A DNA stretch of 64,000 bases. It comes from Crambe crambe (lineage: Eukaryota; Porifera; Demospongiae; Poecilosclerida; Crambeidae). The DNA lies in contig OZ004584.1 in assembly GCA_963924555.1 (NCBI GenBank), positions 6,447,001-6,511,000 of the forward strand, given 5' to 3'. Both the position numbers and the translations under genes were made by a program. The notes below the pieces were generated by a model that saw nothing but the letters and a program-made list of their open reading frames with translations, ran no database searches and was not told where the DNA came from. Of the stretch, positions 1 to 64,000 are shown in pieces. The first letter of the stretch is position 1; the number at the start of each line of letters is the position of its first letter.

Positions 1-630
1 GCCTCCTGGAATCAACAACATGATCTCAATCAAATACTATGCCAGTGCAAAATAGTTAAACGTGATCACCTCTATGAAAAAAGAGAGCCTTTGTTCTTTT
101 GGGTCCATTATCTCAAACGTCGGAAGATCCTGGAAGATAAATTACAGGGTATGTAGTTTATAGCTGTTCTCAGTGTATATTCAGGAACAAATTTAGTTGG
201 ATCTCTAAGGTATACCCTGATACTTGGGCTTGGTACCTCTATTGTTAGCACAGACAGTAAAAATAATAATAATAAAGAATAAAATAAAATAAAAACTTAG
301 ATCCATTAATGTGTAAACCCACACCCAAAGGTTATACCTGCAAACCACACCTCTACTTGTTCACTACAATTCACCTGCACAGCATAGGCCAGTCCTTCTT
401 CCAGCATGTAGTTGAAGGAATCCACATGATGTCTGACCAGGTCTTGCAAAGACTATGTATGAGGATTACATTTCTGAGCACCAGAAGAAGGAAACATGAT
501 CTGCTAGAATACCTGTATCTGCTCATTCCGTATTCTCCCATAACTCTTTGAGGTCAAATGGCTAAGAGAAGGTTGCTTGGGAGCTCCTTGAGCCATTACA
601 ATACTGATACACTGCAGCTAGTCCACGTGG
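1..630. other. intergenic, no gene recognised
   Basis: Mostly AT-rich sequence. A short plus-strand open frame near 309-551 has no recognisable domain and no splice context. I see nothing else I can support here. Confidence 0.5.
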
Positions 631-784
631 GTACAGTCAATTGCAGCTCCGTTTGAACATTCCGTATGAAGCATATGGTTTGTGCGTGCCATAAATAGAA
701 GTGTTGGTAGGCCCAAATTTGTATGGCCCGCACAAACCATATGCTTCTGACGGAAATTCGAACGGAGCTGCAATCGACTGTATT
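631..784. repeat. imperfect 60-bp inverted repeat upstream of CDK5
   Basis: The arms at 631-690 and 725-784 are reverse complements with a few mismatches; both contain gcatatggtttgtgcg or its complement. The loop is about 34 bp. It lies about 90 bp upstream of the CDK5 start codon, so it would fall in the promoter or 5' UTR. It could be a solo foldback element. Confidence 0.75.
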
Positions 785-874
785 TCAGAATACGGATGTT
801 TACGGAATTACTCTAATTAATGAGCATCAACAGAATCTAGTGAGAGTTGCAGAGAGCGGAGTTGGTGTGGATCA

Positions 875-3699
875 ATGCAGGGCTACGAGAAAGTGGAGAA
901 GATTGGCGAAGGTTAGATCTATCAGGTGCCATATAGCAGCCACTAAACAGCGTGTGTAATCTGCCCAGTTCACCCCTTTCCCTGGTTCAGAATGATCCCC
1001 CTGAGCCTAGCTAGAGTCAATGCTAATGCGATATCTAAAGTACAGGTATGCTTTACACAATGCCTGTCTCTGTCAACCTTTCCCACATAATAATAGTCGA
1101 CACGGAACCTCCCTTTCCATGTAGGTACTTATGGTACAGTATACAAAGCCAAGGACAGAGAAACTGGTGAGATTGTGGCCCTGAAGGTGGTGAGATTAGA
1201 TGAGGACGATGAAGGGGTCCCCAGTGCTGCTCTCCGAGAAATCTGTCTCCTCAAGGAACTTAAGCATAGGAACATTGTCTGTTTGATGGACGTCCTCCAT
1301 AAAAACCTGAAGCTTACTATGGTTTTTGAGTTCTGCGACCAGGTATACAGTTAAATTTTCCCACCACTTGGGGTCCAATGAAATGTCCTTAGAGTGTCTG
1401 TCCTTTCTTAGAATCGAGCTTTTTATTCCACTTTTTTTTCCCATTATTGTTAGGATTTGAAGAAATACTTTGATAGCTGTGGAGGGAAGATAAGCTCCAA
1501 ATTGGTACAGGTAAGGTGTTATGCACCACCCCAATATAAGAACCATCTGGCCATATAGACACGTGATGTTTTTCTACCACACCTCCTGCCTTTTTCTTGG
1601 CTCGAAATAAGTTCACTTGAAGGCTCTCATTTATTCCTGTAGTCTTTCTACTACCAGCTGCTCAAGGGACTATCCTTTTGCCACAGTCTCAACATCTTCC
1701 ACAGAGATCTCAAGCCTCAGAACATACTCATTACTCGGGTGAGTAATTGGAGCATAAATAAAAGCATGAATAATGCATCCCCACAGTGTGCTCCCATTTG
1801 GTCTAGTGGTTAGGATTTCTGGTTTTCACCCAGACGGCCCGGGTTCGATTCCCGGAGTGGGAATACGTTTTTTTTTTGTTTTTTGTTTTTTTGTTTTTTT
1901 AAATTAATTATTATTTATTAAAATTAACATCTTTCTACTACTCGTACCATGTCTTAATATTCTTTTTTGAAGTTTTTCCTCCCTCCCCTCACTATGAACA
2001 GAAAGGAGAACTGAAATTGGCAGACTTTGGACTGGCCAGAGCCTTTGGTATTCCCGTTAGAAACTTCTCAGCTGAAGTTAGTAAACATTAAACTGAAACT
2101 GATAGATATCTCATGTGTGATCAGCTTCCTGGTAATAATAACCTCACAGGTCGTGACACTGTGGTACAGACCTCCAGATGTCTTGATGGGTGCTCAGGTC
2201 TATACCACAACCATAGACATGTGGTCATCTGGATGCATTTTTGCAGGTCAGTTTGCACTAATATACTATTGCCTGTAGGACTCTATATGTACTGGTCGAG
2301 AGATAGCTATGCTTCAAACTAAGCTATTAATTTTATCCAGTTGATACAATGTCTTTAAAAAAATAAAAAAGAGAGAGAATACTTGACTGGAGGAAAATAA
2401 TCCTGAAAACCTACATAGCAGATGAAGCTTGAAATATTAGCCTAGACTTAATGGCATTATCATAGCACCCTTAAGTATGTTTTCAGGCTGGCATGTTTCC
2501 TTTTGGCTGAGTTTCACTTAATGTCAGATTTCTAGGTTTTCATTGCCGCTGTGCCACTGCTTTTCCTCCATTAGAAAGAAAATTTTCTCCCGGGTAATGT
2601 CATTAAGTCTGAAGGAAAAGCAGGCTGCTTGCATCTGGCATTATCAGGGAAAACTTTGCACAAAAAAAAAACACTTAAAAGTAGCCCTGAAAAGTTGTAA
2701 GACTTAATGACATTATCGGGAGGAGGAAAAGTACCCATTCTTTACCGGTGACAGAGCTACTAGGTTTGCATTGTTATTATAGAGAGATGATACATTTCTT
2801 TGTGCTTGCTAATTACCATTGTATCATTGTGCTAAAATGTAGAAATGGCCAACGCTGGCCGCCCCCTGTTCCCTGGCAGTGACGTGGATGAGCAGTTGAA
2901 GAGAATATTCAAATTAGTAGGGACCCCCACTGAAATGACATGGCCTGGTATCACAAAGCTTCCGGAATACAAGGTGCTTACATCTATCATTCAAAGCACG
3001 TACCAGTTTATCAAATAAATTTACTTCTGCTGTTTGGGGGTAATGATTTATTATTGCATCCATCAAATTATGAATAAGACAAGTTCCTGTGACAGAAAAA
3101 CATATCTTTTCTTGGAGGCAAAATACCTGACTATGATATCTTTTCTTGGAGGCAAAATACTTGACTATGAGTCTATGACTGTTATTGCATGTTGTCCCAC
3201 TCAGACTAACTGTAGAAGATAAACATTGACGTGTTTACCTGATCTAGTAAGGGAAGGTTCACATGGATTACCATAAATTGGCATATTTTCGTGGATTCAA
3301 CAGCGAAAATGAATATTGTGCATGTGCAAAATAGTGTAAAAAGCCAAGTAAGCTGTAACAAATGCATGGAAATTGTAAGACCATAAACTATTATTGTTAT
3401 GGAATGCCCGACTTTTTTTTTTTTTTTAATAATAACCATGCCTTTTTGGCTCAGAGAGTTTCTAGAATTTAACTGACCACACATTTTGGCTCTGAAATTA
3501 TAAAGGTGATTATCTTCTCAATCCCCAGGAGTTTCCCCCTTATCCACCTGCACTGTTTAGCAGCATCTCCCCCCTCAGTGAATTGGGGTTGGACCTCCTG
3601 GAACAGCACCTGGTTTGTTTCCCGGATGGACGGATATCTGCCAACGATGCAATGAAACATGAATACTTTGCAGATGTAGATCCGACCTTGAAAACGTAG
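875..3699 (+). CDS. CDK5: cyclin-dependent kinase 5 (8 exons)
   Basis: Exons 875-911, 1125-1342, 1454-1510, 1643-1738, 2002-2076, 2150-2246, 2843-2973 and 3529-3699 give a phase-consistent 293-residue protein; human CDK5 has 292. Visible features are the glycine loop GEGTYG with the Thr14/Tyr15 pair, catalytic Lys in ALKVVRL, the cyclin-binding helix PSAALRE (CDK5 of vertebrates has PSSALRE), [11 protein letters not shown], the CDK5-type activation segment ending [16 protein letters not shown] with the Ser159 equivalent, and [23 protein letters not shown]5 is a proline-directed Ser/Thr kinase activated by p35-type partners rather than ordinary cyclins. The start codon opens directly on [13 protein letters not shown], matching the family N-terminus. 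All domains are intact, so it should be active. The C-terminal tail (ends DPTLKT) diverges from vertebrates. Confidence 0.95.
1792..1863 (+). tRNA. tRNA-Glu(UUC): tRNA-Glu (anticodon TTC), inside a CDK5 intron
   Basis: A 72-nt cloverleaf. The acceptor stem tcccatt pairs with agtggga (one G-T pair), with discriminator A. The A-box region reads tggtctagtggttaggattt. The anticodon arm ttctg-gttttcacc-cagaa style loop presents TTC, and the T arm is cccgg-gttcgat-tcccgg (B box ggttcgattcc). The discriminator is followed by tacg and then a long T run, a normal Pol III terminator. No intron. It sits between CDK5 exons 4 and 5 on the same strand. Confidence 0.95.
2445..2722. repeat. inverted/direct repeats of a 22-bp motif in CDK5 intron 6
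   Basis: The motif gacttaatgacattatcggg occurs at 2701-2722, in near-identical inverse orientation at 2587-2609, and in degenerate direct form at 2445-2461. The spacing suggests an eroded short transposon with terminal inverted repeats (TIRs) or a foldback structure. No coding capacity. Confidence 0.5.
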
Positions 3700-6375
3700 C
3701 AAAGGGTGTGTGTGTGCTGTAATGATGAACAATTCACACGACTGTATAAATAGCTACATGTATAAATCATTTGCAATGTCAAGATATCAGCATTAACTTT
3801 TCACTTCATCACTTTTTTTGTGTGTGCTAGTAAAAATAGTAAATTGTCAGAATGTTTATTTATGTCATTATGGTCCAGCATAACCATTTCCCGCCCCAGC
3901 ATAATTTGTCTATCAGCAGTGCTTTGATGTGGTACGTTGTGCTGTAGGTACTGGGCGTACATTACTCGAATGGGCGTTCCAACCCTCAGTGTTTTCGTAT
4001 GAAACTGACCCAGCGCTCGATTAGTACCATTCCATTCTTCAAGCAAACAGTCTAATCGCCAGTGGACGTAATTAATTACCACGTATTAGCGATGACGTCA
4101 TAAATTGTAGTCGAAAAACAGAAATTGTGCTGGTGTTTTGTATGGACTGTAACTGCCTCTTAGAAGCCGAAGAAGCAATATGGAGAGCACTTTCTGCTAA
4201 AGATGAAACCTAGGTAAGTATTACTGCACAGTAAACATTGTTGCAAGCTATAAACAGGCAGAAAATTCAGCTATATGTTGCCTCTGTTGCTTGGCTAGTT
4301 TCATCACGTCATAGTGTTTCTTGCTAGAATTTTCGTTCCTAGCAGTGGACACTTCAGATTCTAGCTGGATCCTGTGTAGTATTGCTTGTATAATATACAG
4401 TAGCAATTTTGTGGATGTAAGTATTGCAAAATGCAAATGTCACACCCATTCATCTTGTCTTTCATTTAGTTCATGTTCTTCACCACTCTCTGTATTATCT
4501 CCTATCAATTCTTCGTTCTGTTTCTGAAGTCCATCAATGTTTACAGCTCCATCACTGCTTCAGGATGATTGAGACTGTTGTTATAGCTATTTAAACAGTT
4601 GACACACTTGCATCCTGGTCCACATTTGTATGCTTGTCAATTTTCAGCCACACCCATTGAAAACAAAATCCTGAACTCTTGCCATGTTTTCAGGAACGTC
4701 TAAGACACTTTGGACTTTTCCATCCAACCATTTCCAGCTATATAGGTAAATGTATGTGTGTCAGTGAGCTAGAAATTGAATCTTAATTACATTTCTCAAA
4801 CAGCTAACTTACCTGGAAGATCAATGTCGTTGGAAGTTGCATGATGCCACATCTCTAATACACAGGGAGCGATTCCAGTGGAGCTTTAGAGCTTCGGTAG
4901 AGGGCATGGTCATGTCTGCTCACTCCCACACTGTTCTCCTGATGATAGTGCAAGTCATGGAGAGACTCTGATTTCATTGAATAAAAGAGGGTGATTGGTG
5001 AAGATTGCTGAAATCATGATAAATATACTCTAAAATATCCACAGCCAACGAGTTGGAGGGAAGGGGAGGCAGGATCTGCTGTCACTTGTCCTAGTGAACC
5101 ACACAGTGTTTCATTATTGATGAAGGAGAAAAATAATAGAATGTAGAGAGAAAACTGGTATTCTCGATCCCATGAAAAAGGAGTACAGACATTAAGTGTG
5201 GTAGTAGCTCTTCTGTGATAGTGTTCAAAGAGAGATAAGGGCATTCTGATTCAGGAACCTATAGCATCTTTAGGATGAAAATCTTACTCCCAGGAAACAT
5301 AATAGTATCAAACGTATGTGATACACATCTGTACCTATCAAGAGAGAATATCAACTTTATCTGGGGTTGGCCTGGGGTATTAAAAGATTGGTGGTGCTGT
5401 ATGTCAGTTTTTTACAGTTCTGAATACAATAAATTGTTTCTGTTCGTAGCTACCTGCTTGGTTGGGCAGCCATCAAGGATGGAAATTTTTAATGTTAGCT
5501 AAGGGTTTTCCTTTTGATTTGCTTCATGGAAGCCTGGCAGAGGTATCCATGTCTGAAAGTGTCCCATGATGATTAATAGTCAATCAATATTTTTAAGTGT
5601 GTATCTGAATGATCACTGCTTACAGAGTGACATGGTCCATGGGCAAGGGTTGTCATTGCTATAGTGTGTGTATAGCTATAGTAAAAGATTTGGATGGACT
5701 ACTGCTAGCTAATAGCTAATACCAACACACCATTCTTATTCAGTAGGCCATTATATTCAATGAACAGTATAGCTTCAAGCTATGAGTAGCATTCAAAGGC
5801 TCTATAAAGCAAAGGCTGTATTACAGACATGCACTAATGGACAGTTAATTTTATTACGCATAACATGCCACTTATAATAGGAGGAGCTCTACATACCTTC
5901 GAAGTAGTGGCAGGAAGTGTGAAATACAAATGTCACAGCCCACAACACGATTGATTATCACAATATCAAAGACCACAAAAATGTAGCAGCTGCTTCGCGC
6001 GTGCAGCTGCATTTGCTATTAAAATTATAGTGGAGTTAGTACCGTGCAAGGTGCAGCTACAGGCAGCTTTATGCCTTCTGTAAAGGGAAAATCTCGGCAC
6101 TACAACTAAAGGAAGTGAATTTGACCACAAACACTCTCTCCGGATACTTCCGTAAACTGGTGAGTGATAAAAGTGCGTGTCTGTGCAATTAAAGTTGTAT
6201 TAGCCCTATGGGCCTCGCCGACGCTGGCGATTAGACTGCAAAAAAAAACAACAAAACGTTAAGCAATTTTAATATTCTTCTGCTATGAAAAGTAAGTATA
6301 ATTTATTAGCTAGTATCTGGCGGGGCCTCCCTCACTCTGTTACTACTCTAGCAGCACTCTGCTTGTCTTGATTGC
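3700..6375. other. intergenic, no confident gene
   Basis: This holds scattered short open frames without recognisable domains. A minus-strand 93-codon frame at 3801-4082 is not recognisable. A possible first-exon-like stretch begins with an ATG at 4142 and meets an in-frame stop exactly at a consensus donor (ctag|gtaagt, about 4213), so it could be a non-coding leader exon. I see nothing else I can support. Confidence 0.4.
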
Positions 6376-9300
6376 ATGAGCCAAGCAACGTATAGACTGC
6401 TGCTTAGTTTTGGCTGGCAGCTAACAATCTCAGCCAACCAAAATCTTTTGACAAAGACTAGTTGCTCCCCATCCAATCTGCATGCCTCAGATAGACTTTT
6501 ATCTTCTTTGTTGATTCGCTATGTGAGTCTGATTCATAGTCATGCATGCAAGAGTGATGCACCTATGAGTAATCCATCACAGGATCGTAAATCAGAAATC
6601 ATTATCACCCTTTTCTCTATGATAACAGGTGCAAAATCTGTGTTTAAGGACTTGCTACAAATCTCGGCAAAATGGAATGAGATTGGGTCACGTCTTGGCC
6701 TTGCTGTTGCTGGCAGTGGAAGGATTTGCGCAGACAGCGGTGAGGAGGAAGATGACGAGGCATTCATAGAAAAAGTGAAGCACTTGGACAAGGATATAAG
6801 TGTTGAAGAAATTGCTCTAGAGGACATAACTGAGGTTAAAGGTGAGTTTTGCATAATGAACTGCATACAAACCTCTATTTATGGGTACAAAATAATTAGT
6901 GATTTTATAACTTTTGGCTATTCAAGAATAAAGAGTTCTTGAAAAGAGTTATTGATCTTCAGGGAGATTGGGATATAGCTAACAGGGTGACCTTAAGAGT
7001 GGGAGGTTGTTGAGATCTGGAAAAGAGGACATAACAGCATGTCCTTAAGAGGTGTTCTTCATAGTGGTCTGATTAGACAGGCTTCACTGGACAAGCTAAT
7101 TGGCATGGAATGAGCTCTCACAACTTAGCTTGTAAAGAGCATCTCTCTAGCTATAAGGTCACTCCCCCCCCCCCCCCCCCCAAAAAAAAATAAATCAAAT
7201 TATCATCCTATGCTAATTGAACTCCTGTATCACTAAAATGCAGCTGCTGCCCCTCCTCCTCCTCCTGCTCCTCTCCCTCCCCCTGGTCCATTTCCTACCC
7301 CCCGTGATTCCACCCGTGACCTGTTAAACAAGATCGAATTAAAAGCAAGAAGCATCATCAAAAAGAGCAAGGAGAAAGGAGAACTGGAGTTAGAAGAAAC
7401 CGATGCCGATACCTCTGTTGAGAAATTGGAACCAGATGTGAGTGTGGATAGATAACTACAATCCATCCCAAATAGAAGTAAAATAGCAATGTCTCAAAAA
7501 CATGACTCTGTCAAAAATTTAAGTGGGGCAGTCTATAGCTATAATAGGAAGAAGCCGATGCCGATACCTTCATTGAGAAATTGGAACTTGAGTCTAATCC
7601 ATTTCTCAAAAATATGCTTTGATGATCGAACTTTAATCTCTTAAAGTGGAGCAGTCGTATAAGCTCTATTAGCATGTTATAATAGCAATTCTATGTAGCT
7701 ACTGACAGTATAGAGTGGAATAGGATATTTTATCTAGCTCAGCTAATGTACTGAGTACAAAATGAATGTCCCATAGGTCCAAAAGTGGGCAGAAATCCAG
7801 TCTCGCAAGCGTGACAAGTCCATTGCTGAGTTTATGTCGCTAGTGAAGGAGGAGAGGGCAAAGCTGGAGGCTTGCCTTGAGGAACTGGAGAAAGACACAC
7901 CCGCTTCCTTGGAGGAGATTTCCAAAGTCCTTGATATATTGCAGGAGGGACCACAATGGTTTTCTGGAGGAAACAAGGAGATGAAGGTAAGACAACACCT
8001 ATAACACCTACAGTGCTTTCAAAGATTGGAAACTTGATACCCAAGTTGCAACCATTGGCTGGATGAAGGTGCCTGCCAGGACTCAGGGGAGGGGAGGGGA
8101 TCGAGGGAGGAAGAAAGGCCAAAGGGGAGGGAGGGGAGGAGGGGAGATGGAGGAGGTGAATGCACTCCCTCTCTGGATGTCCACTATTAATGCTTACCTG
8201 AGCCATTTATGCTGGAAATTGTGCCAGCAAATTGTGGACATCCCTAACTTCCTTTGTATCTCTACCAACTGCATGAACTATCATATTATTTTGCAGAAAA
8301 TCCTTCCCAAGTATGAGAAGCTTGAAAATAAGGTAGAGACTATGAATGAATACAAGAAAGTGGACGAGGAGACAAGGAAAGCCGTGGGTGAGAGCGTCCC
8401 CACTGAATGCGACATCCCTTACGTCGACTTGAAGAAAACACTGGATCAAGTTGGAGGCGACTTCAACAAAAAGCACGAACGTTGGGGTAAAATCATCCTC
8501 TCCAATGCTCCGTGAGTGTATGGGGGGGGGGGGGTTCGAAGGAGGGAGTCATCTTATCATCCTCAGAAATATCGAAATTCTTTACAATAATATGGCAACT
8601 GCTAACCCATTATACTCACATATTGCTAGTAATCCTTGTCATTAACTCTCTTTCTCTCTCTCTTGACTACTACTGCTGCAGCTCGTGGGTTAAGTATGAC
8701 CTTCCAGTATGCCACACTCTCTTTAAGAAGTCACGTGACCACCTCTGTGCACTGATCAATCGCTATGTGTCCATATGTCTGAAGGAGGCCCCAAAGCTCA
8801 CTGGAAATTTGGTCTCCTCTAAATCCACTAGAACTACAGAGGTCAGTGGAACCTCCGAATAATGAGACCCACAGCCTTTTGTCCTTTGTAGAGTGGTTGT
8901 GGAGGCTATTTTGTATAATAAAGGATTTGTCCTTTGTTGAGAGATTTATCCTCTTCAGAGTGTCTATAATATCAGAGCTCAGTTACACTGTATCAGTACT
9001 AAGCACAATAGTTGATTTGACTGTTTGTTTCATAAAAAGCTGATTTTGACATGGCTGATAGCTGATTTTGAAGTAGCTAGCTGATAGACATAGCTAACAT
9101 CTGATTTTGACTATATCAGTACATGGCTGATTTTTTTTTTTTTTGATTATTTCTAGGCAAAGGAGAAACTAAAGGAGTGTTTGGAGCTCTTGTTAGAATC
9201 TCACCCCTACTTCACTCTGAAAGTGGCCAAGGGCACGTGTCAGTGTGAGGGTTGTGTCTCTGACAGTGATCTCCCGGACACTCACGATGAGTCTGCAACT

Positions 9301-10584
9301 GTGCTCTTCCTCTCAGTGCAAGTGACTGTAGCATATGTTGAACTGGCACTCAGGCAGTTTGATGGATATGTGTGCGACTCTCATAGACAGGTGACTAAAG
9401 TGAAATTTTTAGCTTTAAGCCTGTTGCTGCATATATACTGTTCATTGTGGGGGGTTGGTTGTCAGAAGGTTTAGGGAATAGTTGTATAGGATCAGGTTTC
9501 TTAGGTCCATTGTAAACCACTACCTATTTCTTACTCCTTATAGACAGCCATCCTGAAAGCTGAATGTTGCTCATATCCAAAACCTGTATCCACCCATATA
9601 TTCCCCAAACCTAACCTACAATGGATGCTAATTTTGTATGTGGCACTTTTTGATAAGTGGTTTGTGGTAAGGGTACTGTGACTGTGGTTCCCCAAACCTA
9701 ACCTGCAATGGATGCTATGTTATAATTTTGCCAATTAAGTATGTGGCACTTTTTGATAAGTGGTTTGTGGTAAGGGTACTGTGACTGTGGTTAGTATACT
9801 TTGACTGTGGTTGGGATACTTTCACTACAGACTGTGTGTGATCACTTTGAAGGAATCCTGAAGATGGTGAACATCATTAAGTCTCTGGTATTAGGTGTCT
9901 CGGGAGAAAAACTGCAACTGATAAAGAAGAAGAAAGCAGCATTCGTCACCTTCTTGCCAGGTGGTGATAAACTCGGTGAACTCCTGGTTTCCTCCTGTGA
10001 AACACTTTTCAATCATGCATACGCAGACTCTATCGATTCTGAGAAATCCGCCTTAAAGGAGAATAAGCAGGCAAAAGATGTGAGTATGGCTTCATGAATC
10101 TCATAATTATATTATTATCATAAGCACATTCTTTAACTATTATGAAATCAAATCAACATTCCTATGAGACACATTGGGAAGAATCCAAGAAATTAATAAC
10201 TATGATAAAGAAATTAAGGAGAAACAAGTGACCCTTACATCTGAAGGTCTTGTTTCCCTTGGCAGCTGTAATAATGTTCCACATCTTGAAGTGACCTAAA
10301 GGTAATTAATTTCTTGGATCCATCTCTTCCTTAATAAAGACTGCAGTCCTTGCTTAGAAACTGTAGGGAATAGACTTAACCTTTTACCAGAGCATGTATA
10401 ATTATTAATTTTTTTATGATTGAATTACATTTTCTGGCTCCCTTAGATGGCTTCATGGATGATCTACGGATGCAAGTACCTGGGTCAAATCCTGGACTTC
10501 CGTGGGTGCAATCCCAACGACAGCAAATCCACCAAGGCAGTGCTTACTAAAGTGACAGAGATGAAGAGCTATCTAGGATTATAA
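6376..10584 (+). CDS. unrecognised protein with Pro-rich linker (8 exons)
   Basis: I do not recognise the family. Exons 6376-6841, 7244-7437, 7777-7986, 8297-8511, 8682-8841, 9157-9390, 9831-10079 and 10447-10584 join in phase. Starting at the alternative ATG 6565 (MSNPSQDRK) gives 558 residues; the upstream in-frame ATG 6376 adds 63. Visible features are an acidic stretch (SGEEEDDEAF), a low-complexity AAAPPPPP linker opening exon 2, a charged and probably helical segment (exons 2-4, KARSIIKKSKEKGELELEE), and a later half rich in Leu and Cys with two CxC/CxxC-like pairs (TCQCEGCVSDSD) that could bind metal. No signal peptide or membrane segment is evident. It is soluble and probably cytosolic or nuclear. 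Eight clean splice junctions argue that it is a real gene; any function is unknown. Confidence 0.75.
9602..9795. repeat. tandem duplication of about 85 bp in an intron
   Basis: A segment starting ccccaaacctaacct and ending ggtaagggtactgtgactgtggtt appears twice in direct orientation (from about 9603 and about 9691) with few differences. It lies wholly inside intron 6 of the unrecognised gene and is not coding. Confidence 0.8.
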
Positions 10585-10615
10585 ATTATCATAGCAATGG
10601 TTTGTAGGCTGTATA

Positions 10616-10689
10616 GATGTAACCATAGATACTATGATGTAACCATAGATACTATGATGTAACCATAGATACTATGATGTAACCATAGT
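10616..10689. repeat. 20-bp tandem repeat, 3.7 copies
   Basis: The unit gatgtaaccatagatactat is repeated three times perfectly plus a partial copy. It lies just past the stop codon of the unrecognised gene, probably in its 3' flank. Confidence 0.95.
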
Positions 10690-10766
10690 AGACTAGCATC
10701 ATTTAGCTTCAATGTACATTTGACTAATTATACAAAAATAGTCTGTAGGCTGTTCAGTTTCATATC

Positions 10767-11068
10767 CAGGGTTCCATACAGGATTTTTTTCCCTTCCATA
10801 AAGGGGGGGGGGGGGACAACTGCGTGGCCATTAGGCCACAGCGAGGGGGGGAAAGTGCAGGAGGGGGTGTGCCCCCTCCCACATGGAGCACGAAAGAAAA
10901 TTTTACTTGTTTTTGGAGGACTCAGTTTGCTAATTCAATTCTCCATAAGCGAATGCAAACGCCAAATGTTGTGTATTGAGTTAAAGAATTGCACTTCAGT
11001 TACAGTTACTCTGATTTTTTCTTGGGTGTGGAAATCCCAGGTATCCCACCCCCCTCTGTGAAACCCTG
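10767..11068. mobile_element. short inverted-repeat element (MITE-like)
   Basis: The left end cagggttccatacagg and the right end cctctgtgaaaccctg are imperfect reverse complements. The interior is G- and C-run rich with no domain-bearing frame. No clear target-site duplication is visible. It fills the gap between two convergent genes. Confidence 0.45.
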
Positions 11069-11121
11069 ATATTATCATCATAATAATCATCACTGTTGCG
11101 GATATTAATAACAGTATACAA

Positions 11122-11800
11122 TCATATTTTACTTGATATGGTTTTAGATGAAAGTCTGTTCTGAAGTTCTACCCATGCTTTCTCCACCTGCAAAAAAAGA
11201 GAAAGAATAGTACCAGTATGGAACTTACACTTTTCACATTCCCATTCACCTGTTTTTGTGTGTATTCTGGTTCCCACTGTGTGCTGAAGACGACGTTAGC
11301 TTGGCTGACATACTCTGTGTTGGTGAGCTGAGAGGCTATCCTTCTTTTAGTCGCCTCTTCTGTTAAGTTATCACGCTCCATCACTCTCCTCACTACCTGC
11401 AATGAGTTGGTAAAGGGTCATCATAAATTTCGGTAAAGGATCGACTATCATAGCAAGTTAAGGAAATTGGTCAGATCAGGTGGGCATCAAAAGATCAACA
11501 GTAGAGATGATAAATAGGTAAAGGGTCACCATCTTTGTGGTATGGTAAAGGGTCACCCTGCTCATACTCACATCTTTCTCAGGAGCAATGGTGACCCAGA
11601 CTTCATGCAAATATCTCTGCCATCCAGCCTTGAGCATGACAGCTGCATCTATCACCACTACATGGAACCCCTGAGAGTGAGCCCTGGCTATCTCTTCCTT
11701 AGCCATTCTCCAAATCTCAGGCCACACTATCTCATTCAGTCGCTCCAATCTGCTCTGTATGGAAATGAAGGCAGCAGGCATAATTGTGTGTGTGGAGGGA

Positions 11801-11857
<57 letters not shown>

Positions 11858-12900
11858 AACCTTATTTGTAAAGACAATAGGTCCAAGGATTTTTCTGTTG
11901 ATCTTTCCCTCCTCATCCACAACTTCCTCACCAAATTCTTCAACAATTTTCGAGAAGGCCACAGTATTAGGTTCGTAGGCCTTGTGACCAAGCTGTGTGT
12001 GTGTGGAGGTGCATAGATATATATGCATGTATAAAAAAAGATGAAGGAGGGGAAGTTGAAAGATAGGACACTAGCCCTCGTACCCAGGCCCAGTTTTTCG
12101 TGGGGGTGGAGGCTAGATAGGACACTTACTGATTCCCAACTCATACCAGCTATACCTTGTCACAATCCACTGCATATGCGCCCATGGCAACAAGCCTCTT
12201 AAAGATGGAAGACTTTCCCGAGGCTATTCCTCCGGTCAGACCAATCAGGTAAGGCCCAGTAGTGGGGTCATATGACTTCAAACAGCATGACTCCTGAAAC
12301 AAAATAAACAAAATAAATAAACAAACATTTAAGCAAAGCAAACAAATGAGCAGATGAGTAAATAGGCAAACAAGCAGATAAACATACAAGCAAATAAACA
12401 AACGAGCGAGCAAATAAACAAAATGATTATTGAAACAGAGATGAGTTTACCATCACAACACACACCTCCCCTACGCCTCCTCCTCCTCACTCACTTTAGC
12501 CTCCCGATAGCTCCCCAGCATGCTTCGTCGTATGTCAGATGAACTGAGCTTCTTCTCCTGAGCCAGGCTGGAGGTTTGGGAACGATCTATCAGGTCTATC
12601 ATGTGAATAGAGAGTGGTTTTAAACCCTGAAGAAGAAACCAAGCAAAAGTATAAGTATAATTATGATGGAAGCACTCCCTCCCTCCCTCCCTCCCTCCCT
12701 CTAGTGCTTACCTTTTTACTCCTTTCCTTGTTGATCATGTCCCCTCCTCTTGCTGTCTCGTTGCTGACCACCAGGGCCTCAAGCTCGCTGTCCCAAGCTG
12801 CTGGTCCGCACACGTCAGTGATGGGAACCACGTCATACTTCAACCAAGGCTTCACATCCTGAAGAAATGACACAACCTCAGCCAATCTCAACTATGGGGA

Positions 12901-12931
<31 letters not shown>

Positions 12932-13782
12932 ATGGTAAGATTCAAAAACAATACTGATCAATAACCCTTTATCATTGTCTGCCCAAGAATTGATTGCTAT
13001 TGACACCACTGGAAGAATCCAGATATTGTCTTGCATATTCCAGCTACTTGATTATAGGAAAGAGCAGCGAAAAATCAAATGCAGTAAAGTATTACCTCTA
13101 TGGGCTTGATTAACTCCATCAGGATTTTATTGGCCAATAGTGGTCCATTGGACACGCCCACCACCACCCTCCGCTGGGCAAGGAGGGCACTTTGAGCCAA
13201 CAGGAGGCGGTGTCCATGGTGGATGTTGTCAAATGTTCCCCCCAAGGCTACATCGCTGTATGACATCACTGTGGTCACATGATCAGTGGGTGTGTTCCCA
13301 CTGGATGGAGTGGGTGTGGTAGCCAGATTTGAAGATTCTTTGCTGCATTCAATGGTCTCAAATGCCATTTTCATATCAGATTTGATTCTTTCTGTGAGTA
13401 ACGTGTATCCAGGTGAATGTTTTACCTCTTCCAAGGTGGGAATAGAACTGAATAAGACGTCTAGATTTCCATATTCCAGGATTTCTGGTTTGGGATCAGA
13501 CTTGACAACTGGTGTAGATTGAGGTAACAGTACTCTAATATCCAACAGAGGACTGTGTCTTGATGCTTGAAAATAGACATTCTTTATCTGCTGCAAGGTC
13601 TCGCACAGGTTCCAAACTTCCTGCTGAGTCTTGTCAGGTTCTGATTCCTGGTTTCCGTCCACCCGGTGGGGTTGATAGGCCAGAGGCACGTATAAGACTC
13701 CACTCACCAGCCTGGAGGCCGCTGCTAAAGCCGGGAGGAGGAAATTACTGCTGTGAACAACAAGAGCACCGGTTTGATACAT
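11122..13782 (-). CDS. COASY: bifunctional coenzyme A synthase (PPAT/DPCK)
   Basis: The exons, in coding order, are 13782-13096, 12891-12712, 12626-12495, 12293-12156, 11992-11861, 11754-11572, 11396-11250 and 11187-11122. They give 553 residues (human COASY about 564), and every intron is phase 0. The N-terminal region is followed by the phosphopantetheine adenylyltransferase domain, with nucleotide motif [11 protein letters not shown] at about residues 178-190. The dephospho-CoA kinase domain follows, with P-loop [21 protein letters not shown], and C-terminal VTIAPEKD and [13 protein letters not shown]. The enzyme makes CoA from 4'-phosphopantetheine in two steps and in animals is mitochondrial or cytosolic. 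The start MYQTGALVV resembles the family's hydrophobic N-terminus. The gene sits 98 bp downstream of the stop of the PARP14-like gene on the same strand. Introns carry GA and CCCT microsatellites. Confidence 0.95.
11409..11557. promoter_or_regulatory. four copies of a GGTAAAGGGTC motif in a COASY intron
   Basis: Copies start at 11409, 11432 (ggtaaaggatcgac), 11517 and 11544, all in plus orientation, between COASY exons 6 and 7. The same motif lies just upstream of the COASY and integrase start codons. A regulatory role is inference; it could also be a repeat relic. Confidence 0.35.
11803..11854. repeat. (GA)n microsatellite in COASY intron
   Basis: An uninterrupted GA run of about 50 bp lies immediately intron-side of the exon ending at 11861. 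Long Leu-Ser or Glu-Arg frames across it are artefacts. Shorter relatives are a CCCT run at about 12677-12701 and a GA run at about 12900-12930. Confidence 0.95.
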
Positions 13783-13806
13783 GGTAAATTCGCACTTGCT
13801 AAACGT

Positions 13807-13820
13807 GGTAAAGGGTCGAC
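13807..13820 (-). promoter_or_regulatory. GTCGACCCTTTACC motif upstream of COASY start
   Basis: Plus-strand ggtaaagggtcgac lies 25 bp before the COASY ATG (minus strand). It matches ggtaaaaggtcgac, 18 bp before the minus-strand integrase ATG. Both are followed upstream by alternating GCGCGC sequence. This looks like a shared core-promoter or initiator element; that is inference. Confidence 0.4.
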
Positions 13821-13879
13821 AGCGTTAGGTTTCTAGCGCGCGCTAGTATAGTCCTTACATGTACTACTAATGGTTGTAG

Positions 13880-16800
13880 TTAGTTGTAAGTAATGAGGTA
13901 TGCAGGGTAGGCTTTGTCATTATCATAAGTCATGAAGACTTGAGAGCCACTTGTGTGTCCTGTTACAGTGTCATACTTCATCTGAGAAACCTGGATGTCA
14001 TTGCCTTCCTGAGCTCCAGGCTTGGCTGGAGGCATGCGCAGAGTTTCATCAGGTGGACAATCATAGCTACTTCCTGTCAGCACTTTTACCAGAAATATTT
14101 CTTTTCCAGTTAAAGTTTGATGTGCATAATTATCCGAATAACTGGCACTAACAGCAAAGTAGTTAGCCACACCCCACATCCCCTGAGCTCCGTATCGCAT
14201 GTCAAACCCGTCTTCACCTTCGTATATCAATTTTGGGTCATTACTTTGTGTGCCATGAAACAGCTCCATCTCATTGATGAGTCCTCTGTTCTTTCGATCC
14301 AAACGTTTCTTCTGGAATGCATATTTTTCCCACAACCATTTATTTTGTATGCGAGTGATTTTGAGAATTTTATGACTTGACATAGTTGAATGAAATCGTC
14401 TCTCAATATGCTCCCACTCAGGAGTGTCTGGATCTACTTGAAAGAGCTCAGTCGTTTGAGACTGCTCCTGCCACTCTTGAGGAAAGACGAGATCATGATG
14501 AGAACAAGTAGATGTCACATGAAAGGTGAGTATTTCCTCATTAATGGTGTGGGTTGCAGCTTCAACTTTGAAACAAATCCCTTCCACTTTGAGTAATTCA
14601 TGAACTCTACCTCCTTCAGACACACTTTCAAATGAATGTAGCACGTCATTCTTCCTTGCAATCTCTTGAATCTTCCTTCTTAGAGCTGGAGTCAGATTTT
14701 CTGGGAGATTATCGAATACTTGAGAACAAATAGAACTTTTCAATTTGGAAAGTAACATATCTTCAGCAGCGTTCAAACTTTCACGTGGCCCTCGCAAAGT
14801 CAAAATCACATCTTTCCCAACTTCCAGCTGCTGCCCTCCAGCAGATTCCAGATTAACACTCTTGGATGGTGGATCAACTCGGTTGAGGGTGGCTAGCCGC
14901 TTGATCTGACGTTTGGAATGAGTAGCTAGATTAACCTGGCGCATTTCAGAGAAATTGAATATAAACGCTTCATTGTTGATGACCAAACAACCCGGATTAT
15001 TAGCTTGATACATATTTTCAATAGCCCTGGAGTCACTAAGACTATAAGGTAGAAAAGCATGGCCATCTTGATACAACCACTGGTATTTCGAAGAAGAAAA
15101 GGCTGGGATAATTTGTACTGATTCGCTAGTGATAGTATTAATTCGTTTCATTTTAGCAAAATCAAAGATATATGGCTGACCGTGAAACACAATTTGGACA
15201 GATCCTTTTGGAGATGACTGGAAATAAGCAGTGAGTTTACGGGATATCACACTATCAAAAGAAAATAATCCTTCACTGTTCAACCACTGCCAATTGCTGG
15301 TGAGGGGAGAACTTGGAACTAATTTGGGAGGAGAATTTGGAACCGATTTGGGAGGAGAATTTGGAACCAATTTGGGAAGAGGATTTCGAACCAATTTGGG
15401 AGAATTTGGAACAGATCTGGAACGAGGATTTGGAACCAGTTTAGGAGAATTTGGAACCGATTTAGGATGAGGATTTGGGACCAATTTTGGAATGCTTGAA
15501 CTCTTAATGTGGGAGACTTTTGTGGTCGAATGACCACCAGCACCATACTGATACTCCCCACACAATCCTGAAATCATAACTGGCTTGAACTCGTTGACAG
15601 TTCCCTTTTGAGTTAAAACGAATTTCACATTGTGGATTGTAGTTTGAGGGAAAGCCAGGCAGAAGTCTTTTACTGCCTTCAAAGATGCTTTGGCACATAT
15701 GTGTTTCGGTATAAAATCTTTTCCATGTCCTGTGCCGATAGCAGGAAAAGCTATGGAAGAAAGAGCTTCACCAGATGCTGCTTTGAGGCTCTCAAAAACA
15801 GAAGAATACAGAGTCTGCTCTTCGTTGTGGCGACCACCCATCCAGCGAGGTACGATGGCATGGATCACTTTCTTGCATGGGAGATCTCCAGCTCCTAGAC
15901 AAACTGCTTGACCAGGTTTAACCTTGCGGTTCGTGCGAATGTAGTCATCACTCTCCATCTGTATACTTGCTCCACCAGCATCTGAAATAGCTTTAGCTAG
16001 TCCCTCAATATGGTTCAGATCTTCATTGGCAGCATTTACAATAGCATCAACCTGCTCATAGACAAGATCTCCTTTGCAGATGTCAACTTTGACATATCCA
16101 GCAGTGTCCAATTGAATCGATGAACTGCAGATAAGTTCACTATTTGTTCCAGTTTTAGATTTAGAGCAAGAACATGTCACACAGAGATCACTTTCTAGTT
16201 TAGACTGAAATCTTGTGAATTCGGTAGTTGATAGTAAGGGAACATGGAGAGGTTTAATAGGCACTTGCTTCTCTCCAATGGTTTTCTCGATTATTTCAAT
16301 CACGGTTGTCTGAATGAGTGGCTTGACTTTGGCAATGGCAGTCTCAGAACCACTGATACGGAGACCCACACTGGGCTTTTTCTGAACTTGCACAGAGGCT
16401 CGATGCTGTCCAGCGATGGCATTAGCATTTTTTATAAGATGCACTGATCTCACAGGTGAAAGTAATATCAAGCTTATGACAGGATCTTTAGTACAAATAA
16501 TGTGGCTTGTGCTTGCACTGTCTCCGACAAATTTTTGAATCTGCTCTTCAGCAATGGTGAGATTTTCAGCAAGTTTCTTGGGAGCAGAAATAGTCACTGT
16601 TCTAGAGCGTGTGTCAATGCATCCAACATTCACATTAACAGTCAAATAATCAAACCTTTTCTCCTTCTTGGCCTTGAATAAAACGTTAGTACCCTTTGGT
16701 GATAAAGAAATGACTTTCTGTACAGTCTGAACCCCTTCGGAAAGGATTGCATCCTTAGCCTCTTGTACTCCAATTCTGGACGCTCCAATGACTTCAAACA

Positions 16801-19333
16801 TCACAATCAGCTGTTTACTACCAGTCTTAGAAGTTTGAAAAGTTACCAGGACTTTAGATCTCTTCTCCTCTTGTTCTTTGATTTGATTCCATCTCTTGGA
16901 CCACATTCTTATTAATCCTAATGGGCACGAAAGGTCAAAGTTTTCAATGGATATTTCCATGCGGAGCAGCCCAGACATGAGTCTCTCTTTCACATCGTTC
17001 ACTTGGCGGATTGAGCCGTGAATTTCAATAATGCCGTTATCAGTGTCGTTATCAGGAGGAAAGAGTGTTAGTCTTGAACAATTTCTTCTCAACTCTTCAA
17101 ACTCTGTTTGGTACAGCTTCAGTAGCTGACATACTTGATGGCTTACAGGTATGAACTTTGTAGTGATCAAACTGGACTCTATCAACTGTTTGATTTCATC
17201 ATAGCACCGTTGGACTTCTTCTGAGTATAAGCCATGGATAGTCACTGATGAAGTATGGTCATGTGTTATTTGAACTTTGTACCAATTTTCGAGTTCGAAT
17301 TTCACATCCTTGATGGTTTTCTCAGCTCCTTTGTGAGGCATACGGTAAAACTTCGAGCATGGATCCAAGAGCTGAAGTGATTCAGAAACCTTCTCAAAAA
17401 GCTTTGGATTTCTGGAATAAATATACACAACTATTAGATCGTCTTTTGAGTGATGGCTTCTTTTCCTACGTTCTCTTTCTTGCTGCTTTAGAATAGTGTA
17501 TTGGAATGTAGATTCATCTAATTTCAGAGGTCTAAGAATTGTTTGTTCAATCAGTGACTGGGACTTTGGGTTGCAAGTGTATGCGAACTTTCCACTCAAC
17601 AGTCCTTCAAAGATATCAGTACACATTTTTTCCATTGACAGCTGAATTTCACTTTTGTTGCCAGTGAGTATCACCTTATCTCCATTGAAAGTGACTTTAG
17701 CAGGAAGCTGGGATATGAAATCTCTTTTAAACAATTTCAGGTATATGGCTTCTTCAGGTTTGCATCCAAGGTGATGAGCATTGAAGGAAAGAAGCTCCAT
17801 TATCACAGGAACTGCATTTTCAAGGCTAGTGGAATCGAATGAATACAATACCACGATTGACTTTCTCTGAGATGACTCTGGGTAGCACATGTAGACAGGG
17901 TCTTTGAGTTGCTTTCTGATCTTTTCTAGACGATTAACATGACATTCTTTTTCTAATATCATTTCTTTTGAGAGCAAGCTGTCCACGAGAGCTTTAACAT
18001 AGCTATGAGCTTTCTCTATGCCAGATAGGGGACCTTCAAATCGAATACTTGACACATTTCCTTGATAGTCTACAATTTGGATTCCATATTTCTGATGGAT
18101 ATCTGCAGGCAAGGAGGGCCTCAAATGCACTAGGGCATCCATCTTCAACCTGTCAACATAAAAATAATTATACAATAAAAATGCTCATACCTCCCACCTT
18201 AACTCCAAAAAAAACAAACCATGAAAATTTAACCTAGCTATCATTTCTTGGGTGAAGTCTTTACCTATTCAAATAACCACTATACAGTACATTTTTTACC
18301 TGTCAATAGGCAGTTCTTTATTCAAGCTCCTCCATAGGAACATATAAGCATCTTCCACAGCATCACGTTTGCCAGAAAATCTCACACTCTGATCCTTGAA
18401 CAGTGGTTGAATGATGACATTTTGGTTGCTATCGAATGGAGACATTATCTCTTTAAGAGCAGCACGTCCACTCGAGTTCAACATCAGAGTGTTCCATTGG
18501 TTGGAATCCAGTCTCAGTATCTTTTCGTGGCTGCACTGTTCTAGAGATTTCGCCTTCTGAGTTTGCAGTCTTGCAACCTTGACTCTGATCGTCACGCCAT
18601 CCAGTACACTGTTGTTCAGCATAGAAACTGCACTCTGTGCTGAGTGTGGGTCGTGGAAATTGACGTGAGCATACTTTGATGAATCAACGACGTGAATGAC
18701 AGGTTCACCTTTGATTTCTCCTGCCTGTTTGAAATGTGAATACAGCTTTTCCTTTGTTACAGTAGGAGGGAGATGGGTGACCTTCACTGACGACCCTCCC
18801 ATCAGAGGCTGAACATGAGAAGGGCTTTGTGGAGCAAGTTTTTCTGACTGACTTCGACTGAACTCGGGAGAGTGAGATGAAGAAATTGGTCTCACCATCG
18901 GTGAGGAAAGACCATTACTGCTAGTACTTTCAGATGACTGGCTTTGTTTAATCATGTGATCACCAGAGGTAACTAAGCCAGGAGTCACTGTACTATCACT
19001 GGATGATTCCTCAAGATTCAGTGGGAAATTTGAACTGAACTTCACATCTATACACATCCCAAACAAAGTGCTAAGGTGTAAAGCCCGAATCGCTTCTTGG
19101 GCTACTTTGTTCCTTGAAAAGAATATAAAACCATAACCTTTGAACTTATTCGTCTTCTCATCACAGACGAGTTCAATATTACGAATGTTTGGTGCAAATT
19201 CCCTGAAGTGTTCACGAATGTGGTGTTCGGTAGTGTACTCAGGCAATTTGGATCCAAAAAATACTCTGCACTGACCACCCATTCTGGAACTAGTCTTAGA
19301 TTTGGTGTAGTCATCTTTCTTCATGGTGTCCAT
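13880..19333 (-). CDS. PARP14-like mono-ADP-ribosyltransferase, copy 1
   Basis: Exons 19333-18300 and 18149-13880 join in phase (gac ag|g) to give 1,767 residues. Domains in order: RRM (about 23-100, CRVFFGSKLPEY), a second RRM (about 181-255, VKVTHLPPTVTKEKL), KH-like repeats (about 270-1020), one macro domain (about 1028-1200, VDAIVNAANEDL, the ADP-ribose loop), a Pro-rich repeat linker, two WWE domains (about 1295-1430, WQWLNSEG and YQWLYQDG) and a C-terminal PARP catalytic domain (FHGT...YFAVSASYSDNY). In the catalytic triad His and Tyr are present but the third position is Val (VFMTYDNDKAYP) instead of Glu, which predicts mono- rather than poly-ADP-ribosylation. PARP14-type proteins bind RNA and ADP-ribose and act in antiviral and interferon-like signalling. 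The ATG sits right after an acceptor-like tatatag, so a 5' leader exon may exist. Confidence 0.9.
15304..15490 (-). repeat. in-frame Pro/Ser/Asn repeat in PARP14-like copy 1
   Basis: Roughly eight degenerate units of the form P(N/S)SP(P/K)KLVP lie between the macro and WWE domains. At DNA level these are purine-rich direct repeats (ggaacc-aatttgggag). PARP14-like copy 2 has no such array at the matching position, so the expansion is specific to this gene. Confidence 0.85.
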
Positions 19334-19629
19334 CTATATAAATAGAGTGATGATTAAAATTGATGTATTATTATTATCATATGGGAAAAAAATGGGTTAG
19401 TAAGTTAATTATCCTTACTGAAGTAGGAATATCCCCTTCCAGGTTGAAACCTGCATGATCATGATGGAAATGAGATCAGGATAAAGCAATGGAAAATTAC
19501 ATACTACGGTAATACAGAATATTAATAACTATATGGATGAGTTGGTTCAACTTCTCCATTGCATATGCTGATATAAGCCACTACTATCAAATAGAGTACT
19601 ACCGGTAAAATTAATATGCTTATAGTGTA

Positions 19630-19886
19630 CAGTGGAACCTCTAAATACGGACACCTTTGGGACCAGCGAAAAGTGTCCTTATTAGAGAGGAGTCCCTATT
19701 TCAGGGGTTAAATTATACACATTTATATTTATATTGTGTTGGGACAAGAAAAAGTGTCCTGATTAGAGAGATGTCCCTATTTCAGGGGTTAAATTATACA
19801 CATTTATATTGTGTTGGGACAAGAAAAAGTGTCCTGATTAGAGAAGTTTTTGTATTTCAGAGAGTCCACATTTAGGGGTTCCACTG
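19630..19886. mobile_element. pogo/Tc1-like MITE with internal 75-bp repeats
   Basis: The terminal inverted repeats cagtggaacctctaaa and tttaggggttccactg are flanked by TA on both sides (19628-19629 and 19887-19888), as expected for Tc1/mariner/pogo insertion. The interior holds two and a half direct copies of a roughly 75-bp unit (aagtgtcctNattagagag, from about 19671, 19751 and 19828). Non-coding. Confidence 0.75.
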
Positions 19887-19991
19887 TACAACTTATTCCG
19901 ATGATGTTGATTATTGGTTCAATAACTCATTCTAAGTATGTTATTTTGTAGTTACACTGTTCTCAACTTCTCTCCATTGAATATACTCATT

Positions 19992-21152
19992 CTAACAGGT
20001 TATACATTGAAGCCACCTACTCTGTCTGATGCTCGAGGCAATGTTTGTGTGGCTATTTTTGTCGAGTGCCACGGCCAAACTTGCCCAGCTTGGAGTGCCA
20101 CTTTTCTTAGTAACAGCATCATCGCCTCGTAACCACGCTTCAACCATATCACCAGGAAGTGTCTTCATCCTCTTGAGTTTGGTGTAAGACAATCCAAGAG
20201 CCGTCCCCAGTTTTATCAGCTCTTCATCATTCAAATCTTCAAGTATTCTACTAACTTCATAGTGATCGGTTATTTCAAGACAGCTTTGAATTGCTAAAAA
20301 GTGGATAAATAATTATATTGGATGAAAGGCATCTGGAGGTTTAGCTATAGATATGTACTAGCTTATATGCAGCTAGCTGAGAGTAACTACAAGTACTCTT
20401 GAATTTATATCCAGTGTTTGTTAATAGGTTCGAATCTGCAACAGGGAGTATAGCTACACAACTTTATAAGCAGTAACACTGCCTAATTCCGTATGCACAC
20501 TCACACATGATATGGTATCGTGTTACCACAAATATGTAATAAATATATTTGTGGTATGTGGTCGTTACTAATTAACCAAGTACATGTAGCAGAGATTATG
20601 TACAGCTCTTAGTACCTACCTAGTTACAGTATTCATTGCCACTAGCCAACCTTTAGATCCTGGTTGAGTAGGACGGGTAAAAAATTCTAAGTGCCACTCC
20701 AATTGATAAATTTGCTACGTATTTTTCCCTTGGCATGCAATCAATTTTTTGTGGCGTGATAATTACATAGGATGAATACGGTAACAGAGATTCTTGCCCT
20801 TTACATAAATGGGTTTTGCTATAGCTAGTTACATGTACTGTGTAGATGAATGACATAATTATAATTACAAAAGCTCTATGATAAGAATGTATAAAAGGAT
20901 TCAGTGGATGGGGTGGGGATTTCTAAATAGCTAGCTTGCCACCTGAGACTCAAATTCCCTGGGGCTATGATAAAGCAGTAAGGGCGCCTACCAGACTTAG
21001 TGCCCACCAGTAACTTAGTACTAGCTAGCTAGTTGCAAAAAAATACTACACCTACCTGCAACATTCTCCGATTTTTCACTCTTCAGTTCTTCATATTTTC
21101 TACTAATGTTACCTGCAGGGGCTGCTAATAAGATACTCTTCCCAGTCGCCAT
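19992..21152 (-). CDS. small Death-domain protein
   Basis: Exon 1 is 21152-21056 (MATGKSILLAAPAGNIS...) and exon 2 is 20293-19992, joined in phase 1 (gca g|ca) to give 132 residues. Exon 2 is essentially one Death domain: DLNDEELIKLGTALGLSY, LKRMKTLPGDMVEAWL, then the helix 4-6 segment with SWASLAVALDKNSHTNIASSI. Death domains are helical bundles that assemble apoptotic and innate-immune signalling complexes. There is no other domain, so it would be an adaptor or a decoy. It lies upstream of the PARP14-like gene on the same strand, but the possible donors near its end do not match the reading phase of that gene, so I treat it as separate and terminated by its own TAG. Confidence 0.75.
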
Positions 21153-21201
21153 TAATAGACCAACAATGCACTTAACTTAAGAGATTTTATGTTTATCAGA
21201 T

Positions 21202-21263
21202 CACGGCTTTGGGTAAGGGTCACCTAAACCACGTACTTACATTATGTGGGTGTGGCTCGATCT
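21202..21263. promoter_or_regulatory. promoter-like module shared with the kinase gene
   Basis: Two blocks, acggctttgggtaagggt-cacctaaaccac (21202-21231) and gtgggtgtggctcgatct (21246-21263), recur in the same order at 27397-27426 and 27465-27482. The second block is identical at both loci. Here it lies 50 bp upstream of the Death-domain gene start, in the opposite orientation to that gene. Confidence 0.5.
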
Positions 21264-21538
21264 GCAATGCTAGAGTAAGTTGGTTCTATTGTAATGCCAA
21301 TATAAGCCACCTACTTTAGGGCACAACTAAGTATACAATTCTGATCATTACTGTCACTATGATCATGTACTCAGTCCTATAGCATATTCCACTGTAAACC
21401 ACTTGGGCATATACTGCATGACATATCGCAATGAGTTCAACAGGAAGTGGTAAAGGGTTAGTGCAACTGTGAGTGAGTAGCTAACTGGTTATGAAAACAG
21501 TGTGTTTTGATTTATAATTGGGAATTGCCATCTGTTTC

Positions 21539-25500
<3,962 letters not shown>

Positions 25501-25503
25501 CTG

Positions 25504-26565
25504 CAAAATATATAATTATAATTATGGTATGGACGGAGAAGCCATTTATCAACCAAATATACTTTGTTTCATATCTCTTTTGTTGATGGTCATCATGGAT
25601 CAATGCTATAATACATGATCTAGTATAGCTGTCATAAAGGCAACCATGACCCATCTGCTTTTATATTTTAATACTATCAAAATAATACTTCATATCATCA
25701 CAAGTATCAAATAGCTTATATCCGTCTCTATGATACACTCCCTCTCTGCTCCTCCCACCTCCTCTACCCTTCCTCCCCTCCATTACTCCCTGTATAATAT
25801 CTCTACAGTACACCCTTGAGAAAAACATGCTGGAAGTTTGGATAAAAAACAAGCAAATAGTGTGCCCATTGTACAGCACATGCACATTTTCCCTTTTTTT
25901 TTTTTTTTTTTTTTTTTTTTGGCTGTGATGGCAAGTCCATTAATGCAGTTTGCATAACTTCAGTCCTATAATTAATTTTGTTTACTGACACCTCCCAGAT
26001 TCTTCATACCACTTAGGTAGCAGGTATCATGGGGGAGAGCCTGACTAGCGAGACTATTTGCCTGACAAATGCACAAAACACTGCTATACCTCTGATTAAG
26101 GGCACCACAGGACTATGTGGGCTCGTATGGTTGGTGAAGCTTTTCAGGTTCTCTGTGAGACATGAAACTAGCAATCACCCTATAGATCTTCAATATTGCA
26201 ACATTACTTTGTGTGGGTGGATCAAAGGTGTGCTATATCCTTCATACAACACTGTTTTTGAACAGGCTGTGCTGTATGAAACTCATAATACAGTACAGTA
26301 TGCATGCAAGGAAAGCGTACCTATTGAAACACAATAGAACACTTGCACAACTAGCCAAAAGACTTATAGTATCCACAGTTTTACAGTTGTATGGTTTCCA
26401 AACAATGCAATTATTGACCAAAAAATCTAATTGAGACTAAATTGATGAGGGAGAAAGTTACATATTCTGCATCTCCTAATAATACACCTGGATATCAGTC
26501 CTACTGTATCACATCAAAAATCATGAACATTAACTTGATTGACTCTACCATTTATTTACTTACTA

Positions 26566-26601
<36 letters not shown>

Positions 26602-27396
26602 TATTTATTTTTTTTGGGGGGGGGGGAACTTTAACATTTCCAATTGATAACATTGTCCATTGTACTCATGAAAATTGTATACTACTCTTGATTTTCTTAT
26701 GTCCTCATAGATATAGTGTGGTACAGCTCCTTTATAAATCCACCCTTGCAAACTACAATGAATTACTTAGAGCACTGGAGGGAGTGCTGTATGTGTAATA
26801 TAGCACTTGAAGTGTGGTCAAGAGGCCAATATAGCACGAGGCGAATGCTATATTACACATTATAGCCAGTCCGTAATTCGTAATACAAGTACTTGAACTT
26901 TGAACTTTTCATAGATGGTTTTTTCAGATGATTGAAGATGTATGAGTCATACTGGGTATGATGCTACAGTAACACAACTACTTGTATTTAAAATAAAATT
27001 CTGCATAATTATTATTGTGATGATGTACACAATTCTGCATACATTAGCTATAAACAACAAAAAGAAGCTTCTGTCAACATTTTTTTCCCCTAGCTACTCA
27101 ATCATTGATCAAGATAAATATGTGATGCCATGTCAATGCAGTGCAAACCTTACAATGCTATTAGCTAGCTCGTGTAATTTTAGTTGGGTTACAATGTGTA
27201 ATTACCTGAACTTCCAGGAAAGAAGAAAATCAAGAACAACTGTAACACAATTCTTGAAAGCTATCAAAAGACATTGAATCCATGAATAAAACTTCATTGC
27301 TAACTATAAGCCACGCGTTTTATACCTTCAACTGTAGTGGTGGATAATTTGAGTTCATTCTTCCTCATATATACTGCATGCTCATAATGAAGATTA
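25504..27396. other. gene-poor stretch, repeats only
   Basis: A 30-bp T run (about 25890-25920), an (ATT)n microsatellite (about 26566-26600) and a palindrome around 26793-26866 (gtgtaatatagca against tgctatattacac) are visible. Several short frames have no domains. The missing first exon of the receptor should lie here or further upstream, but I could not identify it. Confidence 0.4.
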
Positions 27397-27482
27397 ACGG
27401 CTCTGAGTAAGGGTCGCCTAAATCACATAATGTCCTACGCTACATACATATACACATAATACACGTGGGTGTGGCTCGATCT
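27397..27482 (+). promoter_or_regulatory. promoter-like module before the kinase gene
   Basis: Two blocks match 21202-21263, including the identical 18-mer gtgggtgtggctcgatct, which here ends four bases before the first ATG at 27487. Its position suggests it covers the transcription start. Confidence 0.5.
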
Positions 27483-27486
27483 AACT

Positions 27487-29995
27487 ATGGCTGGAAAAGT
27501 TTCAGGTGGTAGTCGACCTCACTCCTACATATTTTTATCGTGGAAAGTGGTTCGTATTGTAACCATACCCACAGAATTATTTTTACCAAGGGCTATAGTT
27601 TTCGCTTCACTGCTGATGAAGTTGCTGCACTGACTGAGGAAGAGTGTGTGATTTTGGATGGCATTAGCTCTGATGTCAACCGCTTCATTGCGTACAATAC
27701 TCCCGGGAAATCGAAGTGGGGGGTGGTCTTAAGGTAGGTGACATTCTCTTGGCCCGACTCCCTGGTATAAGTGGGCGTGGCTCCTCTGGAGAGCAGCACC
27801 AGTACACAACTGCTATCATTAGGTGGCGTGGCCAGACTGCATTTGGTGGTCATAAATATGGAGTGGAAATCACTGTAAGTACTTTCATTAAAGCTAGGGT
27901 TGCAATTATTATAAAACCTCTGAACGATAGGTCCCAGCCTTTTATCCTTTGTAGAGAGGTTGTCCTCTTTTGGAGGTTATTTTTTTATAGGAGTGGTTAG
28001 AGTAATGGCAGGCAAATTAATATTTCAGACTAAGGGAAAGAGTACTGTATTTATTTCTGGGCTTCACCTATTTCCCGGAATGGAACGGACCGGAATGGAC
28101 AGGGGCTACTATTCTGCGGAACGGACCCCTTAAGAAGTGCCCATGTGCATAAAAAGGACGGAGCAGCCCGGAACGGGGCTAATATTCTACGGAATGGACC
28201 TCTAGAGTGCACTGAACTTCAAAAAATAATTATTTCATCTTGCTGAGCCCTGCCCCTTTCACCTTTGACCTTGCTAACAGCATTGATATGACAAGATGAA
28301 TGTGACTTATCCTGCTAGCTAGCTACAAGATAATTATACATGAGGGCTCATTGAGTCTTCATCTTGTCGATCATCTTGTTGCAAATGCAATGATCAAATG
28401 TACTATAATGGTTCTATTGCATCATGAGGGTGTCACAGTGATAATGAACCAGAAACTCATTGGTTTTGACATTATAGTTAGTTCCGGGCCGTTCTGTCCT
28501 TTTTATGTGCATGGGCACTTATGTAAGGGGTCCGTTCCGTCTAATAGTAGCGTGGAACTGTCCGTTCCGGTCTGTTCCGTTCTGGGAAATATTGAGGCCT
28601 TAATTTCCTGCCAGTACTCTAGCCAGAGTACAAAGGTACTTTTAGTTTATTATCCTTTGTTGAGGCTTGTCCTCATTTGGAGTGTCCTTTATTGGCAATT
28701 CCAGTGTAATTATGCTGACTTCCATTAATTTTTATGTAGGACAAGAAGTATCGTGATCATGGAGATACTGATGGCACACATACATCAGTGGAAGGAAAAT
28801 ATTTTTCCTGTGAAGACAAATGTGGTTTATTTCTGACTTTGGATACCATAGAGCAACTACCCCATAAGAGTGTACCATCCATTGCTGAGTTACAGGGTCA
28901 AAATGAACAGTTGGAGAAAGAACTGAGAGAGAGAACACAAGAAATTCGTCATCTCCAGCGCCAGCTTCAGGAAGAAAGAGAACAAGCGACTACGTAAGTT
29001 GCAAAGAGAGGCAAGGGACATGGTGCTTGCATTGCAAGAAGAGTTGAGGCAAAAAGACCAAGAAATGACACAAAATATGACTAGATTTGAAGAGCGGCTG
29101 GTAGAACAGAGGGAGAGTCATGTGATTGAGTTGCAGCATGTGAGGGAGCAGTATGAACATCAGCTTAATGAGGTCCAGCACGGGGGAGAGGCAGTGGCCC
29201 CTCAGCTATTGAATCTGTGGGAACTCCCACGTGAAGATGTCCATATCTCACAGACCATATTGGGAACTGGTGGGTGGGGCTATGTGGCCCGAGGCACATT
29301 CCGAGGACAAGTGGTAGCAGTGAAATGGAGGAATTCTCTCCCCACAGAACGAGGGGAGGGTGAGACGTGAGATCAGCATCATGGCTCAGGTCTGCCATCC
29401 CAACCTCCTCCTCCTAATTGGAGCGGTCTTATCCACAGAAGGGGCAGGGCCTTTGATCATTACTGAACTACTAGATGGATCCTTATGCTCTGCCTACGAA
29501 GCTAATATGTTGGAGGGAAAGAGCAAAGTACCAATCTTGAGGGATGTGGCATCAGCTCTCACCTACCTCCACTCCCATCGCACCCCCATCATCCACAGAG
29601 ATGTCAGCAGTGCCAACGTCCTCTTGGAAGAGACTAAGCAACCAATTCAGTGGAAGGCCAAGGTTTCTGACTTTGGATCAGCCAACCTGATTTACCTTGC
29701 CACCACTCCATTTGAGGGAGCAGCTGTGTACTCTGCCCCTGAGGTCAGCACAGAAGACCGGAGCCGACAGACAGCCAAGATAGACGTGTACAGCTTTGGT
29801 GTGCTGGTGTGTGAGGTGGCTTTGTGTCGCTTCCCTCCTGACAGAGATCAGTTCCCCTACATGCTGAGAGATGTGCACCATACCACTCTGGATATGTTCC
29901 CTCTGGTACAAGACTGCACCAACCATGCCCATCAAGACAGACCTGCAATGAGTCAAGTCCTGGAGAGAATCAACCAAATCAGGGACAAAAAATGA
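27487..29995 (+). CDS. CAP-Gly-like / coiled-coil / TKL protein kinase, with frameshifts
   Basis: The first ATG is 27487, but the link from it to the coding frame at about 27520-27730 is unresolved. The first block runs to a donor at 27875; the second exon is 28740-29995. Domains: an unrecognised N-terminus (FTADEVAALTEEECVILDG), a CAP-Gly-like fold split by the intron (GDILLARLPG, TAFGGHKYGVEI, GKYFSCEDKCGLFL), a coiled coil (LQGQNEQLEKELRERTQEI) and a TKL-type kinase (LGTGGWGYVARG, VAVKW, HRDVSSANVL, DFGSAN, APE). All catalytic motifs are present. Three single-base slips break the frame: the G run 27718-27723 (needs one more G), near 28972-28985, and near 29351-29360. The gene is therefore either decaying or affected by homopolymer sequencing errors. 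CAP-Gly domains bind microtubule or EB-type tails. Confidence 0.7.
28058..28600. mobile_element. foldback element in the kinase intron
   Basis: About 110-bp arms, at roughly 28058-28170 and 28485-28600, are reverse complements and contain repeated ggaacgga / tccgttcc words. The interior is not coding. It accounts for most of the 865-bp intron. Confidence 0.8.
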
Positions 29996-30385
29996 GCTGT
30001 GCTTACACTTGGAACTCCTGGTTACCTTCTCTTTTTCTTTTTTTTTTGAATGTAATTTGTTGCATAATCTAAGTGAATGGTTTTCAGGACATGTTCCTTC
30101 CCGGCCCTGAACCCAATAATCTAGGACCTGTATACAGTAGGTTTTTGCATAATTAAAGTGTAACAATAGAATAGCTATAATATGCCAGAGATCTTAATTG
30201 TGATTCCACAGACTCCAACTTCTTGCTCAACATGTCCGAAGATAATTGCATTCTAACAGAAACATTAATTTATATAGCTATTGTTTTATAACTCTATAGC
30301 TACTGCTGGTCCTTCACTGAATTACTAGATAGATCCTTACACCCTATGAAGTATCATGCAGAAGTACCAACATCCACTCGTAGTC

Positions 30386-30776
30386 TCGCTAACCAGACTC
30401 TTTTCCCCCTTACTTGCACGTACGATAAGGTAATGAACTACTCCTATTGCTCTATCTTTGCAACAACTCTTGAAGATCAAGCTGGAATTACCCCCAAACC
30501 ACCAATTTTTGAGTGCCTTTATTCTTGGCTCTATAATAAATTATCCACAATAATTTAATCTATGAAATTTTCACTGCTAGTCAACTTTATCTACACTTTA
30601 CAGCATGTTTCTATCTGCTCCCAGTCAGAAATAAGAACCATTTTCCCGAAAAAAATATTCAGAATTACCCTGACTTACCTTACTTTGCACACACACTTAC
30701 TTGCACACATGTGCAAGTAGCTAAGTGTGTGTGCAAAGTATTGTAGTAAGGGAGAAAAGAATCTGGCTAGCGCACT
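30386..30776. mobile_element. inverted-repeat element between kinase and CBM48 genes
   Basis: The left end (cgctaaccagactcttttc) and the right end (gagaaaagaatctggctagcg) are reverse complements over about 27 bp. An inner palindrome (about 30680-30740, built on tttgcacacacactta) is also present. Related ends with ctggctacgcgagact occur near 56050. Confidence 0.65.
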
Positions 30777-30985
30777 TGCCCCAGTGGAAACAGTGCTGTT
30801 TGACTGTCATTTGCCCCATCAAATCATAAATTCTAGCTACTCCCCTGGCTGTCACTCAGTCATTTGCTTACTAGAAAAAAATTCATCGAATAAATTTTCG
30901 TGGCTTATAGCAAAAAATAATAATTGTGAACCAAATAGGTAAAGATCGTCATAGCTACCCCCGCCCGCCCTCGCAAGCTTGCAAG

Positions 30986-33900
30986 ATGGCCGAGCAACAA
31001 AAGGCTTTAGTGAATCATATATTTCAGTGGGAAAGTGGAGGAAAGGAGGTTTATCTTGTCGGGGATTTCAACAACTGGGAAAAAGTCCTTGTATCTACTC
31101 CTAACGGGTACGATTTGTTAGCAAGCTAGATAATTTTTTTATTAATAATTATGGCAGAGCTAGGATCAATGGGGGAAATGAGGGTGATTGCCCCGCCATG
31201 AACTGCCCTACTTTGGTGTATGATTAGCTATGTAGATTCAGCAAAGTTTGCATGTAGTTCTACAGTCGAACCTCGGACACCTTGTCCAATTTTTTTCCGA
31301 ATAGTGAAATTCCTGTTGTTATTTTTTTTTCATAGCTAGCACTATGCAGTTGCTAATTATGATTGGACTAAGGGGGATTTTGAATGAACCATTGGAAAGC
31401 ATCTTTTAAAAAGCTTGCATTAATTTTTGATGATTAAAAAAAGGTTCTAGGGGTATGCATGAAGGTGGTATCAAGCCTAGCTGTTCAATGAAATATTTTC
31501 GCGTTTTTTAAAAAAATTTTGTGCTGTCTTGTGGGTACCAACTCCCTTCCACCTGGCCAGACTTTCCCTCTCCTCTCCATGAAGCTCCGCCTATCCGGGA
31601 AAGCTACCCCTGGCCTTGCGCAAGTTTAGTGAGGAAAGATTTAAATAATGCCCACCTCATTGGAAATTACTAGGTCAGTATGTGACATTGTAAAGCAGCG
31701 AGCGATAAAGTGAAGTAGAGGTATTCTTTTCTTTTTTTTTGCTTCGGCACCAAAGTGCTATAATTGTGAGCTCCATCAGCATTAGCCCTTCCAGATAAGA
31801 TTCATTTTGGCTCATACAATATTATGATGATGAACTACATAGCTACAATTAACTTTGATAGCAGGATCACAGACGAAGTAGGGTGTGCGGTTCAAAAAGG
31901 TAAGAGAGTGAACTTCACCCTTACCCATCACCAACATTACCAAACTACGAGCTAAACTTCACTCCCTGTATATGGGAGTGAAGTATTCTCTTATTGCTGA
32001 ACTTTTTTGAACTGCATACAGCCATCCCTACTTTATTTTTCCTTTAAGCTTATTTGGTAAAGGGTTGTTCTTGACATCCTTCTGCTTGAAAAAAGTGTGC
32101 AAACAAGTGAGAGGAAAAACTTCTTCTAAATGAAAGAGTATAAAAAGTACGGAAACAAGGTGGGGTAGCTTGCTGGCTATGTACTGCATTTGCTCTGCTA
32201 ACTGTCACAGAATTGACAAACCCTGTACATTGCTGCATGGACTGCATTTGTGCTCTGCAAACTACATCGCTACAAGGTGTAGCCAAAAAGGGATAATGTG
32301 GTAGCAGCGATGTAGGGTTTTATGACGATTTGAGAGCACAAATGCAGTCCATGCAGCGATGTAGGGTTTGTCAATTCTGTGATGAATTCTCAAAGAATAC
32401 TCCTTCTGAATGATGGAGGCATGATATTGGAACTGACAATAGTCATTCAGATACGTTTTAGAATAACACCTGGTATATGGGGTGTTATAATTATCATGAT
32501 GATCCTGCAGTGGTGATATAATTATGTATGGGTGTTACTTTCATATGGGGTCACCATTATCCTTCAGCGTCTACGGTATGCCTGCGGCATTTTGGCTAGG
32601 GCACTGTGCAGCATTTGACAGTGAGCAATAATAGGCTGCTTGAACTCCTTAGGCTGCATACAGTTGATTTTCCAGTGGTTGACAAATGTGGTAACCTGTG
32701 ATAATAATGTTATCACAGCAGATTACAGGTTACTAGAACAGTCACAGCAGATTGCAGTGATCTTGCAATACAAATCCAGAACAGCAAAACCAAAATTTAC
32801 ATAGCCTCCTTTCAAGTAGCCCAACTCCAAAGCCATTTTGGAGTTGCTATGTAAATTTTGGTTTTGCTGTTCTGGATTCCAAGCACAATTTCAACAAGCA
32901 GTATGCATACATAGTAGTTGGTTTACGGATGACACCGAATGACCAATTTTTGAGTAAAACCACTATACTATCGCACCACATGTATGTACTACCGTATATA
33001 TGCCTGGGGGTATCAGAGAGTAAGTACGTAGGGATGGCGGGGTCAGAGGTCATAAGACTGTATGAACTAAAAAACTCTTCTTTCTCTTCTACTTTTACCA
33101 ACTCTACAGGTTCTCAGAAGGCTACAATGATACTACATCTAGCTACATAGAAGAAGGAAAAAAATTCCAAATTTGTTCATTAAATGATTTCTAAATAATT
33201 ATTGATTTGTTATCTTTATAATCAGAGAGAGTGGTAGCTCTCTATAATATGTAGGGATGATGTGGACGACTGCATGCGCCACATAATTTTAGACTAATAC
33301 AAAAGTGAAATTCATAGTTCTTCCACTTAAATTTAACAAAAGCTACTGTGAATGATATCCAGCCTACTAGAGCCTACTACAAAGTGCAGGCCAAGTTTCA
33401 GGACCAGGGAGCTAACAGTTTGTTAACTGAAAGTCAGAAAATGATTACTAAATGATGTTTTAAGTGGGTGAGAAATTTGAGCAGTGTCCTTGTATAAACT
33501 GATTAAGTGTTCTCTGTTATTTGATAAGCTCTGGGCATGTAATTACACCTTTTTTGGTTTTACCGTAAATCGGGAAAATTTCGTAGTAGATTTAATTTCG
33601 TAAGTGAATATAATTACGAAAATAAAAAACATGAAATTTTTTATCAAACGAAAAATAATGTACGAATAAATAGAGCAATGAAAATTTGGATAAACGATCA
33701 AATCCACGTGTAGCTACGTGTGTTGATCGCGATCGATTGAAAAGCCAAGATGTCTCTAAGGAAGTTTCTCAAGGCTAGAGATGGACTCCCAGACCCCAAG
33801 GGTTCACTCTCCATGCCCTCGGCAACAATTTCTTTAGCGAAAAGCGAACAAAGTCTAGATACTTTCCATGGTAAATGTCCTATAATTGTCTCGTTCTTTA

Positions 33901-36900
33901 TCACTGCAATGGTGTATCTATCTTCAGGATTACTTGGCTCTCTCCTGCAGTCTAATACTTCTCCGATAGCTGCCATCCATATCGCTTTATAAATATGGTA
34001 GTACTTCCAACTCATCCATTCTGCTACTCTAATAAAAGCACATGATACATGCGCACGTGCGTTATTTTGAATCCATGTTTACGAAATTAATTTTACACGA
34101 AATATTTCATCCCGAATATTTTTCAAAACGAAATTTTCCCGATTTACGGTAGTATGTCCAGGTTTCCTACAGTGGCTACAGAGCCGTTTAGAAGGGGGAT
34201 TCATTGCAGAATTATCAACTGGGATTCTTTTTTGACTTTTGGGTGTGATATCTTTGTATTCATCTTCACAAAACTGATGAATTTCTTCAGCATTACTCTT
34301 ATGAGTTCTAAGGATAGCCATAAAAGTTTAGCTGCATTCTTATCACTCCTAGCCCTCCTGATTACCACACCTATATCCCACTTTTCTCCCCCTAAGTGAG
34401 TCAAGTAACCCCTTACCCGTACCCACAGCAATATTACAAAACTACTATTCCTACTTCACTCCTAGGCTTCCTAATTTCAATAGCCACACTGCCTAGGAGT
34501 GAAGTAGGAATAGTAGTTTTGCTGTGGGTACGGATAAGGGGTTACTTGACTCACTTAGGGGAAGAGAAGTAGGATATAGGTGTGGTTATTGAAATTAGGA
34601 GGGTTAGGAGTGATAGGAATGCAGCTAAACTTTTATGGCTATCCCTACTTCACTTTTTATTTAGAAGAAATTTTTTGCGCTCACTTTTTTCAATTCTTTT
34701 TCTTTGTAATTAGCTATAGAAATTCACAACAACCTTTTAAATCTCTTCCTCTTTGTAGGTACGTAGCACTTGTGATCAAAGATTAGCTATTTATAACAAA
34801 ATTTGTGTATTATTCAATATCTAAATAACGTGCATGGCAGAGTCTCCAACCATACTGATTCCTCTTTTTTTTTTTTACTGGAATTCTCAAGAAATTTATA
34901 TTTTATATAGCATTATTAACAAAATAGCATGTATTAAAATGGGCTGAAATCAGGTTGGAGGCGCACACACTGGGCATAGTGAAGTGAGCAGACTACATAC
35001 AGCAATATAGGATGAGCATCTATACTGAGGAGTGGCTGGAACAGCACATCTGACCGGAATAGATAGCTAGCTAAACGATTAAACTGAAGAGCTAGCTTAG
35101 CTAGCGAAAATGGGAGCCTGAAGTCAAAGTGTACACTCTTCACAGGTTGGAGGCACTGGCATGGTGAAGAATCTGTACTGAGGAATGACTGAAACACCAT
35201 CTGACCAGAACAAAAGCTAGCTAAACGAAGCTAGCTCTAGCAGGTGGCTCTAGCTCGCGCACACCTGACTTCTATGTGGCCACGCCCCTTGCATGGCTTC
35301 TAGGTGCCGCTCTAACAGATAGCCAGAACAGAATTTTGATGACTATAGCCAGTAAGTCAGTATGTTAATCTTTATTTAATATTATTATTATGTTAAATAA
35401 TCAGAACCATACTGACCAGAACAAAAGTCAATTTTAGATATCTTTTTTTCTTATGTTAGCAAATGAATTTTAGATGTTTGAACATTCTTCTCTCTTCTGT
35501 GTAGCTGTGATGATTCACTGTAGCCTTCTGAGAACCTATAGATTAAGGGTTGAAGAGAAAGAATAGTTTTTTTTATTTTATACAGTCCTATGACCTTTGA
35601 CCTGCCATCCCTACTTAGAGAGTGCTAGCGCACTCTCTTATGTAAGTGCACTCTCTTATGTAAGGGACCACTTCATTCCAGAACCCACAAAACTCTTGAT
35701 AGCCAAATACTCTAACTTGCCTCCCTTCTGGAGCAGTTAATGCAACACTTAGTCATTATAAACACGTTGTTTAGTTACATCACTTGGTAGCAACATTGCC
35801 CTGTAGTCTGGCAAAGGCACATGCACATCTGCATAGTTTCTTATAAATGTAATAACTCTTTGCTTGTCTTCATATGCAGAGCATGCCATGGCTTTCATTT
35901 CTCATTACCATGAGTGCAGGGAGAAGCTCCATTGATACGATAGTACTTAAGCAAATTACTTTTAAAACCAATTGTATGTAAAAACAAAACAAATTGGGTA
36001 ACTATTATATTGAAAGTTGGAGTAGTTCCTACTTTATTCAACTTTTGCTTGAGGCCTTCGAATGTGACCTCTCAAATCTCCTGTGAATAAAGAAGTTCCA
36101 ATACATTAAGATCTAACTCGGTATTTGCTCTAGATTTTGTTGATCAAAGGGTTTAGAACATGGCCCACCATTAAATTTACTACAGCTACGTGACTCTTCC
36201 AACATTTTTGACACTATAGCTTCCTCATCTTCATCCTCTTTGTGAATGAGCAATGATGCTCTGGGATTTTGGGAAATGTTCATATCATTTGCAGCATCAT
36301 CGAGAGGCTGGGCACTCTCATCCGAACTGGTATCTTCATCATCATCAGGCTCCTGCTGCCTTGAAGTATAATAGTCCTGGCACACTTCACAAAGTTCAGC
36401 TCTTAGACTACTATCGCACAGTCCATTTTGTCACTAGGATGGACAAGAGGCTGCTATAGCTATATACTTTAGAGCTAGCTGATAGGCTCCAACTTGATTT
36501 AATTTTTACATGGTTTGTTCACATGATTTGTTATCTCTACACATTTCAGATCTGGAGGTGTACTTGTGGATATGAAGTTGCCAGTGGGTAACCATAGTTA
36601 CATGTTCATAGTGGATGGAGAGTGGAAAAATGATCCCAGCAATATACTGGTATGTTATGTACAGTTGATTTAAAGTATATCCTGATTGAAATATGGCTAG
36701 CTATTGATTCATGTTTATATAATATTTTAGGCGATTGTGTTAAATAGGTGTGCTTTATTTAGAACCATTCACCTATGCATGTCATATATAAAAATTATCT
36801 TATGGTTATTAATTTCCCCAGCATACCTTAAATCATAGGGCTATGCCTTCAAGTACATCTTCCCTTTGATGTAGTCAACCGAATACAGATGCCCTCTGAT

Positions 36901-37005
36901 GTGTTAAATCACCCCCCATTCAATGAAATTATATCCTCTTTTTCTCTTTCGTTTAGCCTCTCACCGATAAGGGACACAGCCAAGTCAATATATTAAATTA
37001 TGATT
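30986..37005 (+). CDS. CBM48 (AMPK-beta-type glycogen-binding) protein, 3' end unresolved
   Basis: Exons 30986-31107, 36550-36649 and 36957-37005 join in phase and encode about 90 residues that form one CBM48 domain: KEVYLVGDFNNWEK, then GVLVDMKLPVGNHSYMFIVDGEWKNDPSN, then a QVNIL strand. CBM48 in AMPK beta subunits and isoamylases binds glycogen or starch; the W of NNW, the K/E pattern and the VDGEW..DP signature are family hallmarks. The last exon ends at a consensus donor (t|gtgagt, phase 1), so coding continues, but I found no further CBM48-gene exon. The 5.4-kb intron 1 is filled with foldback elements. The phase matches an acceptor at 42089/42090 of the chimeric gene downstream. Confidence 0.75.
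31130..32200. other. intronic stretch, nothing recognised
   Basis: This is inside intron 1 of the CBM48 gene. A pogo-type end (ctacagtcgaacctcggac, about 31260) and another ggtaaaggg motif (32056) are visible. There is no coding evidence. Confidence 0.4.
32205..32382. repeat. inverted repeat, 50-bp arms
   Basis: The arms 32205-32257 and 32333-32382 are reverse complements (cacagaattgacaaaccct at the outer end). Confidence 0.85.
32773..32878. repeat. perfect 32-bp inverted repeat
   Basis: The arms 32773-32804 and 32847-32878 are exact reverse complements (aatccagaacagcaaaacca at the outer end), with a 42-bp loop. Confidence 0.95.
33010..33300. repeat. copy of the tctcagaaggctac repeat family
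   Basis: It contains aactcttctttctcttcta, ggttctcagaaggctac and agagtggtagctctct, shared with copies at 35500-35640, 37489-37860, 41480-41820 and 56220-56640. Dispersed repeat, no coding capacity. Confidence 0.7.
33563..34149. mobile_element. TA-flanked inverted-repeat element with a HIRAN fragment
   Basis: Terminal inverted repeats of about 22 bp (ccgtaaatcgggaaaatttc and its complement) are flanked by TA at 33561-33562 and 34150-34151, as for Tc1/mariner-type insertion. Inner sequences also mirror (acgaaatt words). The minus-strand HIRAN frame (33698-34015) lies wholly inside. It inserted into an older repeat ORF (34079-34431). Confidence 0.8.
33698..34015 (-). pseudogene. HIRAN-domain protein fragment
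   Basis: A 105-codon frame has the HIRAN-type pattern YHIYKAIWMAAIGEVLDCRR, then DRYTIAVIKNETIIGHLPWK and VSRLCSLF. HIRAN domains bind DNA 3' ends (as in HLTF), and stand-alone HIRAN proteins are common in lower animals and often transposon-associated. It is shorter than a full domain at the C-terminal side, where the frame drifts into unrelated sequence, so I call it a captured fragment. Family assignment is by motif recognition only. Confidence 0.6.
34079..34431 (-). pseudogene. retroelement-like ORF remnant with zinc knuckle
   Basis: Overlapping minus frames encode a basic and acidic stretch ending CSHCRKPGHTTVN, a CCHC-like knuckle typical of gag-type proteins. The frame is interrupted exactly at the boundary of the TA-flanked element and runs into the palindrome on the other side. 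Confidence 0.4.
34312..34654. repeat. long palindrome, about 150-bp arms
   Basis: The arms run from ggatagccataaaagtttagc (34312 on) to its complement ending at 34654, with a short unpaired centre near 34470-34490. Several mismatches and small indels are present. The right flank continues into the atccctacttcactttttat module shared by other foldbacks. Confidence 0.85.
34930..36100. repeat. mixed dispersed repeats in CBM48 intron
   Basis: 35330-35640 is a reverse copy of the family at 37741-38100 (ttttgatgactatagccagtaag, then gtagccttctgagaacct). 34940-35220 holds a sequence appearing twice in degenerate form (ggttggaggc and caggttggaggcac). No gene is seen. Confidence 0.6.
36113..36385 (-). 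pseudogene. acidic transposon-like ORF remnant
   Basis: A 90-codon frame has an acidic tract (EPDDDEDTSSDESAQP) and a C-terminal CSKFNGGPCSKPFDQQ. The GGPCS motif recalls a Cys-rich patch in transposon proteins of basal animals, but that link is from memory and weak. No splice support. Confidence 0.3.
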
Positions 37006-37488
37006 GTGAGTTTATAATTTTTTGACTAAGACTTGGATCATATTGGGTTGTCTTGGCCTCCAATCTAATTTTAGTATAATAATAGTGTACACACAATACG
37101 CTTGATTTTACATAATTGAAGCGAAGCGAGCTTACCCTTTAGTCATGCAAATTGAGATTTCGATACATTTGATACATACTGCACTGTCACATTTGATACA
37201 TATGTCACGTTTAATACTCATGCTCATATGACCCCACAAATGAACATGCCCACAACACTGAGCAACAAACAGCTAGAGCTTATTGCTTTCTATAGCATTT
37301 TGTCATAGAGGTGCTAGGCTTATCTAAGTAACACTTGGCTTTCTAGGTAAGCATTATACAGCCTCCTGTGTATGCAGCTGCCACCACCACTTCATCCTGA
37401 CAGCAATATCTTCGACTAAGAAGTTAAAGTACAAATGACTTTCACCAACTGCTTCGCTGGCCAATTGGATATATTACACAAACAGACC

Positions 37489-37735
37489 CTAGTATCAGAG
37501 AGTGCGGTAGCACTCTCTATGTAGGGATGACGCGGACGGCCGCATGCGCCGCCTATAGACTAATACAAAAGTGAAATTCTAGTTCCCCCACTTAGACCTA
37601 ACAAAAGCTACTGTGAATGATTATCCAGCCTACTAGAGCCTACTACAATGTGCAGACCAAGTTTCAGGACCAGGGAGCTTACCGTTTCAGAAATACGGCA
37701 AGCAGGTAAATCGCTATATTCTTCTTCTTCTCTAT
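37489..37735. repeat. dispersed repeat copy
   Basis: It starts with a hairpin end agagtgcggtagcactctct and includes ggccgcatgcgccgcctata and tccagcctactagagcctac. It is matched in reverse at 56230-56640 and in part at 33225-33420. Non-coding. Confidence 0.7.
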
Positions 37736-37740
37736 TATTA

Positions 37741-38165
37741 TCAGAGAGTGCGGTAGCACTCTCTAAGTAGGGATGGCAGGTCAAAGTCCATAGGACAGTA
37801 TAAACTAAAAACTCTTCTTTCTCTTCTACCCTTACTCTACAGGTTCTCAGAAGGCTACAGTGAATTATTACATCTACAAAGAAGAGAGGAGAATGTTCAA
37901 AAGCCAAAAATTCATTCGCCAACATAAGAAAAAAACGAGTTCTAAAATTGACTTTTCGTTCTTTTTCTTTATAATAATAATAATAATAATAATGTATAAG
38001 ATCGACGTACCGACTTACTGGCTATAGTCATCAAAATTCTGCTTTGGCCATCTGTTAGAGCGGCACCTAGAGGCTGATCTTTTGCTATTAGTTTTGACTA
38101 AGGCTCTACTTCACTATTCGATAGCACTCGGAACACAGCTGCTAATCTTTCTACGCCATTTTGAA
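37741..38165. repeat. left arm of a 3.9-kb inverted repeat
   Basis: It runs from agagagtgcggtagcactctc through tctcagaaggctacagtgaa and aaaattctgctttggccatc to ctttctacgccattttga. The same sequence in reverse orientation is at 41183-41615. Confidence 0.8.
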
Positions 38166-39006
38166 GGGGGCGTGGCTTATGGGCGGAGCCACGTAAGCTT
38201 AAGTTAGCTATAGCCAAGGTCTTCATTCATTATCTGATGATGTTCCAGTCACTCCTTGCTGAACTACAGTACAGATGCTCATCCTATAGTAGCATTATAG
38301 CCAGTACTGTAGTGTAGTCAGCTCACTTCACCATGCCGTGTACATGTCATTTACATTGCTGTTGCTGTGAAGTTCTATATCAACAAAACTTAAATAGCTA
38401 AACAAATTCTTCAACCAGAGACACTGTATGTACCTACAAAAGAGGTTTATGTAGAGCTGGCTTTGTATAGTAGCTACTGTACTGTAGCCTCCCTCATTCA
38501 GCTTCAAGCACTAAGAAAAAGGATAGAAACAAGTGAGCGTAAAAAATTTCTTCAAATAAAAAGGTTAAGTAGGAATAGCCTAAAATCTAGCTGGGCTATC
38601 TATAATGTGCTGCAGCCTCGTATGAAAAAAATCTTCGCGATATTACCTCATAAAAGGGGTGGGGCAATTAATAGCAGTTCTCCTCATATAACACCTGCAC
38701 AGGATGTGGCCATTTGATGGCATCCATTATTATGATCACTACACCAAATGCATAAACTCCCCATACTCCTCCCTCAAGCAAGACATACGTACCATCTCAA
38801 TAATTATTTCAGTGATCACATATGTAACAATTAGCTAATGCTGTTCACTTTTTAAAATGTTCACTCCTTTCAGTACTCCATTACACTGCAGATGATCATC
38901 CTTCAAACTCTCCTCCCTGAACAGAATGAAATACTGATCATTAAGTTCAATCAAGGAAGCCTTTAGTGTCTATCAATTTTCATAATCACAAAGAAAAAGA
39001 ATGCAA
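38166..39006. other. spacer with a half foldback end
   Basis: About 38526-38580 holds a lone acaagtgagcgtaaaaaatt end followed by gttaagtaggaatagcc. The rest is unassigned. Confidence 0.45.
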
Positions 39007-39451
39007 ACAAGTGAATGCAAAAAATTTCTTCGAAATAAAAATGTGAAGTAGGGATGTTATTATAACTGCAGCTTCATTATGAAAACCAAGTACTGCAGCA
39101 TCGAAGCAGTATGGCCCAAAAATCTAGCTGGAATATGTATTATAACTGCATGCAAGAGAGTGAACTTAGTGAAGTGACCCTTACCCATCATCAAGTACGA
39201 GATACTATTCCTACTTCACTCCCTTGGCCCTTGATCATGGGAGTGAAGTAGGAATAGTATCTTGTACTTGATGATGGGTAAGGGTCACTTCACTAAGTTC
39301 ACTCTCTTGCATGCAGTTATAATACATATTCCAGCTAGATTTTTGGGCCATACTGCTTCGATGCTGCAGTACTTGGTTTTCATAATGAAGCTGCAGTTAT
39401 AATAACATCCCTACTTCACATTTTTATTTCGAAGAAATTTTTTGCATTCAC

Positions 39452-39455
<4 letters not shown>
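39007..39455. mobile_element. near-perfect 450-bp palindromic element
   Basis: It starts acaagtgaatgcaaaaaat and ends with its complement. The two arms of about 220 bp match almost base for base around a centre near 39230 (ccttggcccttgatcatggg). No coding frame. It is a founding member of the family that also gives 40651-40895. Confidence 0.9.
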
Positions 39456-39502
<47 letters not shown>

Positions 39503-39954
39503 TTAGACAACCATATCTCTCGAACCACTCAAGCTACAGCTATGATTTCTGGATAAATCCACTCCAAATTCTACGAACTACGATCTTTTCTACTCGTTGA
39601 TCGACTAATTCAATTAGGAAGCCATCTTTTATCCAATTATTCGAAATTATAATATTACTCAGCTGTAGCTCTAGCTAGCTAGCTAACTAGCTAGCTCTAG
39701 ATAATGATGATAGACTACTGTATCGACTCGGGATTTAGATTCACCACGGTAGACTCTATTTCAGCATCTTCGACCTCCAAGTATAGCTCATGCGCTCAAC
39801 AATAACACAACACCTTGACTCGTTGATAATGATTGGGCTGGTATGCTGGAGAACTATTGGAGAACTATTCTTCTTTCATCTGTCCCTGCATACACATAGA
39901 AGAATGAACTCTATACATAGCTAAAACCATAAAAGAGAGGAAAAAAGACCAGGA

Positions 39955-40280
39955 ACAAGTAAGGGAAAAAGCATTTCATGAAATGAAAAAAGATGTAGGG
40001 ATGACCACTGCTCAAAAAAGTAAGGAAACAAGAAGTAAGGAAACAAGAAGGATGGAAATGGGATCAATCTTTGTTCTGTATATCCAGCCAACAATCCCTA
40101 CATATACGTCAGGTAGCTTCAGATTATAGTGCAGTAATGTACGTATATGTAGGGATTGTTGGCTGGATATACAGAACAAAGATTGATCCCATTTCCATCC
40201 TTCTTGTTTCCTTACTTTTTTGAGCAGTGGTCATCCCTACATCTTTTTTCATTTCACGAAATGCTTTTTCCCTTACTTGT
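39955..40280. mobile_element. palindromic element, about 325 bp
   Basis: The ends acaagtaagggaaaaagcat and its complement bound arms of about 150 bp around a loop near 40105-40135. One arm includes an internal 13-bp direct duplication (agtaaggaaacaa). Half copies occur at about 41858-42040 and 55804-55975. Confidence 0.9.
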
Positions 40281-40650
40281 ACTACTATAGGATGAGCAGC
40301 TGTACTGCAATGCAGCAAGGAGTGTCAGGAAGATCATCAGATAAGAATAAATAGCTAGCTAAACGATTAAACTGAAGACCTAGCTTAGAGATGAACTGAT
40401 TAGGCTGCACTGTAGCCACATGTGCACTTATACGTGGCCCCGCCCATACGCCCTGCCCCCTACTGATGTGCGCTTCAAAATGGCGTAGAAAGATTAGCCA
40501 AGTGCTATTGATATCACTGATTTGTAAAGTAGCGCTTTAGTCAAAACGAATAGCAAAAGATCAGCCTCTAGGTGCCGCTCTAACAGGTGGCCAAAGCAGA
40601 ATTTTGATGACTATAGCCAGTAATTCGGTACGTCGATCTATTATCCTATT

Positions 40651-40895
40651 ACAAGTGAGCGCAAAAAATTTCTTCTAAATAAAAAGTTAAGTAGGGATAA
40701 CCTCTGTATAATGTACTGCAGCCTCGTATGAAAATAATCCCTACATTTACATCCACTACCTATAGCTAGCTATGGGCCGTTGTAAATGTAGGGATTATTT
40801 TCATACGAGGCTGCAGTACATTATACAGCCCAGTTAGACTTTAGGCTATCCCTACTTAACTTTTTATTTAGAAGAAATTTTTTGCGCTCACTTGT
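40651..40895. mobile_element. palindromic element, 245 bp
   Basis: The ends acaagtgagcgcaaaaaatt and its complement are followed inside by tcttctaaataaaaagttaa and agtagggat. The arms are about 110 bp around gctagctatgggcc. Lone ends of the same type are seen near 25115-25160, 34642-34690, 38526-38580 and (degenerate) 49215-49275. Confidence 0.9.
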
Positions 40896-41182
40896 TTCTA
40901 TCCTTTTTTTATGCTTGAAGTTGAAAGTAAGTTTGTGTAAGTAAAGAATTGAGGGTGGCAGTATTGATCGTCACTTGAACTGAGAGTATGCAGTGATTAT
41001 TATTTGACATGAGGCTACAGTACAAAGCCAGCTCTACATAAACCTATCTTTTTTTCTTTTGTAGGCACATACACAGTCTCTGGAAGGATTTATTTAGCTA
41101 TTTAAGTTTTGTCTATCATTTAATATAAAACTTTACAGCAATAGCAATGTAAATGACATGTCCATGGCATGGTAAAGACGTG

Positions 41183-41830
41183 CGCTTCAAAATGGCGTAG
41201 AAAGATTAGCCGAGTGCTATCGATCACTGATTTGTGGAAGTAGCGCTTTAGTCAAAACTAATAGCAAAAGATCAGCCTCTATGTGCCACTCTAACAGATG
41301 GCCAAAGCAGAATTTTGATGACTATAGCCAGTAAGCCGGTACGTCGATCTTATTATTATTATTATTGTTATTATTATTATTATTATAAAGAAATAGAACA
41401 AAAGTCAATTTTAGACATTGTTTTTTTCTTATGTTAGCGAATGAATTTTTGGTTTTGGAACATTCTCCTCTCTTCTTTGTAGATGTAATAATTCACTGTA
41501 GCCTTCTGAGAACCTGTAGAGTAAGGGTAGAAGAGAAAGAAGAGTTTTTAGTTTATACAGTCCTATGACCTTTGACCCGCCATCCCTACTTAGAGAGTGC
41601 TAACGCACTCTCGATTATAAAGAAAAGTCAATTTTAGAACTTGTTTTTTTCTTGTGTTAGCGAATGAATTTTTGGTTTTTGAACATTCTTCTCTCTTCTT
41701 TGTAGATGTAATAATTCACTGTAGCCTTCTGAGAACCTGTAGAGTAAGGGTAGAAGAGAATTAGTTTATACAGTCTTATGACCTTTGACCCGCCATTTCT
41801 ACGCGTTAGCACTCTCGATAATAATAGTGT
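41183..41830. repeat. right arm of the 3.9-kb inverted repeat plus partial tandem copy
   Basis: 41183-41615 mirrors 37741-38165. 41625-41830 repeats the part from caattttagaacttg to gcgttagcactctc in direct orientation, so the end of the arm is duplicated in tandem. Confidence 0.75.
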
Positions 41831-42059
41831 ACACAATTAAGCTTGATTATATATAATAAGGGAAAAAACATTTCCGTGAAATGAAAGATGACCATTGCTC
41901 AAAAAAGTAAGGAAACAAGGGTAGGGATGAAGGATGGAAATGGGATCAGTCTTTGTTCAGTATATCTAGCCAACAATCCCTACATAATTATAATTATGTA
42001 TGTCAGGTAGCTTCAGATTATAGTGCAGTAATATACATAATATGCATGATGAAGTGAAG

Positions 42060-44163
42060 TTGAATGCACCCTCTGTCTGTCTTTATCAGATATCAAGTCT
42101 GTTACTTCTGACATATCAACTTCCAGTGACAAGATCAAAGTTTTAGTCCACTCAAGACCCAAATTTTCAAAAGCCGTCTCCAATAGGAAGTTTAGGCAAC
42201 ATTTCAAAGAGTTTGAATCTGGGATCAGCAATGCATTTATTGCAAAAAATAGCAAGACATGCCAATCCCTTGGATTTGGAATCATTTTCTTTTCTTCTCT
42301 AGAAATGGCCAACCTTGCTATTCAGAAAATGAGAAATACTAAAGTCATAGGAGAGTTTCAAATTATTTCAATTGGTTTTGGAAAAGGTGAACTTCAATCA
42401 CCTTCAGGTCCCTCTTTGGTGGATAGGACCGAGTTTAATGATGGTGCAAGCATCGCTTCAGGCAGAAGTGGTTTCCAGCCAACTTATAGTGGACCTGTCC
42501 ACTCACAACCTCCTGCAGACTGTGTCATTATTGAGAATATCGATCCCTCTTTCAGTGAGAGTGAAATAAGTGCCCTCATTTCTGTTCCGATGTTGTCCTT
42601 TAATCGTCTTCCACCTCCTTCTAATGGAGTCATGATAAAGCTCTACCCGAATACAGATGCCCATGCTATTGCACAAAGTCTCAATGGAAAGAATGTGATG
42701 GACCGGTGTATTCTTGCCTATGTCCCTCGGACTAATCCAGCACCTTCTCCTAATGTGGGTGCCACCCATCAGCCACCTCGTGCTCTGGCAGCAGGTCCTC
42801 TGCCAGCATTTGTTCAGGGTCAGCCACCTGTGACAGGTCCTCTGCCAACATTTGGTCCAGGCCAGCCATCACGTCATGCTCTGGCAACAGGTCCTCCAGC
42901 AGCATTTGGTCCAGGCCAGCCATCACATCATGCTCTGGCAACAGGTCCTCCACCAGCATTTGGTTCAGGCCAGCCAGGTACATCCCATGCATATGGCGGT
43001 GGTGCTCAAATGCCCAGCTCCCCAAACCAAAAGCAACTACAACGAGCGTACGGCAACCCTCCTTTCTCACCTACAGCTCCAGTCCCTCCAACAATGCGGA
43101 CATCTCATCCTCCAACTGTGAATCCAACCATGTCAACAGAGTCAGCCACACATCAAGCTGATTTTCAATACCCAGATCCACAACAAGCATCAGTGAAAGT
43201 TACTCACCTCCCTCCTACTATAACCAAAGAAAAACTGTATTTGCACTTCAGAAAGGCAGGGGAAATCAAAGGAGAACCTGTTATTCATGTCACTAGTAAA
43301 TCTGTTTTTGCTCATGTTAACTTCTACCAACCCATGTCAGCACAGAATGCAGCTTCTATGCTGGACAATAGCATCATTGATGGTACAAAGATCAGAGTTA
43401 AGCTTGCTCGAACGAAGTCCATTGAACGTGATAACTATGAAGAAGTTCTGAAATTGGATCCCAATCAGTGGAACACGTTGATGCTGGTTAATCCAAACAG
43501 TGGAACATCACTATTCCAGGATGCAATATCTCCTTACAAGAGTAACCCCAATGTGATCATTCAGCTAGAATATGAGAACCAGAGCGTGAAATCCTCAGGG
43601 AAGTTTGATGCTGTGGAAGATGTTCATTCCACCCTCAAGCGACAGTTGAATAAAGAACTTCCTGTCGACAGGTAAGTACATTGTAGATCATCTTAATGTG
43701 CTGTATATATACCATGTACTGTGAAATCTTCATGGTTTGCCAAAATATAAAGTTCCACTACTCTCAGTATTATTTTATTTCTTATTTCTTGCAGGTTAAA
43801 GAGAGAAGCTTTGGTTAACTTGAGGCCATCCTTACCTTCTGAGATCAACCAGAAGTATGGAGCACATATTGTCGACTATCAAGGATTTGGGCCAACAATT
43901 CGATTCGAAGGTCCCATAACTGGCATTGAAAAAGCTCATGGTGAAGTGAAAGCTCTCGTGGATAGCTTATTTGTGGAAGAAGTGATATTCAAAAAGGAAT
44001 ATCAAGTTGATCAACTTGAAAAGGCAAGGAAACATATTAAAGTTCCAGTTTATATCTGTTGTCCAGACTTATCACAAAGAAAGTCAGTAGTACTGTTTTC
44101 ATTTGATCACACTACTCTTCAGAATTCAACTCCTCGTGTAGTTCAACTTCTTTCTATGAATGC
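42060..44163 (+). repeat. segmental duplicate of PARP14-like copy 2
   Basis: Homology to the gene at 56999-63635 (opposite strand) begins near 42060, in the sequence encoding the linker before the third RRM, and ends in the KH-like exon after gtgaatgctt/atgaatgctt. The copy lacks RRM1-2 and everything after the first 120 or so residues of the long exon. The left breakpoint abuts a half foldback element (41858-42040). Confidence 0.85.
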
Positions 44164-47100
44164 TTATAAAGAACTTCCTGTCGACAGGTATTTAGCATAT
44201 CTCCTGTGCATGGTATCTTTTATTATTACCATCTATTTCAATCATGCAGGTTGATGACCTCATTCAACCCCAAGAATCAATTCAGCATGAGTGCTCTTTC
44301 TATGCTGGAGGAAGAAGGAATCCAGGTGATCACATCACTGGCAAAGGTCCACACTGAACTGATCAAAGCTGCAGGAATCACTTTGGATAAAACTGTCCAC
44401 CTTCAACTCTTGTCTGATCCTGTTAAAGCTGTTAAATTTGTGATCAGCCAATGGGAATCTCCAGGAAAGAGTCGTCATCCTCCAACCTGGACGTCACTGT
44501 TCAATGTACTGAAGAAACTTGAACTGAACAAACTGAGTGTGCAGATTGAGGACTACCTCACTGGTGAGTAGAGATTTCATACAAATGTATATTGTGTGGG
44601 TATCATCCAATTCCTAGGCTTTCATCTGGAAAGGTTGTGGAGGGGGGGGTATGTATGTCTTGGACCCTTAGGAATATGCTGCTTAACCGATATAAATTAC
44701 AGTGCAGAGTTTTAGGGGGAAAGCAAAATTCTTGTAATTAAGGGAGAAAGCAAATCTCCCCACTCCCAATTACCTTCATAATATGCTTAGTTGCCAAACA
44801 TTCCAAAGTTGGTGGGTACCCTCCAAAGTTGTAACTGTAGTGAGCACCAGGTGTGCATTATTTAAAGGAACTCTACTCAGAAACTGAACTCTCTTATCCC
44901 ATCAGGCAAAACTGAGTACTTGGATGCGTACCGCCAAATCCTTGCCATGCAAGAATCCATAGAAATATTTTTTGTTAAAATGGCTTTTGTTGGAGGTCCT
45001 CGTTTGGGAAAGACAACAGCCCGTCGCCGCCTGACTGGAGAAATCACAGACATCACTTCAGCTGGAGAGGTAGAGCAGCCTAGTACGGGTGTAGTTGAGT
45101 CAGGTCGAGTCATTATCAGGAACTTCTCATGCACTACAGCCATGGTAACACAAACAGATTGGTTAGCGGCCAAAGACCTTGCTGACGAGGCATGCATGTT
45201 CCTACGTTGTTTCTATCAGCATTTTTTTCAACAGAAAAAATGGGAAATATCCGATACTAACTCCAATGAAGAAAGTGCGAGTGATGTGTCCAGCATTCAT
45301 GAGATGCCTTTATCTGAGGATAAGTCTACTCACCCTCCGGAAAGAGGCAGCAGTAGTCTACTCTCTGACATGGAGGAAGAAATGGCTGACTTCTTCCGTG
45401 ATGCCATGAGCAAGAATAGTAGTCATATTATGAAGCAGCTCTTCACAGATGCAGCACTACTAAACATGGAAGACACAGGGGGCCATCCTGAATTGATGGA
45501 CATGCTACCAGCACTCACCATTGGTCCTGGCCTTTATCTTTTATTTTGTAAGTTGATCGATGACCTCCAGAAAAGTTACACTGTCTCCTATCTCAGTCCA
45601 TCGGGTGAGTCCACTTTGCCGGTTGAGTCCATTTATACTATGGAAGAAGTCCTTCTCTCAGCTCTAGCCAGTATTGCTTGCTTCAAGTCGTACAGCTCAC
45701 AAGAGAGTAACGAAGGAGCCTCTAATTCCAAATTGGACGAGCTTTTAGCTTCTTCTTCTAAATCTGTTGCATACATAATTGGGACACATAAAGATAAAGT
45801 GTCTGAAGAGGAGATCGACAAATTTGATCAAAAATTACAGAATACAATTCGATCTACTGATTTCTTTAAGGGTGATCTAGTCCAGTTTTCCTCCGAAGGC
45901 AGAATGATACTCCCCATTGACAACATGACAGGGGGGGCCGATGAAATCAGAGAGATTCGTACCTTTTTGGAGAGTGGTTTGAAGAAGCATTTCAAGAAGC
46001 TTCGCATCCCAGCTGCATGGCTGATGCTGAGTCTCTGCCTGCGAAAGAGAGACAAGAGAATAGCCAGTCTGCAGAGTTGCATACAACTGGCTGAAAGGCT
46101 TGGCATGACAGCTGCTGATACAAAGACAGCTCTGTGGTTCCTCCACTACCATGCCGGAGTTTTGATGTACTTCCCCAACCTACCCGAGTTAAGTGACATG
46201 GTCATTTGTAATATTCAAATCGTATTCGATAGTGTTACCAATCTGATCATCAATGCATTTAAGTTTGGTCGAATGGGTGTGGCTTCCTCTGAGAGGTTTA
46301 AGAAAACTGGACAGTTCTCTCTGGAAGATATCAGAAGCAGTATTGTCTCGGGAGACTACATACCCCTGGAACAACTGGTGAAGCTGTTGGAACATCTAAA
46401 CATCATAGCTCCCATAGTCCAGTCTGACCCCAGTCCTTCGCAGAGTTCAAAGGTCTACCTGATGCCCTGTGTCCTTGAGAGTATGAGCAGCAAAGAACTG
46501 GGTGACTCCCGAAAGAATGATTCCAACCAACTCCTTCCTGCCTCTCTCTTGATTCGATACAAATGTGGTTTTGTACCCCTTGGGGTCTTTCCTGCCACCA
46601 TTGCCAACTTAGTTGGGCAGAGCTCACACAAACTCAAGTTGATTGAAGAAGGCATCAAGAAGAATCGAGTGCAGTTTCGACTTGGAGCTGATCGTGACAC
46701 CATCACCCTTATTTCCCAACCAAAGTACTACGAGGTATCCATCAAGAGAGAAACGTTCACTAAGACCCCAACACACGAGGTGTGTCATGCTATTCGAGAG
46801 ATTATTCAGCATACGCTAGAGACAGTTACCTCTTGTATGAACTACACCTTTACTGTGAACTACCAACTCTCCTTTGAGTGTCCTTCTCACCCTGGAAGAG
46901 ACCATTTGTGTGTTGTTGACAGTGAAGAGTCTTGTCCTTACAAAATGGACTGCCTCAGGAATCCTGAAAATTGTAAACCAGTGGAAATGCAAAGTCAGCA
47001 TTTGGTGTGGTTTGGAAAGGTAAGTAAATTGTAGCTGCATATGGTATGGTGTGTATTATATAGAATAGTGCTTATATGTCCCCTAATATTATATGTAATG

Positions 47101-48706
47101 TGCATGACTATAGTTCACATTGTACTACTGTAGCCCATGACTGGAGATGGAAGTGGTGTGAATGGACCTGACCCAGTTCTCCCCTCAGGTTAGTGTGAGT
47201 CCCATTGTCCTCCATGGATCCACTCTACACTGTAACTACATGTCACAGGACCAGATTACCAATCCTACCTCTCACGTCTCCCAGTAGATGCACGCCCCCA
47301 CTTGGAGTGGCAGTTGGACTGGGGCCATGGGGGAGTGGACAGTGACCTGAATGAGATAGCGGACCACTTACTGGACTGGGAGGAGAAGCTCTCTGTTCCT
47401 CTGGGACTGACTGGCACTGACATTAGTGACATCAAGACCATGCATCAGAATAAACCTCAACTGCAGAGGTGAGGTTAGAGCACTTGGTGTTTTTTGGCTT
47501 CCCAGATCCCATTAAAGTGGTTATTATGGTGGGGAATCCTCCCAATGTTTAGATAGATCCCAACACCTAAGAAACTTAACGTCTCTTCCCTCTCCCTTCC
47601 CTTGCACGAGGACAAATCTCCCCCCCTAACTGAGAGTCCAGTGTGAATCACTGATCTGTTTGACTAATAGACGAGAGGTACTGAGGAGGTGGAAGGAGAA
47701 GCAGGGTCTTGCAGCCACCTATGGGAACTTGCTGGAGGTGTGTGTGAAGGCTGGACACACTCAGTCTGCTGAGGCCATCTGTGAAGTGCTAAAGAAGAAA
47801 CGTAAGATTACCTTGATAATGTGTGTATCTAGTGGTAACCATTTTCTACAGATGTCGGCAGCATTTCCAAAACATCCAAGACATCTTTGAGTACGAGTGA
47901 GGCTTCTACCTCTAGCCACACCCACTGTTCCCCTAGCACTGATGGTGGAGGACATATGAGAGGACCTCAATCAGCACCTCAATCCAGTGAGTCTCCAAGT
48001 GGTCATGACGACCACACATCATGTTGTCCACTTTCAACATAATGTTACTTCTTTCTTCTCATAAGGTCTCCACTCTCTTGTTACTCCACTCTCAGCAACC
48101 AATCAATTAGGGACTTCCCCATCAAGTGCTGGACAACATGTGAGTTAATCTCTCAGTTGCCATTTGATTTTTACTAGTGAAGGGATTATATTCTATCAGG
48201 CCAGTGGAACTGAGTGGAAACAAGTTCTTGAAATGATAGATGATTCTGAACTAGGTGAGTCATCAGATCTCCCTCAAACTTACAATGAGTCAATGTTGCA
48301 TTGATAATAGATCCTGAAGACATAACAGATGTGATGGATGACGTGGAGGACTTGGCCGCCAGTTGGGACACCCTTGCTACTTACCTCAGACTGAAGACCA
48401 GTGCCATTGAGGTCATCCGCAGGAATAACTCTGGAAATTGTAGCAGGTGCCTGTTCAACGCCATTACTGAGTGGTTGAAGCAGAATTACAACACTGCCAA
48501 ATATGGCAAACCGAGTTGGAGGCAACTAGCAGCTGGTGTTAGGAAGCTTGATGGAGGAATATTTGAAAGGATAGCCACAGCACACCCAAGAGGTAAGGTG
48601 TTATACTACTATACTATGTACATAGAAGATGACAGTTTTGATGGAGTATTATCATGTGATTTCATTTCTCTCTTCATCTTCAGGTGTTGTTGGAGAGGAG
48701 GGATAG
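42305..48706 (+). CDS. chimeric RRM/KH - Death - Roc-COR GTPase - Death - Death protein (12 exons)
   Basis: Exons 42305-43671, 43795-44187, 44250-44563, 44906-47019, 47134-47188, 47249-47468, 47671-47801, 47852-47986, 48066-48139, 48200-48254, 48311-48592 and 48684-48706 are all phase-consistent and give 1,720 residues. Residues 1-586 are nearly identical to PARP14-like copy 2: end of an RRM, RRM (about 72-145, DCVIIENIDP), Pro-rich linker, RRM (about 297-370, VKVTHLPPTITKEKL), KH-like. Then come a Death domain (about 600-690, TWTSLFNVLKKLELN), a Roc GTPase (G1 GGPRLGKTTA about 721, G3 EDTGGHPE, G4 GTHKDKV), a COR-like region to about 1395, a second Death domain (ADHLLDWEEKLSV...AICEVLKK), a Ser/Thr-rich linker and a third Death domain (DLAASWDTLATYLRL...SWRQLAAGV). 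No macro or PARP domain remains. The likely role is a cytosolic GTP-regulated death/immune scaffold with RNA-binding N-terminus (inference). The true start may lie upstream: the frame is open to an acceptor at 42089/42090. Confidence 0.8.
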
Positions 48707-50104
48707 GGGAGACCCAGAGGAAGTGGGTCCACCTCACCAATCAGGAGTTGTTCAAGTGTGTATACATAGAGAAGGGTTTGTGATGGACTAAGAGGGTCCT
48801 TCCCACTGAGGAGAACAGAGCTGTATTTTGGCCTGGTCGGGTAGAGTAGATTAGTCGTTTCTTGGGCCCTACCTACCCATCAATGTTGAAATATTTTCTC
48901 TTGATAAGAGTAAGCGTAGATTTCATAACCCCATGCAAATTTTGTATGCCGTATGAATTTCGTAGTAGGTATGGTAAGTTTTACTAGAACTTGTGATCTC
49001 TGTTTGGCAATGAAGGCGGTTGTGGAGCTATATTTGAGAGGTAAGTGACGATTTACGCAGTTTAGCTGGTTTTTCAAAAATTTTATATCGACATCACAAC
49101 TGATTGCTTTACCCCTTGCTGTGCATGCGTGCGCGGGGTAAAATCTCAATTTTTCAGCACATGGCACATTTTATTTAAAACCAGCAGCTTTCTTTGCTTG
49201 ACCTTGAGTTGCACAACCCAGCTAGATTTTAGGCCATCCCTTCATAACCTTTTTATTTAGAATGAATTTTTTTTGTACTCAGTTTACTTAGTTGTGTGGT
49301 AGAAACCACTTGGTCCACTCCCTAGTGGGGGTGAGTGCAATTATAGCTGCAGTCAATATTTATGTTTGTGCTTGTGTTGGGTTCCTATAGTCATTAAAAC
49401 TCAGACTGCACTAGGAACAATCCCTGCAGAACATTCAATATTTATCATTGGGAAACCCTCCTCCATGGTGATCAGTCTTGCCCCTTTGCTCTCAATAAGA
49501 ACTCTTGTTATGAAACCATCAGATACTATGATTTTGTTCACCCACAGACAAGTCCTGGTATTGGTCAAGAAAAAAATGTGTATGCTTAATGTTGATGACT
49601 CTACTGATTTTCTCCACGTTCGGTTTCTTCTGTAAGTTCTTCCTAACTTAACAACTGATGTATTGTTATGTTAATTTGCACAGGGATGCATGGACCCAAC
49701 AGCAAGACTTCAATATTAAAAGTGAACTATAGTTCCTACTTTAATAGCACTACCTCTCTAGAAAGGTCAAAGTACAATATGTCTTTTCTCAATGCGCATG
49801 CTCAAAATATCACGTGATGATGGGGTGGGTGGAAAAGAAGGGCGGGTCGCCTTCTGGAATCATGGGGAAGAAATCAATCCGATGGAGGGACAGGAGATGG
49901 TACACTCTCACTCACACTCTCTTCTGCGTGTGAGAGTCTGGCCCGCGCGAGAATGGAGGGACATGAGAAGGTATGGATAAAAGCTAGCTGCCTAAATTTA
50001 CTAGCTGCAAGACTATCTGTTGACTGTACCAATGTGCCTCTCTAAATGAAGAATCACTCTAAAGCATCACATGATGATGCTATGTAGTTCACAGTGGTTT
50101 ACTA
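48707..50104. other. intergenic, nothing recognised
   Basis: A degenerate foldback end (ttttaggccatccctt, about 49230) is visible. Plus frames at 49366-49635 and 49792-49980 have no domain. No gene is supported. Confidence 0.4.
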
Positions 50105-50107
50105 TTA

Positions 50108-50398
50108 GGCCACTATTTATAGAATCCTAGTTTCCTGTCCAAGAAGACATCCACAAGTGCTGCGGGCGGGTGGTTATTATAATTATTCTATTATTGCTTC
50201 GTTGTTTGTCTCAAGGGTCCTGTCTTCATCATTCACCACGGGCTTTCCCAAAAAGAGCTGCATGTGAAGCCAAATGTGCGCGCTCTATTGCGTGCATGAG
50301 CAATGGCAGGCACTAGGCAGTAATAATATTTTTTGATGCGGTGACATTTTCAATATGCGGGCGGTGGACAGGAAACAATCATTCTATTAATAGTGGCC
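50108..50398. mobile_element. Harbinger-like MITE
   Basis: The inverted ends ggccactatttatagaat...gtttcctgtcca and tggacaggaaac...attctattaatagtggcc are flanked by TTA on both sides (50105-50107 and 50399-50401), the PIF/Harbinger target-site signature. Non-coding interior of about 220 bp. Confidence 0.75.
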
Positions 50399-50784
50399 TT
50401 ATCTTGCTGCCATCCAGAGACTGTGTGTATTTGGACATCTTGTGATTGTGGGATCTGTGGAATAGTTGGACTTAGGGTCCTATTCACCTGTAAGGTCATG
50501 GTAAGAGATACATTGTGAGGGTCCCTCCCCCTCCAAGTCGTATCCTTGGGCAGGAGAGAGTATGGAGCTGGAAATAACATGTCACTAGATCAGCCAACTA
50601 AAATTTCAATGCTTGAGCTTTATGGTCTGCATGTTTGAACTCTGACCTTAGAGTGAGTTGGTCTGACCTCATGGTAGTCATGCTGGATGAGCATTATTTG
50701 GTGATAACGTACTGTACTTTGGCCACACATTAGATAACTTAGTGCATATAGGGGTAGCACAACCACTTGAAACGTGGTACCATA

Positions 50785-52692
50785 GATATCTATGGTTCAG
50801 AAGAAGTCTCATTGGTGTTTCGGGAGACTACATACCCCTAGAGCAACTGGTGAAGCTGCTGGAACATCATAGCTCCCATCACTCTGTCCCATCCTTCTCA
50901 GACCTCATCTACCAAGAGTTCAGAGGTCACCTATCTAATTCCTTGTGTCCAGAATGCAGCAAGGGAAGAACTGGACACATTCCAAGGACATAACTCAAAC
51001 CCTCTATTGTCAGCTTCTATCCTGATCCGATACAAGTGTGGTTTCATACTACTTGGTATCTTCCCAGCTGCAACAGCCAACCCATCAGCCACAACTCACT
51101 TACCTTGATCCAACAAGGAATCGAGTCCAGTTTTATGGATGTGATGCTGATGTGGTCACCCTCATCTCCCGACCAAAACACTACAAAGTATGTGTCACTC
51201 GACTTTTGAGTGCTAAAACCCCACTGCATGAGGTTTGTGTCAAAGTACGAAAGATCGTAGAATCTTCTCTTAAACGGTCACCTCAAGAACAAACTATGCT
51301 TCTTGCATGGAGCACGACGTGTCCTTCAAGTGTCCCACTCACCCTGAGATGGACCATCTGTGCATTGTGAAGAGCAGGGAGACCTCTCCTCACCTAATGC
51401 ACTGTCTGTTGGACATGAAAGATCCCCAGCCCTTGGAAAAGAAGGAAAAGCACTTAGTGTGGTTTGGAGAGGTAAGTGGTTAATCGTATTGTATCACTTA
51501 TTCATCTCATTGTACTACTGTAGCCCATGAAGTGGTGTGAATGGACCTGACCCAGTTCTCCCCTCAGGTTAGTGTGAGTCCCATTGTCCTCCATAGATCC
51601 ACTCTACATTGCAACTACATGCCACAGGACCAGATTACCAATCCTACCTCTCACATCTCCCAGTAGATGCACGCCCCCACTTGGAGCAGCAGTTGGACTG
51701 GGGCCATGGGGGAGTGGACAGGGACCTGAATGAGATAGCAGACCACTCACTGGACTGGGAGGAGAAGCTCTCTGTTTCTCTGGGACTAACTGCCACTGAT
51801 ATTAGTGACGCCAAGAAGAAGTATCAAAATGAACCTGCACTACAGAGGTGAGCACTTGATGTTCTCTGGCTTCTCAGTTAGAGGTGGAGATCATGCAAAG
51901 GAAGGGGAGAGACATTATAAGGCATCTTTGTTTCTCAGGTGAAATATTTTGTTGGGACCTGTAATATTTGAACTTTGGGGGATATCTTAGGTTTTCTCCA
52001 CCATAATATTAAGTGGAAGGAGAAACAGGGTCTTGCAGCCACCTATGGGAACTTGCTGGAGGTGTGTGTGAAGGCTGGACACACTCAGTCTGCTGAGGCC
52101 ATCTGTGAAGTGCTGAAGAACAAATGTGAGAAATTAAGATTACCTTGATAATGCGTGTATCTAGTGATAACCATAGATGTTGCCAGCATGTCCAAGACAC
52201 CCAAGACATCTTTGAGTACGAGTAAGGCTTCTACCTGTAGCCACACCCACTACTGTTCCCCTAGTACCGACGGTGGAGGACATATGAGAGGACCTCAATC
52301 AGCACCTCAATCCAGTGAGTCTTCAGGTGGTCATGTCAGCTACACATGTCACGAATGTCCACTCTAATCTCAACTACATAAATCCACACCATCCAGGTAC
52401 ACCACCCCACTTGACCACACCCACTAATTACCTGGAGGAGCAACCCAGTCTGAGAGACCTGTGCAAGAAGTTGTGAGGGATTAGTGAGGAGTGGAGGGAC
52501 ATGGGGTTGTTCCTGGACTTGCAGGAGGAGGAACTTGAAGAGGTGGAGTCGTGTCATGGCCCCTCCCCTTTCCAATGCATGAAGGCCATGTTTAAAGTGT
52601 GGCTGTCCAGAGAACAACCTCCTCCCACCTGGGCCACTATCAGAGAGGTCCTGGAAGACCTTGGATATGAACAGTTGGTCCTCACTCTCTGA
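50785..52692 (+). pseudogene. decayed copy of the COR/Death-domain part of the chimeric gene
   Basis: It matches 46325-47986 in order: COR segment (ggagactacatacccctaga), the CGFV/FPAT region with frame breaks, a VWFGE end with donor, the short exon (51525-51567), the Death exon 51629-51849 (DYQSYLSHLPVDARP) and then 52013-52122, whose 5' part including the RREVLRR segment is deleted. The Ser/Thr-rich exon is 52172-52316. A further exon 52396-52692 encodes another Death domain (MFKVWLSREQPPPTWATIREVLEDLGYE) but has an in-frame TGA at 52474-52476. Frameshifts, deletion and stop make it a pseudogene. The last Death exon differs from that of the chimeric gene, so the parent copy had a different 3' end. 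Confidence 0.8.
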
Positions 52693-53080
52693 CGTCGACA
52701 GAATCAACACTAACCATACCCATCCACGGCCACTTACCCTCCTACCAATTCCCACCAACTCACAGCATCTGCATAATTACTGTTTACTTTTGTTGTTTAA
52801 CCCTCTGCTACCTCGGTTTGTCAGTTAATTACAGAGGTTTTCAGGTTGGTTGTATGGCAATCCATTCAAGACAATATTATCAAAGAAATATATGGGCATA
52901 TGATCCTATATTTGTATGCATGTAACTACATTTTATATATGCTCAAAATTTCAACATACTCAACAGACAAGAAATATAATGGGCAAAATTTATATTATTA
53001 CTGAAAAGAATATAATATTATGGGCAAATTTCAATATATATTCATTACTCAAAAATATATATATGTATGATAATTATTTG

Positions 53081-54599
53081 TCAACCAGGGAGGTCAAAGT
53101 TCAAACTTGTCCAGTAAGCCACATGCAAGTTCTCTAATCCATAATCACTCCGCACTCGAGAAGGGAACCCATACTGATGTCCACCACAAAGAAAACACTC
53201 TAGCACTGTTTCAGCTGAATTGTTATCTGAGCAGTTAATGTAGGTAATGAGCTGTGAGTAGCCATCAATTCCTAACAACACAACAGACAAAGATCAGTCT
53301 TATTGACCACTATAAACTAACAACAGGCACTATAAGAGTATACTAAGTTGTACACCAATCCCTATTACTAACTTAAAGGTAATGTTTATTGACAGGTACA
53401 AGTTTACTATAATATATATTATACTTTTGGATTTTTTAGCAACCTTAGCAGTGAAAATTTTCATATCTCTAGGCTCAGTCCTCTCCACTCAAGTATATAG
53501 CTATTCTTGAGCTGTAATCACATTCTTATATCAATTTGAACTTTGAACTAACTAAATAAGTACCCTCTAATAAAGTGACCTTAAGGTAATTCTACAATCC
53601 AAATCTCCATAACCTGCCGTCTCACTACCCACTACTCCCACTGTTCTATATTACATTATATACCTCCATGTATGACCAATTTCCACCTAATCAGTTTGTG
53701 CAGCCCATCGATATGCCTTCATTAAAATATCGACCAATTATTCATAATACCTATTAATTAGATTTGCATACCATAAACTGTTGGGCGTAGGAACAGAATA
53801 TCGTCTCCGGTATGTAGTTATTCTGCGTCAGATTATTTGGCTTAAAGGATCGACTCTGTGTAGAGAATCTGCTACCCTTCTACACTGGACAATAATTCCC
53901 CTCGCTTGAAGTCCACCTTGGATCATACACAACCCTGAATTCACGGACTCCTGTGACAGAAAAAATCCATTAAAAATATTCCCCTTGGTTTCATAGAATC
54001 TTACCTGTACTAGTGAGCGTACAACAGTGTCTAGGTCATCATCAGATATGTCGCTATAGTGACGCCCAGTCTGAAGTCCTAACTCAGTCCTCCTTCGGAA
54101 TAAAGTTCTCTCTGATAATCCAAACATTGCAGCCATAGAAGTATAGTTGAAACCCAAGTCTAGTAGTGTTGTGATCTGCTGTTCAGATATCACTACTGAG
54201 GGCCTTCCAGGTCTACCATCTCCTACTACTGGGCAGGCAATAGTCAATGACATCCATGGATTACAATACAAATCCTCCAATTCCATTGTTCGATCAGAAA
54301 ACAAAGTTGCAAAATGTTGCAGTATTGAAGAGAGGGCAATATAATCCTGCAGGTTTCTTGCAGCCTGCTGGGAAGAACTTTGTAACTCCTCTAAACGACC
54401 TGCAATGTAATCAATTACATTCTTATTGAGCTAGCTTTATGAGTGCCTCACCTGAAAGAACACGAAGCAGTTCTACAAACTCTTCGGCCCTGCGAGTCAA
54501 TGACTCAGCCAAATTGATATCGGTAGTATCGGTACTGCTTTCAAGCTGACGTACACAGGCTGGCACTGAGGCTATACACTGGCTTAACTCTGGATCCAT
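53081..54599 (-). pseudogene. transposon-type integrase (rve core) gene, broken
   Basis: Exons 54599-54452 (MDPELSQCIASV...), 54399-54005 and 53950-53828 join in phase. The second has GRPGRPSVVISEQQI and a helix-turn-helix (MAAMFGLSERTLFRRR). The third reads SLHRVDPLSQII and then meets TGA at 53828-53830, after which the same frame continues with RRITTYRRRYSVPTPNSLWY, the normal continuation of this family. A later fragment (about 53281-53090) carries core residues GIDGYSQL and RSDYGLEN (two catalytic Asp), but the region between and the C-terminal Glu are missing. It resembles domesticated intron-containing integrases of fish and cnidarians. One stop plus missing core means it is probably dead. 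Confidence 0.7.
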
Positions 54600-54616
54600 T
54601 GCAATGTCTGAAGAAA

Positions 54617-54630
54617 GGTAAAAGGTCGAC
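54617..54630 (-). promoter_or_regulatory. GTCGACCTTTTACC motif upstream of integrase start
   Basis: It lies 18 bp before the minus-strand ATG at 54599 and matches the COASY upstream motif at 13807-13820. A CpG-rich alternating gcgcgcg tract follows at about 54642-54678. Confidence 0.4.
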
Positions 54631-54788
54631 GCAGCACAGGCGTGCGCGCGCGTGCCGGCGCCACCGCGCGCGCGCCGGGGGAAGGTAACCTTTAACCTGA
54701 TTAAACTTTGACCTCACTTGAAAAATATATATGTTGAAATTAGATCATGCAATGTCGAATGCAAATTGAACTTTTGATCATATATAAT

Positions 54789-55221
54789 CAGTGGCGTATC
54801 TAGCGAGGTGCTCAGGGTGCTCGAGCACCCCCCTCAGCTGCTAGCTAGCTTTTTCAGTAGGCTCGCTTCTATAGTTATCTATCCTAAAGCTGATCATCTA
54901 GCAAGCAGTTTAATACAGAAAGAGCAGCATTGGGTCAGAGTTCAATAATCACATCGGTGAGGCGCATGCGCCCGGCACGTTTTTACCCTAAATAATGCAC
55001 ATCTCGATCTAAAATTTCTGTGCTTCTTTATTCAGCCTGCACCTCACTTCTGATCCTGTACGCTGGTAAAGTAGGGTAGCTAATACTTAGGCCATCATCT
55101 GGGTATAATAAAGAGGATGTGATTAATCAAAAGTGGGCGTGGTTCGAAAAAATTTCGCGCGCGCTTACGCGCGCATTCTCTATCTAGCACCCTCCTAGCT
55201 CAAATTCTAGATACGCCACTG
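54789..55221. mobile_element. hAT-like MITE
   Basis: Exact 15-bp inverted ends (cagtggcgtatctag and ctagatacgccactg) are flanked by ataat on both sides (54784-54788 and 55222-55226). The CAGTGGCG start is common in hAT elements, but those normally duplicate 8 bp, so the superfamily is uncertain. Non-coding. Confidence 0.7.
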
Positions 55222-55549
55222 ATAATCATGAAGTTACATGCACACAAATATAGGATCATATGCCCATGGATTTTTGTCTTTTGAGTGCTATGTTGAAATT
55301 TTGCCACAATTTGAGTAATATTATTATATGTTGAAATTTTGCCCATATATATTTCTTGTCTTTTGAGGAACATATATATGTTGAAATTTTGAGCATATAT
55401 AAAATGTAGTTACATGCACACAAATATAGGATCATATGCCCATATATTTCTTTGATAATATTGTCTTGAACGGATTGCCATACTCTCCGACACATCCAAC
55501 ACTAACCACACTCATCCACTCACCCTCCCACCCACTCAGCATCTTTTAA

Positions 55550-56998
55550 ATATTAAATTTCAATGCGCACATGCACGCTAAACTTTGCGGGTGATCCTAA
55601 TTGTTCGTGAGACTAGGAGGAGCTCATACCTGATATGGCCTGATGAAATCAGGAAGTAGGCTATTTGAATTCATGAGGCTAGCAGTGTTGTATTACAGGA
55701 GGAGGGAGAGTGTGGATCAATGCAGCAGTATGGAATGTTTTATAGATGATTGATTCATAAACTCCTTATTGGTGATCTGCTCACACATCATTATACATTA
55801 TTATAAGGGAAAAAGCATTTCATGAAATGAAAAAAGATGTAGGGACGACCACTGCTCAAGTTAACAAGGATGGAAATGGGATCAATCTTTTGTTCTGTAT
55901 ATCCAGCCAACAATCCCTAATCTGAAGCTACTCGACGTATATGTAGGGATTGTTGGCTGGAATACAGAACAAAGAATTTATGCTTGAATCCATTGCTCTA
56001 CGGGAGTTGACCAGGCCTTTCTTTCCCCCGCCCCCAAGAAAAAGGGTCTGGCTACGCGAGACTATTGTGCTCCGTAGTGTCTCCTTTGTCATCCACTGTT
56101 TCGAAGATCAACGAGTAGAAAAGATCGTAGTTGGTAGAATTTGGAGTGGATTTATCCAGAAATCATAGCTGTAGCTTGAGTGGTTCGAGAGATATGGTTG
56201 TCTTAGAAGAAGAATAACAACAATAGAGAAGAAGAATCCAGCGATTAATATACCTGCTTGCCGTATTTCTGAAACGGTAAGCTCAAACTTGGTCTGCACA
56301 TTGTAGTAGGCTGTAGTAGGCTCTAGTAGGCTGGATAATCATTCACAGTAGCTTTTGTTAGGTCTAAGTGGAGGAACTAGAATTTCACTTTTGTATTTAG
56401 ACTGATTCATCAGTATTTTTACTGAAATTTGACCAAAAATACTGAAGAATTTTCAAAAATACTGAAATTTAGATAAACTTACTATACACATTTAGAAATT
56501 CATACTGCATTTTATACTGAAATCAAACTTCATCGGAGACACTGTATATGTATTATCTATAGGCGGCGCGCGCGGCCGTCCGAGTCATCCCTACATAATT
56601 ATATGTACATAGAAAGTGCACTCTCTGATTATGTGCAGAGGGTTAGCACTTCCATGCTTTTTTATTTAATAACATGCAATGAGGTTCAATGCAGCATGTG
56701 GATTCAGTAAGATACCAAATGATTCAGATGTCTATGTCTATGACTACAATGTGCTGGTCATTTTTTGATTTAGCTAGTGTAACGTGCAGCTGCAGTTTTC
56801 TAATTTGCTATTAGCTAATCGTGATCAAAATTAATATTGCCGTAACGATGACCGAGTATGCAATCCACATTATTTCAAACTCACACTATACACACTATAA
56901 ATCAAACACATAAGGATAAATTCAATGTAGCTAGCTAGCATCTTCTTTTTTTTTTCTTTTTTTCTTTTTTCCCCGATCAAATAATCACAAACTTCAGT
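55550..56998. other. intergenic, repeat copies only
   Basis: 55804-55975 is a partial copy of the 39955-40280 palindrome. 56030-56075 carries an aaaagggtctggctacgcga end. 56230-56640 is a reverse copy of the 37489-37735 repeat. Poly-T runs at 56945-56970 precede the 3' end of the PARP14-like gene. No gene is seen. Confidence 0.55.
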
Positions 56999-59900
56999 TT
57001 AATATGAGATGAGGTATGCAGGGTAGGCCTTGTCATTATCATAAGTCATGAAGACTTGAGAGCCATTAGTGTGTCCTGTTACAGTGTCATACTTCATCTG
57101 AGAGAACTGGACATCACCTCCCTGAGCTCCTCCAGTTGTTGGCTTGGCTGGAGGCATGCGCAGAGAACGATTAGATGGACATTCATGGCTATCACCAGTC
57201 AGCACCTTGACAAGAAACATCTCTTTTCTTCCCATCTGAGATTGATGAACATAGTTATTAGAATAACTGGCATTAACAGCGAAATAGTTAGCCACACCCC
57301 ACATCCCCTGAGCTCCATATCGCATGTCAAATCCGTCTTCACCTTCATATATCAACTTCGGGTCATTGCTACGTGTTCCATGAAACAGCTCCATCTCATT
57401 GACACGACCTTGGTTCTTTCGATCCAAACGTTTCTTCTGAATAGCATACTTTTCCCACAGCCATTTGTTCTGTATGCGAGCGATACTGTGAATTGGATGA
57501 CCAGCCATTGTAGCTGCAAACTTCCCCTCTACCTGCTGCCACTCGGGACTGCCATGAGTCACTTGAAAGAGCTCAGTGGTTTGAGTCTGCTGCACCCATT
57601 CAGAGGGGAACTGAAGATCGTCTTCAGATGCAACAGATGTCACATGAAAGGTAAGAATCTCTTCATTGATAGCATGAACTGCAGCCTGAACTTTGAAGCG
57701 CACTCCTTCGACCTTCAACACTTTGTACTTTTTTCCTTTTTTGGATTTCTCTTCAAATGAATACACGAGGCTATTTTTCTTTGCAATTTGTTGAAGCTTC
57801 TTCTTCAGAGCTGGAGTCATATTCTTTGGAAGAGTATCCAAGACTTGAGAACTGGTGGCACTCGTCAACTTGGACATTAATTTATACTCTGCAGCTCCCA
57901 AACTCTCATATGGACCTCGTAAGGTCAAAATGATATCATTTGATAGCTTTGGCTCATCTTCTTCATCATCTTCATGTTTCCCCTCATTACCTGGAGATTC
58001 CAAGAGTGTTTCAATTTTGGGATCATTTCTTGTGCGTCGAAATATTTTACGTTTGAATCCAGTGGCTATGTTAATCTGACACATTTGAGTGAAATCAAAC
58101 GTATACATCTTTCCATTGATGGTCAACTGACCAGGAGTTTTGGACAGGAACATGGTCTCGATTGACTTTGAATCATTAGGTTTGTAATAAACACATGCAG
58201 AAGTATCATCTTGGTACATCCACTGGAAGTCTGAGGAATCGAATATTTGAGTGATAGATCTGGAGTGACCAGTGAGACTATTAGTCTGCGTCATCTTAGC
58301 AACGTCAATAACATATGGAACACCATTTATTATGACTTGAATGGATCCCTTCGGAATTGACTGAAAAGCAGCAGTCAGACGGTTGGAGATTTCACTGCTG
58401 TAGGAAGTAAATGTTCCTTGGTCATTCAGCCACTGCCAGTTTCTGGTGAGTTTTGAAGCTGGATTGGATTCAGGGACGCATGCACGCCTGGGTTGAGGAG
58501 GTCTTAGAACTGATTGGTTGCCATACTGATACTCCCCACACTGACCTGACACGATCAGTGGTTTGAAGACATTGACAGAACTCTGTTGGAATAGTATAAA
58601 TTTCACTGTACTGATGGAGGTGTATGGAAAAGCTTGGCAAAAATCTCGTACTGCTTTCAATGATGCTCTGGCACATATGTCTTCTGGCACATTGAATACT
58701 CCTGTGCCAATAGCAGGGAAAGCTATGGAAGAGAGTGATTCATTAGATGCTGCCTCGAGGCTCTTGAAAACAGAAAAATACAGAGTCTGCTCCTCATTGC
58801 AGTGACCACCCATCCAGCGAGGTCCGACAGCATGGATCACTTTTTTGCAAGGGAGATCTCCAGCTCCTAGACCAACTGCTTGTCCAGGTTTAACCTTGCG
58901 GTTCGTGCGAATGTAGTCATCACTTTCAGTCTGTATACTTGGTCCACCAGCATCCGAAATAGCTTTAGCCAGTCCTCCAATATGCTTCAGATCTTCATTG
59001 GCAGCATTTACGATAGCATCAACCTGCTCATGAATGAGATCACCTTTGCAGATGTCAATTTTGACATACCCTGCACTATCCAATCGAATTAACGAACTGC
59101 ATATGAGCTTGGTCACTTTGCCAGATTTAGGATAAGAACAAGTCACACAGAGATCACTTTCAAGTTTAGACTGAAATCTTGTGAATTCGGTAGATGTTAG
59201 CAAGGGAACATGGAGAGCTTTAATAGGCACTTTTTTCTCTCCAATGGTTTTCTCGATTGCTTCAATCACGGTTGTCTGAATGAGTGGTTTGACTTTGGCA
59301 ATGGCAGTCTCAGAACCACTGATACGAAGACCCACACTGGGTTTTTTTAGAACGTGCACAGAGGCTCGATGCTGTCCAGCGATGGCATTAGCATTTGTTA
59401 TATGATGCACTGATCTCACAGGTGAAAGTAATATCAAGCCTACAACAGGATCTTTACTGCAAATGACGTGGCTTGTGCTTGCACGGTCACCAACAAATTT
59501 TCGAATTTGTTCCTCAGCAATGGAAAGATTTTCCCCAAGTTCCTTGGGGGCAAATACAGTGACTTTGTTTGTAGATTTGTCTACATGCCCAACATTTACG
59601 ATGACGTTATTCAGAAAGTCCAGCTTTTTGTCTTTTTTGGCTTTAAGTAGACAATTTGCACCATTTGATGATAACTCAATAATTTTTTCTTCAGCCTGAA
59701 CCCCTTCAGTAAGGATTGCATCCTTGACTTCTTGTACTCCGATCTCGTCAGTTCCAATAACCGTGAATTTGACATTTAGTTTATTGTCACCACTGCCCTG
59801 ACCTGACTTGCTGAAGGTAAGAAGAACTTTCAACCTTCTTTCTTCCTGCTGCTTGACTTGATTCCATCTCTTGCACCACATTCCAAATAGACCAGATGGG

Positions 59901-62900
59901 CAGGAAAGGTCAAACTGTTCCACTGATAAGTTCATACTGAGGAGTCCAGAAGAAAGTCTTTCTTTAACGTCATCCACTTGACTGATTGAGCCTTTGATTC
60001 TTATAACCCCATTAACATTATCTTTATTTGGAGGAAGGACAGTCAATTCTGAGCAATCTCTTCTCAATTCTGCTAGTTCTGTCTGATACAGCTTCAACAG
60101 CTCGCAGACTTGTGGGTTTACGGATACATACTTCACTACCATCAAATTAGACTCAATAAGCTCTTTTATCTCGTCGTAGCATTGCTGCACTTCTTCTTGA
60201 GTTAAGCCATGGATAGTTACAGATGAAGCTCGGTCCTGCATGATTCGAACTTTGTACTTGTTTTCTAACCTGATTTTGTTCTCACTGATCATAGATGCAG
60301 CATTTTCATGGGGCAAACGATAGTATTTGGAGCCAGGATTCAAAATTCGAAGTGACTGGCATACTTTTTCAAAGAACTCTGGGTTTCTGCAGTAAACGTA
60401 AACAGTTATTACTTCGTCCTTTGCTTGATGACTGTTTTTTCTTCGTCCTTTTTCTCGACCGGTTTGTCCAGACAGCTTTGGTGTTATATATTGGAAAGTA
60501 GGATCATCCAAGAGAGGTCTAAGAATGGTTTCTTCAATTTGAGATTGAAACTTTGGGTTACAAGAATAGCTGAATTTTTCACTGCACAATCCTTCAAAAA
60601 CTTGAGCACGGATTATTTCTTTAGATGATCGAATTTCACTTTCTCCACCATTCAGTGTTACTTTCTCTCCTGAACTGTCAAATGTGGCTTTGGCTGGAAG
60701 TTTGGATATGAAATCTTTCTTGAAATATCGTAAGTACACAGCTTGTTCAGGTTTGCATTCCAAACGAAAAGCATTCACAGAAAGAAGTTGAACTACACGA
60801 GGAGCTGAATTCTGAAGAGTAGTGTGATCAAATGAAAACAGTACTACTGACTTTCTTCGTGATAAGTCTGGGCAACAGATATAAACTGGAACTTTAATTT
60901 GCTTCCTTGCCTTTTCAAGTTGATCAACTTGATATTCCTTTTCCAATATCTCTTCTTTCGAGAACAAGCTATCCACGAGAGCTTTAACTTCACCATGAGC
61001 TCTTTCAATGCCAGTTATGGGACCTTCGAATTGAATCGTTGGCCCAATTCCTTGATAGTCAACAATATGTGCTCCATACTTCTGGTTGATCTCAGAAGGT
61101 AAGGATGGCCTCAAGTTAACCAAAGCTTCTCTCTTCAACCTGCAAGAAATAAGAAATATTTTAAACATCATAGCCACAAAATTTTTCATGCATAGATTGG
61201 AACTTTTTACACTTGTATTTTAAAAATTTCACAGTATATGGTATTACGCACCTATCAACAGGAAGTTTTTTATTCAACTGTCGCTTGAGGGTGGAATAAG
61301 CATCTTCCACAGCATCAAACTTCCCTGAGAATTTCACGCTCTGGTTCTCATGAACTAGCTGAATGATCACATTGGGGTTACTCTTGTAAGGAGATATTGC
61401 ATCCTGGAATAGTGATATTCCACTGTTTGGATTAACCAGCATCAATGTGTTCCACTGATTGGGATCCAATTTCAGAACTTTTTCATAGTTATCACGTTCA
61501 ATGGATTTCGTCTCAACATTTGGAGATTTCGTTCGAGCAAGCTTAACTCTGATCGTTGTACCATCAATGATGCTATTGTCCAGCATAAAAGCTGCATTTT
61601 GCGCTGACATGGGTTGGTAGAAGTTAACATGAGCAAAAACAGATTTACTGGTGACATGAATAACAGGTTCTCCTTTGATTTCCCCTGCCTTTCTGAAGTG
61701 CAAATACAGTTTTTCTTTGGTTATAGTAGGAGGGAGGTGAGTAACTTTCACTGATGTTTGCTGTGGATCTAGAGATGGCACACGAGCAATAGGGGGTTGA
61801 AAATCAGCTTGATGTGTGGCTGGCTCTGTTGACATGGTTCGATTCATAGTTGGAGGATGCATTGTTGGAGGGACTGGAGCTGTAGGTGAGAAAGGAGGAT
61901 TGCTGTATGCTCGCTGTAGTTGCTTTTGGTTTGGGGAGCTGGGCATGCCAAGATTAGGATGGGTTGATGGCATTTGAGCACCACCACCATATGCATGGGA
62001 TGTACCTGGCTGGCCTGAACCAAATGCTGGTGGAGGACCTGTTGCCAGAGCATGACGTGATGGCTGGCCTGGACCAAATGTAGGCAGAGGACCTGTCGCA
62101 GGCGGCTGACACTGAGCAAATGCTGGCGGAGGACCTGCTGCCAGAGCACGAGGTGGCTGATGGGTGGCACCCACATTAGAAGGAGGTGCTGGATTAGTCC
62201 GAGGGACATAGGCATGAATACACCGGTCCATCACATTCTTTCCATTGAGACTTTGTGCAATAGCATGGGCATCTGTATTCGGGTAGAGCTTTATCATGAC
62301 TCCATTGGAAGGAGGTGGAAGACGATTAAAGGACAACATCGGAGCAGAAATGAGGGCTCTTATTTCACTCTCACTGAAAGAGGGATCAATATTCTCAATA
62401 ATGACACAGTCTGCAGGAGGTTGTGAGTGGACAGGTCCACTATAAGTTGGCTGGAAACCACTTCTGCCTGAAGCAATGCTTGCACCATCATTAAACTCTG
62501 TCCTATCCACCAAAGAGGGACCTGAAGGTGATTGAAGTTCACCTTTTCCAAAACCAATTGAAATAATTTGAAACTCTCCCATGACTTTAGTATTTCTCAT
62601 TTTCTGAATAGCAAGGTTGGCCATTTCTAGAGAAGAAAAGAAAATGATTCCAAATCCAAGGGATTGGCGTGTCTTGCTATTTTTTGCAATAAATGCATTG
62701 CTGATCCCAGATTCAAACTCTTTGAAATGTTGCCTAAACTTCCTATTGGAGACGGCTTTTGAAAATTTGGGTCTTGAGTGGACTAAAACTTTGATCTTGT
62801 CACTGGAAGTTGATATATCAGAAGTAACAGACTCGACATCGGACAAGCTCTCACTGTCCCCTTGAGAGGGAGCATTGACATGACCTGATGGGGGAGGGAC

Positions 62901-63635
62901 ATAGGGTGGAAGAACTGGTCCAGGAAGGACAGAGGATTGAGAAATACTTGGTACTTGCTTAGATTTTTCTAAACTGACTCTGACGCGTATTCCTAGTAAA
63001 ATGCTCTGATCAAGAGCTTGTATTGCTGCTTTGGCAGATGCAGAACTTGAGAAGGTTATGAAACCGAAACCTTTGAACTGGTTGGTTCTCTTATCTCGAA
63101 TGAGTTCAATTTTAAGAATCCGTTTTTCAAACTTTACAAAATGCTCACGGATGTGCTGTTCATTTGTGTACTCAGGAAGTTTTGATCCAAAAAAAACTCG
63201 ACAGGGTTCAGACTTTGAAACACTTTTGGTCTTGGTAGGATTAGACGTAGTGACACCAGGAGTGCTAGATTCAGTGTTTTGGCTCTTCTTTCTAGCACGA
63301 GATCTCGTTTTCTTTACGTGAGGTTGAACAGTCAGTTGGTACTGTCCTTGAATCATGGATCCATTCAAATTCTTTACGACTTCATTTCCCACAGAAGCAG
63401 TCATTATAACTATAGCAGATTTATTATTTGTCTGTGCATGATAATTGATCATACTATTCCCATAACCAAAGTTAACGATATGCTCTTTCACATAGTCTTT
63501 CGCTTGCTGAGGAAATTTGAAGTGTAATTTCGAAACAGCTTCCCCTCTTGGGGCATTAGTTGCACTTGGATGGCTGGATACACTTGAAACTGACTCAGTA
63601 TCTGAGTCACTCTCATCTGTATCAAAGTCGTATGT
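56999..63635 (-). CDS. PARP14-like mono-ADP-ribosyltransferase, copy 2 (5' end unresolved)
   Basis: The long exons 63635-61252 and 61139-56999 join in phase (gat ag|g) and encode up to about 2,174 residues. Domains: an RRM-like segment (about 35-105, HFKFPQQAKDYVKEHIVNFG), RRM2 (about 142-215, CRVFFGSKLPEY), RRM3 (about 281-360, IKVLVHSRPKFS), RRM4 (about 408-480, DCVIIENIDP), Pro/Gly repeats, RRM5 (about 625-700), KH-like repeats, a macro domain (about 1485-1655, VDAIVNAANEDLKHIGG), two WWE domains (about 1695-1830) and a PARP domain (about 1988-2174, FHGTRSND, YFAVNASYSNNY, VFMTYDNDKAYP). The triad is H-Y-V, predicting mono-ADP-ribosyl transfer. An alternative acceptor at 63616 fits in phase with a possible upstream exon ending at 63792, but no start codon was found there. 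It is the source of the N-terminus of the chimeric gene. Confidence 0.88.
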
Positions 63636-63839
63636 CTGTATGAGTACAACATGCTATTTACTGTATGTACTATGTATAGGCTATTCCACAACCACAGAAG
63701 GCTGTATGGTTTAGAGCCTGAGGGCAAGAGCGTGGTTGTGGTATATAGCCTTATTTGGGCATTGTTATCACGAAACAGATATCACCCTGACCAACTTCCT
63801 GGGTTGTATCAATATCAGTTGTGCCTGTACTAGTGAATT

Positions 63840-64000
63840 GAACTAAAGTCTATTCGCGTTCACCTCGACCCGGAAGTAGCTGTGGTGTAGTAAGCTTACG
63901 TAAGAACACGTATTAATCCAATTAGCCACATAGTTATGGCTATAAGTATGCGCGGGTAATTGGAGCCAAGCCACGTGTTATCAGTTTAGATCAAGTTATT
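63840..64000. other. flank upstream of PARP14-like copy 2, nothing recognised
   Basis: No ATG in frame with the gene was found here. The missing first exon, if any, is outside the window or is very short. Confidence 0.35.

Follow-up and report, generated by a model that had tools for sequence, protein, structure and literature searches.

The window, a stretch of 64,000 nucleotides of Crambe crambe DNA, carries at 42305..48706 on the forward strand a predicted gene in which a PARP14-like RNA-binding piece is joined to a Roc-COR-Death protein, and on the evidence of its sequence this chimera is real at the DNA level. Both the copying of DNA that gave rise to the front and the paralogy that ties the back to other genes of the genome (143,139,886 bases in 119 contigs were searched) are far beyond chance. 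We consider the chances about even that the locus is a young sensor-swap chimera, in which a PARP14-type RRM/KH piece has come to stand before a Roc-COR-Death member of an expanded Roco family.

The first-pass annotation had described twelve exons in one open frame, and this description holds: the 12 exons have GT-AG borders and consistent splice phases, and they form a single frame that ends with exon 12 (48684..48706, stop TAG at 48704-48706). The frame comprises 1,791 codons counted from 42092, its 5' end being open, and 1,720 residues when counted from the first in-frame ATG at 42305, which lies in exon 1 (42090..43671, + strand). The agreement of the phases is weak evidence, because 10 of the introns sit where the parental matches also break, and were thus probably inherited from the parents, and only the junction intron is new; the phase of this sole new intron would fit by luck in one case out of three. 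In the full 1,791-residue frame, Pfam identifies two RRM_1 stretches and two Death stretches, with COR-A below its cut-off, and it finds no Macro, WWE or ART domain.

The PARP14-derived front

By its nucleotide identity, the front (42083..44165, + strand) was copied from a PARP14-like gene, as the first-pass annotation had proposed; the copy is recent and inverted. The copy is truncated at its 5' end and contains part of the RRM exon, one intron and the first part of the long KH exon; 42083-44165 matches 62846-60769 of the minus strand with 89% identity over 2,130 columns. The matching gene (56999..63653, minus strand), which is likely the sister of the donor, has RRM (three stretches), Macro, WWE (two stretches) and PARP catalytic domains by Pfam. 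Among the best 60 of its 134 matches to solved structures, a PARP14 macrodomain chain ranks first (E 6.8e-43) and a PARP9 chain next, and the C-terminus matches PARP15 and PARP14 catalytic chains. A further copy of the front lies outside the window (C6:6520490-6522002) and runs into a 1,377-codon frame, and a remoter one within it, at 13880-19333, shows 68% DNA identity over 1,028 columns. The PARP14-like genes are clustered and occur in both orientations (13880-19333 and 56999-63653 in the window, C6:6520490 onward outside it). Elsewhere in the window there are a tRNA gene (1792-1863; Rfam RF00005, 63 bits) and, at 28927-29995, frames that by eye suggest a coiled coil with a protein kinase after it.

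The front looks mosaic, because its parts differ in their nearest copy. The RRM exon is nearest to the neighbour in the window (dS 0.058 versus 0.102), whereas the first intron is nearer to the outside copy, from which it differs at 16 of 123 sites (compared with 51 of 112 for the window neighbour), and the KH exon is slightly nearer to the outside copy as well (18 changes versus 21).

Two RRMs had been claimed for the front. Both are present in the full open frame, namely RRM b (42167..42346, + strand; RRM_1, 28.3 bits, residues 26-85 of the piece) and RRM c (43196..43396, + strand; RRM_1, residues 369-435 of the full frame), but RRM b is cut by the ATG at 42305, and from this start, which the first-pass annotation itself had chosen, a single RRM passes Pfam (residues 298-364). 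The best solved relative of RRM c is poly(A)-binding protein 1 (E 1.6e-6). Its RNP1, judged by eye, is degenerate, so that even RNA binding is uncertain.

The KH-like sequence of exon 2 (43795..44187, 393 bases) is not confirmed as a KH domain: Pfam gives no KH match to this exon in the chimera, and the exon ends abruptly inside what is a long exon in the donor. The donor-type neighbour also falls below the KH_1 cut-off (17.4 versus 21.5 bits), and a structure model from three sequences gave no support for a KH fold at pLDDT 48. The exon has seven matches in the genome, of which only that of the chimera is cut short; it lies in a frame of 167 aa, and the other six lie in frames of 1,180-1,434 aa.

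The 5' end of the front counts against the chimera reading, given that the copied stretch begins within a PARP14 exon, with repeats in front of it, and that its first ATG cuts an RRM. We assign a clearly appreciable but lower probability to the alternative that the locus consists of two truncated fragments that happen to abut, a dead PARP14 piece and a Kelch-less Roco gene that starts elsewhere, their joint frame being the luck of youth. A front whose 5' end lies inside an exon is what this alternative would lead one to expect. Palindromic repeats, of which the window holds several copies, lie just before the chimera at 40030-40280, 40651-40895 and 41857-42044. One copy could, in purely mechanical terms, provide a 19-base first exon (ATG 41888 to 41906) that restores RRM b. 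A scan of 40001-42080 for first exons yielded five mechanical ATG-to-donor candidates, whereas 300 block shuffles gave 1.0 on average (P 0.017), but the repeats inflate this excess.

The Roc-COR-Death back and the missing Kelch exon

Judging from the exons and Roc motifs that it shares, and from part of its 3' flank, the back of the chimera is a member of a large Roc-COR-Death family, the Kelch-Roco family of the same genome. Exon 4 (44906..47019, + strand) contains GGPRLGKTTA (44992-45021), DTGGHPELMD (45472-45501) and IIGTHKDK (45775-45798), which correspond to the G1, G3 and G4 motifs of a Roc GTPase. They were aligned with 14 relatives, and G1 is kept in 13 of these, the frame of the remaining one (L046) beginning after it. 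The intact Roc P-loop with G3 and G4 that had been read from the sequence is therefore confirmed in the sense that GGPRLGKTTA, DTGG and THKD are common to the relatives. The Pfam Roc profile (PF08477) gave no match to exon 4 at E 1, and profile comparison with ten small-GTPase sequences of the genome aligned 46 columns, covering the P-loop only, with a probability of 13%. As for the claimed COR domain, a COR-A match follows Roc at 46009-46473 (25.9 bits, E 1e-5), but it stays below the cut-off of 35.3 bits; in a relative COR-A scores 28.9 bits. The two Death domains reported after COR both pass Pfam, the first in exons 6-7 (47249..47801, 40.8 bits) and the second in exons 10-11 (48200..48592), where the score of 22.6 bits equals the cut-off of 22.6.

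Roc-COR sequences are numerous in the genome. A COR-A search of the genome gave at least 150 matches (150 scored of 339 candidates) on C1, C3, C5, C8, C9, C11 and other contigs, many of them in frames of 650-800 codons clustered on few contigs, and the Roc-COR exon of the window as query gave at least 114 rows (63 scored of 492 candidates), including C6 and C18. The chimera locus points in this way to a much larger Roc-COR expansion, which may be a receptor repertoire. A second, broken fragment of the family lies 2 kb downstream of the chimera (50797..52363, + strand); it is 67-93% identical to relatives, piece by piece, and its frame is split among several short ORFs, showing the local look of decay.

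Exon 3 (44250..44563, + strand) had been annotated as a further Death domain. We found no Pfam Death match in the window copy or in five relatives, and the assignment is not supported. Profile comparison with the C-terminal Death domains of the family gave probabilities of 0.2 and 1.8%, although the profiles were thin, and a single-sequence model was helical but at pLDDT 51. The genome holds 50 match rows for this exon, that of the window included. Its 31 close relatives are on C6 and C12, with 24 of the 31 within C6:8.39-8.67 Mb; thirty are 72-79% identical to the window copy, and one is split into two rows of 68 and 83%.

All 31 of these close relatives have a Kelch-repeat exon no more than 2 kb upstream. 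Over the whole set, a Kelch exon lies within the same distance on the same strand for 45 of the 50 rows, which represent 44 exons because one of them is split in two, and in all 18 distinct relatives compared over their upstream sequence a Kelch-type exon lies just upstream; Pfam confirmed Kelch repeats in the one relative scanned. The 64-kb window contains no Kelch match, and in the chimera the PARP14-derived piece occupies the place of the Kelch exon. The other exon 3 matches that lack a Kelch exon are two divergent copies on C1, one copy on C8, for which the nearest same-strand Kelch match among those listed lies about 14.2 kb upstream, and one partial match, located on C5. The tally was made with the 51 strongest of 127 Kelch rows, leaving out 76 weaker ones, none of which is, by eye, near the chimera or these four other matches. 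The pair on C1 (C1:5928000-5930330 and C1:5939870-5942000) consists of near-identical family copies on opposite strands with what by eye look like degraded Kelch-like pieces. Because the Kelch exon precedes exon 3 in 31 close relatives, exon 3 is not normally a first exon, which speaks against a Roco gene that simply starts behind the PARP14 piece.

The junction, its predicted splicing and selection on the two halves

Front and back meet at a 25-bp filler (44166..44190, + strand) that is an exact copy of 43650..43674, the 3' end of the RRM exon, which is its probable source. The repeat ends with CAG/GTA, the RRM exon's own splice donor, and so brings a donor to the break. Of these bases, 21 have an exact match in the outside copy, and in the window neighbour 15 of 16 aligned bases match; because both match less of the 25 bp, the RRM exon of the chimera itself fits best as the template. 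One could envision that an assembly artefact has joined unrelated stretches here, since the junction was found only once in this genome. We regard this as extremely improbable, given that a short filler copied from nearby at the break is a feature of real repair events and that the junction lies inside a contig of 9,083,326 bases.

The new junction intron (44188..44249, + strand) has no other match anywhere in the genome, and the longer segment 44188-44260 likewise matches only itself. A parental source for it was sought in 15 Kelch-side and four PARP14-side stretches; none was convincing above shuffles, and in the best case (L036) one of 200 shuffles scored as high. Similarity of exon 3 to the family starts at 44255, right after the relatives' AG, in 11 of the 11 relatives compared. 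The Kelch exon of the relatives appears to leave phase 1, whereas the PARP14 exons leave phase 2, and the phases are reconciled by five additional bases, GTTGA, at 44250-44254.

With splice scores derived from ten introns of one gene, the new donor (CAG/GTATTT), which alone among the 11 donors lacks A at +4 and G at +5, scores 4.1, which is the second-lowest of the 11, compared with 12.5 for the RRM exon donor and 2.9 for one inherited donor; the junction acceptor is unremarkable (6.9). The weak donor, together with a phase that could have fitted by chance, can be read in favour of two abutting fragments. Under that alternative the junction intron might be retained, in which case the front frame stops at 44254, and the Roco part could use another start, for example the ATG at 44254, which the junction created. 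What argues for the sensor-swap reading instead is that the splice donor brought in by the filler is in the correct frame. A third possibility takes the donor scores in another direction: exon 2 is symmetric, with the same phase on both sides of its 393 bases, and joining 43671 to 44250 is therefore likewise in frame, so that the usual product might skip it and read RRM - helical - Roc-COR - Death - Death without KH. The difference between 12.5 and 4.1 favours such skipping, but the scores come from a single gene in which an inherited donor is lower still, and we think that this product is doubtful as the usual one.

The two halves differ in age and in the signs of selection. The Roc-COR exon is under strong constraint. 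In 12 of the 14 comparisons with relatives its dN/dS is 0.24-0.30, the remaining two being near or at saturation, and over 695 codons the differences unique to the chimera, with respect to its three nearest relatives, number 87 synonymous and 96 non-synonymous (an unrooted count). If these 183 changes were neutral, approximately 40-48 synonymous changes and 6-8 stops would be expected, and in neutral simulations of the exon none of 1,000 runs per setting reached 87 synonymous changes. For the whole frame, neutral evolution over 0.03 changes per site would have produced 5-7 stops, and there are none (P 0.002-0.004).

The front is younger: compared with the window neighbour, its RRM exon has a dS of 0.058 and a dN/dS of 0.47, and its KH exon a dS of 0.10 and a dN/dS of 0.45. 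Its branch carries 11 synonymous and 21 non-synonymous changes, with a joint neutral probability of 0.04-0.10, which is compatible with neutral evolution; these 32 changes were counted over codons common to all three copies, and the neutral runs used a front of 650 codons. The front may simply be too young for constraint to show, as the reading with two fragments would have it. Against that reading, the exon indels of the front relative to the window neighbour (9, 21, 21, 27 and 54 bases, some of them in repeats) each have a length divisible by three, and the front has acquired no stop.

Proposed function and relation to known systems

One possible course of events, if the sensor-swap reading is correct, would start from a member of the expanded Kelch propeller - helical exon - Roc-COR - Death - Death family situated in the PARP14-like gene cluster. 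The Kelch exon of this member would have been lost, and rearrangement would have set a 5'-truncated inverted PARP14-like copy in front of it, with the filler that matches the RRM exon's own end supplying the new in-frame splice donor; we infer this order of events from the junction. If the gene is transcribed, the input part of the protein would be PARP14-type RRM/KH sequence instead of a propeller, and the output, going by what Roc-COR, Death and RRM/KH sequences are known to do, would be a GTP-switched, Death-domain signalling platform. By the same analogy the RRM/KH part would bind RNA, Roc-COR would cycle GTP and the Death domains would recruit partners. The swap would then convert a propeller-gated platform into an RNA-gated one, and the protein may be an RNA-sensing death scaffold. 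The most far-reaching version, in which a GTP-switched Death scaffold with an acquired PARP14-type RNA-binding sensor is a snapshot of a Roco repertoire that swaps sensors and evolves like a set of immune receptors, seems to us unlikely.

Transcription of the locus would mean that a sensor exchange in an animal Roco-Death family has been caught shortly after it took place, while the genome still holds relatives of both parents, and that an antiviral-type RNA-binding module has become tied to a death-fold platform. If it is not transcribed, the locus is a datable pair of gene fragments.

The closest system is the Kelch - helical - Roc-COR - Death - Death family of the same genome, which has a Kelch exon where the chimera has PARP14-derived exons. 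PARP14 has three RRMs and eight KH domains, with paralogs in sponges (PMC13224862). The chimera resembles it in its RRM and KH-like exons, which are 89% identical in DNA to those of a neighbour that also carries Macro, WWE and PARP domains. It differs in that macro, WWE and ART domains are absent, the KH series is cut and Pfam recognises two RRMs at most.

The first-pass annotation had seen in the fusion a candidate for an undescribed system, knowing of no family that joins these domains. This goes too far, since the chimera is one member of a Roco family with its N-terminal Kelch exon replaced, and a related pairing has been published: there are about ten Crassostrea virginica proteins in which a DED-TRADD-N dyad is combined with KH, RRM, macro and ART domains resembling PARP14 (PMC8195603). 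They share with the chimera a death-fold domain joined to PARP14-type RNA-binding sequence, but have DED and TRADD-N where the chimera has Roc-COR and Death, and they keep macro and ART. The same report lists 357 proteins of the NCOA6-type TRADD-N clade in the sponge Amphimedon, many with unique architectures (PMC8195603). Within the available portions of the literature on sponge and invertebrate Roco, Kelch and death-domain architectures and on PARP14 with RRM or death domains, we recognised no paper describing this fusion.

In DAPK1, a kinase precedes Roc-COR and a C-terminal Death domain (PMC6337361). The last two are shared with the chimera but the kinase is not; Pfam detects no protein kinase domain at E 1 anywhere in the frame of 1,791 residues. 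Placozoan ROCO genes carry LRR, TPR, CARD and death domains, and brown algal ones have shuffled LRR exons (PMC11378527). Both are like the chimera in having a Roc-COR core with exchanged receptor-like domains; their input domains are others, and the available part of that account mentions no RRM or KH (PMC11378527). Seen beside the oyster DED-TRADD-N proteins, DAPK1 and these ROCO genes, the chimera is a variation on the fast domain exchange of marine animals and not a new kind of system.
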